Position numbers and translations under genes: made by a program. The notes under the pieces were generated by a model, which saw only the letters and a list, made by a program, of their open reading frames with translations, made no database searches and was not told the origin of the DNA. 64,000 nucleotides of DNA from Endocalyx cinctus (taxonomy: Eukaryota; Ascomycota; Sordariomycetes; Amphisphaeriales; Apiosporaceae): assembly GCA_001600455.1 (NCBI GenBank), contig BCKC01000001.1:2196441-2260440 (forward strand), given 5' to 3'. This document shows positions 1 to 64,000 of the stretch, one piece after another (position 1 is the first letter of the stretch; the number at the start of each line of letters is the position of its first letter).

Positions 1-1115
1 CGCATGCATCTATCATGAAAGAGTGCCTCACATCGGGCACTTTCCATGATGTTACCTGTAGTTCCCATCTCGCGTTCGAACTTAGTCTCGTCGAGAGCTG
101 GGTTGCCTTGGCCGTCGCCGACATGTACCTGACTTAAGTAACCATCTTCGGATGATGGCTCATAATGGTTAAACACTTGGGGGTTAACGACTAGGCAACG
201 CAGCCGACCTTCTCGGCAATGCGCGGATAAGCTAACATCAAAAGCTTCGTTCGCTCCCGTGCCCGTCAGGCTAAGCACCTTCTGGGCACCGCTCTTAGTC
301 ACGCCGTACCCGAAGGTACACACAGTCTGTCGGGACGTCTGAATCAGTCGGTGGCCCTCCGCCAGCTTCTCCCGCAGAAATCGTTTCGACCAGCCCGAAT
401 AAAGGGAGGTTTCACACCGAGTGTCGTCGCCGTACACACGCGGCTCCGGCATCCCGTCGTCGATGGCCGAGCCGCAGTGTCCGAGCCACAAGACATCCCA
501 GCCGGCGCCGTAGGGCGTCAAGTCTTCGAGAGAAGTCTGCGTATAAAGCCGAACGTTATCCGATATCAGCTTCATCTGCTCTTTTATCCTCACATCCCAG
601 TCCACGTCATCCTCTACGATAAAGGCCGTTTCCAATCCGGAGGCGACCACGTATTTGAGCAGATCGAGATGCGCCATCCACGCCGCAGCCGAACCCGGCC
701 GGGGCAGGATAGAGCCCCGTTCTTTGCCGATGTTGGCGAACGCGTCGACCAACTCAGGCGGGTTTTGCGGCTGGGCCGGCACGGAGATCTCTAATCTGGT
801 AAGCTGTGCTGCGGCGTCGAGACCTCGGGTGCGCCAGCTCGGTCCGGTAGATAGAGCTAGGATCTTTTGGAACTGCTCTCGAGGTTAGCACTCGTCGCGA
901 GGGGAGGCGGTCTCCCGGATATGACTTACCCCTAGAGTTTTATTAGCGGCCGCGTCTCTTGGAGAAGATCTGGTCGTGGGAACGAATGATGATAGCCTGG
1001 TGTAGTCTTCGTCTTGGAGAAGCCGAACTGTCAAAACTATGGTGACTAGGACGATGCTTAGTAAATAAAAATATACACGCCCGCGTGATAGGTTATTCTG
1101 TATTATGGGAATCAT
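1..1115 (-). CDS. Glycosyltransferase family 25-like type II membrane protein (3' end outside window)
   Basis: Partial gene cut by the left edge. Exons 1115-930 and 872-1 join in phase 0 across a 57-nt intron with GTAAGT and GCAG ends; 352 residues are visible. The protein starts with a short cytosolic tail, a hydrophobic signal anchor at about residues 14-30 and a stem, which is the layout of Golgi type II glycosyltransferases. After the splice it reads FQKILALSTGPSWRTRGLD, then PGSAAAWMAHLDLLKYVV, then the acidic metal-binding motif FIVEDDVDWD near residue 149, then DVLWLGHCG, all typical of fungal GT25 (LPS glycosyltransferase-like) proteins. The family transfers hexoses from nucleotide sugars, probably to secreted glycoproteins or glycolipids; acceptor and sugar cannot be read from the sequence. 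The ATG at 1115 has A at -3 and directly precedes the anchor. The reading frame is open to base 1. Confidence 0.85.
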
Positions 1116-1832
1116 TTTCTGGAATCGATGCAGTTCAAGTTAGAAGTAGAGAATTGAAAAGGGCTCGATACCCAGGGTTGAGGAGAGAAGTCTCCTTCAT
1201 AATCCCTCGAATTACATAGGACCGATGTAGACTTAAGGCTGCTCAGAAGGTAACCGCCGACCTGACAATAAAAATAATTCAAGTGCTGGCCGATCATGAG
1301 CTTCCGTGTTGACGAGAAAAACGGCGGATATACGAAGAACGGGATAGGTGGTTGGAAGACTGTTGGCTGCAAGTATACATTCTGAAACTCAGCCTTTGAT
1401 TGGTTGTTTCTTCAGCTACTCTTAAACGTTATTGTTCATATGTTCATCCAATTCCCGACACTCTGGTGACGCGATAAGCGCCCACAATTTATTGGCCAGA
1501 ACTGCATTGAGCGCTTAATTCGTCTTGATATCAGTTCTCTGGGCTTTGAAGAGCGTGAAACCGACCTTGCAGAGTGAATGCTGTAATTAGCTGAAGCTGA
1601 ACCAACAAGACGCGATCAAGTCGGTGAAGGAACCGTGGAAAACTACTGATCCTGGCGGCCCGAGTAATAATATATTCCGATCTGTATATGAAATGGACAG
1701 TAAAGATGTGCGTGTATATATAGTCGATGTAGCTCGCGAGTGCCTAGCAATTTGTTCCCCTTTCTTTTCGAGCTGAGCCGCTTTCATTTTCAATATCTCG
1801 AGAGAATCGTATCCAATATACTTTTAGCAACG
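1116..1832. other. Intergenic region between divergent genes
   Basis: About 0.7 kb separating the divergently transcribed GT25-like gene and the membrane-protein gene at 1833. Open frames here are short and compositionally random. A TATA-like octamer lies at 1715-1722. Nothing else was recognised. Confidence 0.6.
1715..1722 (+). promoter_or_regulatory. Putative TATA box
   Basis: TATATATA about 110 nt upstream of the ATG at 1833 and in the right orientation for that gene. Composition alone could produce this in AT-rich DNA, so it is only a candidate core promoter. Confidence 0.3.
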
Positions 1833-2886
1833 ATGATGGATATGAGGATAGTATTCCTCACTTTCCTAATTGGTGCATGTTTTGTCATAGGCCAGGACAA
1901 CAGACCAACCGACCCTAACAATCACTTCATCTATCCACCGTTACCGGGCCCTCAATTCAGTAACGATCCATCTGTGTTTAGTTCAAATATAGCTTTCACC
2001 ACCGGTTCGCCTCAGAGCCAGCCGTTCAAATGGGTTTCGAATATGAGTAATATGAGCATCTACTTGCAACAGGAGGGAAACCAGCTTTCGGTGCGGCAAC
2101 ACCAACTTACCGGTTTGTTTTTTTATCACAATCCGCATAGAAAGATTAACTAGTTCAATTGGCTGACCCGACTTTGCGACAGAATGCCAATCTGGAGACA
2201 TGAATTTCATATACTGGGACGGAAGCATTGGCGATATCGACTTGAATAACGGAACCCAAGCTTTTCTCTCGGCGTACGACTGCTCCAACCCGGGCAGCAC
2301 GCCCGTCTTCTTCTCGCATTACATCAACCTTACCAAACCAGCCACGACCCAAAGCAGCGATCTTTTCTTTATTACCACAACGACCGACGCCGCGATCCGC
2401 TCCGCTACAACCCCGGCTCAACTCACGACGATGACCGATGCCGATGTCCCCGTACCGAGCCCGACAGATGCCGTCACGACTTCTGCAACAATTCCTTCCT
2501 CTTCCTCTCCCCGTTCCTCTTCCCTCAACGCCGTGGCCATAGGCGGTGGTATCGGAGGGGGAGTGGGCGGTGCGATCGTGCTCGTCGCCATCGTTTTTGC
2601 CATCTTGAGGATTCGAAAAGCGAAAAAAAGAGCAGAAGAGCTGCAGCGGCGACAGCAGCAAGAAGAGCAAGAACAATACACCCATCAAATTGTTCCCGCG
2701 CCGACGTGGGTCTATCAAGAGTACTACAAACCCGAAGACTACCTACCGCCGACGCGAAGCACCACGTACGCGCCGACGTGGCATGTGTCGGAACTTGATT
2801 CCTCGCATGACTCGGGGTGGATCCATAACACGGGACACGAGAATGGGTTTATAGAATTGCCTCCCGAGACAGCGCGGATAAGATGA
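1833..2886 (+). CDS. Ser/Thr-rich single-pass plasma-membrane protein, unknown function
   Basis: Two exons, 1833-2112 and 2183-2886, joined in phase 1 across a 70-nt intron with a GCTGAC branch site and CAG acceptor; 327 residues. The N-terminus (MRIVFLTFLIGACFVIGQ) is a signal peptide. The ectodomain has several N-glycosylation sequons (NMS, NGT, NLT) and a Thr/Ser/Pro-rich stalk. A glycine-rich transmembrane helix lies at about residues 210-236, followed by RIRKAKKR and a Gln-rich, Tyr/Pro-containing cytosolic tail. This architecture is common in filamentous fungi, in proteins resembling wall-stress sensors, but no cysteine-rich WSC domain is present and I recognise no named family. The ATG at 1833 was chosen because the signal peptide begins there; upstream codons in the same frame are not signal-like. 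An A27 run begins 12 nt after the stop. Confidence 0.75.
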
Positions 2887-3995
2887 AAGAAAGACTGAAA
2901 AAAAAAAAAAAAAAAAAAAAAAAAGGTTTACTTGGTATTGGTATAATGCATTACGATGATAATGATAATGAAATTCTTTAGCGTTGAGTAATATTTAGTA
3001 ATTAAGTACTTAGACAAGAGACTTCATAACTGTCAAATAAATATGCTTTTGACCCCTTAGAATTAGTGCTGATTCTTCAGGTGGCTATGCGCTAAACTAA
3101 CAACTGAAATGGGCACCATAGCCACTGTGTATATTATTGTATACTGCCTACTCCTTATCACTTCATTTAGCAACACAATTCAATTTTTCCCAGTGATCGC
3201 TCTGGCGTTCCGTACAGCATCATCCATTTAGCAAATTTAGAATTAACGGAAATGAGAATGCCTTTGCCGCATTTTTGCAAAGTACTTAAGTAAGTACTTA
3301 GGTAGTGTTGCTAAATGACTGAATTACCTACACGTATAATAGTACTTACTTAAATAGGTAGTAGGCGCACTAATGTAGGCACCGAAGATTAGGCCTATAA
3401 AACTTGATAACAGGCACGTCGGTTCGTTGTCAGGGGTACTACGTAAACTATTTAGGTAAATTAGTACTTACTTCGTTAACCTAGCAGCCTAGCAGTTATC
3501 GGTCAAGAAAGTGTCGTGGTTGAACGGTATAGAATAACGACGCCTTCCGGAAATAAAGGCATATATTCCTGTCTTTATATATATATATTTCATCTCATTT
3601 CAATATCCAAATACTGAAATAGATCATCTTAACGTCGTGTGGCTTCTTTAATAGTTACATCCATATATGTACAGTATGCTGAGATATATTAATTATGGTC
3701 ATGGGGGTTATAGGAAGATCGGGTAGACCCAGATCAGCAGGTATGGAAGTCGGAGGTTTATCATTGGTCGCTAGGTAACCCCAAGACGGGATGATGCACT
3801 TGTTACATTAGCATGCGTGTAAGTGTACACCTTATCTTCATCCAGCAAGCTCTTTATTTTCTCATTCTCTATATGTTTATCTTCAACCTCGCCGTATAAC
3901 TTTACCAGACACTTTTCCTTTCGACAAGAACAAATCAATTTTACACAACGGGATTAATTTATTCAATAAATACATTTCTAAATACCTAAATCACC
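2887..3995 (+). other. Intergenic region with A27 run and GTACTTA-type palindromes
   Basis: About 1.1 kb of AT-rich DNA. It contains a 27-nt A run at 2898-2924 and, around 3280-3480, several overlapping GTACTTAAGTA/TAGGTA-like palindromic words. No coding potential was seen. Confidence 0.6.
2898..2924 (+). repeat. A27 homopolymer
   Basis: Uninterrupted run of 27 adenines 12 nt downstream of a stop codon. It could be an expanded homopolymer or the scar of a retroposed poly(A) tail; no target-site duplication was identified. Confidence 0.9.
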
Positions 3996-5876
3996 ATGAC
4001 TCGACACCACCCCGAGCACTTATACCGTAAGGTATCCAACATGTCTCTATCATCCCTACCCCCTCCACCTACGGCCAATCCCACTTCCATCGCCGCCAGC
4101 GTTCAACTTTCGAGCTTTGCGAACCCTTCCCTCTACGAGCCCGAGTTAAAGCCGTCTATGTCGGACGCCGAGAAGGCTTTTCTTGTTAGCGGCTTATCTA
4201 ACCCGACTTATCGTGTCGGTGTGCGCTTCTGTTCAGGGTGCGAAAGAAAGATATTAGCTTCTCCCAGTGCACCTCATATGTTGAGGTGGGCGTCGCAACT
4301 TCCCGTGCCAAGCAGCGATTGTTATACTTGCCAGGTCATCGCGGTGAAACCCGAGGCCTTTACTGCGCCATTTTGTACATTTCTGAAAGAGAACCCAACC
4401 GTTTTCCACACTGTCGAGTATACCAAGAAAGTACTGGGAAATCTTGGTTATGAAGAGGTTCGCAACCGCCCCTTTCCCGAAATTTACTGCATTTTGTAGT
4501 ATTGGAAGTAATTTTAGCTAACACCTAAGCGTAAAGCTTCCTACGCGGGACGATTGGTCGGGTAAGACGCAACCCGGCGGTAAATACTATGTCACTCGAA
4601 ACGGCTCGTCTTTAATCGCCTTTACGATTGGAAAAGCGTACAAACCTGGAAATGGAGTTGCCATTGTCGGGGGTCATATCGATGCCCTAACCGCCAAGTT
4701 GAAGCCTGTTAGCAACAAGCCCAACAAAGCCGGCTATGTGCAACTCGGAGTTGCACCCTACGCTGGTGCCCTTAATGAGACTTGGTGGGACAGAGATCTT
4801 AGCATAGGAGGTCGCGTGGTGGTGCGAGACGAGTCTGGCAAGACCACCACTCGGCTTGTGAGCCTATCTTGGCCCAGTCAGTACTCCCCTTGAGAAAAAG
4901 ATACGTTTCCATCCTTCATTCTTGCTAACACTACACGATAGTTGCTCGTATCCCCACCCTTGCACCCCATTTTGGCGTGGGTATGATGGGTTCCAAGAAC
5001 AAGGAAACCGAGGCCGTGCCCATTATTGGCTTGGAGAGCTCAGACTCGACTGCCGAGCCTCTCGGGCCTGCCGGATCGTTTGCCTCTAAACAGCCACCGA
5101 AACTTGTGAAACTAATTAGCAAGGAGTTGAGTATCGCGGACTATTCTCAGATCGTGAACTGGGAGCTAGAGCTCTTCGATCTTCAGCCTGCCACGGTCGG
5201 TGGAATGGACAAAGAATTTATTTTCGCGGGTCGCATCGACGATAAGCTTTGCAGCTGGGCTGCCCTCCAGGGTCTCATGTTATCTGATATGAAAGAAGAT
5301 GATGGCGTCATCAAGATGACGGCGCTCTTTGACGACGAAGAAATCGGCTCGCTTTTGCGGCAGGGTGCCAAAGGTAACTTCATGCCTTCGGTAATCGAGA
5401 GAGTTGTGGAGTCGATGTGCGGAAAGGACAAGGCGTTTGGCCCGGGCGTTATCGGCCAGACGTACGCGAAGACGTTCCTGGTCTCGGCCGACGTCACCCA
5501 CGCCATAAACCCGAACTTTGCATCGCGCTACCTAGACGAGCACGCGCCGAAGCTCAACGTGGGGATAACGATCGCGGCCGACAGCAACGGCCACATGACG
5601 ACCGATTCGGTATCCACGTCCGTCTTGACGAGAGTGTGTGATCTGAGCGGCTGCACGCCTCAGGTGTTCCAGATCCGTAACGACTCCCGGAGCGGAGGTA
5701 CCATCGGCCCAACTCTGAGCAGCATGCTGGGTATAAAGGCGGCGGACGCCGGCATGGCGCAGTTGAGCATGCATTCAATCCGAGCCACTTGTGGGTCTCT
5801 AGATCCGGGATTGGGAGTCAAATTCTTTAAAGGATTCCTGGATAACTGGGAGAAGGTGGATGCGGAATGGCAGTAG
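3996..5876 (+). CDS. Aspartyl aminopeptidase, peptidase family M18 (Ape1/Ape4-like)
   Basis: Three exons: 3996-4457, 4537-4876 and 4942-5876 (introns 79 and 65 nt), giving 578 residues. M18 enzymes are dizinc aminopeptidases that remove N-terminal Asp/Glu, in fungi in the vacuole or cytosol. The catalytic part is well conserved: PFCTFLKENPTVFHTV; the first metal His in GGHIDALTAKLKP; WWDRDLSIGGRV; the bridging Asp in GRIDDKLCSWAALQ; FDDEEIGS with the catalytic and metal Glu; SADVTHAINPNF; and the last metal His in SMHSIRA. All expected ligands are present. The first donor (GTTCGC) is weak and was chosen because it restores LGYEELPTRDDW. The N-terminal ~120 residues before the catalytic domain are longer than usual and contain two CxxC pairs; part of this could be a missed intron. 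ATG 3996 sits in a good CACCATGA context. Confidence 0.88.
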
Positions 5877-7214
5877 ATTAATAATAATGGTCGTTTTTGT
5901 AACTTTAGAAAGATTATCTATATTCATAGAATTGGTTACCACGCAAGCAACTTCGTCATTATTTCAGTGATTATAGATATCAAGAACTTGATTAAATATA
6001 TATTAATCGAATTGCTGGGTAAGGTAAGTAAAGAAGTAAATGTCAAAGTCAAGTCCCACAAGTCTATAGCGCATATATACTACTATCTAGGTACTTCACA
6101 TACCCGTCCGTCTCTACAGAGCTGACTTGGATACAGTATCACCTTTGCCTGCATAGTGATGTCATTGTTCACGATATTTTCGAGTTTAATCTATTATCTC
6201 TACATTTTATACACGCACATGCGCGTGAGAAATTTAATAGAGACGCCATTTAAGATGAATATGTGACATTCACACGTTAAGTCAACTCCGGTAAGTAAAC
6301 TATACAAGAGATAGTCAAATGGAAATAAAATCAAGACAATCCTCCCAATTTAAAACATGGCCATGTTTGCCTGCGCCAAACACTTCTCCAATTACCCAAT
6401 AAATAGGGGTTACAGCAGGGATTAGGTGCTCAATAAGTTATATGAGCCGTACCGCTTTAAACCGGATTCTTACATGAACCTAGCCTGAGTTATGTCTATT
6501 TAAACCTCAGAACTACCCCTTTCTTGACTGTGATATCTAAGGAACAGTCCTCACTTCTCTCTCCGCGCTCGGTAAGAATGTCGGCGACGAATTGTGACAT
6601 GCCACCGTTATTGTGGTGGGTGGGCTCCCTCGCGTACCTAGTTGTACCTCTTGCGAGAGATCATTCGGATAGCTGGAAAAAATGGAGGATAATAGGGAAC
6701 TTTAATACTAGATAGGACGTATGCATATGCATCTCGGTCCAATTGACCGCATGGCTGACTTCCGTCCATAATACCGCAGCATGGGGGCATAAAAAGTCGT
6801 ATCATTTTCGCTGTACATAAAATGATTAATCACATACTCTTCCAACCCTCCTTTTTGTACAAAAGAAACGGTTTGTTGCAATAATATATATACGGTGCCT
6901 TGTAGAAAGGAGATCGGATGTATACGCAACGTTTTATTTTATGAAATCGAAGGGTGATGTCCCTCGCTCCCAACGCTAGAAATCATGATGATGAGAGAGA
7001 GAGTGTGTGTGTGTTCTACTTCCCATTATGAACATAATCCTTGAATTCTTCCAGGCGCTTTCATGGTAGTAGATTTTTAGACGAGGAACTTAGAGAGTGA
7101 ACACAGCCTTACCAGTTTACGTTACTACCGGTGCTCCTAGCCTAACCTAATAACGACATGTAAGGAAAGTTTCTTCATACGTCTGCCTTAGTACCACGAC
7201 CGTGCACTATATGT
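5877..7214. other. Intergenic region between convergent genes
   Basis: About 1.3 kb between the 3' ends of the M18 gene and the MetE-like gene. AT-rich, with a short GA/GT microsatellite near 6990-7014. No gene or RNA was recognised. Confidence 0.55.
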
Positions 7215-8294
7215 TTATAGATTCTTGTGTATGCGTTCTGCAGTGACCTCCTTACAGATCTGTAGGATACTGTCGATCTCTTCAGGCGGAGTCCGGCCTA
7301 AGCCGCATTCTATAGCCACGCCGAAGGGGAAAGGGACAATAGCCTGCGCAGTCTCGATACGTTTCTTTATCCCAACTTCGTCATTGGCATGCACTACACC
7401 AAGATATAGGTAAGGAGGCTTCGAGCCGGAATTTTCGAGCTTGAGACCGGTCAGAGGTAAGAAGTAATCAGGATCCGTTCGCTCTTTTGGTACCGGCAGG
7501 TGAATCCATTCGGTTCGCGAACCGATGATCTCGTGAGCGAGCAGAGCGTTAGCGAGATCGACCAGGAGCGACGTATCCTTGGGTTCGATAAAATGCTTAT
7601 GCCGGAGATCGCCGTAACAGAGATGAAAGGCAAGTTTCACGTCTTGAGAAATCCGCTTAGATAGCCGTACAACGCGGTCTACGAGACCTTGCAGTACTCC
7701 CCCAGGTTCCGAGAAATAAGCTTGATGCCGTGTTTCGTGAAGCCGTCCTTGGTCGAATTCCAGTGCTGTCATCTCAAAACATAAGTCCCATTGAATGATG
7801 ATATCGTTACGAGGAATACCCGACACAATACGATCGAGCGTTTCCGCAAATCGTTGTTCATATAACGGCTCGATCGCACTAATCAGCTCCGGTTTTATAT
7901 GGCCCCTTAAGACGCTGTACGGTGATGGTAGGCTAATCTGAAAGCGAACATTCTCGGGGATGATGCCTTCTTGACGAAGTCGCTTAAACTCGACGTAAGA
8001 CGACAATGCGGCTTCATCGTAGGCTGTTGGGTTAATGTCCGCGAGTGTAAGGGTCGGTAATCCAGATCTAGATTCAGATTTAGCCTCCGGCAACGGAATC
8101 CCCCCTAGTTCGTTTCGCCGGGCTACGAGAGGAAAGCGTCCAAGTTGCCATCCAATGTAATTCCATCGCTCGCCGGTTTCGCCGTCGGGTACAGCTTCCA
8201 ATCGGCCAGGAAGTGCAGTGGTTAAGCGTGTGAAGACTTCCCTTGGCGAGGTTCCGGGAACGCTGCCAACCATGAGTACTCCAGTAGGCTTCAT
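7215..8294 (-). CDS. Uncharacterised MetE/UROD-like TIM-barrel protein
   Basis: Intronless, 359 residues. The sequence resembles a widespread bacterial and fungal family related to cobalamin-independent methionine synthase and uroporphyrinogen decarboxylase barrels. Conserved blocks include VGSVPGTSPREVFTRL, VPDGETGERWNYIGWQLGRF, RFQISLPSPYSVL, IIIQWDLCFEM, LAFHLCYGDLRHKHF, WIHLPVPKERTDPDYF and the C-terminal FGVAIECGLGRTPPEE. The His and Cys of FHLCYGD and the final ECG cysteine fall at positions where MetE-type barrels bind zinc or substrate, but no activity is established for this subfamily as far as I know. It is not a complete methionine synthase, being less than half its length. ATG 8294 was chosen because the conserved domain starts at once after it. 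It is convergent with the aminopeptidase and in tandem orientation with the P450 gene about 0.75 kb away. Confidence 0.75.
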   Translation of the reverse strand: MKPTGVLMVGSVPGTSPREVFTRLTTALPGRLEAVPDGETGERWNYIGWQLGRFPLVARRNELGGIPLPEAKSESRSGLPTLTLADINPTAYDEAALSSYVEFKRLRQEGIIPENVRFQISLPSPYSVLRGHIKPELISAIEPLYEQRFAETLDRIVSGIPRNDIIIQWDLCFEMTALEFDQGRLHETRHQAYFSEPGGVLQGLVDRVVRLSKRISQDVKLAFHLCYGDLRHKHFIEPKDTSLLVDLANALLAHEIIGSRTEWIHLPVPKERTDPDYFLPLTGLKLENSGSKPPYLYLGVVHANDEVGIKKRIETAQAIVPFPFGVAIECGLGRTPPEEIDSILQICKEVTAERIHKNL

Positions 8295-9044
8295 CGTGGC
8301 TTAGAAGTTGATGTAGTATTCAAGATATATTGATGGGAAGTTAGGTTTACGATTAGCGTTAAGGTTGATTAAGTAGAAGGGAAGGATTACTGTTACTTTT
8401 ATTTTATTGCCTGCTAACTTGGCAAGTGTTATACCAACTGCTGTAAGTTGGATTCTCGCATCATAACAGTCTTATAGATGCATTAATAAAAATAGATACT
8501 TGCATAAATATTTCTCCTTACATAACTTTGAACGTAATAAACGGTAATTTCTTGGAGATCTTATTACTGCTGTATAAGCCGACGAGTTACTCGAATCTCG
8601 AAGACGAATACAGACTTCTTCTTCTTCATCTTCTTCTTATGAACTAGATTGAATTATCATGGAACAAGAAATGAGATTGTAGTTTGATTTACTGTTCAAG
8701 GTACGTGCCTTTTGATAGAGAACAACTAAAAAGTATATGTCACTTAGCCGAACTTTCATCTTTAGATCTATGAACGACTATGAGCAGCAATTCACGATTG
8801 CATTCAGATTTATTAAGTGCAACATTGCAGAAAAGAGATGAGTGAACGTGCCGTCTTTACTAAGGAGGAAGACGAGAAGTCTTACTAGCAACTTTACCGT
8901 GCATTAACGGTATTAAACTAAGATATGAAGTACTTGCGCAGTGTTCTGTTATAATACCGAAGTAGCAACTACTTATCTAGACCCCTATACTCGATCTATA
9001 TTATAACAGCGTAGCAGCAACACCAAGATGAGGATCCTCGATCA
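8295..9044. other. Intergenic region
   Basis: About 0.75 kb, AT-rich, holding the promoter of the MetE-like gene and the 3' side of the P450 gene. A short CTT-rich stretch lies near 8610-8638. No further feature seen. Confidence 0.55.
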
Positions 9045-10793
9045 TCAGATATTCTTCTCTTCAACGGCCTGCCTCGCATCCTTAACTCGCACCACCATCG
9101 GCCGACACTCCCACAGCGAGTAAATATTTTGGTCCCCCCATTCCCAGCCCATGTCCCGCTTCCCCTCGGGTAAGGAGAGGTTGAAGTTGAAGAGGGTACG
9201 CGCGATGATGATCTTCAACTCCACGAGGGCTAGGTTCTTCCCGATGCAGTTCCTAGCGCCGAGGGAGAAGGGCTCGAACGCGTCGCGGTTGTCGTAGCCG
9301 TTCCAGCTCAGCCAACGCTCCGGGTAAAACGCGTCGGCGTTCTTGAAGTTGCTCTCCGAACGGTATATGGCCCAGGCCATTATGTTCAGTTTGGTCTAAG
9401 CGGGCGATGAAGGAAGAAAAAGCAAAAGACATGTTAGCTGGCTGCGTGAGAGAGAGAGAGACGGCAAAACATGTCATTTACGAAGGGACTTGGCTGGGAG
9501 AGTGAAGGAAAACTTACTCCGCCGGGGAGGCTTTGCCCGCATACTTGGTCGCCACCGGGCGGTACGATGCGCGGATGACCAAAGGGGACGGCTGGGGTGA
9601 GTCGCAGACCTTCTTTGATGCATGCGTTCAAGTAAGGTAGCTTGTTCGTCGAGATGCTGTCTATCTCGTCTTCGGACTTGAACGCGGTACGGATCTCCGC
9701 TTCGAGCTTGCGGAGAACCTCGGGGTACTGGACGAGATGGAAACTGAGGCCCGACAGGAAAGTGGAGGTCGTCTCGCCGCCCGCGACCACCAGGGCCGAA
9801 AGCGTCGTGTCGATCTCCTCTCGCGACATCGGGGCGTTATCCTTGTTCGACCGCTGCATGTAGTACATGAAGTCGGGCTTGTCCGAGTCGACGCTGAGCC
9901 TCTTGTCGACCTTCTCGACGGCGTACTGGTGGATCTTGCGGCGGGCCTCCTGGATTTCGGCCGGGATGTACCACGAAAGCAGCATCTGCGTGACGGCGAA
10001 GAAGCGCAGGCAGGTGATGTTCACGACGGACACGAACTGGTGGATCAGGATGCTGACCCAGTGGTGGTGCTCCCCGTTCTCGAGGCAGTCGAAGGATTCG
10101 CCGAAGACCAGCTCGCCCATGATGTCCGACGTGGCCCAGGTGTACCAGTCGTGCATGTTGAACTCCTTCTGGCCGTTGCTGATCGCCGTGCGGATGCGGT
10201 GAACGAGCATGTCGACGTGACCTTGTACCATGCTTTCCTGCGATTTCATGGCTTTTTCCGAAAACCCGTGGTTCAGTTGGCGTTTGATACGTGCGTGCGA
10301 ATCCCTAGTCGGCGCCGTGAGGATGGAGTAAGAACCATTGATGCTGCGGTTGAGATACTTTGTCCACTTGTCAAATGGGCCGTGACCTGGCTTTGGCATC
10401 ATGATATCTTTCCATGCCGACGGCTCGACGAAGCTCAGCTCGTCCGGAGCGATCCGGATTATGGAGCCATATTTATCATGTAGACTCTTCACCGTGTGGG
10501 GTAGTCTACCTCTTTGCAAGTAGAATGCGTATGGAAGACGGCTTATTGCCCACAGTCGGGGACCTGGATACTTCGATAAGGGGTGGAAGTAGAGTGCATA
10601 GATGATCGTTCCGAACCAGTATAATGTGAACTTAAAACATCGGTCAGTGATACGCTGCTTTCATCAATTTCTTTGTCCATTCTTGACAACTTACACAGAT
10701 TGCTAGCCAGACGACAGTATTGGCAAGACTGGCACTACCAACGAGCCCAGTCACTAGTCCAGAAGACTGTTTTTGAATCGATGCCACGGCCAT
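9045..10793 (-). CDS. Cytochrome P450 monooxygenase, membrane-anchored
   Basis: Three exons: 10793-10695, 10630-9518 and 9395-9045 (introns 64 and 122 nt), both junctions in phase 0; 520 residues, normal for a fungal class II P450. An N-terminal hydrophobic segment (ANTVVWLAIC plus FTLYWFGTIIYALYF) anchors it in the ER and is followed by the proline hinge YPGPRLWAISRLP. P450 signatures: I-helix VVAGGETTSTF, K-helix KEGLRLTPAVPFGHPR (ExxR), FYPERW, and the heme-binding loop FSLGARNCIGKN with Cys at about residue 454. The overall look is that of the isotrichodermin C-15 hydroxylase/benzoate hydroxylase-like group of fungal P450s, often found in secondary metabolism. The substrate is unknown. 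A longer in-frame start at 10883 exists, but 10793 has A at -3 and G at +4 and begins the anchor. Confidence 0.92.
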
Positions 10794-11408
10794 TATGAAG
10801 CTCGCAGCAAGAGAATGGTATACACGCAGGTGCTCGATAAGGTTATTGAGACTTGAATATCGTAAGATCCGCAGCAGCTTCACCGATTCTACATTTAATT
10901 TATGTTATGAGAGTAATCTATGCTTCGTCAGAATTGCATACATTACAAACTCGGATTGGAACTCTTCGAGCTACGTTAACGATTCTCCTATAATTAGATA
11001 TCCAGTCTCGTGCCTCGTGTCCTATATTACCCTCAATTACAGACAACTTCTAACGGGTACATTTGTCTCTAGATCCTCTTCGTTGATGTTATGGAGCTAG
11101 CAGAGTTCGATGTACGTATCCCCTTTGTCACCGAATCAGAAAGAATGTCACTCTATGAAAACTATATTAAATATCGTTGGCGATACCCCAGAAATCGGCA
11201 GTGGATACCGTATAATCCTTATGGGTACATGAGTTTGTTGTAATTGGTGCCAGTATTACATTTGCATCATATGATTTCCTCATAACTAGCCAAGTACCTT
11301 GAGTTTATCCTCGTATAGCCTATCAACAATGGGTGAAGGACGCAAAAGTTGCGGTCAGGTGCTGCTTTGGATTCCTACCCATAATCATCTCAAATACAGT
11401 CGCAGCTT
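10794..11408. other. Intergenic region
   Basis: About 0.6 kb between the P450 start and the 3' end of the PAQR gene, both on the minus strand. AT-rich; no feature recognised. Confidence 0.55.
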
Positions 11409-12546
11409 TCAAGTTGAAGCGTAGTGGTGCATCAGAGATTTCCTCAAGCCTAACAGATGCACGATCTGCGCCACGTTGACAAGCACATGGAATAGCTGAT
11501 GGCTTGCGCCCTGATATATAAAATGCAGTCAGCAAAATCGTTTTTTTTTTTTTTTCAGCTGCAGCCACTAGAGAGGAAGGGCGGAAGGATTCTTACCCAG
11601 ACATCAAAAGTTCCACCGAACCACTTCTCGGGGATCCGGTTGATGTAAACCGCCGTGCCTATCAGGTAAATAAGCGACTGGGCTGCAACATGTTCCAACG
11701 AGAAGCCACCCAAAGGAATTGTGGGTGACACGGCGGCATGAAGGATCGGGGCGAAACCACTAGCTCCCAACGCGATAAATACCGTAGCCCTAGATTTTTT
11801 TTTGGAGGATTACGTTAGCCGACACCGTGTTTGTTCGTACGATGTGAGACCGGGGCATCTAGACCTACCTGAATTTCGCAGCCCTAGTCCCGTCGGCGCC
11901 TGGGTCGACCATGGATGCGAACGCCGCGAAACCACTTGCCAGGATGATGGTAATGTAGAACTTGGTGAGATGCGGATGGCCATGCAGTCCAAAGTACGTA
12001 GCTGAGACGCACGTGGACGTGATGTTGCATGCGATGCCGAGGTAATCCAACTTGAGGCAACGCCTCGAGACGTGCTCCGAGTGACAGCTGACGCAGTGAT
12101 AGAATGCCTTGGGTCAGACGGAGAAGTTAGAGTCCGAGTGTGGATGACTGCCAAAGATATGATAAGAGAGTACGTACGGAGAGCAGGCAGCAAGCGGCTG
12201 CACCAACGAGATACGTCTGAAGAGCTAGCATATCAGCACCCTTGAGAGTATAACCACCGAGGGAAGTAGTGAGGGCAGCCCAGACGGCCATGGTCAGAAA
12301 AAAGACACCCCCGATCAAGTGGGACCATATATTGACTGATTCATTGTGCAGGTACCATAGCGATTCGAAGCATCCGTAGAACGAGTCCTGTTGTCTGCGG
12401 TACGCACGTTCGATGAACGGACATGGCTGCATCCATGCAGGCACCTCTGTTCGCTCGACAACTCTCGATTTGAGGCTCTCTTTCGAACCATTATTATTTT
12501 TGATAGTGGTAGCCATATCACGGTATGTTTTTGCGGGTGAAATCAT
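11409..12546 (-). CDS. PAQR/Izh family (hemolysin III-related) seven-helix membrane protein
   Basis: Four exons: 12546-12178, 12107-11869, 11789-11597 and 11510-11409 (introns 70, 79 and 86 nt), with matching phases 0, 2 and 0; 300 residues. Family motifs read clearly across the splices: NESVNIWSHLIGG; SAFYHCVSCHSEHV then LKLDYLGIAC; and the C-terminal GASHQLFHVLV. These contain the conserved Ser/His residues that bind zinc in adiponectin-receptor-type proteins. Fungal Izh homologues affect zinc and lipid/sterol homeostasis, and the related mammalian receptors are ceramidases. Seven hydrophobic segments are expected; the N-terminus up to about residue 65 is hydrophilic and cytosolic. The ATG at 12546 has A at -3; a second in-frame ATG lies 30 nt downstream. 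The third intron carries a T/A homopolymer of 15 near its acceptor. Confidence 0.9.
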
Positions 12547-13242
12547 CGTTGCGAGAGGTTCGCTGTCCGTTACAATGCAACGTTTAAATAATATAGTGCA
12601 TATGTAGCCCGTCGACGTATGCTAGAAGGAAAACTCTGCGACAGTATATTTCCTAATACATGAAGTCTGAGAAAGGACCTAGTTCTGGAAGATGCTCCGT
12701 CTTCTAAGTATAATTATCAATGATGGATGCTTGGCCGTCTGGGTTCCCTATCTCATCATTTGCTCAGCTCTACACTATTATACTAGATCAACCAGCTCCA
12801 TGGTTACACCAGTATACCGTTCTGACCACGGCTATATTTAGACGGTAATCCACGTGGTAGTGTAGTAGTAATATCCCAATGGGTCAGGTTACAAGTGACC
12901 GGGGTCTACGGAAGCTATCCGTGCCGTGTTTAAACTCGCTGACGCTTACAAACCCAGCTTACAGTTCTGGTTACAGTTAGACAGTAGTCAGCCAAATCCG
13001 TGCTCTCCAAAGATAAGACGGGTAACTAGACACAAGAGCCACCGCCTGAAGTCACTTCGTTGGACATGGCTTTTGACAGCTAGCGGCGAGGCATTTTGAA
13101 TAGCAAAACTTCTACATTAGTTGTGCTCTCCTTCTACAAGCCAGCAGCGAATAGTGAATAATCCGAGGGATTGCAAGTTCCTAATTGTGTGTAACACCAA
13201 AGCCATGCCTGTCTATATATTGAGTGACTACGAGATCGATTC
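12547..13242. other. Intergenic region
   Basis: About 0.7 kb between the PAQR promoter and the MFS 3' end. No coding frame or RNA recognised. Confidence 0.55.
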
Positions 13243-14815
13243 TTATGCCATCGCCATTGGACTCTTTGCGCGCAAAACGGGCCCAAATTTATACATGACG
13301 AACGGTATGGGCAGGAGTGCTAACCCGATGAATGCGAGAAGACTTGTAGCCCAGGCAATACCGAGCTTCTCGTACATCTGTATCGTAAACAGGGGGAACC
13401 CGGCGCCAAACGCGTACCGGAGAAGGCCGTTTGCCGCAACGGCAGACGCGCTGTACATTGCACCGTACGTGTCGAGCAAGAACGTGACGCCGCCGAGCTA
13501 GATGCAGTTAGTAACGTAGTTATTTCGTGTGTAAATTGACTAAAGAAAAATTGTGCTCACGAAAAGTGCCACCACACCCCACCCAAAGGGGATACCTGCC
13601 GCGATCGGCACGAGGAAGTGTATGCCGGGCCTCGCCGTCCACCCAAACCAGAATAAAGCCACGGGGATACCAAACGCCCCAAGCATGCTCGTGTATAACC
13701 TCTCCTCGGGAGGAGGCTTCGCCGGTGCGCAGAGTACTTTTTTCTTCTGGTATATCGTCTTGTCGATAATGCCGAAGGTGAAAACGGCGAGCAGGTTTCC
13801 GATGAAGATGCCCAGGAAGGCGAGCCCGATCTGGCCGGGGGAAAAGCCGTACACCTTGCTGAAGACGTACGGATAGCTTTCGAAGAAGGCGAACAGGACG
13901 CCGAAGACGAACGCGTGGTAGAGAGACCAGCTCATCACGATAGGCTCCGATACCAACATCTTCAGCGGACGCACTAGCGTGATCACGAACAGCATTTTCA
14001 GCGCCACGAGGGGCGCCGGTTTAGGCGGTCCGGGCACACCCCGCTGCTTGGCGCGCCGGGAGAGGATGATCTTCTTGCTCGTCTCCCTGCTGGGGAGGGC
14101 CAGGAGGCCGATGGGCCCGGCGATGAGCAGCAGAACCCATATGAGCCACCGCCAGTCGCCGCGCGTCTCGATCGTATACCCGCCGATCAGCGGGCCGAGG
14201 CTGGGGCCGAGGAAGAAGGTGCTCGTGAGGAGCACGGTGGCGAGCCCTCCGCCGTGCTCCATGTCCCATATATCGGCTATGGTACCGGCTCCGACGGCGA
14301 GGGCGGGCGAGCCGAAGGTCGAGGAGAGGAAACGCAGGATGATGAAGCTTTGGATGTTCTTGGAGAGACCCGCGCCGGCGGTGAATAGGAGGAAAACGGG
14401 TAGGGTGATGAGGTAGACTGCTTTACGACCGCGCGTTTCCGAAATGGGCGCACCTACGACGGGCCCGAGGGCCAGCCCCAGCGCGTAGAGGGAGAGCCCT
14501 AATAGGGAGACCGACAAGCTGACGTTAAAAGTATCCATCACCTCGTAAATTCCAGCGGAATATATGGAGGTACCGAGAGACCTTCGCCATCATCAGTCTA
14601 TTTCACAATCATACAAGCTGGGACGGGCTTCTAACTTACACGGAGAAGCCGTATAGGGCTGGTAGCATGGTGTGATAGACTCTCAACCCAAGACTCCAGT
14701 TCTTGGGATTTGCCGGGTCGTTAGGGCCATCCCAGTCGGTGAGTGTATCGTGTTTAAGGGAGAGCTGGCCTCCCGGCGATATTTTGGTGTCATCGCTCGA
14801 AGCTATACTGGGCAT
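13243..14815 (-). CDS. MFS transporter, DHA1-like (12 TM)
   Basis: Three exons: 14815-14640, 14581-13561 and 13497-13243 (introns 58 and 63 nt), phases 2 and 0; 483 residues. The N-terminal DWDGPNDPANPKNWSLG is the hallmark of fungal drug:H+ antiporter and polyamine-type MFS proteins. It is followed by GFSVSLGTSIYSAG and the motif-A-like PISETRGRKAVYL between helices 2 and 3. Motif-C-like glycine/proline-rich helix LGPSLGPLIGGYTIETRGDW and the C-terminal FGAGFPLFTIQMYEKLGIAWA are also typical. It is predicted to be a plasma-membrane exporter of small molecules. Because it sits in a run with a P450, a thioesterase and a peroxidase it could export their product, but this is inference. An upstream in-frame TTG was ignored; 14815 is the first ATG. 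Confidence 0.9.
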
Positions 14816-15779
14816 CTCGATAACTGTTCCTCTAATTCGACAAGACAACGGGGCGGAATAGGTAACCAGTGGTTTTGCTGTCGAAATACACGACGATTCT
14901 ATCTCATCAAGGAAAAGGTAAAGAGATAGGACTCATGAGATGTCAGATAGAGAGGCACGGAAATCAGAAGGGAGAGGGAAGAAAAGGACTCAGAATCTCA
15001 GCTCATGTCGCCGTTTAGAGTTTATGCCAAGCGGCAGTTTTATATCTACATAATCACGACGAATCATGATCTTGTAGTACACTGTATCCGTGATAGATGT
15101 AGTGTAGGTATGTAAATAGTTCAAGTACTAGGCAGGTAGTATAGATAGAGAAGTCTGCCCTACATACCTACATAAGTAATATATAAGACTGCTTCGACTA
15201 CTACAAAATACTACAATAGTACAAATATCGCTAGATTACACGGGCACTGTGTACTACTAAAAGGATTACCAGTCAACTGGAATGACCCACTTTTCAACCT
15301 CGGTCCCATTCCCCAGGTCCACTTAAAACCCCCCACATAATCCATGAGGATCCACAAAAGGCCTCGGCACGTAAAAAGGTTGGATCCACATTTTAATCGA
15401 TTACGGAAAATGGAGGAATGCTCTTCTTACGTGTGCGTGTAGATGACAAACTCCAAGAGAAACAGGGGAAGATGTCTACATAGTACTTTGTAGAAAAGTA
15501 TTACTGGGCAAGCTGACTGCATACGTTTATTGTATGTAAATTCCAATCCTTCAATTTGTACTTTCCCTAATAGGTATAGTGGCTTTATAATCCGGCTATG
15601 AAGCTGTTCTTAAGGGATCCCCCTCCGTAAATTTCGGTACGGTAGAAGGTAGGTAAGCAAATAAGGTGATATTGCTTACATTCACCAACTGCGGTAGATT
15701 TACAACTAGATTTTTTCCATTCAAAGAGCAACATTATCACAATCTTTCAACCAATACGGTATTATTTATCTACTTATCA
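14816..15779. other. Divergent promoter region
   Basis: About 1 kb between the divergently transcribed MFS and thioesterase genes. It contains several TAGGTAGT/ACCTACATA words near 15110-15180. No coding potential. Confidence 0.55.
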
Positions 15780-16475
15780 ATGGCGCCTGTAAAATTTAAG
15801 ACCCAATTAGAAGCGTCCTCGTATCACGCACCAGGAGGAGGCGAGCTCTATAAACCACTCCGAGAGGAAATAGTACGCTCCGCCCTGGCGCAAGGCTACG
15901 ATGAGGCTACCATGATGGAGCACGGCGTAGTGTGGGCAGACGATCAGGACCCGTGGGGTCATATTATGAACGCCGGCTTCCCTCACTACGCTTCGGCGTG
16001 CAACTTCCGCCTCTTCGAGAGCTTCGAAGAACATTTAAAGGACAAGTTTCAAGACTTGATGAAGGTGCGCGGCATCGGCGTCATCGTCAAGACCAGCACT
16101 CTGGATATCAAGAGGCCGGTATCGTATCCGGACTCGGTAAGTATATGCGGAAACTAACTTCCCTTACATTTCTATAACTCGCTGCTTACCATCCGCTAGA
16201 TCATCGTCGCCAATAGGATTGACGAGGTTAAGCCTGATCGCTACCACGTCACCACAACTATGTGGTCCTTGCGGCAACAAGTTCCTGTTGCCGAATCGAA
16301 CGGATGGGTGGTTTTTTACGACTATTCCAAAGGAAAGCCTGCGAGTCTGACCCAGGCGGGTGGGGTATATGCGGATCTCTACGAGGCGCTTGCTGCGAAG
16401 GCTAAGGTGGCCAACCAGAAGCGAGCGGAGTGGGATGAAGCACATCCCAAGCGCCCTCGACGCGCGAAATTATAA
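15780..16475 (+). CDS. Hot-dog fold thioesterase-like protein (4HBT type)
   Basis: Two exons, 15780-16136 and 16200-16475, joined in phase 0 across a 63-nt intron (GTAAGT, branch ATAAC, TAG acceptor); 210 residues. The arrangement WADDQDPWGHIMNAGFPHYASACNFRLFESFEEH is that of the 4-hydroxybenzoyl-CoA thioesterase-like hot-dog family, where the Asp of the DxxGHxNN-like turn acts on the thioester. DRYHVTTTMWSLRQQ and WVVFYDYSKGKPA form the second half of the fold. A substrate acyl group cannot be predicted; many fungal members are uncharacterised and some lie in secondary-metabolite clusters. The C-terminus is basic (KRPRRAKL). The first ATG that opens the domain was taken as start. The gene is convergent with the peroxidase gene only 148 nt away. 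Confidence 0.82.
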
Positions 16476-16623
16476 GAATTTGGTATAACTCTTTTCAGAT
16501 ATTTGCTGTTAGACCTCTATTTCTGTCACCGCTGAATTCTCCCGACAAGGTCATTATATTGTAGCTAGAAAGGCTTAGTGGGTAAATCTAAAATAGATAT
16601 TCTATTATTACGCCTACTATATC

Positions 16624-17677
16624 TCACAACTCGGACACTTTATTGCCTTCGTCCTTATCACACCCTTCACTCCTCTGAAACTTGGCCACCTCAGGTTCGA
16701 TATCCATGCCCTTGTCCCCGTCCCCGGGCGGATAAGGCCTCTGAATCTCGTACCCAATGTGATACGCCATGCGATCGATATAGCTGTTCGCCTCGGGCGA
16801 GTAATAAGGCATCTCGCGACGCGCGTAGCCGACGGGCCAGTCGTCGTCGAGGTAGAACTTCTTGACGTCCTCTACGTACAGCGTGTTGAGGCCGTGCTTC
16901 CCCTGACGGCCCAAAACGCCGAACATGTTCCCGTACTGGGCCAGCGAGCAGATGGCCATCTGGTTCCCGAACCGGAACTCCGGGTTGTTCGCCTTCGAGT
17001 CGTTGTGCCGCCGGTGGTGGTGCTCCGCCGCGTCTTCGAAAGATAGTGTTGTCCCGTCCTTGGACGCCGAGATCAGCTGCTCGAAGAGCGTCGCGTTCAT
17101 GTTCACGTTGTCCCCCAGCTCCCGGTCGTTCCTCGTCGGCGCCGCGGGGCAGTTGGTGTCGTATTGCACCGCGTCGCCCGCTAGCATATCTAGGTCTATC
17201 CGGTCCAGTCCTGGATAGTTCTTCTTCGTTGGTTCCAACACGACCATGATCTGGCGGGTAAGTAAGATCCCAATGTTTCTTTTTTATGAAGAGGAGGTAA
17301 ATATGCCTTACATTGTCATCACCGAAGTTCCATACGGTCCTCGCAGCTTGACTGATATCCTCGTAGCGAATGTTTCGCCCAGACCTGTCGATATACCCTC
17401 GATTCGCGAGGGTGTTCATCGCGGGACAAGACGACCGCCGGTAGTATCCTCCACCGGATCCATTGGTCTGCTTTTCATAATAATGAAGGTGCTCATCCCA
17501 AACGAAGGGCTTCTTATACGGTATTGGATGTTCCGGATTTGGGTAAAAGAGGTCATTGTGTCCGACGGCATTTTGCTCTTGGGTTCCCAAGAACGTTTCT
17601 GGCTTCCACAGTGACCGTATCGACAAAGCAGTGGACGATGCACCGAGAAAAGACGCTACCAAGAATAACGAAAACAT
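16624..17677 (-). CDS. Secreted heme-thiolate peroxidase (chloroperoxidase/UPO family, peroxidase family 2)
   Basis: Two exons, 17677-17312 and 17250-16624, phase 0, 61-nt intron; 330 residues with a signal peptide (MFSLFLVASFLGASSTALS). The proximal heme-thiolate motif SSCPAMNTLANRGYI is intact, and DISQAARTVWNFGDDN follows as in other members. Distal residues differ: in the block aligning with the acid-base EHD (chloroperoxidase) or EGD (long UPO) triad the sequence reads VQYDTNCPAAPTRND, so the catalytic Glu seems to be replaced by Gln. DNVNMNATLFEQLI and NPEFRFGNQM match the family further on. The family uses H2O2 for halogenation, peroxygenation or one-electron oxidation; with the altered triad activity is uncertain. 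It is divergent from the Mn-lipoxygenase gene over 1 kb, which invites a link to lipid hydroperoxides (inference). Confidence 0.85.
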
Positions 17678-18682
17678 TTCGAATTATTAGACGATGGTAA
17701 GGTGATGCCTCGAAAACACGCTGCTTGCGGCGAATATTGTCTGCTATATGTCAGCATCCCACCCCCTCGGATGCGAGGCGCAAACTATGTGATAATAGGT
17801 ATCTTTTGCGGTACTTTGGAGGCATACGGCCCGCATCTTTATCAGCTCAAGATAGCCTATGCCTACGGATGGTCGGTGCTTACTTAGATGCTGGTCGATT
17901 GAGTGGGTGGCTTGAAAGGAATTGACGGTGGTTACACCCGAATCCTGCTCTGGTCGCTCACGTCACTTTCGGTGTGAGAGCCACGTGAAGTTCGTGGTCA
18001 AGGGTGCCATTCCTTCACGGTGTCCGCATCCCACCATCTTCAGCTAACTATCTTGCTCAGCTTTTCTCGGCCTGCGGTTCAGCTTCCGCCACAAATCGGG
18101 TTAGCTAAGAACTCCTGATTGAATACCTTATCTCTGTTACTTATCTAGCTATCCAGACTGCTTACGCTATTACATTCATCAGTCTTGGGTGGTTCTAATA
18201 ATAACGATATCGTTCGTATATTACGTGTGCATCGATGGGACTTACACATCACTATCGAGTCACAATCGTCGGCGGAAGGAGTTATTGCTACGCCTCCAGT
18301 TTCTGAGGCTTGTTGAAACTTTTGTGCTTGGTGTAAATCAGTCATCCCGTTAGATCTTATACTGCCCCTTGCTTTATTTTTCATACAGTATTTATGGTGA
18401 TGATGGACTTTAAAAAAAGAAGAGGCTAGACCAAGACGATGAAGGGTGGTACGATAGCACCCGTCGAATGAATTGCTGGAATTTTTATCAATGGATTATC
18501 AGTCGTAAACCCCCCGTTGGCTGATAATGTAATCCGTCGCAATGGTCCTTTTATCGATATTCCTTTGGAAGGAAATAGTTAGTAGATATAGATCGCCTAG
18601 CAGCCATTCTATCAGTAGCCACGCCCGCTTTATCCAACCACAGTACTAATCTCTAGAGTAGGCCGAGCCACCGTATGTCCTC
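17678..18682. other. Divergent promoter region between peroxidase and lipoxygenase genes
   Basis: About 1 kb, probably shared promoter DNA. No convincing ORF or RNA gene. A 14-nt word identical to a universal SSU rRNA core lies at 17915-17928 but its flanks do not match rRNA. Confidence 0.55.
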
Positions 18683-20598
18683 ATGATGTTTTTCACACTC
18701 TTATGTTTCATAGTTTTACCCGCTGCTGGCTTACCATCTCTCTACCGACAATCTCCAATTTTCAGACCGCGTGAACAGTCATGGCGAAATATCCAAGTAC
18801 CTCTTCACCCCCCTGAAGAAAGGCTTTTACTACCGATTGAGGATCCAGATCCCTTTTCGAGAAGAATGGAAGTGGACAATAGACAGACTGGATTTCTGTA
18901 CGGTCCTTCGCTCCTCGGTAATACCTCTTTTTACCCTACGGGTCTCCTCGGTGATGCTATGGCTCAGCAGCATCAGAAGCAATGGTACACAGATGCCAAA
19001 ACGCTTGTAGATACCGTGAGTGATGAAGCAGCGGCTGCCCTTGCGGCCATCAATCAGGTACGTGTACTGCATTGGGAGTTTTCTGCCCCAATATCTTTCA
19101 CCTGAGGCCTGCACGTTCTAATACTCTCTAGGCCGGTGGTATACGAACTTTGTCAGACTACGAACTGCTGTACGAAGGACAATGGCAAGGGTCGGTCCCA
19201 ATTGGCGTTGCTCCCGGAGCACTCGCCAACTTCTCCTCGGATCTGCTTTTTGCCATGGAGCGGCTGTCAACAAACCCATACTCCATTCGTCGGCTGCATC
19301 CAACCCTCGACACTTTGCCCTTCGAGATGGACGATGAAGAGGTCATAGCTCTCACTGGGTCGCATCTGGCCGCACTTCATAAAGATGGACTGCTGTTTTA
19401 TGTAGACCATAGTTATCAAAAAGACTATCCGACGACGAAAGGCAAATACGTAGCTGGCTGTCAGGCGTATTTCTACTTAAGCCTCAAGTTCAATCAACTG
19501 CTACCCTTAGCCATCAAAACGAACGTTGGCGCTGACTTGCTCTACACGCCGCTGGACGACGCAAACGACTGGCTCCTCGCTAAGGCCATGTTCAACCAGA
19601 ACGATCTTTTCCACGGGCAGATATTTCATTTGGCCAACTCGCACGCGGTCGCCGAAATCGTCCACCAGGCGGCTCTTCGCAGCATGAGCGGCAAGCACCC
19701 GGTCCTCGCGCTCCTCGACCGGCTCATGCACCAAGCTTACGCGATACGGCCCGTCGGGGAGGCCGTGCTCTTCAACGAGGGCGGTTTCTTCGACCAGACC
19801 TTCGCGGTCAACAACCAGGCCGTCCGGCGGTTCGCGACCGAGTTCTACCCCACCGGAGCCGGCGCCTTCGCCTCCAACTACTTCGAGGAGGAGCTGCGGC
19901 GGCGCGGGCTGATCGCCGACGCCGACGCCTGGGGACCCGAGCTGCCGCGGTTCCCGTTCTACGAGGACGGGTCGAGGATCATGCAATCCATCAGACGGTT
20001 CGTGCGGACCTTCGTGGACGCGTGCTACGAGAGCGACCTGGCGGTCGCGTACGACTGGGAGCTCCAGGCCTGGGTGGCCGAGGCCAACGGGCCGGCCCTG
20101 GTCATCGACTTCCCGGCGGCGCCGCTCGACCGCGTCGACGCGCTGGTCGACGTCCTCGCCCACGTGGCCTGGCTGTGCGGCGCGTCGCACCACGTGCTCA
20201 ACGCGGGCACGCCGGTGACGACGTCGGGCGTCCTGCCGCTGCACCCGGCGGCCCTGTACGCGCCGCCGCCGGACCGCAAGGGCGTCGTCGGGAGCCTCCT
20301 GCCTTACCTGCCGGACGCGGAGGCCTCGACGAAGCAGGTCGCGCTCCTGGCGCGCTTCAACCGGCCGGGCCTGGTGGAGGCGCGGGGGACGCTGCTACAC
20401 ATGTTCGACCACGAGGCGCTGCTCGCGCGGGCGCCCGCGCGGCTCGCGTCCGCGAACGAGCGCTTCGCGGAGGAGATGCGGGAGATCAGCGAATCGATCC
20501 AAGCAAAGAAGTTTGACGAGGCCGGGCTGTGTCAGGGCATGCCGTTTGTGTGGAAGGCCATGGATCCCGCGCAGATTCCCTACTTTTTGAGCGTGTGA
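18683..20598 (+). CDS. Secreted manganese-type lipoxygenase
   Basis: Two exons, 18683-19057 and 19132-20598, phase 0, 74-nt intron; 613 residues. A signal peptide (MMFFTLLCFIVLPAAG) indicates secretion, as for fungal Mn-lipoxygenases. Metal ligands can be placed: the two His of FHLANSHAVAEIVH (residues 291 and 296), His478 and Asn482 of CGASHHVLNAGT, and the C-terminal Val613 (IPYFLSV). A terminal Val rather than Ile is characteristic of the Mn enzymes. LLAKAMFNQNDLFHGQ and AYAIRPVGEAVLFNEGG are further lipoxygenase blocks. The enzyme inserts O2 into 1,4-pentadiene fatty acids such as linoleate to give hydroperoxides; regiochemistry is not predicted here. Third-position GC rises sharply in the last third of the gene (about 19.85-20.5 kb). 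Its divergent neighbour is a heme-thiolate peroxidase. Confidence 0.93.
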
Positions 20599-22440
20599 GA
20601 GTCGTAAGTAGTAAAAATAGGCAGTGCCTGGTATATTAGAGATAGAAATAGACCTGTTCAACTCATGTACAACCACTTGGAGACGCAGATAGATAGAGGT
20701 GATATCGATTGGTGTGTCATTTTTTCTTCTTTTAAAAGTGTGATCATGTGTAATAAAGGGACTGGATGACTCTGGGTATGCCGCAGGCTGCGAGGAAGGG
20801 GTGTCTCCTATTGTCTACCCTTTTATTATCGGAAGAGGGGTAAGGGTAATGCTCCCATTTTTCGATCTATTCAATAAACCAACCGAGTTTCTGGTACAAC
20901 TTATATGCCATTGTCCAGTCTCCAACCCTCACATCCTTTCTGTAATTAGATCTTATTTACGACAGGAGCTACCAGTCTTCCAATGTGCGTACATATCACC
21001 TACCATATATGTCAATAGGCATACATACTGCATATACAGTGATTCAGAGGTTAGATATTGACAACCGGTGATATAACCAAGTTAAAGCCACCCCCAGAAT
21101 AAAAATGTATATCTGAGCTGTAATAGGAATGTGGTCACATATTGAGGAGGGAAGATCCTTTGTCGGCAAACATTCGAAACTTAAATCTTGGTTGTTTGCT
21201 TCCAACCCGTCAGCCAGTTCTGCGGTATAGGACGTAACTAGACAATCCCATATGCATCATTGATCCATACACAGACTATTCGTAGCCAAGAAAGATTCAC
21301 GACGGACAATTTATAGTAACTCCAGGAGGGTCGCCCGGGTAAGCACCCAATTTCCTAGACTATTGGTCCTACATTATTAACCTCGTGATAAATTTGGAAT
21401 CGTGTTCACTGACGCTGGGAGGTTACTGGTAGCCGTGATTTCAGAAAAAGTGGATATTATCTCAATGAGCTTCACTGTGAGACTGTGATATAACAAGCCG
21501 TAATGAGCTAGGTCAAGTGAAAGGTTATGGACGGATAAGGCGACTGACGCTGGAATAGTGCTGCTCTGTAACACTCACGATGAAGGCCCTACAATACCAT
21601 TTCTTGAGCTGAAAGAGACAGCCTGAAGGACACGTGGAAGTCTCAGAATAGATTAGAATGAGCGATGCCCCGAAGTTTATCTAATTCAACGTTGGGTACG
21701 GAGTACGGAATACTCAACTCGTTGGTTAATTACGGAGTACAGAGTATACGTATGTCTAATAATACGTCATTATTTACACTAGATACGAAGGCGGTTAGTG
21801 GGCATACGCCCTGCAAATTAGTGTACGTAGGTACAATAAATACCCCTGAATCAGATAGAAAAATCAAGCATCTATTTCACCCTTCCATAAATCTTATGTC
21901 TTTTACAATAGCAACAATATCAATCAATTAGAATTAAGAGTAGGAAGCCAACACTCTTTTGAACCCTACCGCATCCATTTTGTTAAACCAATTGTCTGCC
22001 AAATGCAAAGCCACTGAATACTGCCACAATAGCGGAGTGCTTAGGTGGCAATACTCTGTTACAAACTGTGATGCTTAAGTACTTAACCTCACCGTTTTCC
22101 CTTGAGAACCGTTTTCTCATAGGAGTTATCCATACACTACGTATGCATAATTACAACAGCTCAGCCCACATTACTATATATAAACCGAGCTGAGACTTAA
22201 TAAAAGCGGCAAATGCTCTTGTGTCTCATTGACTTTTTTCTTCTTCCTTGTACACTGAAAACACGTCATTAATCAATTAATTTTTTATTTTATTTTTTGT
22301 ATTTGTGCAAAACGTAATTAAGGTCAATCGAAGTGGCGGATTGATTCTACACGAGTCCAATATTATAATTCCGAATAAAGAGTTCCGACAACTAAATAAC
22401 TAAGGAAAAGAAACTTGAAAAAGAAAAAGAAATAAATAAA
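20599..22440 (+). other. Long intergenic region upstream of the PAF-AH gene
   Basis: About 1.8 kb, AT-rich. It contains TACGGAGTA-type words near 21698-21740, which are common in ascomycete intergenic DNA, and a TATA-like element at 22175-22184. The open frame at 21665-21931 has no recognisable domain and was not called. Confidence 0.55.
22175..22184 (+). promoter_or_regulatory. Putative TATA box
   Basis: TATATATAAA about 260 nt upstream of the ATG at 22441, followed by a CT-rich and then A-rich leader, consistent with a core promoter and a long 5' UTR. Candidate only. Confidence 0.4.
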
Positions 22441-24297
22441 ATGGCACAGCCAACCAAATCCTCTACTCAAGACAAATGGAGCACCTTGCTCTCGAGAATA
22501 AATCCCGTCCCGAGTTTCGAGGAATATACTGGTCCTTTCAAAGTCGGTACCGTTGATATTGAAATTCCCATATCCGAACTCGAATCACCAGCTCCCGCCG
22601 CTCCCGAACACACCGAAGCTATCGAGACTGTACAATGTCGCATATTTTATCCTTGTCATCCAGATTCGAAGGGGAAGAAGATAACATGGCTGCCAGCCCC
22701 GCAGCGCGATCACCTTTCCGCATATATACAGTTTTTAGGAATAGGTCCTTACGTCGCCCAGGCCATGTCTTTTCTCCCCAGGCACCTACACTACACCTCT
22801 ATTCCTGTAATAAAGAACGCGCCGATGCTTGAGCCTCAGGCCAAGAACAAGAGGTGGCCGACCATGATATTTTCCCACGGCATCGGCGGTACTCGTAACG
22901 CGTACTCCCAGATCGTCGGTTCCGTAGCTTCTCACGGGTTGGTTGTCATCTGCCCGGAGCACCGGGACGGTAGCTCTGTCGCTAGTTTCGTTCGCATACC
23001 GTCCGAGCAGAACCGCTATTTCGTACGGAACACCCGGCGTGTGATTCCCTATAACCGTATCCCCCACGTCGACACGGACGAGGTTCACGAGCAACGTAAC
23101 GATCAATTACGGGTACGACTTTGGGAGCTAGGGTTGATTTATGATGCGATTTTGCGAATAGACCGAGGTCTAAAGCTCACCAACCTTAATAAGAGCACAC
23201 CATCTTTGGCGCAATTCGAAAATAAACTTCACGTCCACGAACCAGGGAGTATCATCTTCATGGGGCACAGTTACGGGTCTGCTACGATTGTCCAGTTTCT
23301 GAAGTCTGTGTATTACGCCGGTTCGCCAGAACTCAAATCGATGGAGAAGCCTCTTTACGAACCTTCCCTTTCTTCCTCGCTCTGCCAACAGGTCACGCCG
23401 CGAAACGTTACCATACTTCTCGACATGTGGTGCTTCCCACTGCTGGCCAAGTCGACGAAAGCGCTCTTCGACCTGCCTTTACCGGTCTACGACTCGCCGG
23501 ACGAGAACGGATCGGCGAAACATGCAGCTCCCGGTGGAAACGCCTTGCTCGCGATCGAGTCGCAGGATTTTTTTAAATGGACGGAACACCTACACGTTAC
23601 GGCACGCCTCCTGTCCCCGAACCCGGCGGCGGCCACGGTCCAGCCGGATGCGTTCGAGCGGCCCTCGGGCCTTCGCCTCCCCGAACCGCACTTCTTCTAC
23701 GTTGAGGGCGCCGCCCACCTCAACCAGTCCGACTTTGGCATCTTGTTCCCCTGGCTGACCCGGAAAGTCTTCGGCTCCGCCGAGCCCGAGCGCGCCCTCC
23801 GACTCAACCGCCGCGCCATACTACAGCTCCTACGCCTCAACGGCGTCCCCGTCCACAGGACTTCTTTGGAGGATCTCGTAGACGGGTGGTCGAACGAGGA
23901 AGGGAAGGAGCAGGAGGGTGATGCGACGGCGCCGGCCCAGGGCGCTGATTCTACGGATGCTACCGATGTCGCTACTGCCCCTGAGAAGGCGCCCGGAATT
24001 AAGGACGATAAGGCTATTTTCGACCGCTCAGTTCAGTCTCCCGTCGTCGACAACGCTTCAAAGTCCGGCCTCATTGAAGCTTGGAAGTGGATCGATATTA
24101 TTGGTATGGGTCAGCCGGTCGACGAGAAGGGCGAGGAGACTAAAGCGGACGAGCGCGAACCCGAAATGGCAAACGTTATCGAGCCGGGCGCCGCAGAGGG
24201 AGAAAACGAAAACGGAAACATGGCGGGGCTCGTCGACGTGAAAACGGCCAAGGAGGTTGTCAGTAATACAACCACTCCCGCGGCTTTGTCGGCATAA
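22441..24297 (+). CDS. Platelet-activating-factor acetylhydrolase-like phospholipase (alpha/beta hydrolase)
   Basis: Intronless, 618 residues. The N-terminus lacks a signal peptide. PAF-AH II/plasma-type features are evident: PVPSFEEYTGPFKVGTVDIE; the oxyanion region IFSHGIGGTRNAYSQI; ICPEHRDGSSVASFVR; and the nucleophile elbow GHSYGSAT with Ser277. A plausible acid lies in LLDMWCFPLL and the catalytic His in GAAHLNQSDFGILFPWL. Such enzymes release short or oxidised acyl chains from the sn-2 position of phospholipids. The ~130-residue C-terminal extension is acidic and low-complexity (AQGADSTDATDV..., EGENENGN) and probably disordered. The gene is near the Mn-lipoxygenase, so it may process oxidised phospholipids (inference). 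ATG 22441 is preceded by an A-rich leader. Confidence 0.9.
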   Translation: MAQPTKSSTQDKWSTLLSRINPVPSFEEYTGPFKVGTVDIEIPISELESPAPAAPEHTEAIETVQCRIFYPCHPDSKGKKITWLPAPQRDHLSAYIQFLGIGPYVAQAMSFLPRHLHYTSIPVIKNAPMLEPQAKNKRWPTMIFSHGIGGTRNAYSQIVGSVASHGLVVICPEHRDGSSVASFVRIPSEQNRYFVRNTRRVIPYNRIPHVDTDEVHEQRNDQLRVRLWELGLIYDAILRIDRGLKLTNLNKSTPSLAQFENKLHVHEPGSIIFMGHSYGSATIVQFLKSVYYAGSPELKSMEKPLYEPSLSSSLCQQVTPRNVTILLDMWCFPLLAKSTKALFDLPLPVYDSPDENGSAKHAAPGGNALLAIESQDFFKWTEHLHVTARLLSPNPAAATVQPDAFERPSGLRLPEPHFFYVEGAAHLNQSDFGILFPWLTRKVFGSAEPERALRLNRRAILQLLRLNGVPVHRTSLEDLVDGWSNEEGKEQEGDATAPAQGADSTDATDVATAPEKAPGIKDDKAIFDRSVQSPVVDNASKSGLIEAWKWIDIIGMGQPVDEKGEETKADEREPEMANVIEPGAAEGENENGNMAGLVDVKTAKEVVSNTTTPAALSA

Positions 24298-25030
24298 TTC
24301 CGGAACGGCAGGTTCGTTCACGGTTTATCGATTATGTTCTGTATACGCAGAAATGCGTATTTCAGTTTGACTCCACTATTTCTTTTGTATTAACGCCTAA
24401 TGAATCAAGCGTTGAGGGTTTTTTAGTATCGCGTTGTTTGAAAAATATTGGCGAAGGAGTAATGCGTTATTGATTAGACGAGGGATAAAATAAACCAAAG
24501 ACGGGCGGGGGCAGACTATGTGTATTATTACATTGGCGTTGTCGTTTTATTGTAAAGGGGGTTGTGTGCATTTCTCACAATATCGTCTCTACATGTTATT
24601 TCTTATATTTAGACAGCATTTGCTATACTGGTGCTACAGGAAGAGGTTCACACACTAAACAGAAGGTTTATGTATACACAGGGCAAGAAGACAAAAAGAA
24701 AGGGGTCAGGTTGGGGGGGGCTCAAAGGGCGAAATATTAGATGTCATGGTTCATGCACTATTCGCTGTGATTTTTCTGATCTCCGTTTTGCGTATTTTTC
24801 AATGATTTTATTTATTCCTTATACGTATACGTAGATGAGAAAGTATAATTACAGTTATAATACGAAAGAAGAAAAAGAAAGATTCGCAATTCTGTTGTCT
24901 CCCAGACTTATCTATTTTTTTTTTTTTTTTTTTTTTTTTCAATTCTTCCTTACTGTGCCCCCTTTTTCGTTGTCGCCATTTCACAGAGTTTCTATCTCTT
25001 TCTCGCTTTATTTTTTCTTCTTTCATTCCA
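24298..25030. other. Intergenic region between convergent genes
   Basis: About 0.7 kb joining the 3' ends of the PAF-AH-like gene and the large redox fusion gene; contains a T25 run at 24915-24939. No gene. Confidence 0.6.
24915..24939 (+). repeat. T25 homopolymer
   Basis: Run of 25 thymines in a T-rich segment just downstream of the fusion gene (as transcribed). Typical intergenic homopolymer. Confidence 0.9.
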
Positions 25031-28000
25031 TCAGAATGTAGGTGCCACCTTCTCCTGCGCCGCCAACCCCCTAAGCCTAAACGCGCGCAGTGAAGTAGTG
25101 CTCTGACTCGAGGCGTGACCTTTTCTAGGCCCTGGAGCGCTGGAAGGACTTACACTGCTACTAGTGGACGAAACGGAAACTTCAGACGTGGAAGACAGTG
25201 TCCTGAATAGCTGCTGTCTTCGGGGAGAACCTAGCGAAGAAGGCGTACCGGGACTGCGTAGTGGGCTACCACTTCCTGGATGATAAGTAGTATTCGTAGA
25301 AGATGGCCGACGCGTATGGAGATGCAACTGGCTCGTCAGCGCGATGATCGTATCGGCTGGTCTTTTCCCGTCATCGTTCGTGGAACTGGGCGATAGAGAT
25401 GGGAAGAAACTACCGACGTCGCTACCCCCTCCTCTACTTCCCGTTGCGATCGAGTGGTGGTAATGCGGGGAGAGCGGCGAAGGGGAATAGAGATGCGTTT
25501 GATTATTATAACTATTGTTGTACAACGAGCAAGCGGACAACAGAGAGGGAGATGGAGACGTAGAGGAGGGGGGACGACGATGTTGCTGCTGTACCTGACG
25601 TATTTTGCTCAGCAACGCCTCCGTCGACCTTACCGAGGTGGGACTCGCTACCGTCGCGAGGATTGGTGGCGGCGCGCGAGAAGACGCACGGGACGACGTC
25701 CTGCTTAAAGGTCGTCGCGACGACGGCGGAGCCGACATCAGTAGCGTGCCGGGAGTCCGCACGCTGGTCACCCAAGGCGCCGGTTCCGCGGAACCTGTGC
25801 CGCCGGTACTTCTCATCTGCCTCTCCAGCTCCTCGAAGCTGTACGTACCGAACATTCCTCCGTCGTCGTCAGGCGATAACCCGGGCAGCTTGCTCAGTCG
25901 ACGGATCGCCTTGTTGTTCCTCTCCACGAACGTGCTCATCGCTTTCAGAGCCCCGACGTTCTCTCGCGTGGCTACGGCGCTGGCAACTTCGGTGCTGTGG
26001 CCGCGTGCTCGGTGAACCGCGTTGAGGGTGATGGGTTCTTCATTTTTTCCCTTTGCTTCTTCACGTCGCGTCTGTTGGTTCGGCTTCGGCTGGTGGTGGT
26101 CACGATCGCTGTTGTGGTAGTAGAGCCCGCTGGTGGTAGCCCGGGCCGCGGCGGATCCGAGAGTGTCTCGAATCTGGGACATCACCTCGTCGAACCCGAT
26201 CTTCTGGTTTGGGTTGGCGGGGGATATATAGTGTTCTAGGGGAGCCTCAGAAGCAAAATCGAGCGGATCGACGTCGTTAGCCAGGACGAAGAGAGTACCG
26301 TCACGAACGCAGCGACGCACGAGCGCCCATCGGGTCCGCGCCGGGTTCCGCTCGATCTCGGGGTTATAGACGGAGCACTGCGAAAGCTGGGCGTAGAAAA
26401 CGCTCAGCCGGTTGGCCATGCGCTCGAGGATCTGCAGCAGGAAGGTCGACAGCGCCGCGATCCTGTCCGTCTCGGCGTCCACATCGTCGTCGTCGTCCTC
26501 TTCTTCATTCGCCGACGAAGACGCGGCCGCCGCGTTCACGGTATCGAACGCGTCCATACCGCGGCACGCCTCCTGCCTCAAATCTTCGAGGAGCTCGATA
26601 TCGAGCTCGACGCTGCGCGCCGCGTACGCGAAGACGCCCCTCTCCTGAAACCTCAGGGAGCCTTCCGGGTCGCAGACGAACTGGCCCACGTGTGCGACCT
26701 CCCTAGTGCAGGCGACGGCGTTGGGGCCGGACTTGGCGCGGGCCACGGCGCCGAGGACGTCGGGAAACAACTGGACGTCGCCACCGCCGCCGGGTCCGAA
26801 CCCGCCGGCGCTCGCGAGGGCGAACGTTAGCTTGAGCACGAGCTCCTGCAGCTTGGGCCCGAAAAGCGCGGCGAACCCCCCTTGCAGGAGCCGGCTCTGG
26901 TACATGTAGAAGGTGCGCGCCGCCATGGTGTTGGGCAGGGACTCCCGCAGCCAGATGTTGACGCTGCCGGCCGGGTCGAAGTCAGACGACGTCTCCCGCG
27001 AGGCTCCCATGATCTCGTACATCTCGAACTGGTGCGCTACGAGGGTCTCGACTGTCGAGCGGAGGTAGGCGGCCCAGAGATCGTAGAGGGAGGAGATCTC
27101 GCTTTCTCCCGATTCGTTTCCGAAGCGGTGGTGATGATGATGGTAGTCGGGCTTGGATAGGATATGGCCGACGAAATATTTCGTCAGCAGACTCGCCACT
27201 TCCGGATTATTCGTGTGGGCGAGGTTGTCGAAGGACTTAGAGCAGTCGACGCCGGCGTTAGACTTGATGATCAGAGTGCCTCCCGGGTGCATAGGGCAGA
27301 AGTCAGTGACGTCGTAGACGCTGCCGTGCACGCCGATCCACATCCTCGATCCCGGGCGATGGCCGGTATGGAGGGCAAGCTGCGATAACGAGATAGTAGG
27401 AAGGTTGCAGGGCAACGGCTTCGGCGTCATGAAGACGTCGAGCATGAACCTCCTCTCCGCAAATGCCTTGTTGACGACTGAGTCCACGTTGTCCATCGTC
27501 GCCGTGCAGTGCGCATAGACGGCCTTGCGAATCCCTTTCATGACCGAATCGAAGACGGAGACAGATCCGCACACGTATAAATAACCGCCTAGGCCGCCCT
27601 GCTTCTTGGACATAACCATGTCTGACACCGTCGCACCCTGCTCCGCGATCAGGGCGTCGATGTATCGCGGAGTGATCTGCCTCTCTACCAGGTCCCGCGC
27701 GTAAGGATCGTACGCGAGCGCACGCGAATCCCGCGAGAAGGCGACGTGCACTTCCATGAACCCGGTCCTCACGTGCTCCCTCAATTCCTCTTCGAAACAG
27801 AACTTTTCTCGCGACTGCACCCCGAGGTAGAGTAGGTTCCTGCCGCCCGAAGTCGATCCACCTGACGCTAGCAGTCGAGACTGCCAGAAGCTGCGAAACG
27901 GGGCGATGCCGCTGCCCCCCGCGAAGTAGGCGCAGGGAACCATGGGATCTATGGGTACTTGGAAGGCGGCCGGGCGAGACACACCTACTAGGATGTCGTC

Positions 28001-30768
28001 CTCGGGTCCGGCCATCGTGTTGTTGCTTTCGTAGTCGTCATATTCCGACGAGAAAGGTCGCGGGTTTAGGAAACCGCTCGAGACGCCCCCCCGCGTTATC
28101 TCGTCCTGCTTGGAAAATGTGGCGCAAAGCTTATATTCGGCTCTAGAGACAGCGAGATCAACAGTGGAAGGAAGTAACTCCCCTGTATAGCTTGCGATGG
28201 AATAGGTGCGTGGGACTTCTAGTGGCACGAGGTCCGCTAGCCATGAAACGTCTTCTAAGTCGAAAGCCTTGTCCCATATCCGCGGAGGCGTATCGAGAAG
28301 GGCTCCTTGAAGCAGATCTCCCAAAGTTCCACGCACAGGCCATTCGTCCGTCGCTAAGACCTGGAGGATGGTATTAGAAGAAGCGTGGAGCAGAGCGTGG
28401 ATCTTGAGTGCGAGCTCCTTAGTAATTGGTGCCAGATGACCCCGGCGGAGGATATCGGCTACGGTAATTCGCTTTTTAACCGTCGTTCTCCTGACCGATG
28501 CGAGATGATTCTCGAAACGAGACCAAGTCCCTGTTACCTGGATAGGCTCGTTGATGTATGTCTCAAGACCGAGAGCGGCCGCTACTTTTGCGCATTCTTC
28601 CCAGCTGTTCAGGGGCATTATGGCCAGCCTATCACCCGGCATGAAGGTTATCCCCGTATTCTGGATATCGAGGGTGACCAAGGCGATGGAACGATCTGGA
28701 TCAGCGTCAACCGATGATCGGCTCAGGACACGAGAAACATAACGACATTCTTCGAACGTTCCGCGCATCTGGTGTGGTTCTATATCGGAAAGATTGCCAC
28801 GATATGGTTCGAGGCGTTCCTTCATGGCCTCGGAGAACTGCTTGTGAGTTTCTTCCCAAGGTCTTGATGCATCCGATGCGCCGGAAAGGCCATTCGTCTC
28901 GGTCCTACCAGTTTTAGCCGCCACTTCGAGGATACCGAAGACCTTATATCTGTGGACTCCCATAAAGCCGCGCTCGCCTGTATACGCCTCCACGATGCCG
29001 TCCAAGACGCCCATGAGCCGTCTATCCCCCGACTGCTCGACGAATTCGGGAACGCGGTAGTGGTATTCAATAGCGGCGATGAAAGCGCGGAGGTTGGAAG
29101 GTAACCAGGCGCGTAGGTGGACACCCTCGTTCCCCAAGAACGAATTGTATTTCTTCCGGCCCAGAAAAGCATCCATTATCAGGTAAGGGGGGAACTGCAG
29201 CCCAGAGGAGGCCGGACATCGCTTAGACAGGGGCGTGCTGAAGTGGCCCCATCGAACCCATTGCTGACCAGGCACGTAATTCTCCCCCGAATTCGGGTTC
29301 GTCGATATCGAGTGGAAGGCGTTCGGCATGCGCTCAAGGATCTCCTTGAGTCGGATCATTTCTCGGAGTAGCCCCTCAACGTTCCTGTTCATCACATGCT
29401 CTTGGCAGGCTGCTATTGCGTCTGGACCGTACTGGAAGGATGCTATTTTTATCATGTCACGTAAGTGGTAGTCTGATTACTGAGTCTATAGGTATGATAG
29501 TGGAAGAAAACATACCTGAAGTGTCTGCACAGCCCTTGAGAAACGTCACTTCTGCTCTCTCGGCAAACATGGGCCATCTCAATTCAATATTATCAAATCG
29601 ACCAAGATAAGGGAAGGTGGACGTCATATCCTTTATCTTTAAGTTATAACTAGACTGATCAGGGAATGTGAGATGTGGTAGTGTTCGTCCCATCCGTCTA
29701 GAGATCTGATAATAAGGCAGAGCAATGCAGAGAGGGATACCCTTCAGCTCCTCTCCAAGATCGTCTCCCATCTGGCAATTCGGTCGCGTCTTCTTAGAAA
29801 CATTAGAGGTAACGCCGTCCGTTCCGTCATACCGGTCCTCGTATCTGTATATAGAGCAGAGCATGCCCAACGCCACCACGGCCGCCCAGAGCGCCCGATC
29901 CGGTATCATCTCCCTAGTTCCCTCCACCAGCGGCAACGCGGCGACCGATTCTCGCACGCGTCCTCGGGCGACGCAGCCAGGCATACGCTCGCAGAGATCG
30001 GACCAAAGCCGGCCGGGCGATCGGGCCAAGGCGCTGGGTGACTCGTCGTAATTCGGCGGGCAAAACCCGTGCTCGCTGCTGAGATAGCCGTCTACCCAGC
30101 CCGTCTTGGGCCCGATCTCCTCCGCTCTCAACATGACTTGCCTCCCGGGAGCGCCTAGCGCGACGGCCAAGATGTCGTGCTCGTTCGCGTTCATGGTGTC
30201 GAGCTCAGCTTGAGTTGTTGCCGCATCGATCTCCTTCACAGATGGGATATTGCTGTACAGAAGCTGGGTTATAGATTTCCTTTCTCTATTTAGATAAACG
30301 GGTTAGTTAGGTTCAGTTCTTTGTGCTATGAGTAGGTAAGGAGGAAAATAAAATACTACCTCATTCTGAGCCACTGTTCGGTATCAGTTCCTTCGGGAAT
30401 CTATCCACGTTAGCGATATTTTGCTGCCTTGTTTCAGATAGCCTCACGTACATCAAAAGCCGCATGGATATCACCAGGTTGGCAGTAACCAGAGAATGAG
30501 CAACCTCGGGGTCCGAGGCGACTGTTACCAACCGCTCCAGTCGGGCATCGTACCCCAACAGTCCCAGAAACTGGACATGATCTCTCAGACATCGTTGATA
30601 TTTTCTCCATGAGTTAATCTCATTAAGTTTTACTGCTCTAGCGTCGACAAAAATCTGTACATTTAAGAATAAAAGTTTTCCACGGCAAGATTCAAAAAGA
30701 ACCGCAGAGACTAGAACAAAGAAAAGGAAAATATCGCCTCTTAGAACAGAAACAATGAGCCTTGGCAT
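25031..30768 (-). CDS. Fusion protein: IDO/PrnB-like heme domain + FAD/NADPH reductase + cytochrome b5
   Basis: Proposed exons 30768-30448, 30400-30360, 30285-29516 and 29472-25031 (introns 47, 74 and 43 nt; phases 0, 2, 1), about 1857 residues. Residues ~70-600 resemble the indoleamine-2,3-dioxygenase superfamily, closest in feel to PrnB/DUF1864: IPDRALWAAVV, DAFLGRKKYNSFLGNEG, LPSNLRAFIAAIEYHYRV, and GFMGVHRYKV, whose His551 fits the proximal heme ligand. Residues ~615-1040 are a P450-reductase-type FNR module with the FAD motif RTYSIAS (799-805) and the NADPH motif AGGSGIAPFRSFW (from 895) but no flavodoxin domain. Residues ~1069-1150 are cytochrome b5, heme ligands His1106 (MHPGG) and His1130 spaced 24 apart as usual. 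Then come an unrecognised helical region (~1165-1500), a DDDDD-containing loop and a Ser-rich tail. The start is uncertain, since the first ~40 residues may hide another intron; the last acceptor could also be 30 nt further on. Confidence 0.82.
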
Positions 30769-31120
30769 GTCAAAGCAGTCTAGACGTATGGAGAGAGATA
30801 CCTGAGAGTATTGTCATTTTTCTATGATCGAGATTCGTGGCTAAGAATTCATTTGTCTTCCTAAATATCTGACCACAGCTGGTTTACCATATGAATCAGA
30901 CCCTTTCAACATCCAAAACGCATTTTAGCCCCAGTTTCTCTTTTATCTTAACATCTGTTCAAATGGGGGGTATCTGAAAATAATTAAAGCTATACCCTGC
31001 ATCTTAGCTGTTCAATGTCCTCCAAGTAGTATCGTATAACCGTACCCGCTCTTTACTATATCACTTTTATAGAACCCCCCCCCCCCCCCCTTTTCCCTAT
31101 TAGTCTTCAAATCAAAAGAC
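30769..31120. other. Intergenic region with C16 run
   Basis: About 350 nt between the fusion gene start and the 3' end of the MDR gene, both on the minus strand. Contains a 16-nt C run at 31075-31090. Short for a promoter, so fusion-gene transcription probably starts here or inside the neighbour 3' UTR. Confidence 0.55.
31075..31090 (+). repeat. C16 homopolymer
   Basis: Sixteen consecutive cytosines 31 nt from the MDR gene stop codon; unusual because other homopolymers here are A or T. Confidence 0.9.
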
Positions 31121-32266
31121 TTATTGCTCTCCATTTGGAACAAAATAAACACTCTTCCCTGCACACCCTTCCACCGCAGCGGTTTCAATGGCTTTCTCCC
31201 AATCCTCCAGCTTGAATTTGCCTGCCACAGTCATACCGGCTCTAGAACCAATCTTTAACATGCCTCTCTCAATAAGTTTGATGAGGTCCTCAGCCTGTTG
31301 TGCCGTGTTCATAAAGGTACCCTTAATCGTGAGAGCTTTATGCACAACCTGCCCGTAAGGTATTTCGAGGTTACCGCGGATACCGCCCATCAAACTAATG
31401 CGGCCGCCTAGCCTCAAAGACGCGATACCTGCGTGGATGTGGGAGCCGTCCGCCGCATGTGGTGGCGTGATATCGAAGTAGACATCCATCAGCCCAAACT
31501 GCGACAACGCATTGGTATCTCGCTGCACGTCACCGCTGATCTTGACGGTTTCCACCCGATCGGAAATCTTCTTCAGTTCCGCGAGGGTTTCCTCGTTTCT
31601 TCCCATCGCTATGACCTTGGCGCCCATGGCGAGAGCGACATGCACCGCGGCGCTGCCGAAAGAGCCCGTAGCCGGCGCAATGACGACGGTTTCGCCGGCC
31701 TTCAGACCGATGTCGGAAAGCCCGCCGTGCGGTACCATCAGCTGGCTGAGACACCCGAGCTCTTCCAGCCGGTAACCTAATTTCCCTACCAGCACGCTTT
31801 CGTCGAGGATGTGGACGCTTTCCATCGGTGCGTTCATCAGCGTAGCCAGGCTCCCGTTTCGCCATTCGCCGGCCGTCAGCCTCCGCGTCGCGTCGGTAGA
31901 CCCTTCGTTGATGCTCCGCAGGATCTTCGTGTGGCCGCTGTGGTCATCGCGAGCGCGTACCGTCAGCTCGACGAAGACCAGCTGCCCAGGTTTGAGCTTC
32001 GTGCTGTCGGGAGGCACCGCGGCAACCCTGGCGACGCAAGTGCCACCCGGCACCAGAGGCAAGGGATATTTGTAGCCCCTCGGGTTACCGTTGGTCAGAA
32101 TTTGGTTTGCGTATTGGACGATGATGGAATAAAGGGGCTTGACGATCACGGATCCCGCAGTGGCAGAGGGGGTTGGCAGTGTTTCAACTTTAAGGGGTAA
32201 GGAAGGAGACCGAAGGAGAAGTCCGGTGTAAGTCTCCGGAAGCGAAGACGCTGTGACACTTGCCAT
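31121..32266 (-). CDS. Medium-chain dehydrogenase/reductase (zinc-free alcohol dehydrogenase/quinone-reductase type)
   Basis: Intronless, 381 residues. The N-terminal GroES-like half contains LVPGGTCVARVAAVPPDSTKLKPG, and the NAD(P)-binding Rossmann half reads VVIAPATGSFGSAAVHVALAMGAKVIAMGRN, followed by the VYFDITPP and LMGGIRGNLEIPYG strands. The cysteine cluster of the structural zinc lobe and the catalytic Cys/His pair of classical ADHs are not evident, so it is probably a zinc-independent NADPH-dependent enone or quinone reductase, or a related secondary-metabolism reductase. The substrate is unknown. ATG 32266 begins the domain after a short leader (MASVTASSLPETYTG). It lies immediately upstream of, and in tandem with, the heme/reductase fusion gene (352 nt apart), so co-regulation is possible but not shown. 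Confidence 0.87.
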   Translation of the reverse strand: MASVTASSLPETYTGLLLRSPSLPLKVETLPTPSATAGSVIVKPLYSIIVQYANQILTNGNPRGYKYPLPLVPGGTCVARVAAVPPDSTKLKPGQLVFVELTVRARDDHSGHTKILRSINEGSTDATRRLTAGEWRNGSLATLMNAPMESVHILDESVLVGKLGYRLEELGCLSQLMVPHGGLSDIGLKAGETVVIAPATGSFGSAAVHVALAMGAKVIAMGRNEETLAELKKISDRVETVKISGDVQRDTNALSQFGLMDVYFDITPPHAADGSHIHAGIASLRLGGRISLMGGIRGNLEIPYGQVVHKALTIKGTFMNTAQQAEDLIKLIERGMLKIGSRAGMTVAGKFKLEDWEKAIETAAVEGCAGKSVYFVPNGEQ

Positions 32267-34329
32267 CTTCCTGAGTGTATTGTAGGTATGATTTCATATA
32301 ACAATTAGTATTGTCAACAAAGTTATTGAATTATATAAGTGATAATTGATGTATTTGCCTGTTTAAATATACGGCCGTGATTCATTGATCACGGTTGCCC
32401 CCATACTTATACTCTGCCATATTGACCCTTTGAGTTCTTATAAGACAAAAACGTTATGGGAGTTAAAGATGCTTAAACCCGCATCATATTGAATTAACCT
32501 AATATTCCTCGGATATAAGATTCGGTCAATTAATGAGATTCAAAAATATCGCGGATGAGTTTATGATTGATGACATCTTTCGACGATGGTTCTCCATTTA
32601 ACGGACTTGGTAAACATATCCGATCCGAGCCGAGATGGAGCATTTGAGCTAAGATTTCTCATTGTGTGCAGGAAGTTCATAAATCGTGACGCTACGTGTG
32701 GTATCATATAAAGAGTAACAGTACTAGGATCGATGCCAGTCCTCTTGTACTTGATATGTATCATTATTGTATACAGCAGTTGTATTAGATTTTCCAAGGT
32801 TATATCTCATGATAGGTCCAGGAAGAACTTCTATATTAGTATAAATCAAAACATGCTGACTTCTGACATTCATTCGCTGTGGATTATGTAGTATAGTTTC
32901 AGGGGCTAAGGGGTACCTACCAATTAAGTGTAAGACTGTACTCCGCACTACATAAGTGCTACATAACGCCAACAATTATCTTGTAAATAGCTTTTACCAT
33001 ACATTGACCATGCCGCTTTTACTAAAGTCTAAGCTCAGCTCAGCCTAGGTTAATTTATATATACGGCATGACTTTCAGCGTTTATCGCTATTAAATTTAC
33101 CTCAAAGCATACATCTGGTATCTGGTTAATAGTTATGTCTCTCGGGTCATTCTATCCAGTAGGACGTGCATTTTTACCACTGGCATGGTGATACAGTGAC
33201 GGTTCCCTGTGATTGTACGTCGAAGTGCGCCTATCTTAACCAATAACGATGACGTTAGGGATGCGTCTTATACCAAACCACTTGAAAGATAGCCGACCGA
33301 AAATCTCGGGTCGCCTGCCTTAGATTATCTTTCAGTAGTTACGGCAATGTTCCTGCAGCAAGATTGTTGCCCCTTACAAGCTCGCCTGGCCTATGAGCGT
33401 ACCCGGAAGAGATATCTTTGGATACACAGCTAGGAGGCTCTGATCTCGTCTGATGATATGACAGGGCTAAGAGGCAACTGTAGCCTGTCCTGCCAGATAT
33501 GCCGCTGCGCGTTAGAAGATTTACACATCTGGCTTACTGACACCAGCCTATTCCGAAGTCAGAATACGGTCAATGGGGTGCCGAACCATGATGAATCCAG
33601 CTTTAACAGTCTGATTGTCCACTTAGCCATCTGTTAGTATAGCTACGGAATAGCCTTTTTCTCGGAGGCGGTACAAGACTTCGATGCTTCTTAGTGTCGC
33701 CCTACGGTTGTCTCGATACGCTGCCTGATATATCACTTGTATGCATATTAGGTAGATATCTGCAAAGGGTGCTTAGAATGGAGCTCGACATGAAATTATA
33801 CTTCAACCTACTTTCTAGTAACTTGATACATATCTGTAGTAATGGCCCTTACCCGCTAGGATTACGCGCCGTAAGCATGTGCGATACTCCCTTACATAGT
33901 GATATAAAGCAATCCAGATGAATACCTGATATTATCGCCAAGTCGAGTGATGCATCCCTGTAGGTCAACAGGTTAACTGCATGACAAGATCCTTCTAGAT
34001 TATATCAGTAATGCATAGTCCAAACTAACCGCCCCCTCCGCTTCGTATATTTGTCTACGATAGTTATAAGTAAATATGAGCGACTAACCTGAGTCCTCTA
34101 TCTTTTCTCTTTGATCTTGTATGCTCACTTCCGCTCACCTTATACTTTCTCAATGAACATCTACTAATCGGTTGGTATTTATCTTTATTGCCATCTCTCT
34201 CCAAAAGACCTGTTTTATTTTTTTTTCTTGAATTATAAAGTACATTGAACCATCGCAAGCCAATACTTCATACTCTAATCCATCATTATACTAAACTTAT
34301 ACTGCATCTTTCCTATTGGCGCTACTAAA
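32267..34329. other. Long intergenic region
   Basis: About 2 kb, AT-rich, between the divergent MDR and NTF2-like genes. Only short random frames; no transposon ends, tRNA or conserved motif was recognised on either strand. Confidence 0.5.
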
Positions 34330-34800
34330 ATGGGCGATATGAGAGCCGTGTTACAGAAGACAGTCGACGCCTTTGTAGAAAACAACACACAGGCCGTCAA
34401 GACGAAAGACGTGTCGTGGGCTTCTAAGATTCTTACGGACGACTGCGTTCGGAGGTACCGTCCCGGTTGGTTCGTCCAGCGGTACTCCCACGTCATCAGG
34501 GCCAGAATGTCCAACGCCGACTATGAGGCGCATATGAAGGCGGAGCAAAAAACCATGCACGACATCTCCCGGAAGATCACCAGAACGGTAATCGACACGG
34601 AGAAGCGCTGTGCCGTTCTGTGGACCGAACAAGTTATTACTACCCCTGGAGGGTCCGAGATAAATCTCGACCTTCTCTTCGATCTTCAAATGATCGAGGA
34701 TGGGACTAAGGTCTCGCAAGTCTTAGAGTTTTTAGATACATATCAAAGTGCCCAGGTGATAGAGGATATGGTATCTAAAAGCGCTGCCGGTGCGCATTAA
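34330..34800 (+). CDS. SnoaL/NTF2-like small protein
   Basis: Intronless, 156 residues. Predicted helix-helix-strand order and the blocks AVKTKDVSWASKILTDDC, SNADYEAHMKAEQKTMHD and INLDLLFDLQMIEDGTKV resemble the fungal SnoaL-like branch of the NTF2 fold, in which a cone-shaped cavity binds small hydrophobic molecules. In related proteins the start of the fold reads AWNxKDADxIM..RTDDC and the end LxFxEDGxKVxxxxEFVD, which fits LEFLDTYQSAQVIEDM here. Members are cyclases, dehydratases or proteins of unknown function and are frequent near biosynthetic genes. No catalytic residue can be assigned. The ATG at 34330 has A at -3. The gene is isolated, with about 2 kb of non-coding DNA on both sides. 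Confidence 0.72.
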   Translation: MGDMRAVLQKTVDAFVENNTQAVKTKDVSWASKILTDDCVRRYRPGWFVQRYSHVIRARMSNADYEAHMKAEQKTMHDISRKITRTVIDTEKRCAVLWTEQVITTPGGSEINLDLLFDLQMIEDGTKVSQVLEFLDTYQSAQVIEDMVSKSAAGAH

Positions 34801-36604
34801 CTGCCCATTGATTCGGCAAATGGTTATTATTATGATGCTATGAAGACATGAGGGTTTAGGAGTAGTATGGTCAAATATCAGATTCTATTTCAGCTTTAGT
34901 TATCATCATCACACACCGGTTATGCGACCAGCTCAGGGGTGATAAGATCACGAGACTGGATTGCTAGTGGGGACGTGGAAGTCTTCACGAGGATGATTGT
35001 TTCCTCCGCTTCAAGTTTAAGTCTGTTTATCACCAATAGATAGGTAGAGTAGTACGAAATTTCTTTTAACCCGCTTGTTTCTCTACTATCGCTCAAGCGC
35101 CGTTACAAGCTCACAACCCAATTTTTTGCTTGTTGGTCTTTGGCGAAAGTAGCTGACATCTTCCCGCCTATACTACTGTTCCACTGCTAAGCTCCGTCTA
35201 CGTAACTGCGCTACCCTACGCTCCAACGTCCCTTACCCCCTTGCAGGCGAAGGAAATCATAGCATCAGAACACCAAAATGTGACGATTACTATCCCCCAC
35301 CGATTTTATTCGAATACTTCGTACAGATACCAGCAATGCTTTCGGTTTAAAATTATGCCGTTTGTGGTCCGTTGTGTCGATATAGACTATACGTCTTAGT
35401 TGACTTCTTCTCGATGCTTGAACGGTCTTCCTAGATCCTAAGTCGATGCTAATGATAAGGAAGAGAAAAGAAAAGTCCGAGGGAGGAGAAAAGCATATAC
35501 TTTAACTACCTAGGTCCACTACCTATATGTATAGGAATCAAATACATAAATACCTAGGTAAATATGCGTGGGAGCTAGAAGGAGATTGAATTATTATGAC
35601 TTACACAGTAAATAGGGGTGTTAATACCGCTAAGGAATTACGTGGGATCCACTGAATCCCCTAAAAGCTAAGAGCCATTTCTACCTACCTAGGTACCTAG
35701 GTAGCTACCTAGGTAGGTATTTACATGAGTCTTACATAAGAAGTACTTACTTAACTGAAAGTGCGAGTACACTAAAAAGCAGCGAGTCCGCTAAGCTTAA
35801 TTCATCATATTTCGGGAAAATGATAAAATGCAATACGTACATATATGTACGAATGCGTTACACGGCATATAGAATTATTGCATTGTAGCATTACTGAATT
35901 TATTTTATATTTAAAAACAAAAAAGGTGCCAGAAGGTGCTTACTACTTATTGTGGCTAGTATATAATTGACCCACTTTATATACTGTCAATACCTGTGGC
36001 TTGCATTATCCCTGAAAATTAAAATCCTGGTTATTCTTATTAGCAGGAAATCAAAGTTTTGGCTGCTGATCGCCAGCCAAATTCAACTTTTCGGCATCAA
36101 CCAACCAGCCCCATTAACCATTTACCATTTTTTTTTTCCATTCAAACTCTCCTCCTTTGTTTCTATTCAGAAGAACAACTTGACCTTAAAACGGTTCTTA
36201 AGTCGACGGTCATTTGTTTCTTTTCTGCATCTATTCGCGATTAATTACCGCCCTTTTTTCTTTTTTAATTCTACCTCATTAATTCGCAATTATCTGTCAT
36301 ATATCTCTCTGTATTTCTTTTATTTCCCCGGAAGAAAAAAAAAAAGTGACACACGTCCAGATCTCCAACTTGTCGCGTGAACGCCAACGCACACAACGTT
36401 TCGCGTATCCTCCTGTCAATCCCCCTTCATATACAACAACCATCTGTCATCAAACTCCTCCTTCTTTCCTTCTAAAAATTCATCATTGATTACTTATCGT
36501 CATCTTCCTCTCGAATTCTAGATGAATGGTTTCTTCGTCATATTTTAGCGCGAGATATGAGGGTCGGTGGTTAGAGGAAGTCGAAAACATCGTCCCTCCG
36601 AACC
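34801..36604 (+). other. Intergenic region with TACCTAGG palindromes; set1 promoter and leader
   Basis: About 1.8 kb. A dense patch of TACCTAGGTA words lies at about 35505-35720, including a perfect 20-nt palindrome at 35685-35704. From about 36130 the sequence becomes CT-rich, as expected for the 5' leader of the set1 gene. No other gene seen. Confidence 0.55.
35681..35720 (+). repeat. Tandem TACCTAGG palindromes
   Basis: Forty nucleotides built from overlapping CTACCTAGGTAG units: a perfect 20-nt palindrome at 35685-35704 followed by a 12-nt palindrome at 35705-35716. Could extrude as a hairpin or be a dispersed repeat remnant; similar words recur near 35508, 35553, 59755 and 59899. Confidence 0.85.
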
Positions 36605-39600
36605 ATGGCTCCTAGTGCCAGTTATAAAGAGTTCTTTCCCAACGCACCTCGCGCCGCTCGAGATAAAGCTAATGAACGTGAACGAGAGAGATCCAACAAG
36701 ATTTCAGAACCTGCCGATAATAATAACAATATCAATAATAATAATCATACTTCGAAGACTGCCTCTCCTGCTCGCCGAGATGCGGTGAAGCACGATTCGT
36801 CGTCGTCGTCATCTGATGCCGCGCATCTTCCTATTGATGATACCGAGTTTTCACAAGGGGATATTCTTAACGGTATTGGCTCCGCCAGCTCACACGCGAG
36901 TACATCCTCCTCGTCTGTATTTAGCGCTTCCAACCCGCAAGCCGCTATGAGTTCCCTATCGCGAGCTCAGAATAACGACCTCACCCCTCTCACCAATGCT
37001 GCTTCACCTTCATCTACTACTGCTACTACTCCCCATATGCATTCCGCCAAGCCACAGAATGCCGCCTCCATAAATACAAGAAAACCTGAGAACACGAGTT
37101 CCGCCACGGTCTCGAAATCCTTGTCCACATATCCTATATCTACTGACCGCCCCCCGGCTCGAGACCCAAACCTCATGAAGGAGGACCAAAAATGTATACA
37201 TGATCCCTCCACCGACAAGACTTTGTCATCGACCGAAAGGAAAACGATGAAGGCCCAATATCAAGTTCTCGGCTCGGTACGTATACTGCAATATTATAAT
37301 ATCCGGCGGGAGATGGGGGGACGTCATCTGATTGTATGTGAAATAAATGGCTAATATAATTTTTGTGATTAGAGAAATGATGACGTCCCCCCATCCGACC
37401 CGCGACTGTCCAAAGGCAGTTGGCTCGACTACATCAATGTCGACTTCCATCTACCCAAGGCCAGATTACGGCAGACTCCTTATAATCTTAAGCCGTACCC
37501 GTATGATCCTGTAACCTCTGTCGGTCCGGGCCCCCCGACCCAGATTGTCGTCAGCGGTTTTAATCCACTGATCACGTTCTCCAAAGTCGTAACTATATTT
37601 CAATCTTTTGGTGAAATCGCGGAGAGTAGTAATAAGATGCACCCTGATACGGGGAGCTATCTGGGCTTCGCAACCTTTCGTTTTCGGGATTCAAGGCAAA
37701 TGCGCCGCCCTCCAATCTCAGCTATCGAGGCTGCAAAGAAGGCCGTAAGAGCCATGAATGGACGTAAGATCGAACTTAATCACATCAAAGTTGAGTTTGA
37801 CCGTGATGGTAAAAAGAGTAGGTTGATGCTTGAGACTATCCTCAAGAGAGACCGAGAAGAATTGGCCCGTGCTACCGCTGCTGCTGCCGCCGCTATTGCT
37901 ACCCCCGTCGCCACACCGTCTGTGCCTACAGGACCCAGATCACAAGCTGATAGCACAGCTGCCGCCGTCGGCTCGAGATCGCAAACTGAAAGTGTGAACG
38001 GATTTTCAAGACCCCCTCCTACCGCCCCTAAAGGACCGGCTGCAGATCGATCACGACCGGCGGTGGGCAACACGAGTTGGACACTCGCAGTCAAACCCAA
38101 ATCCTTCCCCGCTACGCCCAGCACCGGGCCACCCTCCCTTGCGAATACTCTTCGCGATAAGCCGTACATCTATGTTGCCGATACTAGTGTCCCCGTCATG
38201 GCTACGACCGTCCCGCACATGAAAAAGCGGCTGAAGTCTTTCCTTTTCGACGACATATGTACCGATCGTACAGGATATTATATCATCTTTTCGAGCAACT
38301 CGCAAGGTCGCGACGAAGCATATAGGTGTTTTAGGTCTGCAGATGGCAGCAAATTCTTCACCTACACCATGATCATGGAACTGCATGGTTTCTCGACCTC
38401 CTCTTCTCAGCCCGGCGCCTCCTTACGACAGAACGAGTCGGAGCGACAGCCTACCCTCGATACGCGTTATAAAGAAGAACACCAGTACCGCCCCCGTGAC
38501 GAACAGCGTCGTGATCGCGAGGTGGTTCTAGAAGAGGAGAAAAAGCAAAGAGCGAAGAACTTTGATCCTGTACTGGAAGCTATTGAGATGGTCCGCCGCG
38601 AGATGAAAGAACATTTAATTCGACATATCAGAACAAAAGTAGCCGTTCCAACTCTATTCACCTTTTTAGACCCTGCCAAACATGCTGCCAAGAGACGGAA
38701 ACTTAACATTGGAGACCCGTTAGGCGCGTCGCGGCCATTGATTAGTGTGGAGGATAGGGACGTCACGCCTATTAGCACCCCCAATTCTCGAGCAGATCCA
38801 ATTGAGCGTCGAACAGGACGTCTAGATGTGGCAGCGCTCCCTCGTATTAGAAAGGTTAAGGGTCAAGGTGCGGCTCAACGAAATTACGGTTTTACGGATC
38901 CCTTTGCGCGTAAGCGGCCTACCGTGCGCCGAAATGCCTTTCGTGGTCTTCACCATCGTCTTCAACCCCCAGATAGCGACGACGAAGCATCCGAGGACGA
39001 GACCGAAAATCGCGATTCTCTTGCACGCGACACGGAAGAGCCAGAATCAAGACCTCGAAGTCGCATGAGTACGGACGAGGATGGTTTCGAAGATACGTTC
39101 CCTGACGAGGACTCCTTGACGGAATCGAGCTTCGTCGTCAACGACGGTCCCATCAGATCGAAGAAGAGGAAGCTTGATCTTCACGTCGAGGCTGCTATCA
39201 AGCGGCAGAAGAAATCGGACGAGGAACTTTTCGGTGTTACTATCGATACGCTCGAGAACGAATTCCCCAGCCCCACCGAACAAACAATTCTGCCAAATGG
39301 CGATACGGTTAATGAGAAAGACGAAGAATCTGCTCTCACGCCATCCGACAAACCCGTCAAAGGCAAAAAGAAGACCGCGCCCGTCAAGCCAAAGAAGAAG
39401 ACCAAAAAGCAGGTGTTTGAAGAGCGCGAAGCGGCCAAAAAACAACTGCAGGAAGCGGCTGTCGAAGAAAACGTGGAACAACCTAGCAAAGAGGAGACGG
39501 TCGAACCTCAGGAGCCTGTGCCTAAGCTTGCTGTCATTGAAGAACCTGTGCAGCCTAGAGATGAACGCTTCTCGGACATGGTGGTTCCAGCAATGTGCTT

Positions 39601-40637
39601 GCCAAAGGACTTCCGATTAACAGTTGAAGCTGTGCCGGATCTTCAGTTACAAACTAGAGACAAACCTGACATGAACAAGTTGAAGAAGGAGTTTCCTGTT
39701 GGTGACATTGGAGATCCTAAATTATGGACTTGGAAACAGAACCGTATCCGGGAGCTCAATGCTGAGAGCGGCTCCCTCACCGCTCCTCTGACGATCGAAG
39801 GCTATTATGTGCCAAACCCCACGGGATGTGCTAGAACAGAGGGCGTCAAAAAGATTTTGAACTCCGAAAAGTCCAAATACCTACCGCATCACCTCAAGGT
39901 ACAGAAAGCGAGGGAAGAACGACAGAAGAGGGCGGCCAAGAAAGATAGCAAGGATGCTGTGGCTTCCGCCGCCGAGGCTGCTCGTCTCGCTGCTGAGAAG
40001 CTATTAGCGAAAGGCAATTCGAGAGCAAACCGTGTCAATAATCGTCGCTTTGTTGCCGATTTGAACGATCAGAAAAAGACATTAGGCCAGGACTCGGATG
40101 TCCTAAGATTCAATCAGCTTAAGAAGCGAAAGAAGCCTGTCAAATTTGCTCGTTCCGCTATACATAACTGGGGCTTATATGCTATGGAAAACATCAACAA
40201 GGATGACATGATCATTGAGTACGTCGGCGAGCAGGTTCGGCAATCTATTTCAGAAATCCGAGAAAACCGCTATCTCAAGAGCGGAATAGGTAGCAGTTAC
40301 CTATTCCGAATTGACGATAACACCGTCATCGATGCGACGAAGAAAGGAGGAATTGCGCGGTTCATCAACCATAGTTGTATGCCTAACTGTACCGCCAAGA
40401 TCATCAAGGTCGAGGGAAGCAAGAGAATTGTCATCTACGCTCTACGTGACATTGCTCAGAGTAAGTGCCGAATCCTCTTTGCCCTATGTTTATTATAGAG
40501 TTCCTATACTAATTTTATAACTTCACCCTACAGATGAGGAATTGACATACGACTACAAGTTTGAGCGAGAAATCGGCAGCTTGGATCGTATACCCTGCCT
40601 TTGTGGCACGGCAGCCTGTAAAGGGTTCCTCAATTAG
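36605..40637 (+). CDS. set1: Histone H3 lysine-4 methyltransferase Set1 (COMPASS catalytic subunit)
   Basis: Three exons: 36605-37276, 37373-40460 and 40534-40637 (introns 96 and 73 nt; phases 0 and 1), 1287 residues. A low-complexity Asn/Ser-rich N-terminus is followed by [14 protein letters not shown] and an RRM (about 279-370, with [16 protein letters not shown] and [14 protein letters not shown]). A second RRM-like Set1-associated region lies around [18 protein letters not shown], then an acidic/basic linker. The N-SET domain (about 960-1110) includes [14 protein letters not shown]. The SET domain (about 1147-1263) has [20 protein letters not shown], the S-adenosylmethionine/catalytic [11 protein letters not shown] and ELTYDYKFE; the post-SET zinc motif is [13 protein letters not shown]. 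All diagnostic residues are intact. It methylates H3K4 at active genes in the nucleus. The final exon of 34 codons carries the post-SET motif, so the intron at 40461 must be spliced for activity. Start context ACCATGG is strong. Confidence 0.97.
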
Positions 40638-42041
40638 AACCAAAGGCCTGTACTGTAGTCTTGCTATATTTGCTATTATCATTGACGCGCCAATTCTGCA
40701 TGTGGTTTTTAGTTTATCCAAGAGCAGCAGCACCATTGAGATGCACGTCAACAGTGCCCTATCAATTTTCCTTCCACTCTTGGATCAACTTAAGAATCGA
40801 TTTCCATATATAAATGTATACATCAAGGGGAGATGATTTATCAGTTCTTTGACCCGCCTGCTTCTAGAATGTCAGGGGCAGGGGTTAGATGAACATCAAC
40901 CGGAATCATTACAACTGTACCATTAATTTTCGATGTCCCCGACACCCCCTTATATCTTACAGTACTTAATTTTTTTTTCACTTTATAATTTATCACGGCT
41001 GTGGACCGGGCGTTGATTTCATGATTCTATTGCATGGGGAGAGGGTCATCGGTCTCAGGTCTTAATCCCCGCGGAAGGGGTCAAAAAAAAAAAAAGAAAT
41101 CTCATGGAGGAGAAAGAAACCCCCGGGCCTCAGTTCAATACGCAGCGACGATCTTGGTTGTACCTGTTCTACTCGGAAAGAGAGACGACAAAGTAAAGAA
41201 ATTCAAGACTCAAAAGAAATGGGATTTTTGTCCGCTTTTTATTTCCTATATCACCGCACCGCGGCTTTCAACGTCGGACATCAGGCGAGATAATGCATAT
41301 ATCAGTGAAGGGGACATTTCCACATGTCCCGGAGGGTCTAGAGCCCTGGGATCTGGAGAGATCCAAAGAAAGAGAACAAAAAAAAAAAAAGAGAGACAGA
41401 GCGAGAGAGAGAGAGAGAGAGAGAGGGAGGGCAACTATTGTACATAGCGGAAAATTCATGCCTCGGGCGTAGATAAAAAGAAGAGCTATAAAAATTTGTT
41501 TCAATTTTCGATGGCTTCCGCTTCTTCTTTGCCTTTTGGTCCTGGCATCATCGTAGTACATTTTAAAATAGTATATACCCGTATTCAACAGGGTTAGACA
41601 ATAAAAGCATCGCCGTATTTCCATCTTTCTTCACAGTGAAAATCAGGGGGGTTAAATTAAAATCTTATAGGTGGAGGATCGGTTGTCCCACGTGTAGATT
41701 GTATGTGTACACTTTGCCTAGTTTTAAACCGCTTTTGTTGGTGGTATCATCTTTTTGTCTTTAGATTTCCTCCTTCATTAACCCATCAAATTTCGAATTC
41801 AGCCCGGTAGAACGCCGTAGAAATATCTATCTATAGTGAGAACACAACACGTATAGACCAGTTTAAAATGCAACATGACGACCATTTTGCCCTTTACTTT
41901 TTTTTTTCTTTAGTCCCTTTTGGTCGTCGCCCCATTATAAAAAAAAAAAAAAAAAAACGCCAGGAATGAATTGTTCATGCATAGAAAATCCTCTTAGTTT
42001 TTGCTCCTTTTTGAGTTGCACTCCTTAAGGAGACGGCTTGG
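40638..42041. other. Intergenic region between convergent set1 and fcf1
   Basis: About 1.4 kb of 3' UTR-type DNA with several A/T homopolymers (around 41083, 41380, 41940) and a GA microsatellite at 41403-41425. No gene recognised. Confidence 0.6.
41403..41425 (+). repeat. (GA)n microsatellite
   Basis: Perfect GA dinucleotide repeat of about 11 units following an A-rich tract. Confidence 0.9.
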
Positions 42042-43509
42042 CTACTGAGGAGCACCTGGCAATCTCTCGATCACGTATTTACCCCTAGCGACGTTCATCA
42101 CGGGAACACCGGGAATTTTTCTCACTGTTTTATTTTAACGTTAATATTTTTTTGTCTTCCTTCAAGCAGATCTTCACTTCTAGCAGGATAGTCTTATAAG
42201 GAGAAAACAGAAAAGTGGAGAGGGTCAGGATGAGGTTTACTTACATCTCCTGACGAGTTGCTTATCGTTGGTGCCCACGATATAAATACGGTGTTTCCTG
42301 AATCAATCGTAGGTTAGTCACGGATATTTCCCACGTTTGAAGATTACTTAAAAGGAAAAGGGGGGAAGAGGCAAAACGTACATGACTCGGTCCACGATAC
42401 AGTCATCGGCGTAGGTGCCCTTGTGGTCGCACTCGAGGCGCTCCCATCGTTCGTCTCGGGCAATCTTCAACGCCATCCGATCTGCTAAAGGTCAGTCTAC
42501 CGATATAGAGAAAAAAGGGGGTGCGAATATCGGCGGGGGGTTCTCATACACTTAGGTCCCAGCTTTTCTAACTCGGCCATCTTTCATAAAAAAAAGTATA
42601 CTTATCAGCTTTACCGTGGACAGAATAAAGGCGGCGAGGAGTCCTCGAAGAGCATGGAGACTTACGACGCAACTTGTTATTATAGGAATACCTAGATTTT
42701 CGCGACGTCGAGGTGTTAGTACAAAACCCAAGCGCAGTAGGGGAAAGTAGAGAAGAAAAGGGCTAGCTTGTAGGCAGGTCAACTCACATTTGGCATATAA
42801 GCAGTCCTGCATGGCTTCGAGGAGGTCAAGCTTGCGCTGTATAGTATGACTGAGAAAGTTGGTATCCTGTTATTTCGTCCCTCGATATCAGCATGGCCCT
42901 TTTTCCTTGTAGTGGCACAAGACGGCGAATCGGTCGAAGCGGCAATACTTACGACGAGGACGCTATTCAAAACAAATACCACGATAGTTAGCTCTCTTTC
43001 TCTCTTGTTCCTTTTTCCTCCTCCTGTATCCACCCGGGATAGGTTACGCACCTGTAAGGAGGTTTCAGGGCTTCGTTATGCTCGAAGAAGAGCTGCGACG
43101 GCATCTGAGGTACCTCGCGGACGACCTCGGTCGATGACGGACCAGCCTTCTTAGCCTTCTGCTTGTTCAATTCTTCGGCCTTGGCGGCATTCTCTTTGAT
43201 TCGACTGTCGCGTCTCGAGATTACTATTGTTTCCCCCCACCACGTTGTCGCATTAGTTTATTGTTTCTTTCCCCCAATTCGTATAATTTTGAAATCATCG
43301 TTTGTATATGTATTTGTATAGCTTAGGCTAGCTTTTCGTGGGTAAATAAGGAGAGAATGCCGGTCGTTAACTCACTGCGCTTCACCTGTTTGTCGCAAAA
43401 AGAGAGAAAGTTTTGTTAGCTATTAGAAGCTTCGAGGTATATCAGATCAAAAGGTTTCTGTTCAATTACTTACCTGACCAAATTTTCTTGTCTTCTTAGC
43501 TACTCCCAT
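42042..43509 (-). CDS. fcf1: rRNA-processing PIN-domain nuclease Fcf1/Utp24
   Basis: Ten exons give 199 residues: 43509-43474, 43385-43376, 43223-43052, 42962-42953, 42866-42788, 42691-42666, 42580-42550, 42481-42382, 42297-42245 and 42124-42042. All phases fit, and the spliced protein follows Fcf1 throughout: [112 protein letters not shown]. The catalytic acidic residues of the PIN fold (Asp in LVDTNF, Glu in MAEL, Asp in YADDCIVD) are present. Fcf1 acts in the nucleolar SSU processome and cleaves pre-rRNA at sites A1/A2. Exons 2 and 4 are only 10 nt long and several others are below 60 nt. Divergent from the phosphoglycerate dehydrogenase gene, convergent with set1. Confidence 0.95.
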
Positions 43510-44124
43510 ACTGAAGGATTCTTTTCAGAGTTTATATATGTAATATAAATAAATAAATATATATATCTCTAAAAAGTAAATCGAGACAAGGGCTGCCGAC
43601 GACGGCACTTTTCATAAAAATGGATTTATCGATTAGCAGAATTATTGATGTGGTAACCCTTCCTTTTTTTTTTTTTTTTCTATATCGATTAGCTTAAAAG
43701 GATTTAGCGTTTATTTGGTGCTAAAAAAGGCCTGGACAGCTGGGTCTGGGTGACGTCTAAAACGGATTCTATCAAGTAAGTACATTAACTACGAAACCGG
43801 TCGGTACACGGTGGCACGGCCTGGCAGCGTCTAGGTGGGTTGGTATTGGGTATGCGGTGGGTCCGTAACAAAGAGGTCATCCGTCCGATGAATTTTCCAT
43901 CTCGCTTTTGAACTCTGACTCAACCCAAGCCAGCCAGCTTCTTACTTTGGTATCTTCCATACATAAAAAAACCAGGTCCCATTTCTTGTGAATTTGCATA
44001 ATTCCCCTCTAATTCGGTCCTTGTCATCACTTCTTACCCCTTTGTTCCCCGCTAAATTACAAAGCATAAGCATACATATACTCTTTTATTATTTTTTTTT
44101 TTTGTGTGTCATTTAAACCCAGCC
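43510..44124. other. Bidirectional promoter region fcf1 / phosphoglycerate dehydrogenase
   Basis: About 0.6 kb between two housekeeping genes transcribed away from each other. Contains T-rich tracts near 43664-43680 and 44090-44103. No specific site assigned. Confidence 0.6.
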
Positions 44125-46079
44125 ATGGCCCAAGCACGGAACATTTCCCTCGATCCTTTGCAGCGGGCGGAAGAGTCACGTCGTATGAGCGTCTCGACTT
44201 CACCATCTGCCGCATTTCACTCTCCCCCTTCCAGCTTTCCTTCCAGTTTCACCAGCACTCTCCCCAGAAGGGCCACCGGAACCATGGGCCTTCCAAAGCA
44301 GTTAAAGCCGTTTAATACGCAAGATATTAAAATCTTGCTGCTCGAGAATGTTAACCAGAGCGGCCAGGATATCCTGAAAGGTCAAGGTTACCAAGTCGAA
44401 TTTCACAAGAGTTCATTACCTGAAGACCAACTGATTGAAAAAATCCGGTTAGTTTATATCTGTTTTTAAAACATGATTATAAACCATCTATCCTACAATT
44501 AATACCTTATAATAATAAGAATAATAATAAAAGTCTAACAAGCAACGCAGTGACGCTCACGTTATTGGTATTCGATCCAAAACCAAGTTGAGTGAGAAGG
44601 TACTTCGGGAGGCCAAGAATTTATTAGTTATCGGATGCTTTTGCATCGGTACCAACCAGGTCGACCTGGAATACGCTGCTCACCATGGCATTGCCGTCTT
44701 CAACTCGCCATTTGCCAACTCGCGTAGCGTGGCGGAACTTGTGATTGCCGAAATCATCACCCTCGCTCGCCAGCTGGGAGACCGGTCCAACGAGATGCAC
44801 AAAGGCACCTGGAACAAGGTCAGCCACAAATGCTGGGAGATCCGAGGCAAGACCTTAGGTTCGTTCTACCACTTTAAAACCCCCTCGTGAGGAATCTAAG
44901 CTGCTAAAGCACCCCCCCCCCCTTCTCCGTCGCAGGTATCGTCGGCTACGGACACATCGGATCGCAGCTCTCGGTGCTCGCCGAGGCGATGGGCATGTCG
45001 GTCATCTACTACGACGTGGTCAGCCTGATGGCGCTGGGCACGGCCCGGCAGGTGCCGACGCTGAAGGACCTCCTGAACCAGGCCGACTTCGTCACCCTGC
45101 ACGTGCCCGAGCTCCCCGAGACCAAGAACATGATCTCGGCCGCCCAGCTCGAACAGATGAAAGACGGCTCCTACCTGATCAACGCCAGCCGCGGTACCGT
45201 CGTCGACCTGCCGGCCCTGATCAACGCCATGCGGAGCGGAAGGATCGCCGGCGCCGCGCTCGACGTCTACCCCGGCGAGCCGCGGGCGAACGGCGATTAC
45301 TTCAACAACAGCTTGAACGGCTTCGAGGAGGATCTTCGATCCGTCAACAACATCATCCTCACGCCCCACATAGGCGGTAGTACGGAGGAGGCGCAAAGAG
45401 CGATTGGCGTGGAAGGTACGACGAATCCGAAAGTTAATATATATATATATATATATACTCCTGTGATTAGCTGACACGAAAGGGGGGTTTTTATCAGTTG
45501 GCGATGCCCTTGTTCGATATATCAACCAGGGTATTACTCTTGGCAGCGTCAACATGCCCGAAATCAACATGCGATCATTGACCTTGGAAGAGCCCAACAC
45601 TGCTAGGGTGAGATATAATCATAAATGCCGAATATGATGGTTACTTGCTAACGGATTCGCTCATCTCAGGTCATCTACATCCATCAAAATATACCGGGTG
45701 TCCTTCGAAAGGGTAAGAAGCTCTATACCATTTTTTTCTTTGTCGGGTATAGAGAAGTTAGAAACTAACGTGATAAATTTAGTGAACGAGATCCTCGGTA
45801 ACCACAACGTCGACAAGCAGATCAGCGACAGCAGAGGCGACGTACGTAGATTACACCCTACTCAAATGTTTTCGATCAGCTCATCACTAACGTGACTTGC
45901 ATAGTTGGCATATCTCATGGCGGACGTTAGTAGCGTGCAGACCAGCGACGTCAAGGAGATCTACGAAAGTCTCGAAGCGCTCAGCTGTAAGTATCATATA
46001 CGCAACACCGTTTCTAAAGACGACGGCGATACTAATTTCTTATCTCGCAGCTTGCGTCTTGACCCGTGTGCTATACTAA
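44125..46079 (+). CDS. ser33: D-3-phosphoglycerate dehydrogenase (serine biosynthesis)
   Basis: Eight exons: 44125-44447, 44551-44858, 44936-45415, 45498-45607, 45670-45712, 45783-45841, 45905-45986 and 46051-46079; all phases match, 477 residues. It oxidises 3-phosphoglycerate to phosphohydroxypyruvate with NAD+, the first step of serine synthesis in the cytosol. Family landmarks: IKILLLENVNQSGQDIL, LLVIGCFCIGTNQVDLEYA, FNSPFANSRSVAELV, the NAD-binding GIVGYGHIGSQLSVLAEAMG, the catalytic Arg in INASRGTVVDLPAL, and the catalytic His in LTPHIGGSTEEAQ. The regulatory ACT domain reads VIYIHQNIPGVLRKVNEILG and the chain ends TRVLY. The N-terminal ~60 residues are Ser/Pro-rich. Small 3' exons of 29-82 nt encode the ACT domain. 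The third intron contains an (AT)n microsatellite. The symbol follows the yeast Ser3/Ser33 pair. Confidence 0.96.
45437..45457 (+). repeat. (AT)n microsatellite in an intron
   Basis: About ten AT units inside the third intron of the phosphoglycerate dehydrogenase gene. Confidence 0.85.
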
Positions 46080-48060
46080 GCCATATCTTTTGTTTCAACT
46101 TGACCTATTTCTTTTCTCATTATTGTCTTAGGCAAACAATGAACTCAACTTAAAAGGTGGACGCTTCACGGGGTTTTTTTTTTTTTTTTTTTTGGTGGGG
46201 TGGTGTTAGAGATGCATCTAAAGATTCAACATAACAAAAGCACAAGGAAAATAGCATAGGCCGGTTATTAAAAAAAAAAAAAAAAAAAGAAGAAAAAAAA
46301 AACATCTAGGGAATAAACAAAACAGAGATAAATAAATTTTATCGTAGTCATCTTCAGATTTTATCTACTTAAGATCCCAAGGGGGGTATACAAGAATTAC
46401 ATATGATACTATTCATCTCAAGATTTACTGTGTAACATTTTTGGCAGCATGAAGATGGACAGGGGATGCCACCCTCAAGAACGTTGACTGACGTCCTAAA
46501 ATGGTAATAGACTGAATTGTACCTAGCTAGGCTGCTAGACACTGTAGTACCGTACTCCGTAGTATACTGCAGTACCTACATATAGGTACCTACTTTGGTA
46601 TATACCCCGGGGGCGGAGGGGATAGGGCGAGATTACGTAATTCAGGAGAATTTTCACTTACTTGTATATGTATGGACGTATATAGTAATTCGGACTAAAC
46701 CGAGAATAGTTAGAGTATAGATCTTCATCCCAAGCACTGGGGTAAAAGGATAGCGTATACGGAGTAGGTAGTACCCTTTCTACAGTGGGAAGCTCGGCTA
46801 AAAGTTAAGGGACTCAGGTGTTTCTTTCTTTCTTTCTTTACCCCTATTTCATTCTTTAAACTAGTACATACTATATTATGTACAGGACTATAAAATATAT
46901 CATTATCATTCGAAACTATACATGATATAATAAAAAAAAAGAGACTGGTTTTTATTTTCATTTTGATTTCTACACAAGTGAGTGATGTGAGACCCGATTC
47001 AGAGAGAGTAAAGGGGAATACGAGATAAACGTCCAGCACATTCTATTAATTGGCTGACATCTACCAAGTACCACGACGTGTACCTTGGTACAAACTAGTT
47101 TTTTCAAATCAGGGTAGGTTGTTTATTAGTAGATCCTGAATGTAATAGCATAAAAAGTAGAATTTAGTATTCTACACTGTATTACGGCATAAACCACCGG
47201 CGAAATTACCTATAAAATCAAGTCGACGTACAGTGTTAAATGTGTCAAGTCTTCTGTTCAAATAGTCGACAAATCCAATTCAATGACCATCGACAAGGGG
47301 ATCTTTTAGTGGGTATCAAGTATACGGTACTTTTGGTATTATTGTTGATTTTTGATTTGAACACGAAGGAAAGAACTCTTCAAAGCCTCAAAAAGTATTT
47401 GCTTCTTCTGCTCTTTTTTTTACCGAAAAAGTCTTCACCTCCACTAGTTCGTTCGTTTCGCTTGTTCGATCCATCATATATTCATTCGTTCATCATTTTC
47501 ATCGTACAATCAAATCCCATCGTCAACCATTTTTAAGAATGCTAATCTTCTAACAACAATTAAACTAACTTCCTAACTAATTCACTCATTCGCGTAAATC
47601 ATCATAGCACGAGTACAAACCGATACAGTACTTACCCGAACCGATCCCCCTTTCGTTGGATCCCTTGTTCCCAGTCTCAGTTCCAGTCCCAGTTCCAGGC
47701 CCAGTCCCAGTCCCCGTCCTAGCAGATCATCACTTTAACAATACCATTTACCATTTACCTATTTTTCCCGTCTTTCCTCTTCGTTTTGTGTATCACCTAT
47801 TTTTGCCTGTTGATCCGGCCGAATCGACAGAGTTTCAAGTCTCCCGCTTTGACTTCTTAATCCGATACCGTACTGGACTCGCCAAAATATCCGCCCTTTC
47901 ATTCATCATCACTTGAATTACTTCTATCGAAGTCGGACAAAAAAAAGAAGAAAAGAGAGGGGCGAAGTCGAGTTCAGCTCGCCCATCTCTAGGGTTACTC
48001 GACAAATTTGTTAGGTCGTAAACTTAATTCAACCACCAAATTATAGTATCGTCGCCCAAC
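46080..48060 (+). other. Long intergenic region
   Basis: About 2 kb holding the dehydrogenase 3' UTR, T20 (46174-46193) and A19 (46270-46288) runs, a TTTC repeat (46821-46839), palindromic TAGGTACC/TACTCCGTA words near 46520-46600, and the CT-rich leader of the Csi2-like gene with a short CCAGTY tandem repeat near 47670-47720. Frames in the leader are repeats, not genes. Confidence 0.55.
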
Positions 48061-49080
48061 ATGCGTTTGCCTGCGAGAAGAACTGTTCTCTTCGCCTCGT
48101 TGGCGTTATTCGCGTCGTCCGTTATCGCGCAAGATGCGACGACCACTAGCGACGATACCGATACCTCGACAACCACTTCTGCCGCCGACACGTCGACTAC
48201 CGACACGTCAACCACGGATGAATCCTTACCGGCGGCAACCACCTCAACCACCGCCGCGACTTCCTCGAGCGATGTCCCCGCTATTACGAGTTCGACCGCC
48301 TCCGACGACAGCGACTTACCGACGATTTCCAATTCGGCTACGTACAGCTATCCCTCTCCTACCGTCCCGCCTACCAGCAACGCTCCTTACATGCAGCCGT
48401 CGGACGTGCCCGAGGGTACCTTTTTCATCGCCGTCGGCGCCATTCTCGGCGCCTTCGGTGCCGCCGTCTTGATTTACCGCGCCATCGTCGCCTGCCTCTT
48501 GCACCGATCCGTCAAGAGGGCCGCCCTGGCCCAGCACCTCGCCAACGACAAGGCGGCCTTCCCCGTGCCCACGACGTCGCCGTACAAGTACCACGACCAC
48601 GCGTCTTCGGCCTCGCTCGGCAACCTCGCCGCCGGCCGCGGCGTCCGACGGACGCAGCGCGGTCCCGTCCCGTCGGCGACCCCGAGCCAGTCGAACCTCT
48701 TCTTCTCGCCCACCGCCCCCGGCGCGTCCAACGCGGCCGGGTCCCGCGAGTCCCGCTTCCTGCCTTCGGGCTTCTACGCCGCCGGCGCCAACGCGCCGCC
48801 GCAGGGTCACGGCCCCTCGATCAGCCTGACCAACCTGCGGCCCGAGTCCCGCGGCCCCTCGCGGACCTTCGAGCCCAGCCCGCCCGAGTCCCCGAACCTG
48901 GCTCCCCGGACCGACATGTCGAGGCGGAACTTGAGCTCCAGCACCTTGAACCTCCACAGGCCCCCGAGCGCGAGGGCGCCCAGCGCTTATCTCGAGGATC
49001 TCTTGACCGATCAGCCCGAGCAGTTCCCTCCGCAAGGCCACAGCGCTACCTGGAGCCAGTCGCCTCAGAACAGGATTTAG
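48061..49080 (+). CDS. Csi2-like Ser/Thr-rich single-pass membrane protein
   Basis: Intronless, 339 residues. A signal peptide (RTVLFASLALFASSVIA) is followed by a Thr/Ser/Asp-rich, probably O-mannosylated ectodomain. The conserved block PEGTFFIAVGAILGAFGAAV then IYRAIVACLLHRSVKRAA forms the transmembrane helix and juxtamembrane region typical of the fungal Csi2 family (chitin synthesis involved; bud-neck or vacuolar membrane in yeast). The cytosolic tail of ~180 residues is disordered and rich in Ser/Pro/Arg with recurring SLGNL, SNLFF, SLTNL and STLNLH motifs. The role in cell-wall chitin deposition is inferred from the yeast name only. GC content is high in the tail-coding part. ATG 48061 directly begins the signal peptide. 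Confidence 0.8.
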   Translation: MRLPARRTVLFASLALFASSVIAQDATTTSDDTDTSTTTSAADTSTTDTSTTDESLPAATTSTTAATSSSDVPAITSSTASDDSDLPTISNSATYSYPSPTVPPTSNAPYMQPSDVPEGTFFIAVGAILGAFGAAVLIYRAIVACLLHRSVKRAALAQHLANDKAAFPVPTTSPYKYHDHASSASLGNLAAGRGVRRTQRGPVPSATPSQSNLFFSPTAPGASNAAGSRESRFLPSGFYAAGANAPPQGHGPSISLTNLRPESRGPSRTFEPSPPESPNLAPRTDMSRRNLSSSTLNLHRPPSARAPSAYLEDLLTDQPEQFPPQGHSATWSQSPQNRI

Positions 49081-50107
49081 GCTCGTGCGCGAGAGAACAT
49101 TTCGAAGGGGTTTTTCGTTTGTCTGTTTTCTTTACCCAACATGAAATCGAAGATAAAGATTTCCAGCGTGCTTCTAAAAAAAAAAACTACTCCTGCATCA
49201 TGTGAACGGTGTTAGTCTTTTGCGCATAGATCATAACGGGAGAGCTGTCCCCAAGTAGATGGAAAGAAGAGCAACAATATATGCATGCGCGGGGGGGAGG
49301 AAGAAACAAGAAAAGAGGGGACAGAGGTGAAGAAGAAGAAGAAGAAGAAAGACTAGAGGAAGTGAGGGAGGCCGCGGTCTTTGGGTTTGTTCGTTCATCA
49401 CTCGGTGAACGACGGGTATTGATTCTTGATTGGGTGTGCAGTGTAAAACAGCACATGTAACGGGGTATTAAAGTTGGCGTTGTCCGGTGGCTTTTGGGTT
49501 TTGCAGTACATCCGTCCGTTCTTTTTTTAATCCGGAAAGTAGAAGGTCAAAGAGCGATCGGGCCTTTGGGGATTTTTTCCCTCTTCGCATATCTCTCCCT
49601 TTTTTACTTTTTTTTATACTTTTTTTTTTCCTTCTATTTTTGTTTTTTAAACATTCGTACTGTTGTACATAAGGGTTATTCTTAATAAGGACATTCAATA
49701 TACTGAAAATCATCTAAAGCCTCTCTGTTTTCAACTTCTGACTCGGCTATGTTTGGTCTCGTGACGGATTCTGCCTGTAAGAGTAGGAGGAGGGCTTAGA
49801 ATTAAAGTCTAAAAATAAAAATAAATAAAAAAGCACGGCATCAGTAAGGGAATAAAGGAAGAAAGTAGGTTAAGATATCCATAGATATATGGCCGCTTGT
49901 GATTTACCGCCAACTTACTTTCCGTGATGCAGTCTGTGCGACAGGAACTAGTAGTGCACACGTCACAATTCAACTTACGATTAGACAGGAGGTCGGGAAT
50001 AACGATATAGAGTAGATATATTGTATGTAGTATATCAGGTTTTTGGGGTTGCGTCTTCTTTTTGTCCAGTTTGTAAGGATTTAAGTGAAGTTTAGCAGGT
50101 CAGAAGT

Positions 50108-50110
<3 letters not shown>

Positions 50111-50140
<30 letters not shown>
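50111..50140 (+). repeat. (GA)15 microsatellite
   Basis: Perfect 30-nt GA dinucleotide repeat in non-coding DNA. Confidence 0.95.
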
Positions 50141-50142
<2 letters not shown>

Positions 50143-51731
50143 TGAAATATACGGAACTATAAGACAATAATATATTGTTGAAATTTCTTCTTCGTGTAGC
50201 ATCGGGAACAGGTCCTGCATATTTTACGACATGTTCCCTTCGTGTGATCACACGGCCGGAACCTTGGTCTAGTATAGAAGGTAATTGTCAAAAAGAAAAT
50301 TAGTCTATCTGATTCGTTCGTAGCGATGTTTTCGAGCGAGCGCCAGACGAGGTGATATATACTAGATATATTAATTACGTTGTATAGTATATACGCCACC
50401 GGATACGGCCTTCCTCCAATGAGTAGATTGCACGGTAGATTTGGTTTCGAAGCGAACGTTTATATATACTCTTGGAAGTCTCGGGATGGGATATATGAGA
50501 TGGTTGCGGTGACGATGGTTGGGATTTCTCTCGAAACCCTTCGTAGACTCTACTACATGGAGGCTTTCCCCCCTATCTCTCTCTCCTCTCTCCTAAACCA
50601 CTGAATAATTCCGAATAAGCTAGAAGTCAAGTATATACAATGACACGAAGATATATACTACATGTGCGAGAAAAAGTCTTTGTCCGGCGGCGAGCACGGA
50701 CTAAAACCAGTATGCTAGATAAAATAATGATTCCTTCTTGTTTCCTCTCGTCTCATGCATGTTAAGCGCCACAACTGTGCTTTGTTTACAGTTATATAGT
50801 AGGTAAACTTTGCTTTTTTTTCTTGTTCGCGTACACGTCCATTAGGCGTGCGAATTTCTAGGCGGTTTTGCCCTCTTTTCTTCTTTCTGCTATATATCGA
50901 AAACACGAACGGATCAATTTTTTCCTGCCGTACGAAAGGCGAGAAATATATTGATCCCGTATATATTGACATATATATGTCTACACACTTTAATCTTGTA
51001 CACCTATCGTAATTTAGATCCCTACCTTGGTGACGGGGAAACTGTGGCATATTAGAAAATTTGGAAACATGGCCGCAGAGGTAACAATCATATCGTGGTG
51101 GGAATATTTGTCATTGATTTGGTGTTGAATTAACTCTATACTATATATCAGTGGCGGTCGTTGATCAAGAACTATAATGCGTGACATGGCGTTCAAGAAT
51201 AGACTCTAGTCTGTGCATGTGAACTGGCTGCTCGACTCTACTTACTCGGCTAACCGGCTCCATGTCCCCTTTAGATATTTTGTTTACTAGATGGCTCCCT
51301 GTTTTACCACTCAGCTAGCTCACGTCGTCTGTCGTTGAGCAGGTAACGGAGCAACGACATTTTCTACCTACATACTCATCTACAGGTAGGTATTTGGAAA
51401 GCAGCAAAAGCGTCGCTTGGTGAAATTCTCTACCTCGTATAATGACTTCATCGCCGGTGAGAGACCATATCTTCAACTCATAAGACACGGATAGCACAGG
51501 AGAAAGATTTCGGGGTATGTTTCCGTCGGTTGCCGTCATTCTTACGAGTCTGACGTTCGTCACGGCGGTAGGGTATAATAGCCGCCACATATATCGGGTA
51601 CCCCCCTGTCGGAGCTGAACTCACATCTCTAGAGTCTACGCGGATTCCCGCCTCCCGCACGTCAGCTGGTCATGTGCTACAGTCCCTTTTTCTTTCCCCA
51701 GCCATTTTGTTACTTCTTGACATATGCCGAG

Positions 51732-51754
51732 ATATATATATATATATATATATA
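51732..51754 (+). repeat. (TA)n microsatellite
   Basis: About eleven AT/TA units in non-coding DNA. Confidence 0.9.
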
Positions 51755-52415
51755 AAGAAAAATATCGGGAGTGTGCAATGTGATAATATAGAGGTGACAG
51801 GGAATGCGTAGCTACGAATATTAAATCATTGGGAAAACGGATGTGATAAGAAGAAGAAAAAACATAGTTGCCGGGACCTGACAGGTAGGTATAAAAAAAA
51901 AAAAAAAAAAGAATCTGCCCGATGCTATTATGCGATAGAACTTAGCTTCTCAGCTTCTCAGGCAGCATGTACCTAGCCGGTTCTAGCATTATTGATTGAT
52001 AGTACAATCATGTACGTAGCCTGTGTCATTGACGCAGAAGAGTCAAGACACCGGAGCTTACTATACGCGAGAACTGGCATAAACTTACTTTCTTGAAAGT
52101 TATTGAGATCTAGGTATATACAATGAGAAGCCTTGTTTATCGCAAGCCAGATAGTTAAACATTAATTATTTTAAAAGGAATCCTGAAAAGTTGAGAAGAA
52201 TCAATTACTATCCTAGATAGCTCAAGCAAAATGACATTCTTAATCACATTTGTCATTCACAGAATAGTAAATAGCAATGACTTCCTAGGAAGTCACTTAT
52301 GTAATCCAATCAACCGATCGAGTAGTGCCTGGCAAATCTCCGGCTAAACTAGCCATTATTGACCAATCAAATCTCACCGAAATTTTAAAGTGGGGTATTC
52401 TTTTTTGCAGTAGGG

Positions 52416-52421
52416 TTATAG
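52416..52421 (+). promoter_or_regulatory. Upstream TATA-like element of U6 gene
   Basis: TTATAG about 22-26 nt upstream of the predicted U6 5' end, the position expected for a TATA element that helps pol III initiation at U6 genes. Confidence 0.45.
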
Positions 52422-52457
52422 GTACAAATAATGAGTAAATTGTCGCCTTCGGGCATT

Positions 52458-52468
52458 TGGTCAATTTG
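52458..52468 (+). promoter_or_regulatory. U6 internal A-box-like element
   Basis: TGGTCAATTTG in the 5' exon fits the pol III A-box consensus TRGYNNARNNG at 10 of 11 positions. Confidence 0.5.
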
Positions 52469-52511
52469 AAACGATGTAAGTTTACCCGCATACCAATTAC
52501 TGCAGGTTCTC

Positions 52512-52522
52512 AGTTCGATTCT
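52512..52522 (+). promoter_or_regulatory. B-box-like element inside the U6 intron
   Basis: AGTTCGATTCT matches the pol III B-box consensus GGTTCGANTCC except at the first and last base. It lies 43 nt after the A box, a usual spacing, and its last two bases overlap the intron branch site CTAAC (52521-52525). Confidence 0.6.
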
Positions 52523-52602
52523 AACATACGCATTACAGACAGAGAAGATTAGCATGGCCCCTGCACTAAGGATGACACATGCAACCAAAGAGAAGCTACC
52601 AA

Positions 52603-52609
52603 TTTTTTT
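52603..52609 (+). terminator. Pol III T-tract terminator of U6
   Basis: T7 at the 3' end of the U6 exon, backed up by further T runs shortly downstream. Confidence 0.85.
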
Positions 52610-53743
52610 GCAGTTTTTTTTTATGATCTTTTTTTAAAAAAAAAAGTTCATTTAATGCTAAACCTCATTGCCTAGCCGGATCTCTACCTTACACTAATTG
52701 CTTACCATCCCTTACTTAGTACTATGTATATACTACTACATTTTTCGACTTTCTGCTCTTCTTCTTCCCCATCCAACCTTTTTCTTCCCTTTCTCTCCTT
52801 TTTTCAAGTTCTTTCCTCCTAAACATCTCTTGTCATATAGGACGTGGAATGACACCTTGAAGCTTTTTTACGTTTCTCTGCTATAATAGCAAGAAAAACT
52901 TATGCGATACAAAGTTGAATGCTCGATCTCCAAGCATATCATATCCCCCCATAACTTACCTGCACGCGTCCGAAACACACACCCGCGTCTGCCCTTCGTT
53001 CTAACTTTCATTCTAACTAGCCTTTATTCTAACAGGCCAAGGAAGAAGATATGAATTCGAGCCTGGTAGATCGGCGTGGGTGATAAAGCTAATCAAAACC
53101 CAACCGGGAACTCCTTGTTTCAATATCTGCTGTCCCGAATACAATATATCCATATATGCTTATAATGCGTAACATACCACTTAACCTAGTCTTCTTCTCT
53201 TCTTCCTTCCCTCCATCCCTCCCCCCTCGTGTCACCTCTAATTTACGACCCTACTTTTGGACTTTGCCTGAATATCCTTCTTTCTCCATTTGCTTACCCG
53301 ACCTCACTCGGTCGACTAAAGAACTTAGCCATGGATAGATGCCTGGGCAAAAAGAAGACTTTATGAAATAGTATCTGAAAATGTCTATTATTTTTGATCA
53401 AAAAGTTAATTCTAACATATGCATGTACCTATACGCTGGATGATTCGACAAAGATGAAATTCCCAAATCACACACGGATATGACGAGGAACAAGTACCCC
53501 CATATATGCTATACCGTCCCGTTCGTAAATGAAAACTTTTGTTTGTGCCCCTTTCTTTTCTTTCATTCACGGCTCTAACGCCGGTTTCCCTCTCTCTCCT
53601 TACTTGTCCCCCGGGCGAGGATGCAATATAAAATTAGGGGGAAAACAAAAATGCCTAGTTCAATCCTCCCCCAAAAGGACGTTTAAGTTCATAATTTCTT
53701 TTTTATTTTTTTTATTTTCCTTCTCCACTTTTCAGTAGACCCT
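52610..53743. other. Intergenic region between U6 and the ABC transporter 3' end
   Basis: About 1.1 kb, CT-rich in parts. No gene or RNA recognised. Confidence 0.55.
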
Positions 53744-56700
53744 TCAAACCTCGACCGTGGGTATCCGGCTCAGCTCCTCGGCCTCCCTCGCGGCTTCCCG
53801 GATATCGTCCACGCGGATGCCGGAGCGGTCGCACATGGTCCTGAAGATGCCTTCCTCGGGCCCCTTCATCCAGAGGTTGAGCGGCGTGTCGAGCTCGGCG
53901 ATCCGTCCTGCGTCCATGACGCAGATCCGGTCGTACCCGACGATCGTCCGCAGGCGGTGGGCGATGCACAGGAGCGTCTTGCCCCGGAACCCGTGCATGA
54001 TGGTCCGCTGGATCTTGTCGTCCGTCTCCATGTCGACCGACGAGGTCGCCTCGTCGCACACGATGATCTGGGACCCTCGCACGAGCGCCCGGGCCAGCGC
54101 CATCAGCTGCCGCTGCCCCAAGCTGAAGTTCAACCCGTCTTCCTCCACCACGCTGTCGAGGTGCGTGCGTGATGCCGACGACCCATCTCGCTTGTCTTTA
54201 TCCTTGTCGTCGTCCGGCCCCGCGGTATCGGAGACGAGATCTGCCTGTCGGAGCGCAGACCAAAGTTCTAGGTCCGTGTGTTCATTGAACGGGTCTAAGT
54301 TACTGCGTACTGTGCCACGGAAGAGCGTCGGGTCTTGCGGAATGATGGCTAGCCGGGATCGCAGGTCATGCAGGCCAATGGTAGAGGTGTCTATGCCGTC
54401 GATAACTATGTGGCCGCCGGATATCTCAACGAGCCGGAATAGCGTAGACATAATGGAGCTCTTTCCGGCGCCTGTGCGACCGACGATACCTATCCTCTCG
54501 CCGGGCTTGACGTGCATAGTCAAGCCCTGGAGTACGAGAGGTAAGTTCGCGCGGTAGCGCATCTGAACGTTGTCGAAAATAATCTCTCCCTTCTCGGGCC
54601 ACGAGGGACGAACTTCAATCGTATGTTCCGGTGCCTCTTCCTCAAGTTGGTTTCCGTAATACAGCAGACGTTCCACCGCATTCATGCCGTTCTCCACCTC
54701 GGCTAGCTGCCGCACACTGAATTGCAATATTTGGACAATCGAGAGGATGTAGGACAAGACAAGACCACCGATCGACGGTGATACGCTGAATCGAGATGTT
54801 ACGACGAGGATTCCTGTCGTGAACACTAACGATATTCCGACCAAGTCTAACCGTAGCGACAGCCATCTCTGGTTGGAGAAGGTCAGGTAATACGCCGCGT
54901 CCATCTCGTCAATGGCCTTTCGAAGATCGGCAACGAAGCGGTCCCGGAGTCCGTACGCACGGATACATGCTACGCCGGTGAGACCCTCGCTGAATTTGGC
55001 GAAGACAACAGATCGCAGGACTGATTCAAAGCGTTTTACTTCACGCGCCGAAGCTCGGTAGTATGAAGCGGCCAAGACGAAAATTATACTCAAAGGTACT
55101 AGTGCGATGGCAAAGTAATGGAAGAATGCGATAATCAGCGCGAAGACCGACAATATTGTTGCTACCGTAAAGAAGTACAACCTTAAAGCGTCAGTAAGAT
55201 TGTTATCCATTACGTCCACGTCTCTCGAGAAACGGTTGGTAATACGTCCCAGAGGGGTGGTATCGAAGAAAGACATCGGGGCACGAAGAGTCCTAGACAC
55301 AGCCTGTCGTAGTAGCTTCTTACTGGCGTTTGTTCCGAATATGGTCAGCATTAGCGAGAAGCCAAACAGGAGCAAAGCCTGCAATGTTCCGAGACCGGCG
55401 TATATGCCGATATAAACCTGGTTAGAGTAGCCGAATTTATCTGAAGTCCAATAGGACAGCCACAGACTGGTTGCAATATTGGCGCCTTGGGACAATATTA
55501 AGACGATTATCACAATGGGCGCGTTGAGGATGGACCCGGATGCTCGAACATAGGAGGCATAGACCGACCACGGCACACTCGCCACCGCGCGCTCTTCAGC
55601 CTGCATGAGGCCCGGTGCCTTCTTCTTTTTCTTCGATTTGTCCTTCTCCAATTCAACTGTTTTGCTTTCCACGGCTGCACTTGTCTCACCCTTTTCTTCC
55701 TCAACCGCTGTTGTCTCCATAAGTTGCCTAAATCCTTCGTGGTTTGCCATGAGGTTATCAAAGGTGTCGATTGCCTGAATCTTTCCACCATCCATCCATA
55801 TTATGCGATCGCAACGGTTCAGCACCCAGAGCTGGTGGGTCGCGAGAATCCGGCACTTGTCCTTCATAAGTCCAAGGATAGCATTGTCCATGATATGCCG
55901 GCCGACGTGAGCATCGACAGCGCTCAGCGGGTCGTCCATAAGAATAATATCGGCGTTGAAGTATATGGCACGCGCGATGTTGAGTCGTTGTTTCTGTCCA
56001 CCAGATACGGTGATACCTCTTTCGCCTATTTCGGTCGCGTCGCCGTTGGGCAGCATATCCAGATCCGGTTGCAGGGCGCAACTATTCTCAATGTTAGCGG
56101 CCGATCATTCATTTTAGGAGTGCAGAAATAAATCACTTACGCTCTGATGACCTCTTTATACCATTTGCTGTCCATCTCCTTACCAAAAAGGACGTTATCC
56201 CGAACCGTGGCATTTTGAATCCAGGAATACTGTGGACAGAACGCTCGGGAGGCGCCCAGGACGATGTCTCCAGACGTCTTGCGCATATCACCAGCGAGGG
56301 CAGCAAGCAAAGAGCTCTTGCCGCTACCCACACTACCGATAACGGCGATTAGTTCATTGCGACCAATTTCAAAGTTAAGATCATTGAGCTTAAAAGGCTC
56401 ACGCTCTTCGACAAGAGTACTAGCCGAATCATCAGAGCTATCTTCCGGTTTGCTAGCGGTTTTTTCCGACTTGGCGGATGATTTCTTAGCCTTGGAGCCC
56501 GCGGTGTCACCCTTTTTACCCACGTTCATAGAAGCAACCTTGTCGGGATCTTGGGTAGGCGTTCTCTCCCAAGTGAAATTAGCGTTGATCATTTCCACGG
56601 CGTTCTCTCCCTCCGGCTTGAACACCGCTTCGTCGGGCTGTTCTTCAGCCAGCATGAAATCTTGTATACGTTTGAGGGAGGACCACGCGTCAACAGTGCT

Positions 56701-58383
56701 ACCGATGACGAGGGGAAGCAGGTTTAGCGGCAGGCGGAGGCCGTTGAACAGGGCAAGCGACGAGAAGACGCTCGCGGGTGAAAGGCCGTGGTCGGTGAGA
56801 GAGTACGTGACGAAAGAAAGCAGCGACGCATAGATGGGAAGCGATAAGCTCACGGCGTTGATGGCGTTTCGAATGGCCAACAAGACCTGGATGGAGTGAA
56901 TTTCGCGTTTTCGAATCTCCTTCAGGCGATCCTGGAAGGCGGATTCCCAGCCAAAGTACTTGACAAACCGAACCGACTGTAGAATTTCTTGGGTCAAGCT
57001 AACACGTTGGTCGGTGACCTTGTTAATGGCACTTCGACGCCTGAAGAGGCTGCGGATGGCTCTGGTCAAAGCCGGGATACCAATAACCAAGAGACCGAAT
57101 CCAGCGAGGGCACTGTACGTCAAGTTTATGAGGAGGAGGACTAGGGTGATGAGACAGACGATGGGGGCGGTCCAGACCATATGGAACAAGGCCGAGGCTT
57201 GATCGATTCGGTAGGTGTCCACACTCATTAAGTTCATAATCCGTCCGTTGCTCCATCCGGAGCCGTCGCCCACGATACCCACTTTATCATTTTTAGCATC
57301 TTTCTGCGATTTCTTGGACTCCTTGGATTTATTTTTCTCCTCTTTCTGGGTCGCCGCGCCGGCTGGATTTCCCGAATCTGTGCGCTCCTTACCGCCGGCC
57401 CTCGCGCGGCCGGAGAGGACCAGAGACTTCTCAAATATGAAACTGATGAGGATGGCGCGCATCTGTCCACCGATCAACATGCCGCGATAGATGAAATGAG
57501 TAATACCCAAGCTCTGCAATATCTGCATGGCGCTGATACCAAAAACTAAGCCTAGGCCGGGACCGATGGGCGGTACCGGCTCACCTTTCTGCATAGCATC
57601 CCACGCGCTTTGGGCAAAGGCTATAAGGTAACGTAGAGTAAAAGGCGAAATGACTTGGAATATGGAGGAGGCGAGTTGGCACAGGCCGCCGATCCAGAAT
57701 TCCCAGAAGAAGGTCTCATGCATCGCCCATAGGAGAGGGTACTTATCACCGTTGGCTACGCGCCTTTCGAAAGACTCCCGGCACTTTTGTGTCATTACGT
57801 CGGCTGACCGCTTTGGATTTACGGTCCAGATATCATTCTGCTCGAGGGTTCTTTTGTATCCAACCTTTAATTTTATCACCGTGGTCAGTATGTGAAGGGG
57901 AAAAAAACATGATATCATCTCGGTGATATATGATATAGCCGTGGGAGAAAGGGGGATACTCACGGTCATAAAAGGGGTCATCCACGAGAATGTAAGTAAG
58001 CTGAAGAAACCGGCGCTAGCTTCCCTAGACACGATCCTCTCTTTCGGGATGGGTGGAACACCACCCCAGCGCAACGGGTTCAATGACCTGTACCATGATT
58101 TCTTTTCAGGTTCGGCATTAGATGTCCTTGTTGTGGTAGGTGCGATACTAGTCTCGCTGATGTAGCTCTGCGTTCGATTCAACTCATCTCGTTCATCTCG
58201 CCTGTCGTCTTGTTCCTCCTTCCGACGAAGCTTCTCTTCTTCGGATTCGTCATCTTCAGAAGGCGTGACGGGAGTTACAAGTTCCGACTCGGTATTATTA
58301 TTTTTGTTATTGTTATTATCATTATTAGTCTGAGTTAGGAGATCTGCCGGTCTCTTCTCGTCGTCGGCATTTTCGCTTGCCAT
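53744..58383 (-). CDS. yor1: Yor1-like ABC transporter (ABCC/MRP subfamily)
   Basis: Three exons: 58383-57964, 57864-56141 and 56081-53744 (introns 99 and 59 nt), 1493 residues. Two transmembrane halves alternate with two nucleotide-binding domains: TMD1 starts after LTFSWMTPFMT/VGYKRTLEQNDIW. NBD1 has Walker A GSVGSGKSS (about 649), signature VSGGQKQR and Walker B ILMDDPLSAVD. NBD2 has Walker A GRTGAGKSS (about 1249), signature FSLGQRQL and IVCDEATSSVD. The Asp in place of catalytic Glu in NBD1 is the usual degenerate ABCC site. A charged insertion (GGKERTDSG... KSKESKKSQKD) between the early helices is a Yor1 trait. Yor1 exports organic anions such as oligomycin at the plasma membrane and affects phospholipid flip. 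The first intron has a length divisible by three and no stop, so an unspliced frame remains open; homology to VGYKR places the splice. Confidence 0.94.
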
Positions 58384-61300
58384 GGTTTGACAAGATTTCT
58401 TTGCCTTTAGATATTTCTTCCTCGCCTCTGTCTTCAGACCTTTCTCGGCGACAGCTGACTTTCTTTTTTTTTTCGCTATCGACTAATTGACTTTCTAACT
58501 GCCCACCGAAAGAAAATGAAGAAATCAAGTATGGGAATGTTTACCCTTCAGGCACTTCCAATTTGCGTATAGGTCGGAAAATCGGAGTTAAGACTACCGT
58601 TACTATTACAGCCGGGCCAAGAGGTATAGTGAAAAACGGCAGGTCTAATTTTTAACGGGATGATCAATCCGATCTTCGGTTCAACGATATCGGTCAATCT
58701 GAGATAGCATTTAAGTAAGGGGGGGAAAGGTTAAAAGTAGACCCTTATGGAAGATTAAATTGTTGAGTATAAAATAAAAATTATTGATTAAAGAAGAAGA
58801 AACAAGAAACTTTGAAGAAAATAAAAAGAAGTGATCGGAAAGATATTAGGTTCGTTGAAACTGCCAAATAAGTTTATTTAACTTATTTAACTTCCCATCT
58901 GAGTATGATGCCTAGATCAAAATCGATTAACCTAGTTCATCGGAACCCGCCAACGTTATACAACAAACGTTTGTATATTATACATATGCAACGAGACTTT
59001 GAATCGGGTGGTCGGGTGGTCGGAGAAGGTGATGATAGGTATAATAGGTACCCGCTATCTCAAATCGGCAAGTGATTTCAAGGGTATATATGATACGTCC
59101 CCAGATCGACCTTTGTATTTTATACTCCAAGCTTCTATATTTCGTATTTTTATTTTATTTTATACATGTGTTGGGAATATATTATATAATGTCGTACGGG
59201 GTATACATACCGGATTTGCATAACTTTACAACGATACGGTATATTATAAATACCAAATCTGATGGCCCCTCTGTTTCCAAGGAAGAAACCAGATAAAACC
59301 CGTGGAGAGCAAAGAGATGATTATCAATACACTCACTAACCAATATACAAGTACATTATGCTACATATACAATTACTAAAAGGATTTTTACAAGGTACAT
59401 GGTATAAAATGAGGAACTCGGACATTGAGTCGACCGAGCGCCTCATTCATCCACCTCAACGTAGTTAGTATAGTTCTCCTTTTGTTCGGATTTGACTTTG
59501 CGTATTTACTGATTGGAATTCGCCGATTAGATTATCAAGCAAGTCCTGAGGAAAAAAAAAGTAGCAAATAAAATGTCGGTCAGACGTATGTAATGTATAC
59601 CTATTCCGAAGGTGGAGAGAGGGAGCTAGAATGCGTGTTCTAGGTTGATTATGCTTGCAGATAGGCAACCCCGTCTAGGCAACATTACGACGACAAATTG
59701 TACCATAATATTCCGTACATAATTCTTTTTTGTCCAGCTAACTACTTATTCCGTACCTAGGTATTTTATAACCGACAAGAAGAAACAAAAAAAAGTTAAG
59801 TTAAGTTGTTGCGTATTATATTCTCCGAGTACGTTGAAGGAAACAAGCTACGTTACCTAAAGTGATGACTTAGAAGAAGGATGATGACGATGATATATAC
59901 CTAGGTAGTACTATACTGAGCCTTTTGCTTTTATAGTATTAAACACCATGGTCTATACAATATACTAATATGACCTGTATGGGTGAATAAGAAAAGTGAT
60001 TACAACATCCAAGTTTCTTATTGCATCTTACTTATACTCCGTACGTAGAGATCTTTGAAGATGCCGTAAGAAACTTCTAAAGATCATCCGATCTGACTTC
60101 AACTTCTACTGTCTAGACAGTAACCCATGCCAACTCGATATACATTATTAATACAAAATCACCACTATACTCTGTACACTACGGTGAGTACACTAGTCAC
60201 GCGGAAGTCCTACCCGCTTTATACGAAAGCGAATAATAGGCATCCCGAACACTACGTACAACGAGCCTAGGCAAGTTAAGCTTTTATGTCCTTTTTTCCC
60301 CCTTCTTCTTTTCTCCGCTGGGAAAAAAAGAGTTATTGGCCTAGGCTGCCTAGGGGTGCCTTGCCCAACTAAATATGCGCTTGGCGTACAGGCTGACAGG
60401 ATAGGGGAATATTCAAGAAAAAAACAAAAGAATTAATAATAACGATAATAATCTCACGAAAAAGACACCCCTAAAATGTAATATTATGTAAACTACGGAG
60501 TACACCTTTTTTCTTATTCTTGTGGAAATCTCCGATCCCTTGACCATTCATTACCTCCTTCTTAACTCCTTTCCCGCATTTTAAGACGAGTTATATTACG
60601 AAGCCCCCCCGATGACCCGGCGGGTTAAGCTGGTATCCCGTCTTTGATAACTTCAAAAAAAAAAAAAAAAGGGGGTACAGCGAATCGGAGAGGACCGCCC
60701 GACTGTCCCTGTACGCTCGAAGAAAAAAAAGAAAGAAAATCAAAAACATGGCTCGGAAGCGAACACAAAGATTCGGTACCGGACGCGGTGAATAACGGGA
60801 ATGCGCCGTTTCAAGTCTTACAGAGATGTACAATAATATGATAATATAAATTTTGACCTTATTCTTTATTTTATTTTGGATTTTTTTTTTTTTTNTTTTT
60901 ACTCATACTTACTCACATACGTATTAGTTTACGTGGGCTAGGAAGTTTTAATACATAGTACATCTACTTCTTTTCTCCACGCAAAACGAATCTCCGGTCC
61001 GGCCGAGGTGAAGGATGTGATATTTCCGAGAGCAACCCCCCTTAAAAACATGCATGATAGCAAATGAGAGAGAAAAAAAAAACATTACATACCCAACTTA
61101 TCTATCTATGCTTATCTTCCGAGACCGGGTATGCATGCTAGTTGGCTAGTTAGACGAAAAGAGAAATGATACAGGTCATGTCCGGTCCCGGGTCGTCGAG
61201 CCCGCGGACGAACGAGCCTGCTACCATTTGTTTGAACCGCCCCGGAGATGAACATGATGAAATCAGTTTCAGGAGGAGGCATTTTCTTTCTTTCTTTTTA

Positions 61301-62224
61301 CTCGTTTCTTTTCAATGCGAGAAGACACCGAAACACTCACGTACCAGGCTCTTCCGAGCCTCTCCTTTTCCTCTCTCCCCTATCTCATGTAGACGAAAAG
61401 AGAAAGTTAAGACTGCGTATCTTAGATCTTGTCCATCCTTACCTATAATCTCTTCAACGTTACGAAGTAAGTTTGTTGCTCTTTTCGGCACTGTACGTAT
61501 GTATTTCTTTGAACCGAGGATCCCCGTTGGCACCTCCCGCTCTACAGTACACCGGCATATAACCCTGAGCGCATCACATAATTTCCAAGAATTCGTAGTC
61601 GTGAGAATGTGAAATAAACCTCGAGGCTTCGTTGTCATTCACTATCCCTGAGTATCAATATGAGGGTGAGCTAGTGAAGTAGGGCATATTGAATATCTTA
61701 CGTGATGGATATAGACGTAGTCCTTCGCCGTTGACGTGGACCGTACTTAATGTTATTTCCCGCACTCAAATACGATGCGAGTGCTACCCGTACCCGATCA
61801 ACAATCTAAGCAAAGATGGACAAAATGAATCAAAATCAGCGCAGTAAAATATTTCGTGGACGACTATTTATCTATCCGTACAATCATTTATGTAATTATC
61901 TAGATGCCGGTAATACTAGGCCAGGTCTAGACTTCCCCTCTTCTTCTCTCTTTCGACCAGGTGTGACCGACTCCGTACACCACATACTGATATAGTCGTA
62001 CAACATTTGAACAAAGCCCCGTGTGTCTAATAAGATGCGCTTGGCTGTATGTATCCATCAAATTCCATTTTGCTCCCTCCCCTGAAAACGCCTCTGGAAG
62101 GTAAAGCAGAAAAAAGTAACTGAAAATTATGTTCTGTATCATGTAAAGCGAGGACAGCGTCGAAATCCTGCCGTCGCCACCGCAAGTTGACCGGTTTAGG
62201 TGAGGCCCGTTGCCTCGCATTTTC
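58384..62224. other. Long intergenic region with homopolymers and one ambiguous base
   Basis: About 3.8 kb containing the yor1 promoter and the ies1 3' UTR. TACCTAGGTA words occur near 59755 and 59899, TACGGAGTA-type words near 60495 and 61970, and A/T runs near 60655 and 60881. Open frames near 61166-61640 on both strands show no domain. No gene called. Confidence 0.5.
60881..60900 (+). other. T run with ambiguous base
   Basis: A run of about 20 T is interrupted by an N at 60895, the only ambiguous base noticed. It marks an unresolved homopolymer length in the assembly. Confidence 0.95.
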
Positions 62225-63982
62225 TTAAGAGCTCTCGGTACCGTCCGAAGCAATGCCTAGTAGGGTCTTATCCACGTCGTCGAGCTCTTCTTCGTCCTCG
62301 TCCTTAGCCTCACCTTCGGCTTCGCCATCTTCCTCACCGCCGCTAGCAATACCTAGCAGCGCCTTCTCCATATCATCGAGATCATCCGCATCCTCCATAG
62401 CAACGTCGCCGTTAGCATTTCCGTTTGTCTTTGACTTGCCCGATCCCTTCGTTTCCTGGCTATGCATACCGTCTATCTCCATAGACGCTCCCAGTCCGTC
62501 CTCGTCCATCGCGTGTGAGGTACGTCTCTTCTTAACCGACATTACGCCCAATTCTGGCCGGCCATCCCAACGTAAGAGCCGACGGTTGGCTCGCCTCAAA
62601 GCGGCCGCATGAGATGCAAACTCCTCTCCGAAATCGTCTTCTTCCGACATGAGTTGACACAGACCACCGAAGCCTCTGTCTCTAAAAACTTGCTTATCGG
62701 CGTGGAAAGTTCTGTAGTCATCATCGTCGCTGTCTCCGAAAATTGCTGTGTCGGACATAGAATCTAGACGGCGCTTGGTGCGGATGACGACACCTTCCTG
62801 TCGACGTCCTTTCCGGGAATGATGGTGCTGCCTTCGTATTCCGCGATCTAGAATGTACTCGACACGCTGGTTACGATTTCGTTCCACGGCGAGTTGATGG
62901 GCCGTGGGTGGACGTGGTTTCCTGGGCACAATACCCTCGATGACGTTGGGACTCGGACCGGCGGGCGACGAACCCTCGAAAATTTGATACTTCAGCGACG
63001 CCCCTCCGCGCCGTCCCGTGCTATTTACACCGACGCGTGACAGCGCCCTCGGTGGCGGAGTAGATCTTGTACTATCTATATCCGACTCGTGCTTAGAAGG
63101 TCGGATACGTGGAAGAATAGCGGCCGACGGAGCTTCATCGGCCAGAAGCTTTCCTCTAGAGCCTCGCTTTGTGGACGAGTCGGCTATATACGCCTGATCT
63201 GCCTGGATGATCTTGGATCGGTGATTCTGCTTCTCTCGACCGAACTCTACCTCTTCCGGCGGATCAATATTCTCCCGCTGTTCTTCCTCGGGTGTCATCT
63301 CCTCGAGAACAGGCACGCCCTGATTCGCAACGTCAGTTCCGTAGTCAACACCCGCCCCGAAGGGATTCTCTTCGCATCCTTCTTCCGTGAAATCGGATTC
63401 AAGATATTGCCACATGAGCCATAAAAAGGCCCTCGCACGGGACTTGCTAGTGTAATTTGTCTTCATAATAAGATCGTGGAATTCTCCGCCGGGAGGAAAG
63501 TGTAGTTCGGCAATATGGGAAGCTTGTGAGCAGACGAGAAATATGAGGTTGACAGGATTCGATCTCGGCGGGCTCTGCTCTTTAAATTCGCCTAGGTCGT
63601 GAGGTTCCGTTCGATCCTCAACAGCGCCCTTGAGAATAGACTTTAATCTAGGCGCATCTTGCAACTGTTTGTAGGCCGAGGCATCCTGATGAGCTTGTAA
63701 TGAAGGAATGGCATGGTATGTTCGAAGCTGAGCTCGCATCTCGGGAAAAACTAGACGAAAAAAAAGGCAGTAGTTAGCAGGGGGGAAGGAACGAAGGGTA
63801 AAGGAAAGAAAGGGGGAAAAAACGATTTCATAGAGTGAAGGCAAGGAGAACATACAATTGAGAGTGGTATTCATTCGGCCAACATTCACGAGAAGACATA
63901 CCATAGCCATGCTCTTTGCCGCTTCTCGATCGCTGAGTAGTTTGTCGCGAAGAACTTTGCTGGTCTTGGTGCTCCGTGCCAT
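62225..63982 (-). CDS. ies1: INO80 chromatin-remodelling complex subunit Ies1
   Basis: Two exons, 63982-63856 and 63750-62225, phase 1, 105-nt intron; 550 residues. The N-terminal block SKVLRDKLLSDREAAKSMAM, LLVNVGRMNTTLNFFPEMRA and QLRTYHAIPSLQ then YKQLQDAPRLKSILKGA is the conserved core of fungal Ies1 (Ino eighty subunit 1). Next comes a helical region (SRARAFLWLMWQYLESDF). The remainder is low-complexity and charged, ending in an acidic tail in which LDDMEKALLGIASGG and LDDVDKTLLGIASDG form an imperfect repeat. Ies1 is an accessory, fungus-specific INO80 subunit that acts on chromatin in the nucleus. The upstream in-frame TTG is not a start; ATG 63982 has A at -3 and lies 18 nt from the window edge, so only part of the 5' UTR is visible. 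The splice restores NFFPEMRAQ. Confidence 0.92.
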   Translation of the reverse strand: MARSTKTSKVLRDKLLSDREAAKSMAMVCLLVNVGRMNTTLNCMFSLPSLYEIVFSPFLSFTLRSFPPANYCLFFRLVFPEMRAQLRTYHAIPSLQAHQDASAYKQLQDAPRLKSILKGAVEDRTEPHDLGEFKEQSPPRSNPVNLIFLVCSQASHIAELHFPPGGEFHDLIMKTNYTSKSRARAFLWLMWQYLESDFTEEGCEENPFGAGVDYGTDVANQGVPVLEEMTPEEEQRENIDPPEEVEFGREKQNHRSKIIQADQAYIADSSTKRGSRGKLLADEAPSAAILPRIRPSKHESDIDSTRSTPPPRALSRVGVNSTGRRGGASLKYQIFEGSSPAGPSPNVIEGIVPRKPRPPTAHQLAVERNRNQRVEYILDRGIRRQHHHSRKGRRQEGVVIRTKRRLDSMSDTAIFGDSDDDDYRTFHADKQVFRDRGFGGLCQLMSEEDDFGEEFASHAAALRRANRRLLRWDGRPELGVMSVKKRRTSHAMDEDGLGASMEIDGMHSQETKGSGKSKTNGNANGDVAMEDADDLDDMEKALLGIASGGEEDGEAEGEAKDEDEEELDDVDKTLLGIASDGTESS

Positions 63983-64000
63983 CGTGTCAATATACAAGTC

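Follow-up and report, generated by a model that had tools for sequence, protein, structure and literature searches.

Can a single fungal polypeptide join an IDO-type heme domain to its own FAD/NADPH reductase and a cytochrome b5, and if so, what might such a protein do? This question was raised by an earlier note on a locus of Endocalyx cinctus, which lies within the stretch of 64,000 nucleotides analyzed here (the window). We examined the gene model, the domains, and the distribution of the family, and weighed the functions that they suggest.

One gene encodes the fusion

The long frame with upstream exons described in the earlier note was found: an open frame of 1481 codons runs from 29476 to 25031 on the minus strand and is preceded by further exons. 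The homolog-guided model has four exons (Table 1). The three introns between them measure 51, 74, and 73 nt, and each has GT...AG borders; the start codon and last acceptor of the model were picked for their fit to the homolog consensus. Of the extent previously given, 25031 to 30768, the end at 25031 stands, but the start lies 176 nt inside 30768. A model of 1803 aa, which started six codons upstream, was dropped because 10 of its residues at the last acceptor were absent from homologs. The full-protein Pfam run was made on this 1803-aa model, whose surplus amounts to 6 residues at the N terminus and 10 at the last acceptor. The gene structure is thus supported by homology.

An apparent fusion could also arise as an artifact, from two adjoining genes or a chance open frame. 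However, a single open frame takes in the reductase, the b5, and the tail along with the latter half of the IDO domain, and single gene models occur in many species, in agreement with the one polypeptide first proposed. All four Pfam domains are present in single models for 116 of 120 homologs (those listed among 274 matches); thus, the domain combination is not due to chance, and an artifact is scarcely conceivable.

Table 1. Features of the fusion gene (window positions; residues of the 1787-aa model)
Feature	Position	Strand	Residues and remarks
Whole gene	25031..30592	-	Four exons, 1787 aa, stop at 25031-25033; homolog-guided model
Exons	30592-30452, 30400-30360, 30285-29516, 29442-25031	-	Homolog-guided model
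Exon 1, N-terminal extension	30452..30592	-	MSERSCPVSG...CPTG...GPRGC, two Cys-Pro dipeptides
IDO-fold heme domain	28760..30245	-	About 75-545; third intron falls within
H481, candidate proximal heme His (HRYK)	28952..28954	-	Invariant; not superposed residue by residue
FAD/NADPH module	27425..28759	-	546-990; Pfam, PDB sequence search, Foldseek
Module motifs		-	RTYSIAS 729, AGGSGIAPFR 825, SR 887-888, CG 942-943, D986, F988
Cytochrome b5 domain	27155..27397	-	1000-1080; axial H1036, H1060
Conserved C-terminal helical domain	26255..27112	-	1095-1380
Poorly conserved tail	25034..26254	-	1381-1787
RRLS, PKA-type RRxS motif in tail	25892..25903	-	1498-1501

The heme domain has the IDO fold but altered pocket motifs

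Placement of the heme domain in the IDO superfamily was borne out by Pfam, profile, and fold comparisons. The Pfam IDO family (PF01231) matched the 1803-aa model at 32.7 bits against a cut-off of 26, and a single exon reached 28.9 bits. Fold comparison of a predicted model revealed the IDO fold over about 350 residues; the heme-domain model is that of a homolog, not of the window protein, and this homolog has about 20 surplus residues adjoining the candidate histidine, probably an unspliced intron. A PDB search with the single heme-domain sequence gave a weak result, with IDO1 at an E value of 0.013 and unrelated entries from 0.6. The kinship with PrnB/DUF1864 (PF08933) that had also been suggested found no match in Pfam at E values up to 1, and the PF08933 profile had none in this genome and likewise none in the control genomes.

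The candidate proximal ligand, H481, which we take to be the "His551" of the earlier note, is histidine in all 197 rows of the family alignment, which contains 196 proteins of 1300-1999 residues out of 256 (60 shorter or longer ones were left out). Both profile alignments, which compare sequences rather than coordinates, set G476 on the proximal histidine of IDO, with H481 five residues later. The substrate segment of IDO, FY..R (F226, F227, and R231 in the human enzyme), is gapped out in the family, in a region where the local alignment is uncertain, and the GTGG(T/S) loop is replaced by KTGRTETNG.SGA. Among known IDOs, the arginine of human R231 is present in 14 of 14 aligned sequences, and the loop reads GTGGT in 12 and ATGGS in 1 of the 13 that reach the site. 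Since neither the FY..R segment nor the GTGG loop is kept, binding of an indole-like substrate in the manner of IDO, as had been supposed, appears doubtful.

The same replacements, together with the three stand-alone IDO genes that this genome has besides the fusion, argue against a tryptophan or indole dioxygenase whose fused reductase and b5 would only keep the heme ferrous. Such an enzyme would be in keeping with the IDO fold, with a TNG..GA stretch loosely alignable to the GTGG loop, and with the naming of b5 as an IDO reductant in a review (PMC4191572), but we consider it unlikely. The family shares with IDO1/IDO2, fungal IDO alpha/beta/gamma, and basidiomycete IDOa/b/c a common fold and a Pfam IDO match above cut-off, and its invariant histidine aligns close to their proximal one; the family differs in its fused reductase and b5 and in the replaced segment and loop. 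In the portion of PMC4191572 that names the fungal IDO types, these are not described as fusions.

The reductase module lacks an FMN domain and is followed by cytochrome b5

As the earlier note had it, the heme domain is followed by an FAD/NADPH module without an FMN domain; Pfam, Foldseek, and PDB sequence searches place this module in the P450-reductase/NOS type, and its RTYSIAS and AGGSGIAPFR motifs were located. In the 1803-aa model, Pfam FAD_binding_1 scored 39.2 bits (cut-off, 32.3) and NAD_binding_1 scored 25 bits (cut-off, 22). Foldseek matched the module model to P450 BM3, CPR, and NOS. NCBIfam cysJ-type models matched far below their cut-offs, and for 4 of 5 homologs NCBIfam returned only reductase families, also far below cut-off. 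No flavodoxin/FMN domain (Flavodoxin_1) was detected by Pfam at E values up to 1 in the whole protein (1803-aa model) or up to 10 in exon 4; indeed, when searched by itself and read in its corrected frame, exon 4 matched FAD_binding_1, NAD_binding_1, and Cyt-b5 and nothing else at E values up to 10.

The cytochrome b5 was likewise recovered, with its two histidines 24 residues apart. Pfam Cyt-b5 (PF00173) scored 54.1 bits against a cut-off of 23.7 in the 1803-aa model, and the PDB sequence search returned cytochrome b5 type B (E value of 3e-13). H1036 is conserved in 195 of 197 rows (the other two have gaps) and H1060 in all 197. The b5 part of the second structure model is of low confidence.

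Public names for the family are misleading, and include "nitric-oxide synthase, salivary gland" and sulfite reductase. The first of these would make the protein a fungal substitute for NOS, which would fit the best PDB sequence match of the reductase module (the NOS FAD/NADP domain; E value of 9e-14) and the unsettled origin of fungal NO, as described in part of PMC10889981. However, what resembles NOS is the reductase half; the heme domain belongs with IDO, and its candidate ligand is a histidine, not a cysteine. No NOS oxygenase domain was found by Pfam at E values up to 1. NOS membership was therefore rejected, and a NOS substitute is highly improbable.

Conserved elements at the N and C termini

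The earlier note missed the conserved domain at residues 1095-1380, the Cys-Pro motifs, and the RRLS motif. Among the 148 rows with at least 25 residues in the segment that covers the first 60, 127 carry at least two CP dipeptides within it. Residues 1095-1380 are 39-47% identical in six distant members and form helices in the structure model. No Pfam family matched this region, a PDB sequence search returned a single chance-level row (E value of 0.95), and the 50 Foldseek matches listed for the second model were all reductases. A second IDO-like copy was considered here and rejected (hhalign probabilities of 0.1 and 0.8). The tail is 19-25% identical in six distant members; of the 197 rows, 186 contain RRLS, and by column the four residues are kept in 188 (R), 195 (R), 195 (L), and 196 (S). 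A membrane anchor was rejected, the top 19-residue Kyte-Doolittle mean being only 1.51. A role in assembly or regulation is probable for both the C-terminal domain and the RRLS site.

These hints of regulation, to which the Cys-Pro motifs belong, and the replaced substrate segment could also fit a hemoprotein or b5 reductase in which a non-catalytic IDO domain senses heme or a ligand for the reductase and C-terminal domain. Against this, conservation of the heme domain among six distant members (53-60% identity) does not fall short of that of the reductase (46-57%), and three histidines of the heme domain are invariant in 197 rows; a sensor of this kind is very unlikely.

Distribution and genome context

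The homolog searches listed 120 of 274 and 120 of 266 matches. Judged by sequence, the family is fungal and extends from a chytrid to mushrooms and molds with little change in architecture; the tree comprises the window protein and 58 of the 196 aligned proteins, hand-picked for taxonomic spread. A search for a second copy in this genome matched only the window's own exons. To look for relatives of the fused heme domain in bacteria and archaea, two peptide patterns were used; of their 37 matches, none was confirmed by tblastn. Neighboring genes include a P450, a peroxidase, a lipoxygenase, and an ADH; a secondary-metabolite cluster was considered, from this genome alone, and not adopted. A kynureninase read by eye beside one stand-alone IDO gene was discarded, as Pfam was blank on the 199-residue piece. 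No paper on an IDO-reductase-b5 fusion was found among PMC open papers (subscription papers lay outside this scope), and as far as we found there, the combination has yet to be studied.

A probable self-sufficient heme oxygenase

P450 BM3/CYP505 and nitric-oxide synthase carry a heme domain and a diflavin reductase in one chain. The window protein resembles them in joining a heme domain to an NADPH/FAD module of the same reductase family, but its heme domain is IDO, and in place of FMN it has a b5, on the C-terminal side. Flavohemoglobin is also a reductase-fed heme protein in one chain; here, an IDO fold takes the place of the globin, and a b5 is added. The shared logic of heme with an FAD/NAD(P)H module, and a wide, conserved distribution that suits housekeeping detoxification, would be compatible with dioxygenation of NO or reduction of small N-oxides (or handling of nitrite or peroxide). 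However, the pockets of known IDOs are shaped to take organic substrates, and nothing in the altered pocket motifs suggests NO; we find such a role quite unlikely. Nitrate reductase and Ncb5or join an FAD module to cytochrome b5. The window protein shares this arrangement, with b5 as a putative one-electron relay, with them and with b5-b5-reductase fusions, but its reductase belongs to the P450-reductase/NOS family rather than to that of b5-reductase, its acceptor would be an IDO-type heme, and no Mo domain was matched by Pfam. Fungal b5-b5-reductase fusions are reported in PMC4557397.

We think it probable that this single-copy gene represents an ancient fungal family of self-sufficient heme oxygenases built on the IDO fold and acting on a substrate other than L-tryptophan. 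NADPH would bind the FAD/NADPH module and deliver hydride to FAD; the fused b5 would substitute for the absent FMN domain, passing single electrons to an IDO-type heme held most likely by H481; and the heme would activate O2 on a substrate that is small and not L-tryptophan. Given that nearly every member examined retains both the reductase and the b5 in the same chain, monooxygenase-type use of electrons at each turnover seems to us more likely than rescue of ferric heme alone, although in other fused reductases the role may be no more than reductive rescue. The IDO fold is not in itself proof of oxygenase activity, as IDO-like myoglobins have lost tryptophan metabolism (PMC4191572, in part). 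A bolder proposal, which we regard as plausible though not as probable, is an ancient, kingdom-wide class of heme oxygenases that are self-sufficient and would correspond in fungi to P450 BM3 or NOS, with an IDO scaffold, b5 for FMN, a non-tryptophan endogenous substrate, and a phosphorylation switch at RRLS.

The literature view of the cellular IDO reductant has moved from superoxide to cytochrome b5, according to a portion of PMC4191572. In a natural IDO-fold enzyme with a fused reductase and b5, that electron path could be tested directly within one purified protein; the enzyme might also be used as a self-sufficient oxygenase for biocatalysis. The NOS and sulfite reductase names hide the family and could misdirect searches for a fungal NO synthase. 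With conserved members in a chytrid, mushrooms, and molds, the family thus marks a part of fungal metabolism without known function; if the kingdom-wide oxygenase reading is true, the enzyme would make a fungal metabolite or signal that is conserved but has not been described so far.

Domain architecture of the fusion gene

The earlier note had read a single polypeptide joining an IDO-like heme domain to its own FAD/NADPH reductase and a cytochrome b5, and the order of Pfam domains together with the homologues confirmed both the gene and this architecture. The genome around the window spans 44.8 Mb in 15 contigs, and the homologues mark it as fungal. The fusion gene comprises a 1481-codon open frame with short exons ahead of it; its introns (51, 74, and 73 nt) all follow GT...AG, and the product has 1787 residues. 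The putative start codon and last acceptor were placed by homology.

Coordinates of the fusion gene and neighboring features in the window
Feature	Position	Strand	Remark
P450, MFS transporter, family-2 peroxidase, lipoxygenase, and PAF-acetylhydrolase frames	9437-24294		possibly an oxylipin-type neighborhood
Fusion gene, open frame	29476-25031	-	1481 codons
Fusion gene, exons	30592-30452, 30400-30360, 30285-29516, 29442-25031	-	model adjusted to homologue consensus
N-terminal extension	30452-30592	-
Residues 1095-1380	26255-27112	-
RRLS, residues 1498-1501	25892-25903	-
Zinc-type alcohol dehydrogenase frame	31124-32293	-	directly upstream of fusion gene, same strand
N-SET, SET_assoc, and SET frame	37373-40495		Set1/COMPASS-type methyltransferase
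Two ABC transporter-domain frames	53747-58482	-	probably one gene

IDO, FAD_binding_1, NAD_binding_1, and Cyt-b5 each exceeded the Pfam cut-off in a run on an earlier version of the gene model; exon 4, searched alone, likewise matched the last three, with no further match at E values up to 10. Flavodoxin, NOS, and PrnB gave no Pfam match at E values up to 1, in line with the missing FMN domain of the earlier note and against the PrnB likeness it had proposed. In the PDB, the reductase part comes closest in sequence to rat neuronal NOS, in its FAD/NADP domain (E = 9e-14), with self-sufficient P450s and P450 reductases next; by predicted fold, its nearest relatives are P450 BM3, P450 reductase, and NOS. 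For the b5 part, the nearest PDB sequence is cytochrome b5 type B (E = 3e-13).

Conservation of the proposed electron chain and heme pocket

In an alignment of 197 rows (196 homologues and the window protein), the R, Y, and S of RTYS, the Ser-Arg of SRD, D986, and F988 are invariant, and C942 and G943 are kept in 196 rows. As in P450 reductase and NOS, these residues would hold FAD and the phosphate of NADPH and assist hydride transfer. The two b5 histidines are kept in 195 and 197 rows. Because the FMN domain is missing and these histidines are conserved, cytochrome b5 would be the natural one-electron relay, with electrons passing from NADPH to FAD to b5 to heme. A review names cytochrome b5 as the reductant of IDO (PMC4191572).

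H481 (in HRYK), which we take to be the candidate heme histidine of the earlier note, is histidine in all 197 rows, as are H426 and H517. It lies just downstream of a block, EFV...RGF, that resembles EFV...FR..H of IDO, and since that part holds no other invariant histidine, H481 is the likely candidate for the heme ligand. Profile alignments, however, set G476 on IDO's histidine, with H481 five residues further on, between two gaps. In a metagenome homologue (P0124), residues about 412-432 form a surplus stretch adjoining HRYK, probably an unspliced intron.

We also compared the family with 14 IDOs (human, three from this genome, and ten bacterial). The arginine of human R231 is kept in all 14, and the fusion family has no counterpart of that segment; GTGG(T/S) of IDO is replaced by KTGRTETNG.SGA. 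The R231 segment and the GTGG loop both have roles in L-tryptophan binding by IDO1. The heme domain has the IDO fold; with the one absent and the other replaced, it seems to have lost IDO1's mode of holding L-tryptophan.

Additional domains and motifs

Residues 1095-1380 form a helical domain in the predicted structure, with 39-47% identity across six distant members; they matched no Pfam family, and a PDB sequence search gave one chance-level row only. Across the same six members the tail is 19-25% identical, and within it RRLS, a PKA-type motif and a possible phosphorylation site, is kept in 186/197 rows. Near the N terminus, at least two Cys-Pro dipeptides occur within the first 60 residues in 127 of the 148 rows that have at least 25 residues there, and the extension of the window protein carries two conserved Cys-Pro dipeptides and GPRGC. 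We take these dipeptides to resemble heme regulatory motifs.

Distribution and ancestry

Searches from the window protein and from a distant family member found 274 and 266 homologues (120 of the latter listed), and among matches listed for the former, 116/120 have all four Pfam domains. The listed Ascomycota comprise Sordariomycetes, Dothideomycetes, Leotiomycetes, and Eurotiomycetes, together with a Pezizomycetes and Geoglossum. Also among the matches listed are at least 11 rows from Basidiomycota (Serendipita, Rhizoctonia, Ceratobasidium, Moniliophthora, Marasmius, and Mycena) and the chytrid Gaertneriomyces; the lineage was looked up for three of the names. In a quick tree of 59 rows, made with no mixture model and with the chytrid chosen as root, Basidiomycota (7) and Ascomycota (51) are each a starred group. 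Two groups lie inside Pezizomycotina, and three Dothideomycetes genera occur in both, a pattern as after duplication. Within this set, the window protein shares its highest identity, 83% over 872 columns, with a protein from Xylariaceae, so the fungus probably belongs to the Xylariales. Given the wide listing and the tree groups, the fusion therefore probably predates the Ascomycota/Basidiomycota split, and perhaps also the split from chytrids. Horizontal transfer may instead lie behind this distribution; a weak search with two peptide patterns found no prokaryotic relatives of the fused heme domain. This genome holds one fusion copy and three stand-alone IDO genes elsewhere. A divergent stand-alone IDO (L012/L014; G000 C7, about 2,028,800-2,030,050) has ATGGS replacing GTGGT and is perhaps an IDO gamma.

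Names, literature, and interpretation

The names given to orthologues include "nitric-oxide synthase, salivary gland," "sulfite reductase," and "NADPH-ferrihemoprotein reductase"; among the matches listed, one is called "putative indoleamine 2,3-dioxygenase." In work on NOS-like genes, the NO level was unchanged in four Neurospora knockouts, with other candidates left out (PMC4948021), and Magnaporthe NOL2/NOL3 knockouts reportedly do not explain NO (PMC4778047); in either case the loci may or may not be fusion orthologues. The fungal IDO types alpha/beta/gamma and IDOa/b/c include no fusion in the part of their description available (PMC4191572), and we found no study of the IDO-reductase-b5 architecture in the open-access literature. 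The family is conserved in fungi and apparently uncharacterized. It joins two known kinds, the IDO fold and the self-sufficient heme oxygenase, and the reading we favor, with some reserve, is a self-sufficient oxygenase that would act on a non-tryptophan substrate.
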